64,000 nucleotides of DNA from Theristus sp. LFF4_11 (lineage: Eukaryota > Nematoda > Chromadorea > Monhysterida > Xyalidae): positions 1-64,000 of the forward strand of contig JASANC010002037.1 in NCBI GenBank assembly GCA_030248135.1, written 5' to 3'. Position 1 is the stretch's first letter, and each line of letters begins with the position of its first letter. A program made the position numbers and the translations under genes. Positions 1-64,000 of this stretch are shown in pieces. The notes below the pieces were generated by a model. It was not told the DNA's origin. It saw nothing but the letters and a program-made list of their open reading frames with translations, and did not search any database.

Positions 1-258
1 TCGAAAACTTCAGGGTAACGCAAGCTTGTGTATCGAGCGATGTGGCCGCCATATTGACTGACCGCCAATCCAACGCAAACCCAATAACTGGTTTATACAA
101 TGTACCAGAAACTCACGCCAAAAACGATACCATTATTGGAGCACGGAAATACAGACGTGCGAAATAAAATAGACTTGAACAATGAAACAAAAAGCAAGGT
201 TTTCAATATATCGCCACATATCAATATCACCCACAGGCGTCTCTCTACTGTTCAAAAC

Positions 259-3200
259 TCAATCACCACGAATGAAAACGCGAATCGCAAACGGACTCGG
301 CTCTTGAACGAACTGCCTCGGTGCGGCTTCGAGTAGCTCGCCGGGTGACTTTCGGGCGTCGTCGTCGGTCAATGAAAAGCGAAACTTCTGCAGTAGCGTC
401 GTCAAGAACACGAACAGCTCCATACGAGCCAGTGATTCACCCAGGGGCCAGTTTTGTAAAGCTCAACATAAATATCCAATCATGTTTTGTGGATGTGTGT
501 CGCTCAGTAATATGACCTATTTTTTAAACGTGTCCCACTGAAATGAGGTCATGTGCCGCAAAACATGCACAGAACCTAAACAATTGGTAATACCAAAGCC
601 GAAGGTGCTCATTTATTAGTCGTTTATTATCTGTTCTTTAAGACCTGCGACTCAATGCGGTTGTGGGCATAAAAGGAACCTAGTTTCAATCTTTATTTGG
701 TAATTCAAAATAGCCTAAGTGACCCGGCCTCATTTAGGGGATTCGGACCCCTTTCCCAATTTTGAATTCCCGCGTCGTATATGAAACTGCTTACCCATTT
801 ATGCGCGCATTGGGACGCGGGACCAAAATAAAAGATATTATAGTAGATTTATTCAAACGTGTTCGGACTAAAATGACGTCATTTGCTTTAAAAACGCCCG
901 TTTGTCAAAGTACAGGCACTAAAATGTCAGTTTGGTGTGACTGATTCGACATTCACCATTTGTTTACGAAAAAAATCGGCTAAACGGAAAGTCTGGTTTG
1001 CTGTGAACGGCAAGCGCATATTTGGCGGCACATGACGTCATTTTAAGTGGGACACGTTTAAAAAATAGATCATACTTACAAACCGCTAATTAAAAATAGC
1101 CGTGAGCCATCCAATGTAGGTACCACTTCCTGTCGCACAGCGCAACTCTAAATTGCAGCTTTATAGAACTGGCCCCAGGCATTGGCGTTTGCCGAGACTG
1201 AACGGGACGACACGATCGACCAGTTTCTGGTCCAGTCTCAATCCTCCGCCATTGTTCGAGTTGATGAGAAAACGTTCGGGCCGGAATTCACGCGGTTCAG
1301 GAAAGTAACGCTCGTCATACAACACCGCATAGATGTGCGGGTTCACTGTTGTTCCTGAAGACGTTTTTGCGTGCGTTTGCTTGCTTTTTGTTGTTGCCTG
1401 TCGTAAAATCTTGCACAATATGGCATGTTTTGTTTGTAAACTTCTCGCCTATTTTCTCTCCTAAATTCGATCATTTTATAAATTATAACCTCCACTCAAG
1501 TGACATTTATTAAAATTTTGCTGCTCTGCTCACCTAACACAAAAGTCCTTCTAAATATGCAAGACCGTACAGTAAATAAATACATCTGTTGGTACTGAAC
1601 ACTTCCATGCGACATCAGCGATGTTCTACTGCACCTTTCGGAATGAAATGCTCGTTCACGTGCACATCAGCGGTTGTCTCGTGAAGAAAGTTGATTGGCA
1701 AGACGTTGGCGACACGTTGCGTCTCGTGCACGCACGCCTGCATGAACGGCATCGAGGCGCGATCGGCCATTGTGCACCGACGGTCACCGCCCAACACACG
1801 GTCGATTTCGGCTGCCGCACGTTCTTGCACCTGTTGTTTTTTCAAATTTCATTCCTTCAAATAAATTGTTGTTTCGCATCATATTGCGAGGATAAAAAAA
1901 CAGAGGATTAGGATTATTCATGGATTTTACTTAAGAGACCGCGCGTCCGGAAACAGGCGGAATATATTTTGTCCCCTGGCAAAAAAAATATTTGGCTCAA
2001 ATTTGGTAGGGAGTTACCTCTAGATGCCACTGAAAAATCCGTATCGTTTTTTTCCCGAGAACGCCTTCTGGTGTGGCGCTACAGGGCTCAAATGTTGGGT
2101 AGGTCGAAAAAAGTGCTTTGTTCGGGGCGTGCGCGACACACACGCGTTGTTAAATGTTGATATGCACGCCTTGCACATGAAAGCGGTATGACTAGCGCTC
2201 GATGGTCAAAAAATGGAATGTTGATATTTTGGGCTGAACCAATGCTACTAAGTGTCCTAAGTAAGTTTACAAAATTTCAGGGCTAAATACCTGTCCTATC
2301 CCGATGAAACCCAACACAATATTTGAGTCGAAATATGATTCCCCCCTCCCGGTATCTGTTGCTTGCAGTCACCGAAAATCGTTGTTTAAAAGAACTAATT
2401 TCTTAAAATTCATGCTGAATTTTTTTACTGACCTCCGATTGGATGGCTAGACAGCGAATCGCCCACAATATTGTTTTGAATGTTGTCTCAGTACCACCAA
2501 CCCATAGGCTGCCTATCGATGCAGCCAACTGCTGCTGGCTGAAACACCGTGAGGTCTTGCGTATAAGCACTGTAAAAAATCTGACATTTTTATCGGCGAT
2601 TATTGATCCTGATCCTTGATCATGAATGAAGCATTGAAAAATTTAATTTTTAGGGACATCCCTTTTAGGAAGGGGTGGGGCTTTTTTGCAATACAGTGTA
2701 ACGAGTTTACGACTGCACGGTAATATGAAGTTCGAAATATTGAAAACATTTCAAACACACAGCCTTGATTTTTTTACCACCGATGTTGTCATGTTTTTGA
2801 CTCGGTGCAACGTAAAAATTTTGATGGACGTGCAACGTACGTGAACGATCCGACAGTTTCATCGTACTTCTTGCGTCTTTCCATTTCCTAAAAAAACATT
2901 TTCTGGCATCAAAGACCGCACAGCGCAGCTCAAAGAGAGGGCTCTGAAAATAAAAGTGCAAAATTAAAAGCAGACTAGCCCGTTCTTGCATGAAAATCGT
3001 TTCTGCATGAATGGAAATGCATGAAAATGTTTTCTAATTGCGTTTTTATTATAGTGAGCTAGCACACAGACCTGCAAATAGGCGACCACGTAGTTGGACG
3101 CCTCCATCTCGGGGCACTGCTTGAGTAGTCGTTCATTTTCGTTGACGTGTCGCTGTATAAGCGCCGTCGCTCGCGCATACCATTCCGTAAAGTGGTCATA

Positions 3201-6200
3201 CGTGAAATGGCCGTACAACGGCACGAAACGCAACATAGGACTGAGGATGGCGACAGTTTTGTGACAAAAACATAAATTTTTTAAAATTTTAAAAGTTATT
3301 TTTTTAAAATTTAAAAATCGCACGTTTAAGTTACGGTATGGTGTGAAGGGGAAATGAACATGGACTGAAAAAAACTGCGGGACGGACCAAAGAGAACGAA
3401 ACAACAAGTGGAGAGGCTGTGGTGGTAATCACTGAAAGCTGATGTACAGAAAGTACGTTTCTTTAAAACTTGTCATCTTTTTCAGCAGAATACAGTGCCC
3501 GCAAACGGATAAAGAACGGAATCGGGCTGGAAGAAGAAGACATATTTAGCAACATGGATTTTTTATTCTATTCCAACCAAACCCGATTATTTATTCCTTT
3601 TTTTATTCCTTCTACATGTACTTCAATTTAAAAGTTTCGCGTGCTGTTTGTTGACGATCAGGGACATACGAGTGAGATCGTTTCGAGACCAGGTAGGTGC
3701 GGCAGATGTGCCCTTTTTTGGCTTGGCGCACAGTTTAGCACATTGACGTTGATTTGTTGCAACATTTGTTGCAACAACAGATTGAAGCACGGGCACGGTG
3801 GTGGCACCTTATTTTTGAACAGGTCTTCGCTGCTCATCTAATGAATAACAATAATCTTATATGTTTTTCTCCGCCAACAACAGTTTTGATTGTGAAGTTC
3901 CAAAAATGAAATGAAACAGCATGGTTTCGTTAATTTAGAAAACATTATTGCACTTCGCGTTGTTGCATATGCCGCAAACCGACGTCGATATGTAAACTGC
4001 CGAACAGAAATCGACGACACTTTTTTTGCAAAAACAAAACAAAACTGTCGCCAGATATCGAGCAGACGCCCGGCACCGCTGGCGAATAACTCCATTGCTT
4101 TCTCGGTCGTTTCTATCATTTCGTCCAGCCGCGAATCTCCCGTCAGCTCGTAGCTGGATAGACAAAAAATACTAGTAAAACTAAAACACTTTCAGGCAAT
4201 TTGGTCCCGACTAAGACAGTTTGTTTATTTTCCGAGACTCGTTCTGTGAATAATTCAAACTTCAAACTGTGATGTTCTCAAAGATTACTTGGAATATACA
4301 ACGTGAAAAAGAATGGAGAACTGTGAACATCTTTCTGTCGAGCAGTCACTTGTAGGGTTGCCACGAAATAGGGCTTCCATGAGACGAGACGAGGCAACCA
4401 TAGTTGCTTGCACACAACGACAACCAGAAATTTAAAGACAATCGAAATAAACATAATACTCATAAACATGAAATACATGTATGTTCTCGGAGAATCAACA
4501 AAGTGTACGGTATGGCCCAATAAATATGGCAGTCTCAATCAAGGCGAGATCAGTCGCAGACTAGGAGTTGCCTTTCTCAAAAACGATAAGATTTCCGCCA
4601 ATCGAGTGTGCAAAGGGAGAAATAATGAACAGAATAGCACGAATTACCAATTAATTTTGAGAAACATGTAAAATTTGACACGCAATTGGGTTCCTGAACA
4701 TCTATTTTTCATTGATTCAAATTTCGCGTGCTCCTTGCACCCTAAAAAAGCTGCCATGTTTAATCGGCCATACTGTTTGTGAGCCCGTTTTTTAGCCTGT
4801 TGAATTGTTTACCATGTACTTTTGAAACAAAAAAGGCTGTCTTACCCAAATTGTTCAAGGATTGTTCAGAACGGTAAATTGTCCATAAATTGCTGGCATT
4901 GTTACAAGGTTTCATTTCAAAAACAAACATTGTCGCAATGAGCTCTTCTCACCTGTGACTGAATATTAATGAGCCAATCAACGAGTCGAGACTTGCTTGC
5001 AGCGGGTAGCGTATTCGTAGCACCGCACTATTGCCGTCATCTCCGTCGTCCGTCTTGCTGCGGATCTCTTCATGGAAATGAACCAGCAGTCGATCAAGGT
5101 GTAAGTTGACCTGACATGAAGTTGAGCCGAAGAGTGATGCGCATATATGACGACGAACACACTCCAATTAGTGACTTGAAGAACAAAATTAACTCTTGTT
5201 TTTCCGTTTGAATGGCTGTGCTTCAGAGGATCGGGCAAAAAATTAGCCCATGTTTTAAAATACGATGGATGAAATTACTGCCTACTCCAAGAAACATTTT
5301 TGCTCTGTTGTTGTAGAAGGTATCGTCGGTGAAAATTGCAAGGGCGAACACTTGCAACCACGTCAAAACCCTGCGAACGTTTAAAATGCCCAATGTTTTT
5401 ACTCCAATAAAGGGTCGGGGCAAAACAATAACCCAATTTTTGAAATGTGTAAAGTTGAAATTTCCCCAGGAAACGTCTTTGATCGATTGTGAAATTGTCG
5501 CAGGTAAAAATTGAAAGTGCGAACACATGGTTTTTCAGAATCCGTTTCAGGTTTCTACGACGCATATAAAGACGTCTGAAAAAAATTTTTCTTGCTACAC
5601 ACCGAGCAACTGTACGTGTATTTTGCCTGTTCTATCCGTGTGCACACAGAAAAACCTTGTAGCTCATGTTGTGCTATCTGTAAGAAACAACGTTGTTTTT
5701 TTTAAAAACGCGCGCACCGGCATGTGTAGTGCGGAACTAATCCACAATACCCTGCGGATGATTCAGTCCTTCGTTGCGCACACATGGTCCACGTACTTCA
5801 CTGCGGCCTGATCATTGGTGGACCACAGAACACAGGCGCGCAGGGGGCGAGCCAGTACCAAAGATGAGGCCCCTAGCACGAAGTTGCGCCCTGTCGGGAG
5901 TGGGAGGTCCCCTGACGCCCCTTAAACCCGGGACCCCCCGTGGGTACTCCCCTCCACCCCCTTCCTGACGCGGCACCCCCTCCCCGTGGGTACCGACCTC
6001 CTCACAAAATGTTCCCAAAATCACAAATGTTTGGTCAATTATAATTTTTTGGTTTCCAGGTCTATCCCATGCACTAAATATGAGGTTATTTAGTCTTACA
6101 AACAACTATATCAGCAATTTTTTTTGAAATTTATAGCGTTTGTCATTGAAAATTTTGCGATAAAATGCGGGTGGGGTGGGGTGCATAAACCGTAAACCCC

Positions 6201-9200
6201 ATTAACCGATTAGCATCCGGTGCACCCTTAACAGGCGACCGGAGTCCCATTTACTCCCACCCCGACAAAAAATTTTGGCACCCCCCACGGGTAGGTAATA
6301 TCTTTTATTTTGGTCCCGCATCTCAATGCGCGCATAGATGTGGAAGCAGTCTCATGCACGACGCGGGAAATCAAAATTGGCAAAAAGATCCGAGTCCCCT
6401 AAATAAGGCCGGGTCACTTAGACTATTCTGAATTACCACATAAAGATTGAAACTAGTTTTCTTTCACGTCCACAATCGCATTGAGTCGCAAGTCTTAAAG
6501 AAAAGATTATACCCCCTACCTAAAAATGTGTGTCATCTTCGGTACTAAGGCGAGCTGTACAATGGTGGAACACCAGCTATGGGCGCCCGCGTTCTGTGGT
6601 CAACCAATGATCAGGCCTCATTGAAGCACGTGGACAATGTGTACGGCAACGGAGGGCTGAATCCGCATTGTGGCAGAATTCCGCACTACACATGATTGGA
6701 CGTTTCGTTCCGTTCGTTTTGTGTGTACGTATCTCGTAAAACAAAACCTGTTGCTCAATGATATTACGGCCGAAGCCGAGGTCACGGAGGACGCTCAACG
6801 CAAATCGCCGGTGCTCCCGCCACAGAGGACCGTTCGCCAGACCGATGCCATAGCAGCCACCATTCATCAGTTGCACAATGTACTGCTCCGGACGACCGCT
6901 GAGCGCTTCACCTGGAATCAGCGCTCTTTTTGAAATAGGTGCACACGGTGCCAATCGCACAATCAAAATTTCATCCAATTCAGCGGAAATTTTTGTTCAA
7001 CTTAGAGTTCAAAGAATTGAATGCAAAATGTTTGAACGGTACTCATGTGCCAGAGAAATGAGAATGTGCGTTTTTGTTTGCTTCACGAACATATGAAGTG
7101 GAATTCGCGCCGCCATTGAATTGACTTGTGGCGGGTTCTTAATCGTGGGACGCGCGGCAGCGCAGTCCCTCAATATTATTTCAGAAAGCTCATTGCGAAT
7201 ATTTTGAAATTTCAATGGACCATAACATTCATGATAAATGACTAAACCAAGAAATGTTATTTGCTGTGCTAAGGTGGCCCGATACCCTATCCATCCAAAC
7301 CAAAAAATTACACATCGGTTGCTTCTGTGATTTTACAGAACAAAAAAACCGAAAAAAAATTCAGGTTGTTGTTGTCGTTGTTGTCGCTGTCGACCGTTTC
7401 GGTGTCCACAAAAATCTAAAGTTGTGTTCAAATTCGAATTCCAAACTGTACGGTATCCTATGTAATCGACCATGCTGCGTCTGATAGGCTAGGTGCCGAA
7501 TTGTGAAAAAACTGTTTTTACCCGTGCCGGGTATAAAAAGTGTGCCCGTTAAGGGGTTTCCTGGTAAAAATCGTTGTTCATGTTTTATATTTCATATTCC
7601 ACGGTATTCATGTAATCGACCATGCTGCGTCTGATAGGCTAAGTGCTGAATTGTGAAACATTGTTTTTTACCTGTGCCGGGGTTGAAAAGGGTGCTGTTT
7701 TTACCCGTGCCTGGTATAAAAAGGGTCCACTGAAGGGTTTTCTTCTGAAAAACGTTGTTCTGATTTCAAATTCCACGGTATCCATGTAATCGACTATTCT
7801 GCGTCTGATAGGCTATAGTTTAGGTGCCAAATAGCAAAAAGCTGATATTAACCCGTGCCTGGGTTGAAAAGGGTTCCCGTAAAGGGTTTCCTCCTAAAAA
7901 ACGTTGTTCTGATTTCAAATTCCACGGTATCCATGTAATCGACTATGCTGCGTCTGATAGGCTAAGTGCCGAATTGTGAAACATTGTTTTTTACCTGTGC
8001 CGGGGTTGAAAAGGGTACTGTTTTTTACCCGTGCCTGGTATAAAAAGGGTCCCCGGAAGGGTTTCCTTTTAAAAAACGTTGTTCTGATTTCAAATTCCAC
8101 GGTATCCATGTAATCGACTATGCTGCGTCTGATAGGCTATAGTTTAGGTGCCAAATAACAAAAAGCGGATATTAACCCGTGCCTGGGTTGACAAGGGTCC
8201 CCGTGAAGGGTTTCATCCTAAAAAAACGTTGTTCTGATTTCAAATTCCACGGTATCCATGTAATCGAATATTTTTCTATCTCTGTCATTCTGAAATAATA
8301 TTTGATCTTTTTCATGCCCTTCGGGCATTTTTCCGAACTTGTGGAAGCATTTCTTAGATTTGGAAGGATTTGCACGGAACTTGACAGTTTCGTGCTTTCT
8401 GTCTGTGATTTGGTTAACAAATTGGTTTCAAAAGGCTTTAAAAGGAGAACATTGATGCGCATTTTTTTAGTACAGTATGGCCGAATAAATGAGGCAGTCC
8501 ATCAAGGCGGGATCAGTCGCAGACTAGGAGTTGTCTTTTTCAAAAATGCCTACATAATTCCCAATCATGTGTGCAAGGGAGAGAGAATGCACAGAACAGC
8601 GCGGATAATCCATTGGTTTTCAAAAACGTGTCAAATTAGGCACGCAGTTTGGTTTCTGAACATCTTTTTTCTTTCATTCAAAATTCGCGCGCTCCTTGAA
8701 CCCTGAAAAAAGCTGCCATGTTTAAACGGTCATACTGTATCAGAGATGAACATCGGCAGCTGCTTATGAAATTACTAGAGAAACGAAAACAAATGTTACC
8801 AGTAAATGGCGGCCGTTCTGCCGGGAAACGGAATGATGATAAAGTTTGTTCTGATTACGTTGTTTCGTTATTTTATTTTATTTGAATTGATTTGTATCAG
8901 TTCATTGTCTGTTCGTGTTCGTAACATCAAAATTTTGAAAAAAAGTTTGAAAAGTAAGTTTGAAGCGTGTAGGGGGCTGTACTGATGAGAAAAACCTAGA
9001 CCTGCCGTGAGTCTACAGCCATAATTTTCGAAACTCACGTTCACCGCTATTCTGGTTGTAATTGGTTTGGTCTTAATGTTTGACAGTTGCCGGTGTCATG
9101 CCATATTTTAACCCCCGCCATATTTTGACCGGGGGGTCCCAATATGGCAATTTGCAACTGCCATAGAATGAATGACCTACCCTGACATAGATACCATATG

Positions 9201-10438
9201 ACCCACCCCCCGAAACTCAGTGTATGGAAGGAGATATGAAGTGACACTTGACCAATGGGGGCTGAACTTCACAAATGAACCATGAAAACGTAAAGTATGC
9301 AATCAGTTTAGCCTTGAGTCGGCAGTTCGAATGTCACGCAGTTTGATAGCAAGCTAAAAATCGTGTTCGGATGAAACTTTGGGTTCGGTAGTCAGTCTCA
9401 TTCATTTCCGCCTCTCTTGAAGAAACAACCGGTCTTATACCTTCTCTGTCTTTGGCCTTTGCAAACTCAGCGCGATCTTTTTTTTAATAAACATAGCGGT
9501 GTCGTGTCGGTGTGTGGGAGCCCTACACTCAGAGCAGGTAGACCGTGATGAGTACCGACCAGCCTTGTTTTATTGACATAATCACACTACGCTACGCTCG
9601 CTGCGCGCGTATCGAAACCCCCCCCTAAACTGTACCATTATTGACGAGCGCCTCGACCAACAGTTTGTAATCGGTGATAACAACGTGCGGACCAGGCATC
9701 CAAAGTGTGAATATGCCGCCATATTGCTTGCCCAACTCGCCGAGCTGCTCAGCTAGTTTGTTGATCTGCATTTTACAGCGTTGAAAACAGCAACACTGAG
9801 AAACACATTGTTTCCTTATTTTTGAAGTCAATTTCATGCAAAAAAATTACCGTTAAGTTTTGTTCGTTAAATACAAACTCTAGTTTTGCCTCCCATTACT
9901 GGAGTGCGAATCTTGCGGCATATTATCGTGTCAGAAAGTTTGTAGGCAATTTGAAGTTTTACGCTCTGACAAAAACAGCACAGCTAAAGCAAAAAAAAAC
10001 GAATCCTCGATGCCGCGGCGCCGGAAATTGGATAGTACCGGTAGCTAGTTTTTTTGCAAAACGTTGCAATAGTTAGGTAATTAATATCAATTTTTTAAGT
10101 TCTGCGACTGAATACGTGTGCAGACGTGAAAAGAAAACTAGTTTCAATCTTTATGCGGCAATTAAAAGTCGTCTAAGTAACTCGACCCTACGTAGGAGAC
10201 TCGGATCTCTTTACCAAATTTGAATTCCCGCGTCCTGCATGCAATTGTTTATCTACCTATGGGCGCATTAAGTTGCAGGACCAAAATAAAAGATATTACA
10301 AACTTGTAACTCCAGTTGGTGTACATTGCCGAGCAATGGCAATGGCAACGGCCCCGTCGGGTACTTGGAACGTCGACTGACAAGTTGGTGCCACAAAAAC
10401 GCAAGAACAACAGCAAGAAGAACAAAAATCAGCAGCAT
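259..10438 (-). CDS. Cytochrome P450 (CYP2 clan), 11 exons, 524 aa
   Basis: Haem-thiolate monooxygenase, expected to be anchored in the ER membrane. Exons in transcript order: 10438-10304, 9765-9636, 6911-6748, 5110-4953, 4153-4046, 3240-3072, 2887-2841, 2538-2433, 1830-1635, 1354-1176, 441-259. Total 1575 nt, all phases consistent. Visible marks: hydrophobic N-terminal anchor followed by the Pro-rich PTGPLPLPLLGN hinge (exon 1); C-helix WREHRR (exon 3); I-helix GGTETT (exon 8; the usual first Ala is Gly); K-helix ExxR as ETQR (exon 9); FRPERF and the haem loop FSLGKRQCLG with its Cys ligand (exon 10); L-helix ESLARMEL and C-terminus (exon 11). Start chosen at the ATG opening the anchor. Ten introns... 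nine are GT-AG; the last (after Cys-Leu) has no GT-AG solution and is a transposable element. Substrate and subfamily cannot be read. An allele broken by insertion is the alternative. Confidence 0.9.
445..1175. mobile_element. MITE-like element acting as the last intron of the P450
   Basis: Inverted termini: plus-strand left end GGGCCAGTTTTGTAAAGCT, right end AGCTTTATAGAACTGGCCC. Flanked by a 3-bp direct repeat CAG at 442-444 and 1176-1178 (CTG in gene sense). It splits the haem-binding region exactly between codons for Cys-Leu and Gly-Glu-Ser-Leu-Ala-Arg. Removing the element plus one CTG restores the reading frame and the conserved P450 sequence. Other MITEs are nested inside it: an element with ends near 511 and 1077 carrying AAACGTGTCCCAC and GTGGGACACGTTT, and inside that a copy of the GACCAAAATAAAAG family (about 640-842). 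Confidence 0.85.
4505..4776. mobile_element. TA-flanked MITE (TACAGTATGGCC family), P450 intron 4
   Basis: Ends TACGGTATGGCC and GGCCATACTGT are inverted. Length and internal sequence match the copies at 8471-8739 and 48666-48944. TA at the outer edges suggests a Tc1/mariner-type TA duplication. No coding capacity. Carries AATAAA just inside the left end. Confidence 0.7.
5811..6520. repeat. Intron 3 of the P450: C-rich stretch plus GACCAAAATAAAAG-family MITE
   Basis: The part near 5880-6290 is C-rich with runs of CCCC and no gene. About 6295-6510 is a MITE carrying TAATATCTTTTATTTTGGTC and ATGCGCGCAT near one end and GATTGAAACTAGTTTTC with CGCATTGAGTCGC near the other. Related copies lie at about 640-842, 10095-10300, 40790-41010 and 57030-57195. 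Confidence 0.5.
7418..8275. repeat. Tandem repeat, unit about 150 bp, in P450 intron 2
   Basis: About five to six imperfect copies of a unit containing TTCCACGGTATCCATGTAAT, then CTGCGTCTGATAGGCTA, then an ACCCGTGCC(T/G)GG box and AAGGGTTTCCT. Copies alternate between slightly different spacer lengths. No coding potential. Confidence 0.8.
8471..8739. mobile_element. TA-flanked MITE (TACAGTATGGCC family), P450 intron 2
   Basis: Ends TACAGTATGGCC and GGTCATACTGTA, same internal sequence as 4505-4776 and 48666-48944. It lies directly beside the 150-bp tandem array. Non-autonomous. Confidence 0.75.
10095..10303. mobile_element. GACCAAAATAAAAG-family MITE abutting exon 1 of the P450
   Basis: Same boxes as the other family members: GTTTCAATCTTTAT, TGAATTCCCGCGTC, GGGCGCATTAAG and GGACCAAAATAAAAGATATTA. 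Its end reaches the exon-1 splice donor (minus-strand GTTTGTAATATC), so the element edge and the intron edge nearly coincide. Confidence 0.5.
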
Positions 10439-10490
10439 TTTAAACGCGTAACCTTGCTGTTTCTGTTTTAGATTTAATTTAGTTTAGACT

Positions 10491-11275
10491 TAGGGTTGGT
10501 AAAAAAACCGGGTTTTTATATGGCCAGGAAAAAAACGGTTTCTTTTCCGTTTTAAAACCGAAAAAAACCCGAATGTTTCTCAGCTGCTACACTTTCCAAA
10601 ACTTGGCACCTTGAACTCAAAATAGGAAATACATCAAAACTAGTGTTTTTAGCAGCATAAAACGCTGTTTTCAAAAATTACAACCGACCCAATTTGCTAT
10701 TTTTTGCTACCCAATGCTACCCAATTTTTTGTTTCAAATCAAATAAATTTCGCTTTTATTGTTTCCAGGGCAGCACGGTCAATAAATTGAAAACAACGAC
10801 TGGGCAGTGACCGTGTAAGTGGGAGCGGGGGGGGGGAGACGGTTGCAAGGAGACCGGATAGCTGACCCTGATTAGGGAGCGAGATTTGCAGAACTGCAAA
10901 GTGAAACCGGTAGCGGATTGCGTTCGAAAAATAACATTTCATCAGTTACCGTTTCAAATCGACAACATCGTCAATCAGTCTGTATCTGCACTTAGATTAG
11001 CAGTCACCTTGTCTTCATCGTATTTCACTTGACCCTTGACACAAAAGCTTCTGCAAAATGATGCTTCACCAGTTCAGTTCGACACAGTTCACTGCACCGT
11101 TTTTTCAAAAATATAATTTTACATTTTATTAATCAAACAAAGTATTGTGATTTTTAACTAGGAAATTTAAAAATTTTAAAGATAAAAAACCAGTTCTTTA
11201 TTTTTTCAGGAAAAAAACTGAAAAAAGCGGTTTTAAAAAGGGAAAAGAAACCGATTTTTTCCTGTGCCAACCCTA
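10491..11275. mobile_element. Non-autonomous hAT element (TAGGGTTGG family)
   Basis: Begins TAGGGTTGGTAAAA and ends GTGCCAACCCTA. Flanked by TTTAGACT (10483-10490) and TTTAAACT (11276-11283), an 8-bp duplication with one mismatch, typical of hAT insertions. Interior is AT-rich without transposase. Same terminal sequence as 39683-40466 and 59448-59515. Confidence 0.75.
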
Positions 11276-11490
11276 TTTAAACTAGTTTTTTTGTTTAGAG
11301 CTCGGTTGCATAAACAGTTTCACCATTTTACAAAAAAACGGTTAGAAAATTATTTCACAAGAAAGAAATTTCACACAGCGCGTGCGCGCTACGTCAATTT
11401 GGGAGATGTTCTTGGGAAAATATCGTGTATTCTCAAACACGCGGAAAGGGCTCAAAACTAAATTGATTTTTTGTCAGTAATTAGGGTAAT

Positions 11491-11940
11491 TACCGTATTA
11501 CCCCCATTAACCCCCCCACCATTAATCCCCCCCCACCAATAAACCCCCACCCCCCCCCCCCCGACCAGTTTCCGAATAACCCCCCCCCCACAAAAAACCC
11601 CTAATGGGGGATTATTGGAGACCTGTTTGAAACACATACCCAGCGAATTTAGTGGCTGGTTGCAGTGAAAATGATGAAATTGTGCTACCAAAGGCCCCAA
11701 ATGGGTGAGTTAATAGTAATTTCATTACAAAAGGCTGTTATAAAAGGAAATTTCTATGTAGAGTAGAAGTTTCTGCGACTTTCTTGCCTGCCATGCAATG
11801 TATTTTTGCCATTTTTCAACAAACCCCCACCCCTAGAATTTTTTTTGTAAATAACCCCCCCCCCACCAATAATCCCCCCCCCCCACCAATAAACCCCCAC
11901 CCCTAAAAGTCGCTGACGTATTATTGGGGGTAATACGGTA
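11491..11940. mobile_element. C-rich element with TACCGTATTACCCCC ends
   Basis: Inverted ends TACCGTATTACCCCC and GGGGGTAATACGGTA enclose two blocks rich in runs of C (for example ACCAATAAACCCCCACC). No coding capacity. The family is not identified. Confidence 0.55.
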
Positions 11941-12770
11941 TGCCTTTAAGCCGTTATAAACAGCGAGCAAAATCTACACAATTTTTTCAATGAACATAAA
12001 ATCATGCGGATGCGCGAGCGAGCGAAGCGAGCGGACAGCGCATCACGCATTATATTAAAATTAACAGCAAAGACAAACATCAAAAATAATACATCAGACT
12101 CACCTTAAAATGTGCGTGAAGATCTCTGCATCAATTTGACAATATTTTTTTGCGAAAACCGGTGTTAGCATTCATCAAACGTATAATCGAAAACAAATCA
12201 TAATACAAAATTTTTCATGGAGAGGGTTCAGAAAAGGGAACAACTGTTAAATCAAGATGGGATGAAATGGTGATCTGACGGTCTCATGCAAAAATGGCCC
12301 CAGCATCAGCCAAAATTTTAAGTTCGTAATCAAAATTCGGTTCTCAAGAGAGGAATCACAGAAGTTGTTCGTTACAAATCTGCCGAACATCATTTCCAAA
12401 ACGCTACATAATAATTTGTGATCAAGTGTTGTGTGCGTTGTGCACCATCAAAGCGCCGTGTGTTTGAACCCGCGCAACGGCGCGGAAGCGGCCGAAAAAT
12501 TCTCAGCAACTGTTGCGGTAAAACAGCATTGTTCGCTTTTCACTGCAGCAGTTCATGGGGAACACCATCGATTTCACCGCAACATTTTTAATCAATTTCT
12601 CAAACGCCGTGCATTTTTTGCATTTCCCACTGCCACACAATCATAAACCGCAACGGTTGCACGTTTAGCCCCATTATTTCCAAAACCGCTACAGTTACAA
12701 TTTAACTCAGTGTGTATGATGGTCATTGATGAACATTTTTAGGCCGTCTTGCCAATTTCCATTCCTTGTA
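11941..12770. other. Non-coding interval, nothing recognised
   Basis: No exon with supportable splice sites and no family motif was found. Short open frames here have no recognisable content. A small direct motif, CGAGCGAGCGAAGCGAGCG, is the only visible structure. Confidence 0.4.
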
Positions 12771-12800
12771 CTAGCCAATTGACCCGTGCCTACGGCACGG
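12771..12800 (-). mobile_element. Helitron-like 3' terminus 1
   Basis: Read on the minus strand: hairpin CCGTGCCGTAGGCACGG, nine bases, then CTAG followed by T. A short stem-loop upstream of CTRR with insertion between A and T is the Helitron 3' signature. CTAG is at 12771-12774 and the hairpin at 12784-12800. Confidence 0.65.
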
Positions 12801-12844
12801 TTAGCTGATAAATTCAATTATATTATTATATACACAATTTTCTT

Positions 12845-13500
12845 GTTTTTCATTTCTGGACCGATTTCGCCAATTTCCACGGCCGATTCACCCGAAATCG
12901 TCACGATTCGGTATCTAGAATTGCTCACATAAAACAACTAATCCAAAATCCGTGATCAGCGACTGAATTACCTTGGAAAACACCCTTTTCTTGTTGTTCA
13001 CTTCTGAACCGATTTCGCCGATTTCCACGGCCGATTCGCCCGAAATCGTCACGATTCTGTATCTAGAGTTGCTCACATTAAAAACTAATCCAAAATACGT
13101 AATCAGCGCATTGAATTACCCCGGACTACACCAGTTTCTAATTTTTTGTTTTTGGACCGATTTCGCCCATTTCCACGGCCGATTCGCCCGAAATCGTCAC
13201 GATTCAGTATGTAGAGCGCTCACATAAGAAAACTAATTCAAAATTCGTGATCAGCGCATTGAGTTACCCCGGACTACACCAGTTTCTCAGTTTTTGTTTT
13301 TGGACCGATTTCGCCAATGGCAGATTCGCCCAAAATCGTCACGATGCAGTATGTAGCGTTGCTCACATAAGAAAACTAACCCGAAATCCGTGATCAGCGC
13401 ATTGAATTACCCCGGAATACACCACTTTCTCATTTTTTGTTTTTGAACCGATTTCGCCAATTTCCACGGGCGATTTGCCCGAAATCGTCACGACTTTGGT
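12845..13500. repeat. Tandem repeat, unit about 120 bp, five copies
   Basis: Each unit holds CCGATTTCGCCAATTTCCAC, GGCCGATTC(A/G)CCCGAAATCG, TCACGATTC(G/A)GTAT, GCTCACATAA and TCCGTGATCAGCGCATTGA. The same array, with four copies, recurs at 22845-23345. No coding pattern. Confidence 0.85.
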
Positions 13501-14560
13501 TATTTAACAGCTATTCCTTTGATTTTTTTAAAAAATAAAGGTCAAATTCAAACTCTCCGTTGTTGGTTACCCCTAGAAACTTTTTTATTTGTCAAATAAC
13601 GGTTTGTTTCACGCGCAGAAATCGCAAATACACTTCAAAATAAGCCTTTTTCGTAATTTTGTACAAACAAGCTAAATTTTGAGCCTTGGAAAGCATCGGA
13701 GAAAAAAATGAATGCGAAATTTGAAAATCCCAAAGATTTTTACCCTAGAAAATGTTTTTCTCATAACAGTCAGAATTTTCTTTATATCACTGAAACTGCG
13801 TACACATTTGATGACATTGCCGAAAAAAAGGGGTAAACAAGAATAATTTTTTTCACTTTCAGAATTGATAAAATACGCACACAGCGTGTGTAGAAGATCA
13901 CCACGAAAAATTTTCTCGTGCACACAGTATATCTGTGGATTATCTGCCTGTGTGTCGCAGAAAAAATTCTCAGCTCCTTTTATGTTCACATAGCGAGGCA
14001 AAGTAAGTTAGGAATTTACGCGCGAGCGACAGACGGGCCATATTATGCCTGCATCCGCTGTCCGCTCCGCTCCCGCTTCGCTCGCGAATGGGCATGATTA
14101 CTCCTACATGGTAGCTCTGCAAAGTGTCAGAGCAAACAGCACACAATGCCTTTGCCGACAACCAACTGTACATAAATATTTTTTTTGAATGGGTTGCCCA
14201 GTCGCCATGTGGAATGTTTGAAAACGGCAATATTAATATGTTGTTTTTTTTTGTTTTTCTGAGGTGGAGGTAATAATAAACGAGTGGTTGCCCTTTTTTT
14301 GTGGTGTTTCCAAATCGTAAGCAAGTCTGCAGCTTTTTTTCGTAGCATAACATTGTTACTGTCCAAACATAAAGAAAGATTTATGTCAAACGACGAAATG
14401 AGACAAAAACCGTAGCTCCGAGGCAAATCAGAAATATGAATACCAGTCAAAGCAAGAGGGTTGACCAGAAAACAACAAACAAAAGCCAGTTCAGAACTCG
14501 GAACAAAAAAAACACAACAGCTGTGACCTTCATCAGATCATACACAGCAACACGAGCTGA
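12845..14560. repeat. Segmental duplication, copy 1
   Basis: This segment, made of the 120-bp tandem array plus about 1.1 kb of unique-looking sequence, is repeated almost unchanged and in the same orientation at about 22850-24420. A 109-codon minus-strand open frame (13672-14001) persists in both copies but matches nothing I recognise. Confidence 0.85.
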
Positions 14561-15016
14561 AGAAAAACCAAGCAAAAGAGCTGATTTTTGTCAGCTGTTG
14601 TGTTTTGATGGATTCACAAAGGTCAGTCTCATCGCGTTGTTCACATCTCCCGTTCGAACCCAACCCATCTAAGTATGATTCATCTTACGTACAGGCCCGT
14701 GATGTAATGAAAGCATTCGCAGCATACGTGTGTGTATATTTTGTGCTGAATGCCACAAATTCCCACTGGAATACGCTGTGATATTGTTGTTTCAAAAATA
14801 ATGATTTCTTTGTGCGTTTGTTAGTCGACCGATGTAAGCAACATCTGTGTTTGCCTGGTTTTTTCAAGGTCATATGTAAACGATAGTGCAGCGTATTTTT
14901 GTCTTGCCTTTTGTTTTTGTCTGTTGCGACGCTCATATGATTTTATTATCACCACTATGAAAACGAGATCATAACGAGCAGTTGTTTTTGCTGTAAGCGT
15001 TTTCGTTATTTGCAAC

Positions 15017-15180
15017 ATGAGTTTACTAGTTAAGAAACTCAAGGTACGTTGATTTTCAGTTTTTCTGTTTTACACTCCTTGCTTGGACAGACTATATATT
15101 TTCAGCGCAGCTATCAGCGCGCGCAGCGGCAGCTGGAAACATTATGCTGGAGAAACTATGTTTGCGACTTCCCGATTCGT
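15017..15180 (+). CDS. Candidate two-exon coding start, unknown product
   Basis: Exon 15017-15043 (ATG, nine codons, donor AAG|GTACGT) joins in phase 0 to 15106-15180 (acceptor TTTTCAG, 25 codons rich in Arg and Gln, donor CGT|GTAAGA). Splice sites are good and phase is consistent, but no family is recognised and no in-phase continuation was found. It may be the 5' end of the candidate at 15787 or chance. Confidence 0.25.
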
Positions 15181-15786
15181 GTAAGATGCGCAGAACAGTT
15201 GTTTGTTTTGCTTTGATACACAGCAATGTTGGAGATTCAGGCTACTTTTCTATCCATTTTTTTTGCTCCGTTAAAGCATTAGAAGATATAGCATTCAGGG
15301 TACTCCTTACAATGGGTATGTTATATTATGAGCGTGCGAACGATCAAGCAAGTAAAAACAAATGCAGACTAGTTATGCTGAAACTCAGCAAATCTGCAAA
15401 AACTGGCTGAAAAAATAAATGTCAGACGCTAAAATTTCTCACCGTGGACCATGTGGACTTCCTGAGGCGAATTACAGTGAAATTACATTACCACACAGGT
15501 GGTACAGTGAAAAAAACAAGCCTTAGCTTTAGTTGTTTGAGCAACATAAGTTTAACAAGAAAGCAAAACTGAAAGATTGAAACTATTTTCAAACAAAGTC
15601 ACAAACTCAATCAGGTTTGTACGGTTATTTTCTTTCGAAAGTTCCATCTGCTACGTTCTTAGTTGACTGGTTGTTAAATATAAAAGTTTTTGAGCTTATC
15701 ATTTTATTCTTACAACCTTACTCAAAAGCGCAAAAAAACTCTGAATTTCTGATATTTAAAAAACAAGTGATAAAACGTGTGCGAAA

Positions 15787-18700
15787 ATGTGTGACAACAA
15801 AGTGGAAGAAGTACGAACAAGCGATGGCGAAGACAGCAGTCCGTGGATTCCCGGCGTGCTAGGCCAAGAAACCAAGAGACAGGCAATGTTGAGAAAGGCT
15901 GAAAAACTGGTGCTGTAAGTTGAAAATGACCAGCTGTATTTGGTATGTTTTTAATTTTTTTATTTTTTGAAAAGACTGTGAAAAAATTCATGTTTTTATT
16001 TTTATTGAATTAACAAAATTAAAAAAAATCAGCTCACAAAATGGGTCGCGGCTGAGAAGCGTGAGAAAGAAGCGTTGGAAAAATTAGACGCAGAAACAAA
16101 GAGGTACTTGTACAAGTTGTTTCTAAGAAATTATTGTGACTAGCCAATTGACCCGTGCCTACGGCACGGTTAGCTGATAATACAATTATTATTTTTGAAT
16201 GGATTTTGGCTTTTTCAACCGTGCTAAAATGCATTGCATTTTGATTTTGAGCTGCTTTAGTCGTTCGCGTTCAAATGATCAAAAACAATCTTCTGATCCG
16301 GAACACAATCTTTACTGCATTCTCTTTTAAAGTTAAAAACAATCTTTTTAAATCACCAATGGTTAATTGCTGTTCCCGTTAAAAATATGTAAAACGATTT
16401 TAAAGTTAGTTGAATTGAAACGACAAAAAGTAACATTTTATAAAAATCGTTTTTGAATGTAATGTAATTTTAATTTTGAAATTTTGGTTTTGAAATTGAC
16501 ACATTTCTAATTAAACCCGCGTGTTAAAAACAAATTTAAAATGCGAAGTTTATAATTTTGCTGACATGTTTTTTACCCGTTCACCCTGCTCCAAGCCAAT
16601 CCTTTTTTGTACAGTGACAATACAAAAAAGTTAACAAAAAATGTAAAAAAATGACGTTTAAATAAAAAAACATTTAAAAAAACTGTTTTTATACCTTAAC
16701 GTATACCCTAACACATAAGCCAAGCCTTTTCGCAAAGTGAAAATGAACAAATAACTGCTTTGAAAGCCATCTTGCTTTCTAATCAGATTTTTAGTTTATC
16801 ACGCACTTCATTAACAAACCCCGTTTATTTGATTTTGCAGTTAATTTTTTTAGTTGAGTTGTTTAGATAAAACTTTTCTGTTTTTGAAAAAGTCTTAAGC
16901 AATAACTTTTCAACATTTTTCTGTTTTTGAAAACGTTCTCATGCAATAACTGTTTAACCAAATGATAATGAAAAATATTGTCTTGAAAGCAAAGTGCAAT
17001 GTGCACTTTCAATTTCGATGTCGTTTTGCAACCTGATTAAAAAAACAATTGCAATGATTCTTCACAGTTGGTTTTCTTTCATCTTTCGCTTTCGGTCAGT
17101 TTGAACAGCAACAGTTGCCATTAATTGTCGATCGTACTTTTCAACATTTTTCTGTTTTTGAAAACGTTCTCATGCAATAACTGTTTAACCAAATGATAAT
17201 GAAAAATATTGTCTTGAAAGCAAAGTGCAATGTGCACTTTCAATTTCGATGTCGTTTTGCAACCTGATTAAAAAAAACAATTGCAATGATTCTTCATAGT
17301 TGGTTTTCTTTCATCTTTCGCTTTCGGTCAGTTTGAACAGCAACAGTTGCCATTAATTGTCGATCGTATGTTAAGGCGCTGTCGCGGATGACCAAAGGGT
17401 ATCATGATGACTGCGCAGTACAGAGTAACGTTTTTGAGAAAATGATTTGCAGTACAGAGTAACGTTTTTGAGAAAATGATTTGCATTATTAATAGTAGGT
17501 TAAGAAATTGAGATTTAGCTGTTTTAAATGGCAAAAATAAGCGCCAATTCAAATTGCAAAAAAGTGACACGGACACCACTATTATCTTAGTATATATACT
17601 AGCCAATGGACCCGAGCTTAATCAATGCCAAGCTTTTTGGTGAAGTGGCATTGAATTTAAAAGAAAAAACAGTAACGTTTACAGAATAACCAATCTGACG
17701 AAAATTTACCTTGTGCTGCCGTGAAGCCGCCTACATTACAATATTTTTTAATGTATTTAAATAAATAAAAAATTCGAAGTTTATGATTTTGCTATTTTTA
17801 CCCGTTCACCGTAACCTAAGGCAAGCCTTTTTGTACGTAAAGTAAAATTGAATAAAAAAATGTAAAAATTAACGTTTTTTCAATTACTCGGTTTAAAATG
17901 CTAATGCTTCTTTTACCCGTTTACCGTAACATAAGCGAAGCCTTTTCTGTAAAGTGAAAATTCGAAGTTTATGATTTTGCTATTTTTACCCTTTCACCCT
18001 AACCTAAGTCAAGCCTTTTTGTTAGTAAAGTAAAGCTGAATAAAAAGTATAAAAATGTACGTTTTTTCAATTACCCTTTTTAAAAAGCTAATGTTTCAAT
18101 TACCCGTTTATCCTAACATAAGCGAAGCCTTTTTTGTAAAGTGAAAATGCGAAGTTTATGATTTTGCTATTTTTACCCGTTCACCCCAACCTAAGTCAAG
18201 CCTTTTTTGTAAGTGAAGTAAGATCGAATAAAAAGTATAAAAATTAACGTTTTTTCAATTACCCGTTTTAAAAAGCTAAAGTTTCTTTTACCCGTTTACC
18301 CTGACATAAGCGAAGCCTTTTTTGTAAAAACTGCGAAGTTTATGATTTTGCTATTTTTACCCGTTCACCCTAACCTAAGTCAAGCCTTTTTGTAAGTGAA
18401 GTAAGATCGATTTTACCCGTTTACCTAAGCCAAGCCTTTTTTGTAAAGTGAAAATGCTAAGTTTATGATTTTGCTATTTTTACCTGTTCATCCTAACCTA
18501 AGTCAAGCCTTTTTGTAAGTGAAGTATGTCCGAATAAAAAGTATAAAAATTAACGTTTTTTAATTACCCGTTTTAAAAAGCGAATGCTTCTTTTACCCGC
18601 TTACCCTAACATAAGCCAAGCCGTTTTTGCAGAGTGAAAATGCGAAGTTTATAATTTTGCTATTTTTGCTTGTTCACCCTAACCTAAGTCAAACCGTTTT

Positions 18701-21700
18701 GTAAGTGAAGTAAAAATAAAAATATAAAAAACAACGTTTTTTTGATTACACGTTTCAAAAAGCTAATGCTTCTTTTACCCGCTTACCCTAACATAAGCCA
18801 AGCCTTTCTTGTAAAGTGAAAATGAATAGCAGAAACAAAAAAGTGACGTTTTTAAGTCTCGTTTTACAGTAATTGTTCTTTTTACCCGTTTACTCTAACA
18901 TAACCCAAGCCTTTTGCAAAATGGAAATGAATGGTAAATATAGATACCATAGCGACCCAACTAAAAACTAACTTTTTTGAAAGACATGAACAGCAACAAT
19001 TGCCGTTTGCCCATCGTACGTTACGTTGAAATTATCGCTCATAACCGTGGAGTATCAATTTGAAAAGAGTAGTATCATGATGACTTTCAGCTATGAAGAG
19101 CGGCGCTTTGTGTAAACAATTTCAAGTGATATCAAAAATAGATAAAGATTGAGATTGAGATGAAGCTTTCTTAAATGGCAAAAATAGCAAAAAATGGGCG
19201 CCAATTCAAAAGTGTGACGGACAGACAGACAAATTGTAAATTTAGTAGTAATAGATATAATATATATAATATATATATATAGACTAGCAAATTGACCCGT
19301 GCCTACGGCCCGGGTAAGGAATGTTTGCAATTTTGTTAATGTAAGAGTGCACCCGTGGATATTAATTTGCTACATTTATTTGCTTCTATTTTCCTGAAAT
19401 TGGAAACTATTTCAGTTAGAAACGATTTTGAATCATTTTTTCATACCTATTAAACTCGTTGATACCGAAAATTGATTGGAGCAAGTTGTTTCCATTTTAT
19501 TTTCATCTCGAACCCCCCCCCCCCCGCCTGATTCTTAAACACCCAAAAAAATCTTTGTTTTCAAAAGCTTTCAAACTCGATTTCGATTCTACGTCATTTT
19601 TATAATCCTGTTTCGGTAATGTCCAATCATGTCAGTCATAACTAACATGATTTAGTAACCGTTGTTAATTGGCTGCGTAGACTGTTTGGCTAATAACCTA
19701 TACCAATGATTTCACCATCGTTCAGTTTTAATGTTTTAATCGTTTTTTTTTCAAAAACACTGTTTTGCTATTTTGCATAATGTTCTTTGATCAGCAACTC
19801 AATCAAGTCGTTGCAGTTCAAATATTTAAAAGCAACCTTTGTCAATGATCAATTGCCGTTCCCATTAAAAATATTAAAAGAAATTTTGTAGTTAATTGAA
19901 TGGAAAAGACAAAAATGTAACGTTTTATAATACTCGTTTTTGAAAGTCATTTTTATAACCCTGTTTTGCTAATTTCCAACCTTGTTGTCCATCATAACTA
20001 ACTTGATTGGCTGTGCAGACATGTTTCAATCAACAAAATATTGTTTTGCTATTTTGCATAATGTTTGATCAGCAACTCAATCAACTGTCATTCCAGTTCA
20101 AATAATTAAAAGCAACCTAACGATAACGATCAATTGCCGTTTCCCGTTCAAAATATGAATTTTTTTGAAGTTATTTGAATGAAAAAGACAAAAAAGTAAC
20201 GTTTTATGATGCAGGAATCGTTTTTGAAAGCGGCACATTTTTAATGAAACCCACGTATTGAAAACAAACTGAAATTCGAAGTTTACAATGTTGCTGCGGA
20301 GTTTTTCTTTTGCTGCCAGTCTTTTTTTGTACAGTGAAAGAGACGTTATTTTTTAATACCCACTTAAACCATTGTTTTTACCCGTTTACCTTATCTGCTA
20401 ATCCTTTTTGTAAAGTGAAAATGAAGGAGAAAACAAAAAACAACACCCATTTAAATAACCATGCAGTTTTAATTTTCCGCTTTTTTATTTGGCACTTTTT
20501 TATTTAAACATTGAAAAAAATGTCAAACTTCCAAATTTCAAATTTCCAAATAAACGCTTTAAAAGCCATTTCACTTTTGCTTTCTAACAGTCGGAGCATT
20601 TTAGGTAATCACGCATTTCATTAAAAGTCTGTTTTTTATTTCGCTGTTAATTTTTAGGCAACATAAGTTGACTTCTTTAAATATAACTTTTGTGTTTCAG
20701 AAGAAGCCAGTTCGAAGCAATAAATATCTAACTCTTACATAAGCCGAAACTTTTCAACCAAATAATAATAAAAATGTGTTCTTGAAAGCAAAGTGCAATG
20801 TGCAAATGCAATGCCGATGTCGATGTCGTTTTGCAATCTGATTTTGCATTTCAAAAACAAACGCATAACAATCTTCGTAGCTGTTTTGTTTCAAATTTCG
20901 CTTTCGGTCATCAAGTTTTGAATAGCAACAATCGCCAGTATTTGTCAATCGTATGTAAGGCTGTCGCTGATGACCAAAGAGTATCATGATGACTTCGCAG
21001 TGAAGAGTGACGTTCTTGAAAAAATAATTGGCATTGATATTAAGTAAAGAGGTTTGAGTTTTTTTTAAATAGCAAAAATGGGCGCCAATTCAAATTGCAA
21101 AAAAGTGCCACGCCATGCAGCTACTATCTTAGTATTATAGATAGAAGATAGATAGACTAGCCAATTGACCCGAGCGTATGTGGCTTAATCAATGCCAAGC
21201 CTTTTTGGTGAAGTAGCATTGAATTAAAAAGAAAAAAACAGTAACGTTTACTGAATAACCAATCTGAAAAAAATTTACTTTGTGCTGCCGTGAAGCCGCC
21301 TACAATACAATATTTTTTATTGTATTTAAATGAATAAAAAATGCGAAGTTTATGAGTTTGTTATTTTTACCCATTCACCCTAACCTAAGGCAAGCCTTTT
21401 TGTATGTGAAGTAAGATTGAATAAAAAACATAAAAATTAACGTTTTTTAATTACCCGTTTAAAAAAGCTAATGCTTCATTTACCCGTTTACCTTAGCCAA
21501 CCCTTTTTTGTAAAGTGAAAATGCGAAGTTTATGATTTTGCTATTTTTACCCGTTCACCCTGACCGTCAAGCCTTTTTGTAAGTTAAGTAAGATTGAATA
21601 AAAAATTTAAAAATTAACGTTTTATTCAATTACCCGTTTTAAAAAATTTTTTTTTCCGAAACAAGCCTTTTTTGTAAAGTGAAAATGAATAGAAGAAACA

Positions 21701-24700
21701 AAAAAATTAACGTTTTATTCAATTTTGCAGTCTTTGTTTTTCTTCCCACCATAACAAAGTTGTATGGTAAAGGGGAGGTGGTGTTACCAACAAGTTTTTT
21801 AAATGAAGTAAAATTGATAAAAATATAAAAATTAACGGTTTTTTTATGCGTTTTAATAAGATAATCTTCTTTTACCCGTTCACCCTAACATAAGTCAAGC
21901 CTTTTTTGTAAAGTGAAGTAAAATTGAATAGAAAAACAAAAACAGTAACGTTTTTAATTTACCCGTTTTAAAAACTAATGCTTCTTTTACCCGTTTACCC
22001 TAACATAAGCCAAGCATCTTTTATAAAGCGAAAATGCGAGGTTTGTGATTTTGCTATTTTTACCCGTTCACCGTAACCTAAGTCAAGCCTTTTTGTAAGT
22101 GAAGTAAAATTGAATAAAAATATAAAAATTAACGTTTTTTTAATTACCCGTTTTAAAAAGCTTATGCTTTTTACCCGTTTACCTAAGCCAAGCCTTTTTT
22201 GTAAAGTGAAAATGAATAGAAGAAACAAAAAAGTGACGTTTTTAAGTTTCGTTTTGCAGTCATTGCTTCTTTTTACCCGTTTACCCTAACATAACCCAAG
22301 CCTTTTGCAAAGTGAAAATGAATGGTAAATACCATTGCGACCCAATTGAAAATATCTTACTTTTTTCAAAGACGGTTTTGTCACATCTTTCGCAGTCGCT
22401 CGTCAAGTTTTGAGTAGCAACAATTGCTATTTGCCAACTGTAGCCATAACCGTAGAGTATCAACTTGAAAAGAGTATCATGATGACTTTCAGCTATGAAG
22501 AGCGGCGTTTTGATTAAACAATTTGAAGTGATATTAAAAATAGATAAAGATTGAGATTGAGATTGAGATAATGCTTTCTTAAATAGCAAAAATGGGCGCC
22601 AATTCAAAAGTGTGACGGACAGACAAATTGTAAATTTAGTAGTAGTAGTTAAACAGCGTTAAAAACTCAGCTTGTCGAAAAGTTTGCGAATTATGCTTCA
22701 ACAACTGTTTTTTTCAGAGCACGGGGGCTCGAAAATTACCTGGATAATGCGGAAAAAAAATCGACGAATACAAAGAGCAACTCTAAGACGAAAAGGTAAA
22801 TGAAAAAACGTAGATGGATTTTTTTTGTTTGCCTACTCATGGTCTCATTACCGATTTCGCCAATTTCCACGGCCGATTCACCCGAAATCGTCACGATTTC
22901 GGTATCTAGAATTGCTCACATAAAACAACTAATCCAAAATCCGTGATCAGCGCACTGAATTACCTTGGAAAACACCCTTTTCTTGTTGTTCACTTCTGAA
23001 CCGATTTCGCCTATTTCCACGGCCGATTCGCCCGAAATCGTCACGATTCAGTATCTAGAGTTGCTCACATTAAAAACTAATCCAAAATACGTAATCAGCG
23101 CATTGAATTACCCCGGTCTACACCAGTTTCTAATTTTTTGTTTTTGGACCGATTTCGCCCATTTCCACGGCCGATTCGCCCGAAATCGTCACGATTCAGT
23201 ATGTAGCGTTGCTCACATAAGAAAACTAACCCGAAATCCGTGATCAGCGCATTGAATTACCCCGCAATACACCACTTTCTCATTTTTTGTTTTTGAACCG
23301 ATTTCGCCAATTTCCACGGGCGATTTGCCCGAAATCGTCACGACTTTGGTTATTTAACAGCTATTCCTTTGATTTTTTTAAAAATAAAGGTCAAATTCAA
23401 ACTCTCCGTTGTTGGTTACCCCTAGAAACTTTTTTACTTGTCAAATAACGGTTTGTTTCACGCGCAGAAATCGCAAATACACTTCAAAATAAGCCTTTTT
23501 CGTAATTTTGTACAAACAAGCTAAATTTTGAGCCTTGGGAAGCATCGGAGAAAAAAATGAATGCGAAATTTGAAAATCCCAAAGATTTTTACCCTAGAAA
23601 ATGTTTTTCTCATAACAGTCAGAATTTTCTTTATATCACTGAAACTGCGTACACATTTGATGACATTGCCGAAAATAAGGGGTAAACAAGAATAATTTTT
23701 TTCACTTTCAGAATTGATAAAATACGCACACAGCGTGTGTAGAAGATCACCACGAAAAAATTTCTCGTGCACACAGTGTATCTGTGGATTATCTGCCTGT
23801 GTGTCGCAGAAAAAATTCTCAACTCCTTTTATGTTCACATAGCGAGGCAAAGTAAGTTAGGAATTTACGCGCGAGCGACAGACGGGCCATATTATGCCCG
23901 CATCCGCTGTCCGCTCCGCTCCCGCTTCGCTCGCGAATGGGCATGATTACTCCTACATGGTAGCTCTGCAAAGTGTCAGAGCAAACAGCACACAATGCCT
24001 TTGCCAGGACAACCAACTGTACATAAATATTTTTTTTGAATGGGTTGCCCAGTCGCCATGTGGAATGTTTGAAAACGGCAATATTAATATGTTGTTTTTT
24101 TTGTTTTTCTGAGGTGGAGGTATTAAATAAACGAGTGGTTGCCCTTTTTTGTGGTGTTTCCAAATCGTAAGCAAGTCTGCAGTTTTTTTTCGTAGCATAA
24201 CATTGTTACAGTTCAAACATAAAGAAAGATTTGTGTCAAACGACGAAATGAGACAAAAACCGTAGCTCCGAGGCAAATCAGAAATACGAATACCAGTCAA
24301 AGCAAGAGGGTTGACCAGAAAACAACGTACAAAAGACAGTTCAGAACTCGGAACAAAAAAAACAACAGCTGTGACCTTCATCAGATCATACACAGCAACA
24401 CGAACTGAAGAAAAAACCAAGACGTGTTTCTTTTGGATGAATGTGAATTTCCAGCTCCCTTTTCATGCCAAAAAGAAAGGGTTGAAAACTGCGAAATTCA
24501 GATTTTTTTTATTCAACAGCTCAAAATGCATTTTTTGTTTGACGACGACGACGACGTCTTTGCTTAATTTTTGCGTGTGAACTGAAAGACAAAAGCCTGA
24601 AATGAGTGCGCTGCGTAGCCAGCTGAAGTGGGTTTCATTCCTAGCTGACCGATCGACATGCGTCTGCAATTAAAAAAAATGCGGCCCGACTTCGCGGACG

Positions 24701-25287
24701 ACGACGACACGACGACGACTGCTTTCATCTTTCATTTTCACCATTTTCAAGTTGTTTTTTGGTAAGCTGCTGTGTTCATTTACTTGGTGCACGCAGCAAA
24801 CCATACACAGCGCACTACTATCAGGCTTTTGTCTTTCAGTACACACGCAAAAATCAAGCGACGACGTCGTCGTCGTCATCAAACAAAAAACGCATTTTGA
24901 GCTGTTGATTAAAAAATTCTGAATTTTGCAGTCTCTAACATTTTCAGTTTATTTTTAGCATGAAAAGGGTGCTGGAAATGCACACTCATTCAAAAGAAAC
25001 ACGTTTCAATAGAATCCAGATCCACGAAAAAAGGAGGGTGCGGAGTGTGAGCAGCCTCCCCTCGGCCGACCAATCAGCTGATTCCACATATTGAGTTCGG
25101 CTGTAGCTGGTTGGCTGGAATAACGAATCACCATGCTCAATTCAAATACAATTAGCGCATAAACTCTGTTTATAGTCAGTAACATTTACAGTTACAGTTA
25201 CAGTTATTACTGAGTTATTGTTATTGAGTTTTATTTTTTCTGCTCAGGATGTGCTATGTGCGGGCGGAGTTTTATGAACCTGCAGAG
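15787..25287 (+). CDS. Candidate charged, coiled-coil-like exons, unknown product
   Basis: Possible exons: 15787 to about 15906 or 15914 (ATG; acidic start, then a Lys/Arg/Gln-rich stretch), 16033-16103 (Lys/Glu-rich, helix-forming, frame TKWVAAEKREKEALEKL), 22718-22795 (phase fits the preceding AG donor; ends AAAAG|GTAAAT) and 25248-25287 (phase fits). The strong first donor CT|GTAAGT gives the wrong phase for the second exon; the weaker CTG|GTGCTG fits. If real, the 6.6-kb intron between the second and third exons holds the whole Helitron array. No function can be assigned. Confidence 0.25.
16905..17370. repeat. Direct duplication of about 230 bp
   Basis: The segment starting with CAACATTTTTCTGTTTTTGA at about 16910 recurs at about 17143 almost base for base, ending in both cases with TGCCATTAATTGTCGATCGTA. 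The near-identity points to a recent local duplication inside the Helitron-like unit. Confidence 0.8.
17770..18940. repeat. Tandem repeats with CCCTAACMTAAG boxes, block 1
   Basis: About seven units of roughly 170-190 bp. Each contains two related half-units: TTTTACCCGTTTACCCTAAC followed by ATAAGCCAAGCCTTTTTTG, and ACCCGTTCACCCTAACCTAA followed by GTCAAGCCTTTTTGTAAGTG. The runs of CCCTAAC look telomere-like but are spaced and diverged. Confidence 0.8.
19284..22640 (-). mobile_element. Helitron-like array, second pair of units
   Basis: Units 19284-21156 and 21157 to about 22640 repeat the order of the first pair: an element with a CCGTGCC...GGC hairpin next to CTAG, then one starting CTAGCCAATTGACCCGAGC with the same internal CTTAATCAATGCCAAGC box. 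Both again follow an A and microsatellite TA/GATA sequence. This makes an A-B-A-B arrangement over 6.5 kb. Confidence 0.6.
21340..22320. repeat. Tandem repeats with CCCTAACMTAAG boxes, block 2
   Basis: Same repeat family as 17770-18940, about six diverged units in the second B-type Helitron-like unit. Confidence 0.75.
22850..24420. repeat. Segmental duplication, copy 2
   Basis: Direct-orientation copy of 12845-14560, with one tandem unit fewer and few substitutions over the rest. It ends exactly where a fold-back element (about 24420-25010) begins, whereas copy 1 continues beyond that point. Confidence 0.85.
24420..25010. mobile_element. Fold-back element with long inverted repeats and (GAC)n
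   Basis: Left arm starts ACGTGTTTCTTTTGGATGAA; right arm ends TTCAAAAGAAACACGT. Arms of about 170-190 bp are imperfectly inverted. Both carry a GACGACGAC / GTCGTCGTC run beside TGCATTTTTTGTTTGA, and a further GACGACGACGAC block sits centrally near 24700. No coding. Confidence 0.65.
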
Positions 25288-25559
25288 GTAAAAATGTTAA
25301 AACTTGCGTGCTGAGCTAAACTAACGTGTTAAACTTGCGTCTGTCAGTTGCCCGCAACGTGATCGCGAAATCATGGTACGTGTTTTCGATACGATGATTT
25401 GAAGAGTGGGCTCTCGCCATGTGGCAGATAGCATAGCTGGTTGAACCTGAAAGTAAGTGTCTTGGGGGGGGGGGGCGACCGGGTCGACAGGGGTTGCCGA
25501 CTTAGCTACAGCAAACAGGAATTTTTGAACACAGTCAAATTTTGGTAATTTTCTAAAGA

Positions 25560-27760
25560 GGAACAACTAAGAACGGTTCAATATTCAAGTACACGTCGAA
25601 AATTGTCCTGTTTTACTGTTGAAAATGCAACTTTCCCTCTATGAAATGGACATAATTTCAATAAAACACGATTTTCGCTCTTATAGTTTTCCGGATCGTT
25701 CTGAAAATAGTCTAGATGAACTCAGCTCGACGAGACGCTTCGAACAAACCTAACTTGTAAAAAAAAATTTTTTTATTTAATTTAATTTTTTTTTTAATTT
25801 AAAAAAAATCCGGATTTTTTTCCCCTAACCCTAGCCAGGGAACACAACAACCCGCAATTAAATTCTTGGTTTGAAAACCTGCAGTCGGTATCAACCGAAC
25901 AAAATTTTCCATTGTTAAATAAACAGCAATGAAATAATTACTGGTCTCACCACGATCCGGTTGAAAATTAACGCAACACGGCCTTTATTTTTGATTGTTT
26001 TAAGCGTCATACAGAACCGGTCTCAACAACACGAACTTTTTGTTTTTGAGGTGATGATTGGTTATAGTAAACAAGGAAGGTTCTAACAGGTACTTTTTAT
26101 CTGAGCAGACAAGATAGGGTTACGGTAGACCCGGTTGCAGCAACACGAGCTCTTTACTTTTGAAAACATGCTCTGGTTACGGTAGACACGTTGTTCCGCG
26201 AATACTTTATTTCCAAATGTAATATTCAATCGAGATACTGCACATGTGGTAAAACACGAATGTTTTATTTTGTGTCTGACACAGGATTACGGTCAAAAAA
26301 CCAGCCGGGATTACATCAACCCAGAGTTAAATTGTAGGTTTCAACCAGCAGCTCTTCAGATCCATGCATCTCAGACGATAGAAAATTTTTGACAGCCTTG
26401 AGAACGTTGTGCTCGTGTCTTCGAATCGGTTGCTGAGATTCTCGACAAGCTCGACGACAAACTTGCGCACTTCCGCCAATGTCTTATTTTTTGCATCTTC
26501 TATCGTGTGGATGATGGATCAGGATCACTATCACTTCATTCTAATTCCAAACAAAGCCTAACAGCAAACAATAATTCGATTTGATCTGATTCTGTTTTTA
26601 TTTTCGAATTCGAAATACCCAGATTTTATTTACGAAAGTAAAACAAAACGCCAATCATTGCGCTACAGCAACCGCCGAAACAGCTGTTGACAAAAACACT
26701 TGAAACAAAAACAAATTTGAAATTCCTTTCATGTTGATGTGAATATTTCAATCAAGGGCCAAGCACAAAATGAGTGTTGCAGAACCAAAGTTTGCATGCA
26801 AATTTGTTTCTGCAATTTGCAGAAATCTGCTAAAAAATTTCTGCAAACGCTCCAAAATTTCTGCAAAAAAAGATGTTTTTCTGCAAAAAAACCTGTCGAC
26901 CGGTACCCGACCGACCGGCACCCGATCGACCGTACCGGATCGACCTACAGCCGCAGTCAGTTCACTTTGTTCAGTTTGATTTTGTATCGCGTCTGTTTTC
27001 ATCCCCAGATACTGCATGCAGTAGCGAAAGTGCGGGGGGGTGTGGGGGTGCACCCTCCTCAGCCGAAAATCCTGACCCGTGCACCGGCAGATACCCGTGA
27101 ACCCCCCTCCCCCCCTTTACCTCGACGCGGGTACTAGACTCCCCCCCCCCACCTTCCCTCCGCGAGAAAACACGGGATATTTTGGCAGCCTTGCCCAAAA
27201 GAATGCTGTGCGCGTCTTCGAATCGTTTGCTGAGATTCTCGAGAAGCTCGACGACAAACTTGCGCACCGTCCGTACCTCTGCCAATGTCTTATTTTTGCA
27301 TCTTCTGTTCTGTGGATGATGGATCACTTCACTCTATTTCCAAACAGAAAGCCTAAAAGGCAAACAATAATTTTCGATTTGATCTGATTCTGTTTTATTT
27401 TTCGAATTTGAAATACTTCGATTTTATTTACGAAGGCAAAACAAAACGCCAATCATTGCGCTACAGCAACCGCCGAAACAGCTGTTTTTGACAAAAAAGA
27501 ACTTTTGAAATTTCTTCCATGTTGATGTGAAACCTCAGTCAAGCGCTTTTTGGTCCATTAACGAGCTCATGAAACCAATTACGGAAGCTTCTATCGGTAT
27601 CTTGACTTTGCTCGTCGATCTTCGTAATCTTCGACCTGAAAGTAGAAATTGCCACAAAAAATTCTGCCAAAAAAAGTCCACACAAAACTCTGGGCAAAAA
27701 AGCATAATGACACTTTCTGTGGAAAGTGTCTTGTACGCATTTTCAGATGAAAGTACAATC
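25560..27760. other. Repeat-derived interval with a 330-bp direct duplication
   Basis: About 26400-26740 and 27195-27535 are diverged direct copies sharing GAGATTCTCGA, AAGCTCGACGACAAACTTGC, GTGGATGATGGATCA and CAACCGCCGAAACAGCTGTT. Between them lies a CCGACCGGCACCCGATCGAC-type GC-rich stretch (26893-26945). Open frames here are not recognisable as genes. Confidence 0.55.
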
Positions 27761-27766
27761 TTGATC

Positions 27767-28220
27767 GTAATGCATCATTATTAAAACAGGTGCATGTGCA
27801 GTGGCGGTGGCCCCTGCCCTTTAACACAGGAAAGAAAAAAATGCAAAAACTAAATTGATCATTTTCACCTTATCAAAAAGGCTTGGCTTAGGATTAGGAT
27901 TAGGTTTAGGATTAGGAACCTACAAACGACTCATTGCAAGCAACCTCTGATCAGGAATCAAAAAAATCACTTTTAAGTATGTATACAAATCGCGGGATTT
28001 GTATACATACTTAAAAGTGATTTTTTTGATTTCTGATCAGAGGTTGCTTGCAATGAGTCGTTGTAGGTTCCTAATCCTAAACCTAATCCTGATCCTAAGC
28101 CAAGCCTTTTTGATAAGGTGAAAATGATCAATTTAGTTTTTGCATTTTTTTCTTTCCTGTGTTAAAGGGCAGGGGCACCGCCACTGCACATGCACCTGTT
28201 TTAATAATGATGCATTACGA
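27767..28220. repeat. Near-perfect palindrome, arms about 225 bp, 4-base loop
   Basis: Left arm begins CGTAATGCATCATTATTAAA and right arm ends in its complement. The centre is GTATACAAATC-GCGG-GATTTGTATAC (27981-28006). The arms contain GGATTAGGATTAGG / CCTAATCCTAAACC and the AAGCCAAGCCTTTTTGATAA box shared with the satellite blocks at 17.8-18.9 and 21.3-22.3 kb. Confidence 0.9.
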
Positions 28221-28388
28221 ATTTTGATGGTCAAAATTCGTTTTTTAATCAATTAAAAACCGGTTTTTTGAAAGAATTTTTAAAAAAAGTTTAACAACAA
28301 TTCGAACCCAAGCTCATAATGAAGCGTTTGCATTGACGTGGTGACAAACGAAACCGAAAACGAAAATAAACAACTACACAAAGCACGA

Positions 28389-31300
28389 ATGTCATTTCGA
28401 GGCAGAGGTGGTGGTGCCGGTGGCCGAGGTCGCGGTGGTGGTGGCCGCGGCGGGGGAGGTAGAGGAGGCGGCGGCGGTTTCAGAGGAGGCCAGTATTTCT
28501 CTTCTGTGGTTTTGGTTCTGTAAAAAATAGTTTTAATTGTAAAAAGTCATCTGCCCATTCGTTTGCATCGACTGTTTTTTGCTTGCTTTCATTGATGCAT
28601 TATTGCATTCACCAATTTCATCAATAATCTTGCATTTCTTTTGTTCGTTTGTTTTGCATAATGGAAGTTTTGTGAATGTGTTGATGTGAACTGGCCGTGG
28701 TGAGGCTTACAAATAAACTTGCTTGATTGATTGATAATCTCACAGCAGACTAGAGATGTAAGGGTCAAAAAAAATTTTTTTTTTTAATTTTTTTTTTAAA
28801 AAAAAGTAAAAAAAAATGAGCATTTTTTATTATTTTTTTTATTAAAAATTTTTGAAATTTTTTCTTTAATGTGCCCTGAAAATGCCGTTTTTGGCATAAT
28901 TTTTCGAAAGTTCAACAAAAATTTTCTTTGACTTTACCTTGTCACTTAGTCTTCAACGCTGCAGGTGGTATTCTGGATTGATTTATCGACTGTTTTCAGC
29001 CTTGGTGAGTGATGATCGACTCGCGCATTGAAGTACTTGAGCGTCGCAAAGGCTAGTTCAACAAATTCCGATGTCGCTAAGGTGAGATAGAAGCAGAGAA
29101 CTCACATTTACGCATCGTTTTTCAGGATCTCGAAAGGTGGAAATTGCACTGTCTGCCACTGCAAGCGTAACTTCGTTGGTTGCTCGTTGCTGTTTCGCCT
29201 CGTGTCGTCAGCGTGATCACACCGGTTTGTTGTGGAACTTGTTTCCATGTTATTTGAGGTGAATTGAGAGGCAAAACACGAGACGTGATGTCGTCGGTGG
29301 GAAAATGGGGTCGCCGAAACCAAGTCTGAAATTTTCACCCTCCTCCCATATGAGTGGGGGTCATATGGTAAGTCGGTGGCTCCTCAGATGGTGATATTCG
29401 GACTCCCTGAATAATTCTGAACAACTTTCATTTAAAAAAAAAATTTAAAAAAAAAATTTAAAAAAAAAATAGAAAATTTTTTTTTCTTGACATCTCTACA
29501 GCAGACCGAACGAGTTGCCCAGAAAATACCAACAACGACACGTCAAGAAAACTTCATGTTCAGTGCAGGTGGCGGACGTGGACGTGGCGGCCGCGGTGGT
29601 GGCGGCGGTCGTGGCGGCTTCCAACGGCAGTACGACAGCGGCCCGCCGGAGCATGTCGTTGGTGAGAGAGTTTACATCGCGTTTCCCGGTTAAACAAATC
29701 GACGTCGATCCGTTGCAACGTGTTAAGGCCCGTTTTGGACGATTTTTGAACGTGTCTCAATTGTAACGTCTAGTGGAGCAATTGTTTTGCAGCCGAGTAC
29801 ACTGTGAAACAAAGTCATGTCACAGTTTCTCGCAAACAGTTTTTCTAGTTCAAAGGATGCATCTGCGGATGTGACATTCCGATGGTATCGGGATGTATAA
29901 GGTCGGCTAGGTCCAGCGTACGAGATCCACTCAGAATCTAGTTGTCATTTTTTGCCGCACACGATTGATCTAAATTGGAACAGTTTTCAACTGGTTCGCA
30001 GATCTCGGCTACTTCACGCACACCTGCGAGGATGATTTGGTGTGCAAATGCACCACGGAAAAGGTGCCCTATTTCAATGCACCCGTGTATCTCGAGAACA
30101 AAGAGCAAATCGGAAAAGTGGACGAAATTTTTGGATCGCTCAGGGATCATGTTGGTCTGAATTTTTCACGTTTACACTTTCATTGGCGTTTTGTTTTCGA
30201 ACACTTGTTTGTTTTTTGAATGAAATCCTTTTCAGTGTATCTCCGTGAAACTAGGAAACGACATGAAGGCATCGTCGTTCAAAGAAAACGTCAAGGTTCG
30301 CAAGTTCTCAATGTTGCGTTTACTGAGTTTTCCATTATTTATTTCACGTGTTCAGCCATTTACAATCGTACAAATGAATTGCAGTCGAACTCAAAATTAT
30401 AGGCAATCAGCTGATTGGTTGGTTGGTGATCACGTGCTGCATGCTTTCTGTGCTGGCATTGCTGTGGGCGGTGAAGTCCGTTCCACACAGAAAGCATACA
30501 TCATGATACATCACGTGGTCACCAACCAATTAGAGCTCCACTTGCTGATTTTCAGTTATTTATCGACCCTGCAAAATTGTTGCCGTTGGAGCGTTTTCTC
30601 CCGAAGCCCCCTGGCCAAAAAGGGCCGAAACGAGGGGGCCGCGGCGCTCCAGGGGGTCGGGGTGGTCGAGGCGGTGACAGGGGTACGTTGATTGTTTGTG
30701 ATGATGTGTGAATTTTAAGCCCATTGAAATGTTTGACCTTATGAATCTAACTCAGGCGGCTCAGTGGTGTCGCACGACTGAGCTGTTATGTAAAATTGGT
30801 GCCATGATGCCAAACGCAGGCTTCAAAACTAAGTCTCCCTCCACATATTCGCAGCTTCCGAACAAACAAAATAAAACACGAGCACGTCAATTTACTGTCA
30901 GGTGGCCGAGGGGGTCGCGGCGGTGGCCGTGATTCGGGTGGCCGAGGAGGCTCCACTCGTGGCGGCGCGTTTGGCGGCCGCGGTGGTGGCGGCACGCAAG
31001 GCGGGAGACCGGGCGCCTGCTTCAAATGCGGCGATGAGGGGCACATGTCTCGAGAGTGCCCGCAAGGTTGGCATGGCACTGTTTTTGAAGGCCCCGCTCA
31101 TACGGACGTTCGCGTATGCGCTCTTCACATCAGCTCCGGTGTATTATTAGCATAATACCGTCTATGACGACGTGCGATTGACGTACGTCAGTATGAACAG
31201 CTATTCAGCAAAACTCTGCTGTTTTTGCTGGCGGAGAAAAACCTCAGTTGTCCAACTGATGAAGCTGATGAGTTTGAATTTTAGTTCACAGGGTGTTTTC

Positions 31301-32644
31301 GTGCACTGCCAGAAAACTAAAAAGGCCAGTTCATACTGACGCACGTCGACGTACGTCAAAGGCGTGTCTCTATAGACGGTAAAATGCAATAACACGAAAC
31401 GTGACGTGCCGTGCCGTATACGCGTACGTCAGTATGAACAAGAAACAGTCGCGCAAGTTAGGTAAACACTGATTACTTAACACTCACACTCAACAATGAA
31501 TCAAATCAATGAATCAATCAATCAGTGCGTCCAATTCAAATCTGGCCAATCACTGAAACAAAAAAGTGACGTGACGTACACGCTGCACGTCAGCCGCTTT
31601 AAAAAAGTTTTTTTTTACTTTTGTGACGTGTGCAGGTGGCGGTAAGCCCGGTGCTTGTTTCAAGTGCGGCGCCGAGGGTCACATGTCGCGTGAGTGCCCG
31701 CAGGCTGGAGGTTGGTGGTGGTTTTCTTCAAGAAAAAAATCATTTGTAAGTTAGCTTTTTTGCCCTCCAAGATTGCCGGCAGATCAGGTGACAATTTGTT
31801 CAGTCTTTTTGCGGTTTTTTCTGAATTTGATTTCGAAAAAAATTCAAAAGGTCAACGAAAACCGAGCACCTGTTTCAAGTGTGGCGCTGAGGGTCACATG
31901 TCGCGCGAGTGTCCCGACGGCGGCGGTAAGTTTGATAGAACTGTTTCGTTTTGAATTTTTTTTGAAAGAACTGTCATTTATACGTTATGCGGACCGAATA
32001 AACTTTTTATTAGTCCCCGGATACAGTTTTTATTAGTCCGCTTTTGGTGACTTTGCACTTCTCCATTGATAAAGGAAAACCCGGTGCCTGTTTCAAGTGT
32101 GGCGCCGAAGGTCATATGTCGCGCGACTGCCCGCAGGGTCAGAGTTCTTTTGGGGGGGGGGGACGTTGTGTTTTTATTTTGGCGGAAACTTTGAAATTAC
32201 TTGTGAAATAAAATTCGGCTTTCTTGCATTGGCTTTGAAAATTCTTCTCCAAAAGAGTGGTGACTTTTTCATTTTCAGGAGGACCTTCGAAACCGAGCAG
32301 TTGTTTCAATTGCGGTGAATCGGGTCATATGTCGCGCGATTGTCCGAAACCGTCGCAACGTAAGCTTGTGAATGAAATCATTCGTACGGAGTTGATCAGA
32401 AGCCGCTAGATGACGCGGTGGACAACTGCATTGAAGTTGCACCAATTGGAAACAATGCACCAGTATGAAATGTGTAACCATAACGGACTAGGAAATTTTG
32501 AAAAATTTTTAAGGGGGTCGTGGTGGTGGCCGTGGCGGTGGCCGGGGCAACAGCAACAGCGGTGATAGGCGCTCGTTTGGCAGCTTCAAATCAGAGGCTG
32601 ATGGTCCACCGAAGAAAGTGACAAAGTTTGATGAGAGCGATTAA
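28389..32644 (+). CDS. GAR1: GAR1-type H/ACA snoRNP protein fused to five CCHC zinc knuckles
   Basis: GAR1 is a core protein of nucleolar H/ACA particles, which guide rRNA pseudouridylation. Exons: 28389-28492, 29564-29661, 30002-30150, 30236-30295, 30556-30682, 30902-31066, 31636-31710, 31851-31925, 32075-32137, 32279-32359, 32514-32644 (375 aa, all phases consistent). Order: N-terminal RGG; GAR1 core with [46 protein letters not shown] and [15 protein letters not shown]; then five CX2CX4HX4C knuckles ([14 protein letters not shown] type) on exons 6-10; RGG and an acidic tail. Ordinary GAR1 ends in RGG repeats without knuckles. Exon 1 is the least certain; an in-frame ATG at 29556 is an alternative start. 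Intron 1 carries a hAT element. Confidence 0.9.
28751..29498. mobile_element. Non-autonomous hAT element in GAR1 intron 1
   Basis: Ends TAGAGATGTAAGG and TTGACATCTCTA. Perfect 8-bp target duplication CAGCAGAC (28743-28750 and 29499-29506). A near-identical copy is at 62800-63559. The conserved 76-codon minus-strand frame in both copies has no recognisable transposase motif. Confidence 0.92.
30382..30550. mobile_element. CAGTCGAACT-family MITE in GAR1 intron 4
   Basis: Carries CAGTCGAACTCAAAATTATA, the motif CAATCAGCTGATTGG, GTGATCACGTG and GCATGCTTTCTGTG, then the inverted set near the right side. The right terminus is degraded and lies just before the exon-5 acceptor. Confidence 0.6.
31315..31440. 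mobile_element. GTTCATACTGACG-family MITE in GAR1 intron 6
   Basis: Starts GGCCAGTTCATACTGACGCA and ends CGTACGTCAGTATGAAC. Interior CGTGACGTGCCGTGCCGT. A partial copy lies just upstream at about 31150-31200; other copies are at 41517-41648 and 48951-49155. Confidence 0.6.
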
Positions 32645-33303
32645 CGACAGTGCCAATAGCAGTTGATAGACATTTCGGCATTGTTTGTTGCTCTGCTGAT
32701 TGGCTGTGTTTTTTGTTGAATTTGCCAATCAGCGGGATAACTTACAGTTCGCCTCAATCGTAGTTTATAGTCGTTCAACTGTGAAACTAATTAAGTTGTT
32801 GTTGTTGTTTCTGTAAAACCTATTAGCTGAAATTATTTTTGAATTTGCATTCCTTTTTATTGACGTTTCAATTTAAAACGTTTTGTTTCATATTAGAACG
32901 TTATTTTTTGCCATTACTTTGGATTTCTATTTTGTTTGTGGTTTCTCTTTCTACTGTGACTGTGTGTTGTTTTGTTGAATTGTTGATTTTCTTTGTTGAT
33001 CGTATGTATACCTGATATGATGATTCAATCTTTGATAAAAAACGGCCACAACACGGCCAATGTCAGAACTTTTGTGTTTTTTCGATACTTTTTTGCAGTT
33101 TGCCGAACCTGCAACCAGTTGTTCTGCTGGTTTATGTTTTCTTGTTTTGATTCTGTGTGCTCAAGTGCACAGTAAACTCATGACTGCTGTGTGCACTAAT
33201 CAATAATTATTATTTGCTGTCTTGAACCAGAAGGATTTATCAAAACAATGTAACACTATTTTGTTGATTTTTAGCAATTTTTTTAGCAAAACGTTTGCTG
33301 AGA
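32645..33303. other. Intergenic interval between GAR1 and BTBD2
   Basis: AT-rich sequence, presumably the GAR1 3' UTR and the BTBD2 upstream region. No core promoter element or repeat could be supported. It includes an inverted CCAATCAG / CTGATTGG pair near 32697-32735. Confidence 0.4.
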
Positions 33304-36300
33304 ATGGGCCCACCATCAAACAACAACAGTCGTCATCGCAATCGAAAGGGTAACCAATCAACGCATTCAAACTCCGCGGCAACGGCCAATCAGCAGCCGC
33401 CTCAAAATCAACAACAGGTACCGTCGAGTTACAGGCGTTGCTGCGCAGTTCGTCCCACACAGAAATCGTGCATCACGTGATCAACAACCAATGGTGTTAG
33501 GCGATTTTGAATAGCCACATAAAGTCTGCACACGCACTGAGTCGCAGAATCTAAAAAAATGATAACCACAACGCGCGCATGCAGGCTGCCTCCGCCAACG
33601 ACGCCCCGCCTCCGAGTGCCCCGCAGCAACACCGCCCATCGTCGGTCGTGGTCGTGTCGTCATCGTCGTGCTCGTCGCAGAGTCAAAGCGTCAGTCGGTC
33701 ACCGGTGCGGAGTCACGCCGCCGCCGTCACGTGCAGCCAATCTGCGCAGCCACGCCAAAGTCGCTCACTGTCGAACACGCCACCTGGCGCATTGTTGGCC
33801 GCCAATTTGGCGCCGCAGAATTTGAGGTCGTGTTTTCATTCATTTAGAGTGATGCGTGGATTGCTGACGAAACATGTGATGCGCCCAACTAGTCGTTGTT
33901 TCAGCTTTCAATTTAGTGGTTTGAGTTATTTGGAAGGTTAGTAAAAGTAAAAGTCCGCCATCATTCGAGTTAACTTGTTCCAGCGCTAATTGAGTCCAGC
34001 GAAACAAAACTGACTGCGCGGTGCGTGGCCAACCAATCAGCAGCGTGCAAAAATTAGAAAATTTTCATTTTTAGTGGACATGTTCTTGCTTTTTCGTTTC
34101 CAGCGAATCAGCGCAAACTCGCAAGTGCAGTAATGCGGATGCGGCGAATGGCACCGCGGACAACGTTGACGTGACAGTGGCGTCAGCAGAGGTGTCACTT
34201 TTGACGACAGACTCGCCAGCAGCAGTCGTCACGAGCTCGGTCGCTGACTGCCAGCTGACGACACAAGGCAACAACAGCAGCAGTTTGCTAGAGTTCAACG
34301 GTGCAGAAGGAAATGAATTGATTGAAGCGCCTGATTTAGAGCTGGCCGAAAACACCGATACGTCAGCAGCGATTTGGTGAGCTCTCAGTTCATTTTTATT
34401 TTTTATTTGCTTCAAGCAAACATGACCAAACGGAACTTTTGGGGTTTCATGATTTCATTCCGGGGCTCAGTGGTGTGTGGCACACTATTGGCTTTTATAA
34501 AACGGGTCCCTGGCTGAAAAAAACATTGCCTAAATTACTGACTGTTCGTTCGTCAACCGTTATTCAGCGCTGCCGCGAACAAAAACGCAACGCCGACGTC
34601 GATCGCCAGCGCCGACACGGATGCATCGGCGTCACAATCGGGCGTCGCGGCGTGTCGCGCCTCGCATCTGAACGCTGCGACGCTGGAAACGGCCGACTAC
34701 GCGGCGTTGGCACGGCGCTTCTACCGTATGACGACGACGACCGCCAGTCGCGCCGAGACCTCCGTGGACGCGAGCGACGCCGCTGCGCTGATTGGCGCTT
34801 CGGATCACGCGAGCACCAATCAGCAGCTGGATGCGTCCGTTGATCTGCCGCTCGACGATTTGGTATTGTCGTTTTTTTTTGGTTCTGCGATGCGTGCGTG
34901 GATGAGAATGCAGTTTTTTCTATGCTTGACGCGGCGACTTCAAAATTTGCGCAGCGACTCGACTCGAGTCGTGTGTATTCTGCAAAACAGTGACAGGTTT
35001 AAACAAACATACTGCACAAGTGATTGGATTCTACATATTTTGAGTTTGAAACGTTGAAGCATTTTCACCGGCATATGGAGTTAACTTCGATTTGAAATTT
35101 CGCAGCCGGGTCAGAACAACACGGCCGACAATGCAAGCGATCACTACGGCTACGGTCTGGCCGAAGAGTTATACGAGGAGCCAATGAACTGTAACGTGTC
35201 GTTGCACCACAACAACAACAAACAGCACGGTGGTGTGCTGGCGGTGCAACGTCAACAACAGCAGCACAACCACGACGTGACGCACAATGTACAGCAGCAG
35301 CAGCAGTTCGTCGAGTTTGACCACGAGATCGACGACAACAACACCGACTATGTTGATAATATCATGCGGTTGGTGAGCGAGATACGCAGGCAACACAGGC
35401 CACTAGCTCGGTGCTGGGCTTGCATTTGTTGCAAATAAGCACAGGATTTGGAAATTGAAAATTGCTGTGACTGATTGATGCCGATGCCGACGTGAAATTG
35501 CGGACAACGACCAGCTGTGTGCCCAGCGTCACGAGCGAGCCTTCCGTGTTCTGCACAGGTGGTCGAAAGACATCAGATCACGTGCAGCGCGGCGCTGCCA
35601 CGAAACCTAAACTAAGCCTGATGCTAAAGCTGTCCAACACCGTTTCGCAGTATGGCGCCAAAGAGCAACAACAATAGAATCAGCATGCAAATTACGCGTA
35701 TTCTTGCAGTTGCCGCGGTTCGCGAAATAAAATGCAAAAAAAATGAAAACACACGCGCATTCATGACACTCACAACAATGTGTCGAATATAATCAATCAA
35801 TGAATCAATCGATCATTCATGACTGCTTGTTGCAGCAGTGTCGCACGCGCACGCAACTCGTTCGACATGGAGGACGCCGGCGGTGTGTCGGTGGACGGAT
35901 GCAGCGGCAGCAACAACGACGACGCAGGTGACATCGACGAGATCAAGTTGATCGTGTCACGTCTGCAGCAGCAGCAGCAGCACAAGGCAGCCAGCGTGCC
36001 GCGCGACACCGCCGATTGCGGTGGGTGGAGTCGGAGATTTTGGTTGAGAGATTTTGTTTATGACACAAGTTGCTCGTTCAGTGATGATTTGCGCTTTAAG
36101 GGAGGATGGAATTGAGAATGCAGCGAGCACACACATGATGACAATTTGTACAGCCTGTTCATTCAAACGTGTCGCACTGAAATGACGTCATTCGCTGTGT
36201 GAAACGCGCCCGTCGGTCGTGCACCAGAATTTATTTCAGTTTGGTTCACTTTTTTTATGCGAATGAATCAGCCGACGTCTGAGCGGAGCGGCTGTGCATG

Positions 36301-39300
36301 CCGACAAGGCGCATGTTTTCAAAGCGTATGGTATGACGTCATTTCGGGAGTGACAGCTTCGAATCAATAAACTATATCATGCTGTTCAAAGTTTGCTCGT
36401 CAGCCGGCAGCTCCGCCCAATCGGCAGCAGCGGTCGCACCCAACGCAGCGGTGTTGACATCGGCGTCGGCGAGCGTACTGAACACGGCGCACAACAGTAA
36501 AGCGCTCCATCAACACCAACAACATCAACAGCCAATCAGCGTCAACGCCACGAATACCACCAACAGCAACAATGTTGCAGTGTCGGCCGCTGCGGCGCTG
36601 TTCCTGCCGATCGCTTCCGGGCAGAATCAACTGGCGTTGACCGCGTGCTCGAACGCGAACAGTGCCGCGATGACGAAGGTCAGTGGTTTGACGTGTGACA
36701 TTGGACTTGGCGAACAGTGGCTTCGTGTCACTTCATTCGCAGAATACAGTGCTCGTGAATGAGGACAGAACGGTATCGGAGGGAGTTACGAGAAAACGTA
36801 CTCAGCCACAAATGGGCTGTGTGATTTCACCGAAACTCGACAGACGCACGTGTGCGTACCAGCCACTCTAGCCAATCGGCGTCCGATGCGGATGCGGGCA
36901 AAACAAAACGCAACGTAACATATGTTTGGCTTGTGTCTGTGTGGATGAGCGTCACGGTGCGATTGATGTTGAACGGGTAATCAAATCGAATCTGTGTTGC
37001 AGGCGACGTCGACCACAAACACAGCGGGTGGCAGCAGCAACAGCAACAGCAGCAACCCGTTCAACTTGGCACAGGCGCTGATCGCGCAGGCGACCGCCTC
37101 GTTGCAGCAACAGGTGAGCGAATCGTTGCGAGCTCATTCATCACATCTGATCGAGTTTTCCAACCTCCGGCACACAGGAACATACGATTTCCACTTTACA
37201 CTGCTGTGTTTCGGTTGTTGGTTGTTTTGGGACGGAACAGCCAAACATCTGCCCACCGTTTTCGTAGTCTGTTACTTTCGCAGTGCAGTGAATTTGTAAT
37301 CGAGATGCAATGCGGCAACAGAACATATGCCCGCCCTCAGGAACTCGGCGTTCAGACATTGACACTGTACAAGGTTCTTTCTGCTCCGTGAACACCGTCG
37401 AATGAGTGCGTCTTGTGTTTGAACAGGCGCACCAGCAGCAACAGGGCGCCAGCTCATCAGCGGGAGGCGGCGTCGTGTCCGGCGCTGGCTCCGCCTCACA
37501 GCAGCAGCAGCCGTTGCAGAACGCGTCGGCCGTCGCGCGCGCGCACGCCAATCAACAGCAACTCCACCCACAACAACAACAACAACAGGTCTCGACTCTC
37601 GGTTGCTGTTGTTGCTGCTTACACTCATTCATTCTTTGTGCGACCGATTTCAACTGTGATTCTGTGAAGTTTTTTGTATTGGGGGGTAGGGATGGAGCCG
37701 GTTCCGGTCCGGATTCCGGATTCCGGATTCCGGCGCCTAAAATTGGATCCGGATCCGGTCCGGATTCCGGCGCAATTTTGCCGGATCCGGCCGGATCCGG
37801 CCGGAATGGCCGAGACCCGCGAATTAACCAGTTGATTACTCCGTTTCAGAGCTGTTCAATGGTTTGACAAATTTGTTTCGGTGCTTTGTTGGTTTTGTTG
37901 TTGTGCATTTGACATGTGATCAGTGAGCGTTTCTTTAGTTTAGTGTTCTGTTCAATGGTAAATGGTTCACTGCTTTTGTCTTGAGTGGTAAACTTATGTG
38001 CAGCATCGTCCACTTTAAAAAACGTGGCTGCCAGCTTTTGGCCGACATTCTTGATGAACAATAGCAGGTTTTTTGAAATCAGCCATCTTCGTTGGTCATA
38101 TTCAGTTAGCTGTCAAACAGTTGCTTTTTTGTGAGCCCCAGAACACCAGCGATTTTAGCGACGTGTGTTACCGTGGGTGTGCGGGGGTGCCGTGATCGCC
38201 TAAAACCCGATACCCCCCCCCCCAAACGACGAATCCACGAGACTACGAATCCATTTCAATGGTGTTGCCCGCCGTTTGCGCACTGAAGCAGCGCATCTAA
38301 CAAGTCGATGCGAGTGGCATTGGTACGACGAAAGAAACGCTGCTGACCAGCATCGACACACGCTTCCGTGCGCTTTTCCACAACGAATCCAACATCATGG
38401 CCACGTACGTTGATCCGCGATTCAAGAATACTGCAGTCGTCTTCGAAAATGAAGGCGCGATTCGTTGTGAACTACTTCACATTGCAAAGAAAATCTTGAA
38501 ACGACCGGAGACGCCCACAAACTGCGACGATACATCCGAGATCGCGAACAACGACGATGACGAAAGTGAACGCGAGCCCGAACCAAAAAAGAAATAGACT
38601 GGCCTCTACGGAGGCATCGAGTTTCACGCTGCGCGACCGCGCAACCCGTCAGGCGAATGCAGTCTCGAAGACGAACGGCGCTGCGAAATGAATATGTACG
38701 AGTCGGATGATTTTATCGACGAACCGGACAAAAGTGATCTAGTGCTGGACTTTTGGCGGCTGAACTCGTCTAAATACCCCAAACTATTGACAATCGCGCG
38801 CAGATACCTGGCACCGCTACCAACAAGCGTGGCAAGCGAACGAATGTTCTCTGAAGCCAGGCAGGTGTTTGTGCACAGCCGATCTCGTCTGTCAACTCAG
38901 AACGCCGAAAAGGTCATGTTTCTGAATGGAATGTTGCCAGCACTTGATTATCCCTATGCGATGTGAATTTTGTCAATTGTTGTTGTTGTAATTTTTGGTT
39001 GGTTCACGTGCTGTGTCTTGCTGACTTTGTTTCTGTGTCTGTGCTGTTTTATGCTGAAAATGTGATGAAGAAGCGACGAAATGTGCGTAGATGTTTTTTA
39101 GACATAAAAGGCCATTCCGGTCCGGATTCCGGCAATTTTTGCCGGATCCGGCCCGGCCGGAATGGGCTTTTGCCGGATCCGGCCCGGATTCCGGCAAATT
39201 TGCCGGATCCATCCCTATTGGGGGGACAAACTTTGCCTTGCGACGGCGCTAAGCGGGCTTCGTGGTTTCCTTTCGTTGCAGATCCGTTGGTTTCTGCGGT

Positions 39301-42300
39301 CCTTCACGGTTGTTGCCAGTTGAATACGATAGTTTTGTGCATCTAGCTGATTGGTTGGCGTTCAATAGCCAATCAGCTTACTTTCCCATTTGAATGTGCA
39401 AACTCATTTCGTCTGCTTTGTCTCACTGTCAATGAAAATCAGGCGTAATGGTCTCACTGTCGATAGTGATCGTCATTTTCCGTTCGCTTTTGTTCGCAGG
39501 CGATCGCGGCTGCAGCGGCTGGTGCGGCAGGCGGCCAACCGCCGCTCGGCTGGCAGGCAACCAAGCAGACGCTGAAGGATCGATTCTCGTTCATGTTCTG
39601 CAATGAGATTCTGGCCGATGTGCATTTCGTCGTTGGGCGCGGCGAACAGCGACAGGTATAGATAGAGACCGTTGCTGGGAACTAGGGTTGGCAAAATACC
39701 GTTTTTTTTCAAATCGTGGTAAAAAAAACCTGTATTTTTACCGGTAAAATTACGGTAATTTTACCGGAAAAAAACGAAAGCCAAAAAGGTATAAAACCCA
39801 CATATTTTTCGCAGCCGACTTTCAACTTGAACCAGGACTTGTGAAAACAACTTTCAGAATGCTTTGTTCAAAATATCGTGCACCAACAAAGAAAATAAAT
39901 CATGTTTGGGCTTGAAAACCCAAAAGGTCAGCAATAAATCGAACATCATCTTTTGCTCAATAATTTATATTCCACCAATCACATAAGAAAAAACCACAGC
40001 GTTTTCACCGGACAGTCTTTGGTCACAATAGACGAACACAATTTGCTGCAATAACGCAGTTAAACCGAATCAGTTCAGTCAGTTCAGATCAAAAAGAAAA
40101 CAAATCAGTAATTGTGTAAGAAAGACAATGTTGAGCGACATTTGGAATTTTTGAAATTTTCAGCTCAGCTCGGCAGCTCCAGCCGATTCTTGCACATCGC
40201 TTAACAGTTCTTTCAAACATCAGTGTCAATTTCGTCATCATATTTTTCTTGGTCACAGATTTTCTCATTTTCTCATCAAAAATGATATAAAAACTCAGGG
40301 TCCGAAATTGAAAAAAACCGGAAAAATACGAAAAAAACCGGAAAAATACAGAAACGGTCTTTTTCCCGTTTTTTTCAAGGCACCCATTTTTGCCCTGGTA
40401 AAAAAACGCGTATAAATACGTGTTTTTTACCGGTAAAAAACCGGTATTTTTACCATGCCAACCCTACTGGGAACCTGGCACTTTTTGCTGACGTCATCGC
40501 GGCATGATGATGGACGAAGCGCGATTTTGGCGCTGTCCTATTGCATTTGCACCTACCCCATATTGACACCGGGACTCGCTGATTGGGTGGATTCAGTTTT
40601 TTTCAATGTTCACTCATTCGCCGCTTCTGGAAACCGGAACATGCCAGATTGTGGCTTTAGCTGATTGGTTGTTTACGTACCTGAGTGTACATCGACGCGT
40701 GCATTGTTGTAGAGGCACACTCGCGAACCACGTGTGTACGTAATATCAGCCATAATCAATCAAATGTACAGCCAGCCTTTCGGCGACTGTTCCAATATCA
40801 GATAGATGCAGAACATTGTGCGGCTCAATGCGCTTACAGACGCCGTAAGGAAACTAGTTTTCAATCCAGGTGGCAATTCAAAACAGCGTGACTCGGTCTT
40901 ATTTCGGGCAGTCGCATCACTTTACCAATTTTGAATTGCCGCGTCATGCTTGACAGCATGAAACTGTCTACCTATCTCTCAATGCGCGCATTGAGTCTCT
41001 GAGCCCGAAATCAGCGATAATCCATTCATTCATTCACAATGTCACAAATCCATTCATTCATTCATAATGTCACAAATCCATCCATCCATTCACAATGTCA
41101 CAAATCCAATCATCATTATCATCATCACCCTCTCCGTCGCTCGCAGCGCATCCCAGCGCACAAGTTTCTGCTGTCCGTCGGCAGCGCCGTGTTCGACGCG
41201 ATGTTCAACGGACCGATGGCGCACGCCGGCCAGCCGGACCACGAGATCGAGCTGCCCGACGTCGAGTCGGCCGCGTTTCTCGCGTTGCTGAAGTTTCTCT
41301 ACTCGGACGAAGTGCAGATCGGCCCGGAGTCGGTGATGACCACGCTGTACACTGGTGCGTGCGTGCGTCGTGCTGGTGATGCGGTTTTTTATTGGCCGGC
41401 ATTCGTGCCGATCGGCTTTACGCCGCAGTTTCATTAATTTCATTGTATTTTTTGTTTGAGTACAACTTGGCTCAACGCTGATTGCCCGAGTGCTGTGCTG
41501 ATAGCCAATCAGTTTGTGAAGGCCAGTTCATAGTGACGTTTGCTGCGCCGTGCGTCATCGGCACGTCTCCGTGGACGGCAGTAGTGCAATAATACGAGTC
41601 CTGACGTGACGTGACGTGCCGTATACGCATACGCCAATATAAACGAGCCGACAATGTCATTTGAGGCGAGCTGGGAATGATTCCGTCTCCATGACTGAAC
41701 ATTGATTGATGTGTTGCTTTTGTTTTGTCATTTCAGCGAAAAAATACGCCGTACCAGCGCTCGAAAACGCGTGCGTGGATTTCCTGAAAAAGAATCTCTC
41801 CTACGACAACGCGTTCATGCTGTTGACTCAGGTGCAGGCAATTCGCGTTTGGGTTTACAATCCAGTTGTTATTTTTATATTGTTATTGTTATTTTGTTAT
41901 TTTATGTTTTCATTTCTACATTCCATTTTATTTTGTTATTTCATATTGTTATTTGTATTTTGTTTTATATACAATATTAAAATTGTTATTTTTATATTTT
42001 ATATTGTTGATGTTGATGGGCATGTGCCAAGGATCAACCAGAAAATGCATGCTTTTTCGGTTGATTTCGAAGCAAGAACCACAGTACAATCGGGGAAAGA
42101 CTGCGATTATTATTCGAAAACAGACGAATTACAGTATCTCGTGTGCAGGCGCGTCTATTCGACGAGCCACAATTGGCGGCGCTCTGTCTCGAGACGATCG
42201 ACAAGCACACGGCCGAGGCACTGAGCGCCGAAGGCTTCACCGACATCGATTTGGACACGCTGTGCGCCGTGCTGGAGCGAGACACGCTGCGGATCCGCGA

Positions 42301-44711
42301 GGCGCTCCTGTTCAATGCGGTCGTTCGGTGGAGTGTGCAGGTGGGCGGGCCAATTGACGGATATTGGTTATGATTAGGGTCCGGCGGCACTTGGCCGGCA
42401 CGAACAGTTAACGAACAGTAGTGACGCGTAGCTTTCAGAAAACATGGTTGAAATGTTTTGTTTCAACTGTTTTAACTATAGTTTTAACTATTTTAACCAC
42501 GTATTGCCGCCGCCGCCGCCGCAAGTTTCATTTTCAAAACATATCATTTCGTTCGGGTCACTTCCAAGTTCTCCACGACCTATGACCGGCCCCATTTGAT
42601 GCAGCCGCTTCGCGTGCGCATGTGTGGTTTGAGTTCTTGTTTCTTTTGATTGCCAGGAATGCCACCGTCAGCAGCTGCCCGTGACACCGGACAACCAGCG
42701 GGACGTGCTCGGCCGGGCGTTGTGTCTCATTCGATTTCCACTGATGACCGTCGAGGAGTTCGCGCAGACCGTCGGTCAGTGCGGTGGCTCATTTGAATGC
42801 TGTGCACTGATTGGTCGGACAAGCTCGAGGCAACCAATCAACCAATCAGCGATGCTGGGTAGACAAGACAAGACAAGACAACTAGACAAGAAAGTTGAAG
42901 AATAGCGATTCATTTAATGGTACCGACCCGAGCCACGAACTGGAAGCTTTTCGAAGACGATGTTTTGTTTGTTTTTCAGCACAACTCGGCATTCTGAACG
43001 ACCGTGAATTGGTGAATCTGTTTCTGTATTTCACGGTCAATCCAAAGCCGACCGTAAACTTCTTGGACGTGCCGCGGTGCTGTGTGACCGGCAAGGAGCA
43101 GGTCGTGAATCGATTCCAACGAATCGAGGGCCGCTGGGGCTACAGTGGTACACCGGATCGAATCAAGTTCGTTTTTGTTCTTCTCGTCTGAGAGTTTTCC
43201 AGGGTTTTCTGTGCTTTTTAGTGTTCTTTGGTTTGTCGTATCGTACTTTGACATGAGAACTCCGCGAAACTCTGATGTGAACTGTTTTCCGTGTGATTTT
43301 TTTTGTTTTCATTGCAACTGGTGATTATTGTTCAGATTTACGGTTGATCGTCGTATTTACGTCGTCGGCTTCGGATTGTACGGATCGATCCACGGTCCCA
43401 CCGATTATCAAGTGAATATCCAGGTACGAGTGATGTCGTGTAACATTGCGTTGTTTTGTCCGACGTCACATTTCTCACTCGCATCTTGTTTCTCTCTCGT
43501 TTAAACAATTGTGAGCATTATGTACAGTCTGGCTCTACAGTGTATATTCTTGTACAATCTGCTGATTGGTTGTTGATGACGTCATCACGTGAATCATGCA
43601 CGCATTGTGTGCAGTCCTGGACTGGACTGGCGATTCACTGAACTGAAGAACAACGGAAATTACAGTGAAAATAATCACTTATGTAGCAGGATTGCGGATC
43701 ATTACAGTTAAGCCATCACAATAAACGTCCATCATTTAACACTAAACTTGTACACACCCCGTAAAGCTGATCCACTGTGGCACGGGTAAAATTCTCGGCT
43801 CGAACGACACGACGTTCCCGTGCGACGGGTCGTCGGCGACGTTTCGTGTGCTCTTCAAGGAGCCCGTCGAAATCAGCCCCTGCGTCACGTACATCGCGTC
43901 CGCGTGCTTGAAGGTTTGCTCGCGCAACCAGCTGTTTTGACACAAAAACCAATTATTTCGCTCTTCTATGAATAGTTCGGATTGTCGAATCCGCATCAGT
44001 GTTGGGTTTGCATCATACCCGTACAGTCGTGTGGTGGTGGTGTACCGTGCTGCAGGTTTACCGTCATTAGTGGTGCTGCACGCCTTGCCAAATGGCCACC
44101 CGCAGTGCACCACGGTTCACCGCACCGTCGCAAAAAAGCCGATCATGGACTGATAATCAATGGCTGATTGGTGATTATAATAATTGGGTGCGCTGCGCTG
44201 TTTGGTTGGAGACTCGTGCTGAAGGCAGTCAGGCGAGCCGGCTTTGAAAATCGATGTCCAGCGATTTTCGATCAACGAACTTTTACGGAACAGTGCTTTT
44301 TATTGTGCAGTGTGCTCGTTTAAACCTGGTACCTTTTTACGCGAAATACGGCGCATCAAACCGTTGAATTACAGTTAGAATAACGCATGTGTTGCGTTTG
44401 GCTAAAAGCAAGTTCACCCAATTTGTGGCTAAATGCGTTTTCTCGCCATTCCGATACCGTTCTTTTTCGCAAGCTTGTTTTCTGTTTTTTTTAACGGGTT
44501 TAAACGAACACACACTGTATTGCTATTTTTTGCAATTGCACAGGGTCCGGACAGCCACTACGGCACGAAGGGTCTTCGACGTATCGTGCACCAGTCGCCG
44601 AGCAGCGGCTGTGTGACGTTTCAGTTCACGTACGCCGCCGGCAACAACAACGGCACTTCAGTGGAGGACGGACAGATACCGGAGATCATTTTCTACACGA
44701 AATTGGCGTGA
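33304..44711 (+). CDS. BTBD2: BTBD1/2-type BTB-BACK-PHR protein with long low-complexity N-terminus, 19 exons
   Basis: BTB-BACK-PHR proteins of this group are proposed Cullin-3 substrate adaptors. Exons: 33304-33417, 33585-33826, 34104-34376, 34568-34862, 35106-35410, 35515-35649, 35836-36020, 36404-36678, 37003-37113, 37427-37588, 39500-39655, 41147-41354, 41737-41831, 42149-42340, 42657-42774, 42980-43166, 43336-43423, 43767-43913, 44544-44711 (about 1151 aa). The conserved part starts in exon 11 ([24 protein letters not shown]). BTB: exons 11-13 ([19 protein letters not shown]). BACK: exons 13-15. PHR: exons 16-19 ([52 protein letters not shown]). About 700 residues before it are Ser/Ala/Gln/Asn-rich; phases stay consistent, but the exon 5-6 boundary is uncertain. 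AATAAA occurs 13 bases after the stop. Confidence 0.88.
36155..36350. mobile_element. AAACGTGTC-TGACGTCA MITE in BTBD2 intron 7
   Basis: Left AAACGTGTCGCACTGAAATGACGTCA, a shared pattern with the element nested in the P450 (511-1077), and right TGACGTCATTTCGGGAGTGACA. Exact edges are not clear. Non-coding. Confidence 0.5.
37687..39217 (+). mobile_element. hAT transposon with decayed transposase, BTBD2 intron 10
   Basis: Ends TAGGGATGGAGCCGG and GCCGGATCCATCCCTA. Perfect 8-bp duplication TTGGGGGG (37679-37686 and 39218-39225). Both ends carry subterminal (GGATCCGGCCGG)-type GC-rich repeats of about 100 bp. The centre holds a degenerate transposase on the plus strand. Confidence 0.93.
38230..38966 (+). 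pseudogene. hAT transposase remnant (C-terminal half)
   Basis: One reading frame with in-frame stops (a TAA near 38298 and a TAG near 38595). It contains [10 protein letters not shown], an acidic linker, and the hAT C-terminal dimerisation region ([29 protein letters not shown], then [13 protein letters not shown]). The N-terminal half with the BED finger and the first catalytic residues is missing, so it is not functional. Confidence 0.9.
39683..40466. mobile_element. Non-autonomous hAT element (TAGGGTTGG family), BTBD2 intron 11
   Basis: Ends TAGGGTTGGCAAAATACCG and ACCATGCCAACCCTA. Perfect 8-bp duplication CTGGGAAC (39675-39682 and 40467-40474). AT-rich interior with ACCGGTAAAA boxes. An inverted, truncated copy is in IPMK intron 2 (about 46625-46852). 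Confidence 0.93.
41035..41100. repeat. Short tandem repeat ATCCATTCATTCA/CAATGTCACAA
   Basis: Three to four copies of a roughly 28-bp unit (ATTCAC/TAATGTCACAAATCC) just upstream of the exon-12 acceptor. Its reading frames are not coding. Confidence 0.8.
41517..41648. mobile_element. GTTCATACTGACG-family MITE in BTBD2 intron 12
   Basis: Starts GGCCAGTTCATAGTGACG, interior CGTGACGTGACGTGCCGTAT, ends CGCCAATATAAACGAGCC. Diverged from 31315-31440 and 48951-49155. Confidence 0.6.
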
Positions 44712-45985
44712 ATAGTGTGAAATAATAAACAGTACCCCCGAACTGAAAGAAATTACCCCCGAACGACAACTGAATTTGGATTGTTACTTTGGTTTGTTGG
44801 TTTGTTACTGTATGTGTGCGTAGCACGCGACTTGTAACCGCCGATCGGCATGTTGAATTTCGTGGTGTTTATGGCATAAAATACTATGTCACTTTTATTT
44901 TTCAGTGTTTCGAGTTCCATTTTCAAAGGTCAGTTGTGAAAAGCTAAAGAATTGGCAGAACATTGCGGCTTCAGCATTTTCTCACGCGTTTTTGATCCAA
45001 GTGGTCGACTTATGAATTTTTACTTGCTCGAACGATAGCGAGCCGACGCCCGATTCCTTCTGCAACTCAAAAGGATGAACAAAACTGACACAGTACTATA
45101 TGCCCTGAACTCGACGATTTTGAGTTTTTGAATGAAATAGTATGATAGATTTCTTGTTGAGTCTGTATTTTACGTTGGTTTTTTTGAGAACTATACAAGT
45201 GTCGGTCGTTTTCTGTGTTTCTCCATGTTTTCTTTTCAGATTCACACTTTATCGTTTCAACAACGATTTTATAGTTTCTTTTTTCTGTCCACATCGTGTG
45301 AATTCCTTCTCTTTATATGTTATGGTGTTATGTCCAGTCGTGGTGCTGACTGACGACATGGTATGCGAATTTAGAATGCTGATTGAGTTTGTTGTGCTAG
45401 TATGACAGCCAATCAACGCGTATCAAACATTCAAATGCTGTGCGAAATGTAATGAGCATTTGCAGTGAGCTCGTTTGGAAGTGTCTTCTGAAAAGAGTTT
45501 TCAGTCGCATAATTTTTTTCCGGCAGAAAAAAAACGAAATGTTTTTTTGGTTTACGGACGTGGTATCTTTGCAGCACAGTTAAAAGATCTGTTTTTAAAC
45601 CAGGACAAATATTTCTTTTCACATTCAGTTTGTCAAACTCTTTTTGATGTGCCGACTTATTTTGTGATGAATCTTTGCAGTGAACTTGGCGTATTCAGTC
45701 AGTCTAGCAGTTTCCAAGTTTGTTGATAGAAATTTCTTCCTTAAAGTTTTCGATTTTCTCACCATTGTGCGTGATTTCTGTGAGTAATCGCTGCTCGTTT
45801 CGGGATCTTGTGAATGAATTGTGATGTGTTCAAGGAGAAAAGTGGTGGTATTTTTGCTGGCTTTCTTTGTTGTCAAAGACGTCGTCCAAAGGCACGTCCT
45901 ATTTTGAACTACATTTGTTACTCTGAACCTCTGTGTTCCGCTTCCAATCAGCATCGAATGAACCTTTTTAAAAATTCTAGCTAAC
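44712..45985. other. Intergenic interval between BTBD2 and IPMK
   Basis: The left edge holds the BTBD2 3' end with AATAAA at 44724-44729. The rest is AT-rich and presumably contains the IPMK promoter and 5' UTR. No conserved exon, RNA gene or clear transposon end was recognised. Confidence 0.4.
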
Positions 45986-46090
45986 ATGTTTTTCCAACCA
46001 ACCGGCCGCGGCGGCAACAATCAACAAGATGAATACGAGGAGTACCCGTACCAAGTGGCCGGGCACATGCCCAGTAGCAGCTCCGAAACG

Positions 46091-46127
<37 letters not shown>

Positions 46128-48664
46128 GCAACAACAACAACTACTACAGTGACTATGCCGAGAAATACGGACCTGCGTTCGCGAATATGCCCGGTATCTT
46201 CTGCACTGAAGAGCGGCATTCATGAGGCAGTATTATTTAGTGGTCGCGTAGCTACAGCTGCGCGTCGCTAAATACGGCTTCATGAATGGTCGCTGTCAGT
46301 TCTTCTGATTGGTTTGGAGCTGTTCCGGGCTTTCATTAACTACCATGAAGTTGGCTGTTTGCTGTTTCGCCATGTGCACACGCATACACAGCGGTGCGAT
46401 GGACCGGCTATCATCGGCTCGTCAGTGCGACGACACCAGAGGCAGAACTGTCCTAAAATAACGGTTTTTTTTCAAATCCATGGCCTGCCAAACAGCATTA
46501 TTTCTTAACCAAACAGGCATGTTACGTCTGAAACGTACTGGACATCTGCTGAAGCCGCTGCAACCGTCGCCCAGGGGTGACCGCGAGCTGTCGTTCTATA
46601 AACTGCTGTTTCTGCAGGTAAAGCATGGTTGTTTAAATCGGACAACGTTCCCGTAAAGTACAGCAAAGTATTTTGAACAAAGCATTCTGAAAGTTGTTTT
46701 CACAAGTCCTGGTTCAAGTTGAAAGTCGGCTGCGAAAAATATGTGGGTTTTTACAACTTTTTGGCTTTCGTTTTTTTTTACCGTTGTTTTACCGGTAAAA
46801 ATACAGGTTTTTTTACCACGATTTGAAAAAAACGGTATTTTGCCAACCCTATGTGCGAAATGTGCTTTGTTGCAGCTCCTACATTGTTTTTTTTGCTGTC
46901 GAGAGCTCCCTATTCTGCGAAAAAGTGACCGGTTTTGTAGACACCACTGTCTAACAAACAATTGATCTATGGACGGAACCGACAGTTTCCTCTTTTTCTA
47001 TTTTTTTTTGTTTCCAGCGTGGCATCCAAGCAGAGAATGCGCCAGCACCGCTGGCCGCCAGTGAGGAGGCACTGAAAATGCTGGCGAGATTTGTGCCGCA
47101 ATATTTCGGCAGCAGATCGGTGGAACATCGTGGTTACGGTCGGCGATTGGTGTTTGCATCTTTTAAGCGGCATTCACGAAGCCATTGGGCGTACTGAATG
47201 TTGACATTTCGGCGGCTCTTCACGGCATACACGGATGTAGCTATCTAGTTGACATACATGGATGTTTTGGTTTTTCAGTGCACGCGTGCGTGGAGTTTGA
47301 GGACATAACCGCTCCATTCACGGAGCCGTGCGTTCTTGACGTGAAAATTGGCGCCCGAACCTGGGATCGTTTTGCGTCGGAGCAGAAAATTCGTCATCAA
47401 ATCGAGAAATACCCGTTGGCGCAAAAGATCGGCTTTCGATTGTTGGGAATGAATGTGTGTCGGTTTTTTATAAAGCTGCATGCTGATTGGTTCAGTGGCA
47501 CTGCGTGGAAAGATTCAAATTGAATGCTGATTCGATAAACGAGCACCAAGCAGAACCAAAACAAAACTGTTTTAACAACTTTTGCAGTTTTTGTTTCTTT
47601 GTTCATTCGTGCAATTTGCAGTTCCTCCGACGAAGCGGGTAAATTGCTTTTGTTGCAGATTTACAACGAAAACTGTGACAATGGACCAAAACGAAAACGC
47701 TATGACCGGACCTGGGGCAAATCATTGGGTGAAACGGACATTGTTGAAGGCGAGGGTTTTTTTGGTTGCAATTGAGACAACTTGTTTCAATCGACGGAAG
47801 TTATTGACTGTATTTCTGGTGTGGTCTATTTGTAAATTTTCGCTCGCGGATGGGCAAGATATCTGTGGTGATTTTTCATTTTGCAGCCCTGCACGAATAC
47901 ACAGGTCGTGCCTTTCAATCCAGCACCTATCGTCTTCGTGTGATCACCGATTTTCTGTCGCGCCTATTGGATATCAAATGCTGGTTCGGTTCAACATTGA
48001 TTTTCCAAAAAAAAACAAATACTCGGCCATGAGCTTATTTTAGGTCGTCTTATCCAATCGCATCTTCTAGAACGCAGAATCATTTTGGCGCGGTATGCCG
48101 TCTGTTTCCATGGCATATGGCAAGTAGCTGATTTGTCGGTGATCACACGCACGTGATGCATGCGATCTGTGCGGCCAACGCTGAGTGGAGGCGGAGTCCG
48201 TCTTGCGCATATGCTCACAAACCAATCAGCAAAGTTGCATTTTCACATAAAAACCGACGGCAGATTGTAGGTTCGAGAATCACAACCAACAGCCGCCGTT
48301 GTTCGCGTTCTACGCGACGTCGCTGTTGTTCGTCTACGACGGCAAATCGTCCGACCACGAGAACACCGGCACCGCCGACGAGTCGTCCATGACCGCTGGC
48401 AGTAAATCGAAACGACCAAAGCTGACGGACGTGCGAATGATCGATTTCACGCACACGTTTCGAACGGTCGGCACGCATCCGGCCGCACTGGACGAGCCGG
48501 ACAAAGGGAATTACGTGAACGGCCTGGACAGTCTGATCGCGTATTTCACGAACGTCCGCGATGCCGTACACCAGAGTGAGCAGGCGACGATGAGCGGACT
48601 GGCGTTGCAAAAGGAGCGACAGCTGGCTGCAGCAGCAGCTGTGGAGAGTGATCGTGATGGTTGA
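45986..48664 (+). CDS. IPMK: Inositol polyphosphate multikinase, 7 exons, 386 aa
   Basis: Phosphorylates inositol trisphosphate and tetrakisphosphate (and PIP2 in animals), upstream of IP6 and pyrophosphate synthesis. Exons: 45986-46193, 46517-46617, 47018-47132, 47279-47454, 47659-47728, 47887-47983, 48271-48664; phases consistent. Seen: YQVAGHM near the N-terminus (family QVAGH), interrupted by a poly-Asn run (about 46094-46140); LLKPLQPSPRGDRELSFY (family LKQLQPPPRGPRE, ATP-binding Lys and the RGPRE element); PCVLDVKIGARTWD, the inositol-binding PxxxDxKxG signature (exon 4); GKSL; FYATSLLFVYDG (SSLL motif) and VRMIDFTHTF, the metal-binding IDF motif (exon 7). The length is close to animal IPMK. 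The stop codon is followed two bases later by a MITE carrying AATAAA. Confidence 0.93.
46618..46860 (-). mobile_element. Truncated inverted TAGGGTTGG-family hAT copy, IPMK intron 2
   Basis: Matches the left part of 39683-40466 in inverse orientation, ending AAACGGTATTTTGCCAACCCTA. The opposite end is missing or diverged and no target duplication is visible. Confidence 0.65.
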
Positions 48665-48665
48665 G

Positions 48666-48944
48666 TACAGTATGGCCGAATAAACAAGGCAGTCCTTGTA
48701 TTCTCCATCACGGCGGGATCAGTCGCAGACTAGAAGTTGTCTTTTTCAAGAATACCAGAGTAATTCCCAATCGTGTGTGCAAGGGAGAAAGAGTGAACAG
48801 AGAATAACACGAAAGAATCAATTAGCTTAGAAAACACGTCAAAATTGACACACAATTCGGTTTCTGAACGTCTTTTGCCGATCATTATGTCGCGCGCTCC
48901 TTGCACCCTGAAAAAAGCTGCCACGTTTACTCGGCCATTCCGTA
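48666..48944. mobile_element. TA-flanked MITE immediately after the IPMK stop codon
   Basis: TACAGTATGGCCGAATAAAC at the left, CTCGGCCATTCCGTA at the right. Same family as 4505-4776 and 8471-8739. It begins two bases after the TGA (48662-48664), so it probably forms the IPMK 3' UTR. Confidence 0.75.
48679..48684 (+). terminator. AATAAA polyadenylation signal supplied by the MITE
   Basis: AATAAA lies 14 bases after the IPMK stop codon and inside the conserved left end of the MITE. All three copies in the window keep AATAAA at this position. Use as a poly(A) signal is an inference. Confidence 0.45.
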
Positions 48945-48950
48945 GGTGAA

Positions 48951-49155
48951 ACGGGCTTGTTCATACTGAAACTGCCGCATTCTGTCGTACGTCGACGCAC
49001 GGCAAACGCACAGCTCCATGGTCGTATGCAACAACACGAGACGTGAAAAAAAAAACGTTTTTCTGAACCAGTGGTACACTTAAACACAGGATCTGACGTG
49101 ACGTGCGGTGTCGTAAACGCATGACGCATCCCGTCAGTATGAACCGGCCTTGAAA
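48951..49155. mobile_element. GTTCATACTGA-family MITE
   Basis: Starts GGGCTTGTTCATACTGAAAC and ends CGTCAGTATGAACCGGCC, with TGAAAC on both sides. Interior contains CGTACGTCGACGCACGGCA. Non-coding. Confidence 0.65.
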
Positions 49156-50613
49156 CTGTGATATTGATGTGTTCACCTGTAGCAATGCAGCACGCTGATT
49201 GGCTGGCGATTTGTGGTGGTGACCAATTAGAGGATCGCATTCTACAGGACCCAAGCCAACTTGAGGTTTTTTATATTTATTTTACAACTCAATACTCAAC
49301 AAAGTCAATCAGCATCACAAAAGCGTTTTCCATCCCATATCACTTTATCATTCCATTTTTCGCATTTTCTTTTTGTGAATACTCGGAACACAAAAACTAC
49401 CACACATATCAGCTTGCATCGTTCATGCGCTTGAATGAAACTGACAATCAGTGTTTTTTGGTGATAAATAGAACTCTAAACAACTACGGAAAGGCGTTGA
49501 GAAATGAATGGCAATACCACATGTGCAAACGTGGGTTTCCAACTGCGAGTTTCGCAAAATGCATGTGAAATCTAAACTGCGAGAACCTTTCGGTGGGTAA
49601 TGCCCACATAAACGGTATTCAGGTCATAGGACTTGTTCAGAAAAAAATGCACACGAAAAGAGCACCACTGCACCGAATCCCACGGTTGATTTCACAGAGA
49701 CTATCACAATAGAACTTCACTGACAATTTCGTGACACTCAGTTTTGGAAAGAAAACTCGGACAAAAACAGCTTTCATATTGCAAAAATGATCAATCGACA
49801 AAAATAGAAAATCCGGGTGGTGACATCTGAAAGCAGTAGGTCGATACACTGTGTTTGTTTGAACTTGTCACTTTTGTTGCAGAGTAAGAGCTCGCAAAAG
49901 AAAAACGAACGGTATTGCAGGGAAACATATTTGGGCACAAATGGAAATGTTTGATGGTCAACCAAACTAGATGTATTCGTTCTTCTTACTGTAATTAAAA
50001 GTTTCGCACGCTCTGTAATCTGCGAAAAAAGTGATGACAAGTTTAAACAAACATACTTCACAGAATTTGTATGGAGTCTCTCAAACTGAACAACAGCAGT
50101 AGAGTCGGAATCGATTTGTTCAAGCCATAAATGTACATAATTGACACTATTGAGTGGGCAAAGAAGCGCATTGCGAAAAAAACACCGCATTGTGGTAGTC
50201 AAACACAATTTATTATCGAAATTAGCTTATTGGCTGTTGTAAAAAACGCAAATCAGACATTTGCATAATAAATTGCACTTGAACCCGTCTGCAGGCACAC
50301 TCGGCTGATAAACGAACCAATCAACAAAACACAACGAATAACCGAAAATTTTCGCTGACTGGCAAGCAGATGAAGAATTGAACAAAAGATGCAATTGGCC
50401 AAAATGCAATTAGAGCTTGCCATGTGCGTAAACAAAATCTCCCAAGGAAAACCCGGTGGAAACACGAGAAACGACTTGTTCGTTCAATCACCGCTATGCG
50501 TCCAGCTGTGCTAGTCTGGAAACCGGATTTCCTTGCGCATGTGCCTGACGCTAACAATATGTCAAAATCAATCAATCACGGCACGGCTAAGTAAGTGCCC
50601 GGGGGGCGTGGCA
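49156..50613. other. Intergenic interval between IPMK and the OTUD5 3' end
   Basis: Convergent gene ends. A MITE with GTGTTTGTTTGAACTTGTCAC and GTGATGACAAGTTTAAACAAAC ends spans about 49850-50062; related sequence is at 34985-35030 and 59160-59371. A 136-codon open frame at 49158-49568 has no recognisable family or splice context. Nothing else was supported. Confidence 0.45.
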
Positions 50614-53600
50614 CTATTGTTTCGACGTTGATGGGCGTTCAGCGTTCGCTCTCAACGATTCGTAGTATTCCTGCTGCGAGAGCATCAACACGTGACGCAG
50701 CATTTCGTCCGAATCATCCGTGGCGCCGCCACCATCTAAAGTAACACAATTCGTCTCTGATTGGCCTGACTCTTTGCATTTATCCCAGATACTTTGTACA
50801 GTCTGTTTCTATAAAATGTACAATTAGCTGACTTGTTGGATGTGATGTGATGTGATGTGATTCGCGCATTGCTGTGGAGGCGGAGACTAGCCTCTGTACA
50901 GAATGCATGCATCACGTGTGCACCCAACCAATCAGCCGATTGTAGACGACATATAGAAATAGACTGTATGGGCGACCATTCACCACGAATGTATCACTTG
51001 AAACACACACACACAGCGAAAGCGCGCTGACCAATCACAATCGGGTACGCAGTTCCGACTTTACAACACCAACAAAGCCAAATCCGACACGCTGATTGGC
51101 TGCAGTAACGTGTCACCGTGAGACTGCTTGGTCAGATTAAAACGCGCGAATTTAATACAACAAAACAACAAATGATCGCATTAAAAAATCTACATCAGCA
51201 AGCAGCCGACCTGCACTGGCGAACGCAAACTGCAGGTCACTGGTCGAGAACATGCGACTGTTGTTGTTGTTGTTCTTGTTGCCGTGCGCTGATTGGCCAG
51301 CGGTCGACGACGACGCCAATGGCGACGGCGATTTCGGTGGCCGATTCTGCACCGGTGAACTTGGCTCCGTTTTGTTGTTCGTGTTCTTGTTCGTTACGAC
51401 CGTCGGTATGGTGAGATCGCCAGTGTCGGTTTGTGCGAACGCTTTCGTTTGACTAACGGCCGTTGTTGTGTCCATTGAGACGACGCCGCCGCTGAGCGGT
51501 GACACCGGAGCGGATTTCGTTTTCGTTGGATGACTGTTGTTGTTGTTTGCTGGTGAATCGGTGGCACTGGACGGCTGAAATGGGCAACGTTTTTCTGGTG
51601 GTGGTGATTTGTTAAATGAACGAATTCGTGTTCTGGAATTTTGATTACATTACAAAAAGTACCGTCAGTGGACAACTATACGTTGCACAGTCGAACTCTA
51701 AATTATAACCAATCAGCTGATTGGCTTGTGATCTCACGTGATGCATGCTTTCGGTGCAGGATGCAATAGAGGGCACAGTCTGTCTTTAAAAAGGAAAGCC
51801 TCCATCACATGATCACCAACCAATCAGCTGATTGCCTATAGTTTTTTAGAGTTCGACTGCACATGATGTATCGAACTGTATAACTTCGCATCCTAATCTA
51901 CAGCTATGAATAGCTGTAATCTAACTGATTGCATCCAATGGACTAACTATACAATGTAAAAAGCCAATGAAAAAATCAATCATTCACATGAAAACGTGCC
52001 ACCGCCAACACTGCTATTAATCAACGACCTACATTAACCAACGGCTGATACTGTATGGACACCAAAAGCCGAATACCCACCCACCCCACACACCAGACCA
52101 TGGCCAAGTGTACCTAAATTGTTGCAGCATTTCATTCAATATATTTCACAACCGCCCGCTTCACAGACTCAGTAATTTTCAGTTGTTCTCATCTCAAACT
52201 TTCGACATTGTTCGTTATCTATCTATTCTTTGCAAAAAAAGATCTCTGAGAATACCGATCGTCAAAAATGCTTCATAAAACCAAAAAAACACAAGAATCA
52301 AGACACAGTGTGATAACGCTCGAAAACAAGCGTCGCACGTGTAGAAAAATTACACAACCGTCACAGAATTGCGAACGATAATCATTACATACAAGCTCAG
52401 CGACTTGTTGTATGCACTCTACCGACCGAACATGTGTGTATTTCTTAAAATGTGTTTTCAGTGTTCCGTTTTATTCTGTTTCACACAGTGCTGCATGATT
52501 CATCAAACACTGCAAAAAACGACAGTATTTTCGTCTTCTAGCAATCATGAGCAACGCTGTAAAAGCAATCAGTACATCCGCCTACTGGAGATTAAAAGGC
52601 AATGATGTGTTCGCAAAGGACAACGCGTCGTTATGTACCGTCGTTCGCGAGTGCAAACTGCAGGTCAGTGTCAGTGCAGAGGACTCTAAGCACTCTCAAA
52701 TGGCTTTAGCAGACAACACACGGAGCGTCAAATCATTTGGGGATTTCATCATTTTTCAATTTTGTTCCGTTGTCATTTTTTTCAAATCATGAACATGACG
52801 TTTATCACATGTTTAGGTCAACATTTCGTTTTTGAAACTCACAACTCCAAACGCCGGTGAAAAACATATCGGCTGATTGTTGTTTCATAAAACGCCACAA
52901 ACAAACAACGCTTCAAGAGTTGCAACACCTCGGTTGAATTGAGAAACGGTCAAGACTCATCAAAACGGAACTGATCGTGAGAAAGCGACGTCGAGATGTT
53001 CTGTTAATGTTTTTTCGTTTGTTGCCCCCACCCAACGGTTGAAAAAAGTCGAAGGTGGTACCAAACTCCGGTCTAGACCAATCCAATGCCCTTGCGTCGA
53101 GAGGAGCCGCGAAATTCCAGGAGGCACTTCGCTACTACCACCAAGCGGTCTCACACGCCACAACCAACGACGAACACGCATCGGCCTTCAAGAACGTGTC
53201 GGCCGCTAGCAAGCGACTGGCCGTCGTCTACGCAGCGAGCCCGAATCAGTTGGACCGATGTCTGTACTATTACAAGGAGACGTTAATGAATGCCAGCAAA
53301 GCGCTCACGTGCAGTGTCGACTGCAAAGACGATAATTGGCGTCAATCGCTGTTGGACGCAACAAAGAGCACGCTAAATGATACCGTTCAGGTAAATGGGG
53401 GGCTTCGTGTGGAGGGAGAGGCGATTCTCCGGGCAGGAATTGGCCGGAACGGAACTCTTCAGGCCGGAATCCTTCGGGCCGGAATTAGCGGGCCACAACT
53501 CTTCGGGCCAAAGTTACACGGCCCGCAATAGTACATCAACCCACACACACTCGCACTCTGTCCAGAGCGCAAACAATAATAATCAGCCAACTATGATGGT

Positions 53601-56600
53601 TCTCTGCATTTCGGCCCGGCCAACATGCGATACAGAAGAGCGGGTGGTTTGGCTGCCTCAACACAGTGATGTGCCCCCCTCCTAAACACAGCCATTCGTG
53701 TCGCTCAGCACGTCACGGACACCGTGGAAGACATCGACGAACGCGTGCGCACGCTGTCGTCGCTCGTCGCGTGTCTCTCGGGCGTTCATGAATGCACGGC
53801 GTTGTTGTACGTGGAGATCGCGCAGTTGCTGCATAACGCGTCCGTTGTGATGATCGACGAGCAGCATCGCCAGTATAAACGGGCGCTGCGCTTTGCGCAC
53901 GAGGCACACCACCCGCTGGAAGAGGCCCGTCGGCTTGGTCGATCGTTCGACGGCGTTCGCGAGCGCGTCGCAGAGCTGGAGGTGAGTGCGTGAATGCGGC
54001 GCTTCTCGCTGTTTGGAATGTCGTTTCGACACGTGAATTGCACGGAAGCCTCATTCATGCATCTTGAAGCGCTGCCAGGCGTCACGTTCACGCGCAGCGT
54101 GTCACTTCGCTACGCATTCATGAAACAACAACAACACATTCATGACAGTGACGTGTGCGCTTCAGCGCGCGCGAGTGCACGATTGGCGCATTCATCGGCC
54201 GAAACACATTCACAAGTCGCTTCGAACTGTTTCATTGTCAAAGCAGCTCAGATCACTGCCCCCCCCCGGGTCAGAGCGGGACTTAGAAGAGACCGGGACA
54301 CCGATCGAGCCGATCGGGGGCAAGGGAAATTTCAGCAGTCTCCATTTACCCGCAGCAACAAATCACTTCAATGTAACCACAAAATTGCAACCTGCTTTTC
54401 GTTCATGGTCACTTCCAGCAAGTTTCAAGTTTCAAGAAGTTCTTCGGGTTTTCAATTAGTTTTCTTCCAGGAAGATCTGTACAACCAGCGGTGCGCGGCC
54501 GAGGCTCTCCAAGACATGCACACTGCTGACAAGCTGCTGCACACGCTGGTCATGGAGCACGAACACGTCGACTACGAGCAAGTTTGGAATGTCGTCGATT
54601 TGTATCGGTCGGTTGTTTTGTCCAGCCACCAGGGACAACTTTCTTTGGAGTCCACATGAAAGTGGAAAAAACACCATACAGATGCAGGGTACAATCGTGG
54701 TGCAGAAGCCAACCTGCTGAGCACTGCTCCTACGTGACACGAATCCAAAAAGCAATTGATTTTGGAAATCCAAAAACCCACCGGTTAAATTCAAAATCCC
54801 TGCAGTGACGTGGAGTCAGTTGGCTTCGGAACGAAAGAAACATTCCTTTTTTCGACGCAACATAGGTCATCCATTGGGCATTACACCAGGAAGGTTTTTT
54901 GCAACTCAAAATACTGTGCCACCCACACACGCACAGCACGAGCCGCCTCAAGTTGAACGAACGTCACATCGAGACGGAGGCAATCGTGTACAGCAAGCTC
55001 GGTCACGTGTACCACGCCGTGATACCGGGCATGCGTGACCGCGCGAAGACGTGCTTCATGCGCTCGTTGCAACTGGCGCACTCACTCCATCCGCGTGTCT
55101 TCACCAGCGAACAGTGGTTCAAGGTGCGCACACCTTAAGCGCAAACCATTCGTGCGTTCGTTTCGTTCACAGACCTTCAGATACACAGCTCACGTGTGAT
55201 CACCAACCAATCAGCTGATTGCCTACAATTTACGAGTTCGACACTGTTACAGGAGTGCACAAAAGTGCTGGAGATCTACCAGCGTGGACTGCTGTCCGAA
55301 GAGGAGTATCAACGGCAACAAGAGCGCGCCGCCGTCTTGGAGGAGATACGAGACAAGATCGAACTGCTGAAACGACACGAGAACGACAGCGCGCAGGGGC
55401 CAGTTTTTTTATTGAAGCTTAGCAGGCCAGTGCAGTGCTACGCCGCTGAGCGAACCCCTGAAACATCGCATAGCAAAACTCCGAATTATCGGTAGACTGT
55501 ACTAAAGCAAGCCGCTGATGTTGTCAGACGTTGCCTTAACCAGCCGAACCAAACCAAAGAACGTAATAATCAAAACCATTGCATTTTGAGCGAGATTCAG
55601 TTCAGACAGGAGCGTGTGCACGTGCGCTAGTGGATGATGAGCATGAGCATGCCGATGCCGCGTGCGTTTTAGTAACGAAGCTTTATGAAATTAATTAATT
55701 ATCAGCTGATTGGTTAATGATCACGTGATGCATGCTTTCTGTGCGGACATTGATGTGGAGGTGGAGTCTGTCTTGCTGTGAATGCATGCATCACTCACGT
55801 GATCACCAACCTATCAGCTGCTTGCCTATCATTACACATTATGCCTGACACTTACAATGTGTCGAATAAAATCAATCAATCAATCATTTTTACAGTTGGA
55901 CCGTGTTTTTTCAAGCATACTGATTCACCACTGACTGCTCTTCAAACGTGATCTGAGCAACCTGAAATGTGTTGATTCATAAATTTCATTCAGGCGCTCA
56001 GTGGTGTAGCACCGTTCGACTCCTCCTCCTAAGTTTCCTAAAAAAACTGGCCCCAGGCATTCTTGAAGTTCATCTACGAGACGTGGCCGCCGAAGATCGA
56101 ACCGTCCAAGATGCCGAACATAAAACCGAAAGAGATCGCGGAGCCGAAGCTGGCGAAAAAGGCACTGATGAAAGCACTGTTGCACTACCACCCGGACAAA
56201 CAGACTGCGCAGACGCACGGTGCACAGTGGAATGTGCTCTGTGAGGAGATCACCAAGGTGCTCAATCGACAGTACGCCGCGTTCAAGGGCGTCGACTGAC
56301 TGCGAAGCAGCCTTTCTGATTGTCCCCCGTTTTCTGAGACGGACAGACCAGCTCTTGTTGTGTCCAGCGTTTGTCATAGCATGAAATTTTCTTCTCGATC
56401 AACACGATTCAGACATAGTGATTTTGACAGGACTTGCTTGTCGATACAAGCGCAGCGCCTTTTCAAACCAGAGTTTGTTAACTTTGTTCAGTCTGTTATT
56501 TCGGTTGTTTCTTGCTTTTTCTGTTCATTTGATACTGATTTGAAAAAAAGTACATGTATTGGCGACAAATGACGGCTTCTTTTTAAATGAACCAAAATTT

Positions 56601-59600
56601 ACAAATCGACCAAAATTTACAAATTCATTCGACCAACATCGGTCGAACCAATGAAATAAAACACCACAAAAAGACACCAAAAACAAGCATTTAAAAAAAA
56701 CGGCGCCGCTACCTGTCGGTCGTGGTGTCGCTTCAAATGTTCGTGTTGTTGTTGGCGGTTGCGTGTCTCCTGCTCGCGGAGCCACTGAAAGTAGCTCTCC
56801 CTGGCGATCTGCTCCTGCAACTGCTCGTCCGTCGCCTCCCAGTCGGTGGCGGCCAGTTTATCTTTCAGCATCGCCTCCTCGATCTCGTGCTGCTCGCTGA
56901 CGCGCATCGCGTCGCACAGTTGATTCTTTTCGGCGAGACCTGCGCGTGTTTGGTTCGTTCTTTGCAAATTGCAAAATTGTGATCTGTTCATTTGGGTTGG
57001 TTGTTTCGAGGCTCGAATGCGCACATAGGTCGGTGAACTGTTTCATACTTTCATGCATGACGCGGCAATTCAAAATTCGGTAAACAGTGAACAGAGTAGC
57101 CGAATATGACCGTGCCACTTAGGCTGTTTTGAATTACCATATAAAGATTGAAACAAGTATCTTTTCGACGTCTGCAAAACGCACTGAGTCGCAGACAAAA
57201 ACAATTGTACGCTACATGTACCAACAAAACGGATTCTTCTGTAATTGACGAGCCATGGAGAGAAAAAAACAGGATGCGGGAACCCGTTATAACTAAATCC
57301 ACTCTCCGGTCACCTTTTTTACTTTTCTGCACGATTTCATTACCGGGATAATGCTGCGGCAATCCGAGACCGACGCCAATGGTGGCCGCAAACGGATCGA
57401 CGACGGAATTGTAGTGCTGTCCGTTGTGGTAGGAGACGCGAATCGGCGGGTTGTCTTGGCCGGCGTCCGGTTGAAAGGTGTTGATTGGCTCTGCAAATGC
57501 TTTGAGTGTTTGAACAAAATTATGTTTTTTTTTCTACTATGCTCGGCTACTACAACACGGACAACGGATGCAACCAGAGATGTGCATAGGGTGTTCCTAG
57601 GGTGTCCCGGGACAGGCTAGCGTCGCGCGTCGCGCAGCGCCTGAGGGGCTACGTCGCGCAGCGCCTCGGGTGGAAGAGACAAAAAAAATACAAAAGCTCT
57701 AAAATTACTTCGAAATTAAATTCAAACATTTCAGTTGACTGACTGAAACTGATCTTCAAATGTACATGTAATTGCTGTGGTATTTTTGTGGGGTGTAATG
57801 TATTTGTATTTGGAATCGCGCTGCGCATGTAGATGGTAAGCACATTGCAAATACGAGTGGTAACCATGTTAACCATAACCATGAATATGCAGGTACAGAT
57901 AACCAGGGTTTGTTGACGCGACATCGTGCGCCAATGGCGCAAAATAATTTGGGATGACGCAAATAAATCGGTCGTTTGCGTCAGCTTTTTTCGATTCTTT
58001 CAATTTTTCAGAGGACTTCAAAGGGCTGTTTTCAGGAAATTTTGTGCCCAGATCGAAAATTTTTCTGCGCCTCCGGCGCAGGCCATGAGCAACTTATGAT
58101 TCGTTTCACAATGGTTATTGCATGATAGTCATGAATTCATTGTTCGTTTTTTTAGATTGGTCAGTGTTTTGTTGATAACGGCTCGATTCAATGTGACAAT
58201 ATTTTGTTTTGACCGTATCAACGATAACTTGGTCCAACTAGCCCCTTCCGAAAGCTTTTCGTTCATCCGTTTCTAACCATCTGTGGTTTTACACCTGATT
58301 TGGTGTCAGTCACTTACTAAATACCTACTTTGGATGACATCCAAAAAATCGTAAGGTAAAATACGTTCTCAAAGCCTATTTTTTTGAAAATTTTCTTCGC
58401 TACGCGAAGACGTTACAATTTACCATTTTTAATTTAAATTGAGAGTCAAAGTCGCCTTCCGGACAAACATAGAACAAAGCTTCAAGAATGTATTTTTTCA
58501 TTTTCAGCGCTTTCAAAAATAAACCTTTTGTTACCTTCAGAAATCTTTTTCATGATGGAAAATGGGTGTCGACAGTCCCCTCTCTGGACAACAAACAGAA
58601 ATTTTCACTGTGTTAATTTCATGCAGTTTTGTTGTTGTTTGTCTGGCCGCTCGTAGTCTACGGTCTACGGCTATTATCAAACAAGAAAATTTGTTGTCAC
58701 GTACGAATAAAACAAAAGCAAGAAGGTGCCTGAGCAGAAAAAAAGTTTTGTTTCTGAGAAGCAGTGGTTGTGATGTGAAGTGCCAAAATCGCTTTGACTC
58801 CAGGTGTTGAACAACGCTGCACGGACACAGAATTATTTGTTGTTCGATGCAGACAACTGTCATGTTGACGCAGAAAATTTTGGGCTGACGCAAAATTTTT
58901 TGACCATTTGTGTCAATTGATTTGAGCTTGACGCAGAAAAAATTTTGACCCTCATACATCAGACGTGTACACATGCAGCACACAGCATGTAGTCAGATAC
59001 AGTGTAGCCGTGTTTTTAACACGTCAGTTTGTGTGACACTAAATTTGCGACAAAAAAATTGGGGGGTCGACGTCGCGCAGCCACCCGACCCGGGACAGGC
59101 TAGAAATGTCTGGCGTGCACACCTCTGGATGCAACACATTGTGAAAGTCTATCTTAATCACGGCATGATTCTGTAAACCGGTCCGCATTTTCACAGAATA
59201 CAGAGCTTGCAAAAAAAAAGAACGGAAATGGAGTCGAAAAAACCATATTTAGCACAAATGGGTTCCGGTTTTAGTTCAGCCAAGCGCGATCCATCCGTTC
59301 TTCAAACAAATTCACAGTTCCGCATGGAATCCAGCGACAAAAAGTGGCAGCTTTAAACAAGCATACTTTACTCTGCATTGACAATCAAAACTACTGAATC
59401 CGGAATCAGCGCAGGGTGTAAAAAGTTGCGAAAAAACGTCTTGCAGTTAGGGTGGGCAAAATACCGTTTTTTTCAAATCGTGGGAAAAACCGGTATTTTT
59501 GCCATGCCAACACTACTTGCAGTCTCCGCGCACCAACCGATGCTATACTCGTAGACGTGAATCGGCCGATTGAACATTTCGGCCATCGCCTGCATCTCCG

Positions 59601-62059
59601 GATGGTTGCCGTGCGTCGACTCGTCGCGTTTACGCTCAACGTACGCGGCGAAGTCTTCGGTGACGAATTGCGAAAAGTGATCGCTGTTTTTTGTCTGACA
59701 AAGAGCGAAAGAAGACAAATTAGAACTTTAAATTATAGGCAGTTCGCTGATTGGTTTTACTTTCTTGTGTTATTTTCATTGATACTCGTTGGTTGTTTCT
59801 TCAACGCAGTATGAAAACTCAAAAACGGACATTTAGCTTCGTTATGCGTGAAAGCAACCCAAACTTCTTGTGTTGTGTTCTTGTGTTCTTGGTTTCTTCA
59901 AACGTCCGTCCAAAACGCCACACGATGTCACTAACCATGTAGTCCATGCAGAGAGCGCGCACACTGCTGTGCATCTCTTCGTCGCCGTATATTTGGTCAG
60001 CTAAACGACAATTGTGATTTTAGCTGCCACATCACAAACAAACGTCTGATTTTCCACGTAAAAACCGGACAGAAAAGCCGTGAAAAGGACAACTGTCCAC
60101 CAACCGACTGCCCGAAAGAGACAAGCGCCGTCACCCTGCATCGGGCGAATTCGAAAGCCCTTCGCCTTTCGCAGGTGCTGCTCGAAACGTCGTTCCAGCT
60201 GGAAACGGTTTATGAAGCAATGGATGACAGACACACAAATACAGTCGAACTATAATAGGCTATCAGCTGATTGGTCGGTGATCACGTGATGCATGCATGC
60301 TGTGTAGGCATTGCTATGGAGATCACACAAATCTCAAAAACAAAAGCAGACAAGCAAGCGCTGCAAACGCGATCAGCTGCCCGCCTGACCTCATCATTAT
60401 TTGCCTGCAACGCCAATTTTCGACTGGCAGCGGCCGCCTGCCGCGCCCTCTGGTGCTCGTCGTCGGAATTGTAGCCGGCCTCTTGACCGTCGGCGGGCAC
60501 CGCCAGGTCGCTGTTTGCGCCACCTGCAGTGAAGATTGATAAAGGAAACGGCATTCACCCACCATTTTTCAACTAAGCTAACCGTCAAGTGAGTCGTGAG
60601 TGCCACGCAACATGAATCTCAACATGAACTTTTCAAGTGTTCAAAATATTGGCGGTCAAGTACCCTCTTATCTGACCTCGCCGGATCGACCATACTTCCG
60701 GGGAAGGAGAACTCCATCGCTGACTACGCAAAACTTGAACGTTCCACGGATCCGGACGGATGACAGTGACAGTTTGCCATCGTCTGCGGCAACAACAACA
60801 ACGACTAGCAATCAGAGTCTGCTATAAGCGAAACGCACCCGCACCACTCGCCGCCGCCGACGTGGACGCTAAATTCGCGTTCGCAATACTGTGGTTCGAG
60901 GTTTTCGTTCGTTTCGCCGATTTGCGTTCACTCGGACCACCGGTGCCGGACGACGACGACGACGCAATCATACCAGTCGCCGATGGCACGGCAGCGGACG
61001 CCACACTCGCAACAGATGAGCCAGCCGACTGCGTTGAAGGCGCCACCGCCGCCGCACTCGACGAGCAGCCACCGACGTCTGGCAAGTTGGAGAGGTTCGC
61101 TGAGAGCCGCTGACGGCGCACGCCGCCGCTTGTGCCTGTGATGAGTTGGATTTTTTGGATTTTTTTAAAAATTTTTTTGCAAGACACCTACAGCTTAGGT
61201 GTCTCGTATCGGTGTCGTGTCACTCACAGTTACGACATAGTTGTTCCAGAGCCGAGGGGTTGGGGGGGGGGGGGCCGATATAGATAGCTGGAGCAAATTT
61301 TCTAGATAGATAGATAGCTGGAAAATTTTGGGGGGGGGGGGCCGCGGGGGGGGGGCCATGTGACTTTGGGGGGGGCCGGTCAAAATTTTGAAATTTGATA
61401 GATAGATAGCTAAAACGCTAAAAAGCTATAAAAACAGCAAAATAATGCTAAAAATACACTAAAAACCAAGTATAAACGCGTATTTTACCTAAAATTAGCG
61501 AAATTTTCAAGAATTACGAGCAAAAATAGTCAATTTTGGTCAAAAATTGACTCATTTTATGTCTTCGAAGACAAAAATTTTCAGATAGATAGCTGGCTGA
61601 GAAATTTTTTTAGATAGATAATAGCTGAGCCGAAAAAACCTGTTTGATAGAGATAGATTCGAAAAATTTTTGGGGGGGGCCGGCCCCCCCCAGGCCCCCC
61701 CTGGAACAACTATGAGTTACGACTCACCTCACCTCACAATGCACCAAGAGCGTTTTGAAGAAAAGCTCTGCGATCGATTGTTTTTTTTAGTTTACTCAAG
61801 AGTTCCACTCAAGATCGATCACTCATTTGTCCATCACCATCATCTCATCACCAACAAAAACCACAAAAATACCGGCATCAATGCCTGCTGGGTTATTTTG
61901 TCGATTAGCACCGGTTTCCCCCGCAACTCCGCCGCCCGGTCCGGCCGTTTGAACGCCGCCGCCGCCAGTGCCGCTGCCGCCTGCGCCCCCCGCGGTCGAT
62001 TGGCGTCCGATTGGCCGTTGCTCTTTGTTGACGGCTTTCTTTTTCGGCAGAATCGTCAT
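50614..62059 (-). CDS. OTUD5: OTUD5 (DUBA) deubiquitinase, 10 exons, 597 aa
   Basis: OTU-family cysteine deubiquitinase. Exons in transcript order: 62059-61873, 61135-60839, 60523-60390, 60198-60105, 60000-59936, 59694-59538, 57490-57344, 56939-56713, 51574-51211, 50735-50614 (1794 nt, phases consistent). The N-terminus MTILPKKK is identical to animal OTUD5, followed by Gly- and Ser-rich segments and [11 protein letters not shown] domain: [12 protein letters not shown] with catalytic Asp and Cys (exon 4), [11 protein letters not shown] (exon 5), [20 protein letters not shown] (exon 6), [14 protein letters not shown] with catalytic His (exon 7). Then [20 protein letters not shown] (exon 8), a variable Ser/Asn-rich exon 9, and a C-terminal UIM-like [20 protein letters not shown]. 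The 5.1-kb intron 8 contains a complete opposite-strand gene. Confidence 0.95.
50797..50968. mobile_element. TA-ended MITE in OTUD5 intron 9
   Basis: Inverted ends TACAGTCTGTTTCTATA and TATAGAAATAGACTGTA. Interior contains GATGTGATGTGATGTGAT, GCATGCATCACGTG and CCAACCAATCAGC. Related to the CAGTCGAACT family by its interior. Confidence 0.75.
51688..51859. mobile_element. CAGTCGAACT-family MITE, intact copy, in OTUD5 intron 8
   Basis: Inverted ends CAGTCGAACTCTAAA and TTTAGAGTTCGACTG. Subterminal CCAATCAGCTGATTGG on the left and its match on the right, with CACGTGATGCATGCTTTC inside. This is the best-preserved copy; partial copies lie at 30382-30550, 55180-55250, 55700-55850 and 60241-60310. 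Confidence 0.8.
52547..56299 (+). CDS. TPR-like / J-domain protein nested in OTUD5, 7 exons, 476 aa
   Basis: Exons: 52547-52663, 53055-53390, 53709-53981, 54471-54607, 54943-55123, 55253-55396, 56057-56299 (1431 nt). The body is predicted all-helical with repeated alanine-rich amphipathic helices of TPR type ([40 protein letters not shown]), then a charged coiled-coil ([20 protein letters not shown]). The C-terminus carries the HPDK motif of J proteins in [10 protein letters not shown], followed by [13 protein letters not shown], an end-placed J domain that should stimulate an Hsc70 ATPase. Five introns are GT-AG. The sixth, which separates the helical body from the J domain, is a transposon. 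Exon 1 and its start are the least certain. No established gene name can be given. Confidence 0.82.
53395..53530. repeat. Short tandem repeat GGCCGGAA(C/T)T in intron 2 of the J-domain gene
   Basis: Five to six copies of a roughly 15-17-bp unit such as CGGGCCGGAATTAG, directly after the exon-2 donor. Non-coding. Confidence 0.7.
55397..56053. mobile_element. MITE-like element acting as intron 6 of the J-domain gene
   Basis: Termini GGGCCAGTTTTTTTA and TAAAAAAACTGGCCC, with a longer imperfect inverted repeat of about 65 bp (left CTACGCCGCTGAGCG, right CGCTCAGTGGTGTAG). Direct repeat CAG at 55394-55396 and 56054-56056. Removing the element plus one CAG joins ...Ser-Ala-Gln to Ala-Phe-Leu-Lys in frame. 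A CAGTCGAACT-type MITE core is nested at about 55700-55850. Same family and same target as 445-1175. Confidence 0.87.
57030..57195. mobile_element. GACTCAGTGCG-type MITE, OTUD5 intron 7
   Basis: Contains CATGACGCGGCAATTCAAAAT, TTACCATATAAAGATTGAAA and GCACTGAGTCGCAGA, matching the set at 6295-6510 and 40790-41010. Edges approximate. Confidence 0.45.
57575..59127. mobile_element. hAT element, non-autonomous, OTUD5 intron 6
   Basis: Ends CAGAGATGTGCATAGGG and GCGTGCACACCTCTG. Perfect 8-bp duplication GATGCAAC (57567-57574 and 59128-59135). Subterminal CCCGGGACAGGCTAG occurs near both ends in the same orientation with GTCGCGCAGC repeats. No intact transposase was seen. Confidence 0.9.
59448..59515. 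mobile_element. 68-bp hAT mini-element, OTUD5 intron 6
   Basis: Ends TAGGGTGGGCAAAATACCG and CCATGCCAACACTA. Perfect 8-bp duplication CTTGCAGT (59440-59447 and 59516-59523). It consists of little more than the two termini of the 39683-40466 family and lies 15 bases beyond the exon-6 donor side of the intron. Confidence 0.92.
61236..61714. mobile_element. hAT-like element with G-rich and GATA-rich interior, OTUD5 intron 1
   Basis: Inverted ends CATAGTTGTTCCAG and CTGGAACAACTATG. Perfect 8-bp duplication AGTTACGA (61228-61235 and 61715-61722). Interior: runs of G near both ends with GATAGATAGCTGG repeats. Non-coding. Confidence 0.88.
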
Positions 62060-62537
62060 TGTTGTGGAATGAGGTTGTTTTTATTTGAATTGCAATGCGA
62101 CATGCATGCGATGCCTTTAAAGAATTAAAGAATTATAATGGTTGTGTTGTGACTTGTGACTTGAAAAATCAAAATTTTTGAAACTGAATAAAAAACAAAA
62201 AAATAGGGTTGTTTGTTGAACAAAAATCAAAATTTTTAAAACTGAACGAAAATCCAAAAATGTCGATTTAAAAAAAATCAATTCTAAAAAAATAATTTTT
62301 TTCTTTTACCTATGCTCTGAAGGCTAAAAACCTTATTTTGGGCACACGTTTCAAAAGTTCCACAAAAATTTTCTTCGACATACAAGATAAATAAAAGACA
62401 TAACCTTGTAAAACCGAGGTCCAAAATCGACATTTTGGATTTGGTCTTACCGATTGATTTGGTTGGTATTCATAACTGATTTTTGATTTTCGACCAGATG
62501 TTGCTTGCAGTTGTAATAAGATCGTGGCATGAGCTCA

Positions 62538-63732
62538 GTACCGTGGGCGGGGGGTGCCCCAGAGACCCCCCCACACCCCCATGAAATTTTGTCTGGCGGA
62601 CACCCCCCCCCCAAAATTTTCTGCACACCCTAAAATTTTTTTCGAAAATCATGTTTTTTGTCTATAAAGTCCATAATATACGCTGAATATATGATAACTT
62701 GACCATCTTCATTGTAATTTCAAAGATTTTGCAGAAAAATTTAGCGTTTTCCTTCAAAATTTAAGCAAAAAAATATCATGGGGGGGTGGGGGGTGTACCT
62801 AGAGATGTAAGGGGCAAAAAAAAATTTTTTTTTTAATTTTTTTTTAAAAAGTAAAAAAATGAGCATTTTTTTTTATTTTTTTTATTAAAAATTTTTGAAA
62901 TTTTTTCTTTAATGTGCCCTGAAAATGCCGTTTTTGGCATAATTTTTCGAAAGTTCAACAAAAATTTTCTTTGACTTTACCTTGTCACTTCGTCTTCAAC
63001 GCTGCAGGTGGTATTCTGGATTGATTTATCGACTGTTTTTAGCCTTGGTGAGTGATGATCGACTCGCGCATTGAAGTACTTGAGCGTCGCAAAGGCTAGT
63101 TCAACAAATTCCGATGCCGCTAAGGTGAGATAGAAGCAGAGAACTCACATTTACGCATCGTTTTTCAGGATCTCGAAAGGTCGAAATTGCACTGTCTGCC
63201 ACTGCAAGCGTAACTTCGTTGGTTGCTCGTTGCTGTTTCGCCTCGTGTCGTCAGCATGATCACACCGGTTTGTTGTTGAACTTGTTTCCGTGTTATTTGA
63301 GGTGAATTGAGAGGCAAAACACGAGACGTGATGTCGTCGGTGGGAAAATGGGGTCGCCGAAACCAAGTCTGAAATTTTCACCCTCCTCCCATATGAGTGG
63401 GGGTCATATGGTAAGTCGGTGGCTCCTCATATGGTGATATTCGGACTCCCTGAAAAATTCTAAACAACTTTCATTTTAAAAAAAATTTTTTTTAAAAAAA
63501 GTTTTTTTTTTTTAGAAAAAAAAACAAATATAAAATTTTTTTTTTCCTTGACATCTCTAGGTGTACCCCCCCACAGAAAATTTTGAAAAAATGCACCCCC
63601 CATGGGACCCCCATGGGGGGGGGGGTCCCACGTTACCATAGTTTGGAGCGCCCCCCTCACTTTTTGGTCGGCACCCCCCCCCCCCCACGGCACCATACCC
63701 CCCCCCTTCGATTTTTTTGGGCCCACGGTACT
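62538..63732. mobile_element. Element with CAGTACCGTGGGC ends, hosting a nested hAT
   Basis: Inverted ends CAGTACCGTGGGC and GCCCACGGTACTG, with ATGAGC just outside on both sides. Subterminal G/C runs. The 62800-63559 hAT element lies inside it, so this one is older. No coding region. Confidence 0.65.
62800..63559. mobile_element. Non-autonomous hAT element, second copy of the GAR1-intron family
   Basis: Ends TAGAGATGTAAGG and TTGACATCTCTA. Perfect 8-bp duplication GGTGTACC (62792-62799 and 63560-63567). Nearly identical to 28751-29498, indicating recent mobility of the family. Confidence 0.93.
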
Positions 63733-64000
63733 GATGAGCATGCAGCAGCAGAATGCCAGTAAAAACACACAAATAAACTGTTCGTTATCCGAAATGATGC
63801 TGCATTGTTTTCTTCGAGCGGGACTTCGACTCTTTGTTGTTTGGCAGTGACAACGCCCTAACCCTAATCGAAGATGTTAAGTTAAGTTTTGCAACGCTCA
63901 AAGACTTCATTCCAAAAGTTGTTCAAGCCTAAAATCAATCCCTGATGCATCATTAGTAAATCAGCTGCATCTGTAGTTTCGGTGCTCCTTTCATTTATAT

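Follow-up and report, generated by a model that had tools for sequence, protein, structure and literature searches.

A MITE family with CWG target repeats as a putative source of introns in a nematode-like genome, and its AG-less copy in the haem loop of a cytochrome P450 gene

The window, that is, the whole 64-kb stretch of DNA analysed here, corresponds to contig C1304 of a 159.4-Mb assembly of 3744 contigs, which was the genome searched. A cytochrome P450 gene, rebuilt on the minus strand, occupies positions 259-10438 in 11 coding pieces. In gene order these are 10304..10438 (containing the start), 9636..9765, 6748..6911, 4953..5110, 4046..4153, 3072..3240, 2841..2887, 2433..2538, 1635..1830, 1176..1354 (piece 10, ending ...GKRQCL) and 259..441 (piece 11, beginning GESLARM...). 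When the element described below is left out together with one CTG, the joined coding sequence is 1575 nt long with no inner stop. Its 524-residue product matches Pfam model PF00067 over residues 27-513 (E 1.6e-91), is CYP2-like, and contains the haem Cys motif. A protein search with this product returned 102 matches, the best named ones mostly nematode P450s; the best match spanning the whole query, from Plectus sambesii, shows 37% identity. By this similarity the host looks nematode-like, though the matches of the TPR/DnaJ-like gene described below point to other animals. All nine ordinary introns are GT-AG, as an earlier note on this DNA had stated, and the donor GTTTTG is used twice among them. 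A copy of a repeat designated C, at 10129-10298, stops a few nucleotides short of the start of intron 1, and the repeat thus adjoins a splice site (10129-10303).

Several other features occur in the window. Diverged repeats, about 170-190 nt each, make up an AT-rich block at 17741-22331, which is flanked by near-identical duplicates (12.8-14.5 kb and 22.9-24.4 kb) about 9.85 kb apart. On the plus strand, 29436-32345 encodes five zinc-knuckle-like repeats preceded by a glycine-rich stretch, an arrangement reminiscent of GLH-type germline helicases. Pieces on the minus strand at 59476-60554 resemble an OTU-type deubiquitinase by a reading of the translation. An Rfam search of the 64 kb gave no match.

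The element in the P450 gene, 731 bp long at 445..1175 on the minus strand, lies within the haem-loop codons, between the Cys-Leu and Gly-Glu codons of the haem-binding site. In gene sense its 5' terminal inverted repeat is at 1157..1175 and its 3' terminal inverted repeat at 445..463. The 19-nt arms (GGGCCAGTT[TTG/CTA]TAAAGCT) match at 17 of 19 positions, and the arm pattern occurs 3 times in the window, against 0.11 expected, when up to three mismatches are allowed. The element is flanked by an upstream CTG at 1176..1178, which closes coding piece 10, and by a downstream CTG at 442..444. Its overlap with the GGG/CCC of the element ends allows this direct repeat to be extended to as much as CCTGGG. 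The border in gene sense reads ...CGC CAA TGC CTG / GGGCCAGTTCTA ... AAAACTGGCCC / CTG GGT GAA TCA, and exact removal produces a junction of ...CAATGCCTG to GGTGAATCA. The earlier note's description of a 731-bp element with inverted ends and a CTG direct repeat that splits Cys-Leu from Gly-Glu is borne out throughout.

Nested within the element is a second one, B, at 508..1077, recognized by its TATGAYCTATTTTTTAAACGTGTCCCACT ends and TA flanks. Inside B, at 625..840, lies a copy of repeat C, whose relatives are at 6296-6511 and 10129-10298. This B differs from the B consensus at 3.4% of positions, with three private substitutions and two private indels. The nested repeats described in the earlier note are real, but the age argument drawn from them is weaker than claimed, since nine reference copies of B differ from the consensus by 1.3-3.4%.

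The usual splice dinucleotides are missing from the borders of this copy. A splice-pair scan finds a GT, a possible donor, six nt inside the element (GGGCCA/GTTCTA; 1168..1169, minus strand). GT...AG is absent from every register of the 734-nt excision, and the nearest AG on the downstream side ends 27 nt past the element, so that the note's report of a GT just within the left end and no AG at the right end stands. Among 31 GT-AG, GC-AG or AT-AC pairs tested near the borders, all in frame and free of stops, not one re-creates the haem loop CLGESLAR. The earlier note had overlooked in-phase GT-AG pairs whose acceptor lies in the next exon. The mildest of these joins the GT at 1169-1168 to an AG at 419-418 inside that exon; the haem Cys is kept, eight residues are lost, and CLGESLARMELF becomes CLGPLF. 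For the P450 exon pair the Pfam score falls from 99.8 bits with exact removal to 69.6 bits with this inner AG. The best score at the protein level belongs to exact removal of the element plus one repeat, the outcome that the note had favoured. If the element is not removed, an in-frame TAA follows six codons past the haem Cys. Non-GT-AG introns linked to MITEs reportedly occur in Fritillaria borealis; the P450 gene would resemble that case in having such an intron, but here the element-derived one is the sole departure among otherwise GT-AG introns.

The gene may instead be a disrupted allele, in which the insertion is kept in RNA, translation stops at the TAA, and what is left is a null or decaying gene, possibly a heterozygous one that the assembly has collapsed. 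We regard this as a serious possibility, somewhat short of even odds. The TAA in the reading frame and the failure of all 31 canonical or semi-canonical pairs to restore the loop speak for it, as does the presence of CTG at a border where the six other homology-supported copies described below carry CAG. Set against these are the full 524-codon frame with its nine GT-AG introns intact, and the presence of the later element B inside the first. Coding piece 11, beyond the insertion, is also conserved as well as piece 10 relative to a paralogue at locus L075 (58.6% and 59.4%). That the frame is intact speaks mildly, and not strongly, for continued use of the gene since B arrived, because simulations of an unselected P450 coding sequence at 2-3% divergence, which scored stops only, remained stop-free in 17-31% of runs. 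The lack of frameshifts adds to the case for continued use.

A genome search with the joined P450 exon pair flanking the element gave 35 matches. Of 30 loci examined with a search expression for the haem motif, 26 carry it and four do not; in all 24 motif-bearing loci other than the window gene (20 distinct places) the motif is unbroken. The check proposed in the earlier note, for a copy of this gene lacking the element, turned up none in the assembly, and the next-best DNA match to the last coding piece is 82% identical over 94 nt. Some other P450s are present as near-identical pairs on two contigs, so the assembly separates some alleles, and the missing empty-site copy counts to that extent against a disrupted allele. 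The insertion site is perhaps a collapsed heterozygous site.

The element belongs to a family, here called family A. Used as the sole query, the P450 element's outer left arm matched only itself, and the family was therefore found through its end pattern. With up to one mismatch, the pattern GGGCCAGTTNNNTAAAGCT has 58 matches in the genome, while a reversed-pattern control has one. Preceded by CTG, the end gives 59 matches (control 3), and preceded by CAG, 79 (control 0), or 138 exact matches for the two triplets (CWG) together. Within the window, the end preceded by CWG, one mismatch being allowed, occurs five times versus 0.23 expected, and two family members are present, the P450 element and another at 55397-56053. 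Copies were examined from 30 of the 58 end matches, together with six CWG-end copies in which both ends are visible. This yielded 21 distinct two-ended copies, with duplicates on sister contigs counted once and inverted ends serving as a selection criterion. Identical 3-nt flanks were found in 10 of the 20 distinct copies compared, and all ten are CAG or CTG.

Alignments of at least 200 nt between copies (the three longest listed for each copy, nested B left aside) show 66-80% identity, and three copies had no match in that comparison. Such identities indicate that family A is old, or has been diverse for a long time. A 3-nt target repeat and GGG-type ends are marks of PIF/Harbinger-type MITEs, a group to which family A, with its 3-nt CWG repeat, might belong. 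Literature searches among open-licence papers found no match for a CWG target repeat and no report of the family. At one locus (L019, contig C178, about 1519-1742) two family A ends meet via one CAG, as if a copy had inserted at the border of another.

Homology supports a coding location for seven of the 21 two-ended copies, the P450 one included, and these represent six insertion events. Introners are recognized by related copies at unrelated coding positions of one genome and by transposon ends with a target repeat; these seven copies supply the first feature, and the identical CWG flanks in 10 of 20 copies supply the second. Leaving out the element restores the frame in each of the seven, and the homologous protein is recovered once the element and one repeat are omitted, so that family A looks like an introner. 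The other 14 copies have no homology-supported coding context. Pfam searches on five of them gave no convincing match, and nine were judged by their joined frames.

The second copy in the window, 657 bp on the plus strand at 55397..56053, interrupts the last exon of a TPR/DnaJ-like gene. Homology marks the coding pieces on either side, 55253..55396, which ends ...KRHENDSAQ, and 56057..56299, the last one; the sense repeats are CAG (55394-55396) and CAG (56054-56056). Three homologues (P0103-P0105), from a crinoid (two) and an amphipod, with no nematode among them, continue uninterrupted across the site. So do relatives within the genome at 43-44% identity (contigs C2507 and C980). The DnaJ match of this gene is under the Pfam cut-off.

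Further copies occur in genes of other kinds. One (L094, contig C1977) sits right after the Walker A motif of an ABCA transporter, ...GLLGVNGAGKTTLFQ / MLCSF.... The joined sequence matches Pfam ABC_tran at 6.2e-16 and aligns without gaps to ABCA7/ABCA1 at the join; the open frame that contains the upstream piece is 1040 codons long, and the one that contains the downstream piece 82. Another (L092, contig C102) interrupts a sugar transporter, whose MFS_1 match (6.5e-5) falls short of the Pfam cut-off. Judged by coordinates, 15 of 16 other matches in the genome are ungapped at this join, and one has 9 additional nt and a stop. The repeats here are CTG upstream and CAG downstream, as if an AG had been gained. 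A copy on contig C947 (L095), read on the minus strand, lies just ahead of a TYW2 domain, in a gene that is the single match to its peptide in the genome; the Pfam match (E 4.9e-5) is under the cut-off and covers the downstream side of the join only.

The remaining pair, L029 and L030, are tandem paralogues about 7 kb apart on contig C957 that carry the element at the same codon and share one insertion. A tblastx comparison shows coding sequence conserved on both sides of the element, with 70-86% identity in the aligned blocks that hold element ends as well as coding sequence. The two elements agree fully over their first 11 and last 23 nt, and the interiors cannot be aligned; the ends may therefore have been under constraint since insertion, and parallel insertion or gene conversion would also account for their identity. 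A third paralogue was searched for in the genome and not found. The L030 element carries a B insertion at a different place, apparently independent of the B in the P450 gene.

One further candidate (L020, element 2146-2355, downstream CAG) has a joined frame of 207 residues that by eye resembled an ionotropic receptor. With a Pfam E-value of 0.084, no matching solved structure and no homologue found, it was left out of the count of seven. The length of a joined frame was rejected as proof by itself, since 7.7% of random joins reach the P450 length and 4.6% reach the TPR length. A codon-usage score, trained partly on the P450 itself, placed the TPR, ABCA and P450 joins above the 99th percentile of random joins, with L026 just under. 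It was not used for counting because it missed the sugar transporter and TYW2.

At the downstream border, the three nucleotides that adjoin the element are CAG in the copies within the TPR, ABCA, transporter and TYW2 genes (4 of 4). All six homology-supported copies other than the P450 have CAG at the frame-compatible downstream border, and CTG is found in the P450 only. The sequence after the element is GCAG in L029 and CCACAG in L030, and the offsets from the inverted repeat that keep the frame are 1, 4 and 7 in the former versus 0, 3 and 6 in the latter, with none in common. The position after CAG keeps the frame in both. From this, the downstream border appears to track a spliceosomal AG. 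For family A as a whole it seems to be AG-defined and spliceosomal, a placement that the frame alone does not force.

For the upstream border the options are the exact element end (CAG/GGGCC) and the GT six nt inside (GGGCCA/GTTTT), which always keeps the frame and is present in all eight sense copies folded. Because this GT resembles the P450 gene's own GTTTTG donors and keeps the frame, canonical GT-AG splicing that adds two residues is possible in the other copies. Extended to the P450 gene, this reading would make the whole family a canonical introner with codon gain (GGGCCA/GT...CAG/), adding two residues in most copies, the P450 copy using either TG, which adds PG, or the inner AG. The constancy of the GT and the gene's two GTTTTG donors favour it, as do two published observations: codon-adding introners have been described (PMC9860276), and in 36 human genes TG has been verified to serve as an alternative 3' splice site of the U2 type (PMC2374985). 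It pays a price in protein fit, however, relative to exact removal: ABC_tran falls from 59.7 to 50.7 bits, MFS_1 from 22.4 to 20.3, and the P450 from 99.8 to 91.5 with TG or to the lower value given above with the inner AG. The changed residues would lie in the helix after Walker A and next to the haem loop. We consider this account doubtful. A TG in place of AG would suit the P450 copy, but unlike the human sites, which are alternative 3' sites, the TG here would be the sole one at the border (PMC2374985).

The ends themselves pair strongly. In eight sense copies, the L020 frame included, end pairing is predicted at -24.7 to -37.8 kcal/mol, compared with -3.9 to -9.6 kcal/mol for the nine ordinary P450 introns. 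Inverted ends able to pair are expected of a substrate for SOS splicing, in which a DNA transposon is removed from mRNA, as described in animals (review PMC13247085). The family could thus be excised without GT-AG, with the ends pairing, an endonuclease cutting and RTCB joining. The pairing in all eight copies, and the identity of the L029 and L030 ends around unalignable interiors, are what such a route would leave behind. It accords poorly, however, with a border in L029 and L030 that keeps the frame after CAG and not at a common distance from the inverted repeat, and with the CAG that adjoins the element in the four other exonic copies, which suggests a spliceosomal 3' site. We judge this route improbable. 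The same two observations bear on the earlier note's central claim. A transposon acting as an intron finds support at the level of the family, from copies in conserved genes with frames open on both sides, but the part of the claim by which the ends alone set the cut finds no such support. Given the family's CAG rule, the odds are somewhat against the ends by themselves removing the P450 element.

In introners derived from DNA transposons with terminal inverted repeats, the element provides one of the two splice signals and the target repeat provides the second, and codons are sometimes added (Gozashti et al. 2022, PMC9860276). Family A resembles the introners described there in being a multi-copy element with terminal inverted repeats and short target repeats, present in coding sequence with the frame kept. 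It differs in its 3-nt CWG repeat, its old and diverged copies, and the P450 copy without an AG. It also differs in its nematode-like host, the string "nematod" being absent from that paper's main text. Unlike the substrates of SOS splicing as reviewed (PMC13247085), family A insertions look old and have a downstream border that tracks CAG.

The reading that we prefer, with a probability of about two in three, is that family A is an intron-making MITE (introner) and the P450 copy an AG-less member of it. Under this reading family A would be an old non-autonomous DNA transposon with GGGCCAGTT... ends and a 3-nt CWG target repeat, which makes a new intron where it lands in coding sequence. Its ends would pair within the pre-mRNA, the 5' boundary would fall at the left end or 6 nt within, and the AG within the CAG on the right would serve as the 3' boundary. 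For the P450 copy the insertion site would have been CTG in gene sense, which would leave that copy with paired ends and a GT and deprive it of the AG. It may be taken out at the equivalent CTG boundary (GG/GT...TG), giving a normal or near-normal haem loop; otherwise the P450 gene would be a casualty of its own introner family. As far as sequence can tell, the chances are about even that the element is still removed from RNA, exactly or near-exactly.

A broader proposal is that paired ends, kept in place after insertion, allow exact removal from mRNA even where GT-AG is lacking, as in the P450 haem loop, so that a transposon-excising RNA repair would have become routine intron removal in a nematode lineage. 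We think this unlikely, if still worth stating. The P450 copy, with CTG for CAG and otherwise like its relatives, is a natural test of whether the AG or the paired ends decide removal.

In the sections of a nematode intron survey drawn on here (PMC9169325), introners are named only as an example, and the failure to identify the sources of gained introns is discussed. Family A would be a concrete source of new introns: its ends can be traced, its target repeat is known, copies occupy exons of conserved genes, and two paralogues have an insertion in common. The P450 finding opens onto something larger than the earlier note described, in all likelihood a nematode-like genome with an old MITE family that makes introns.
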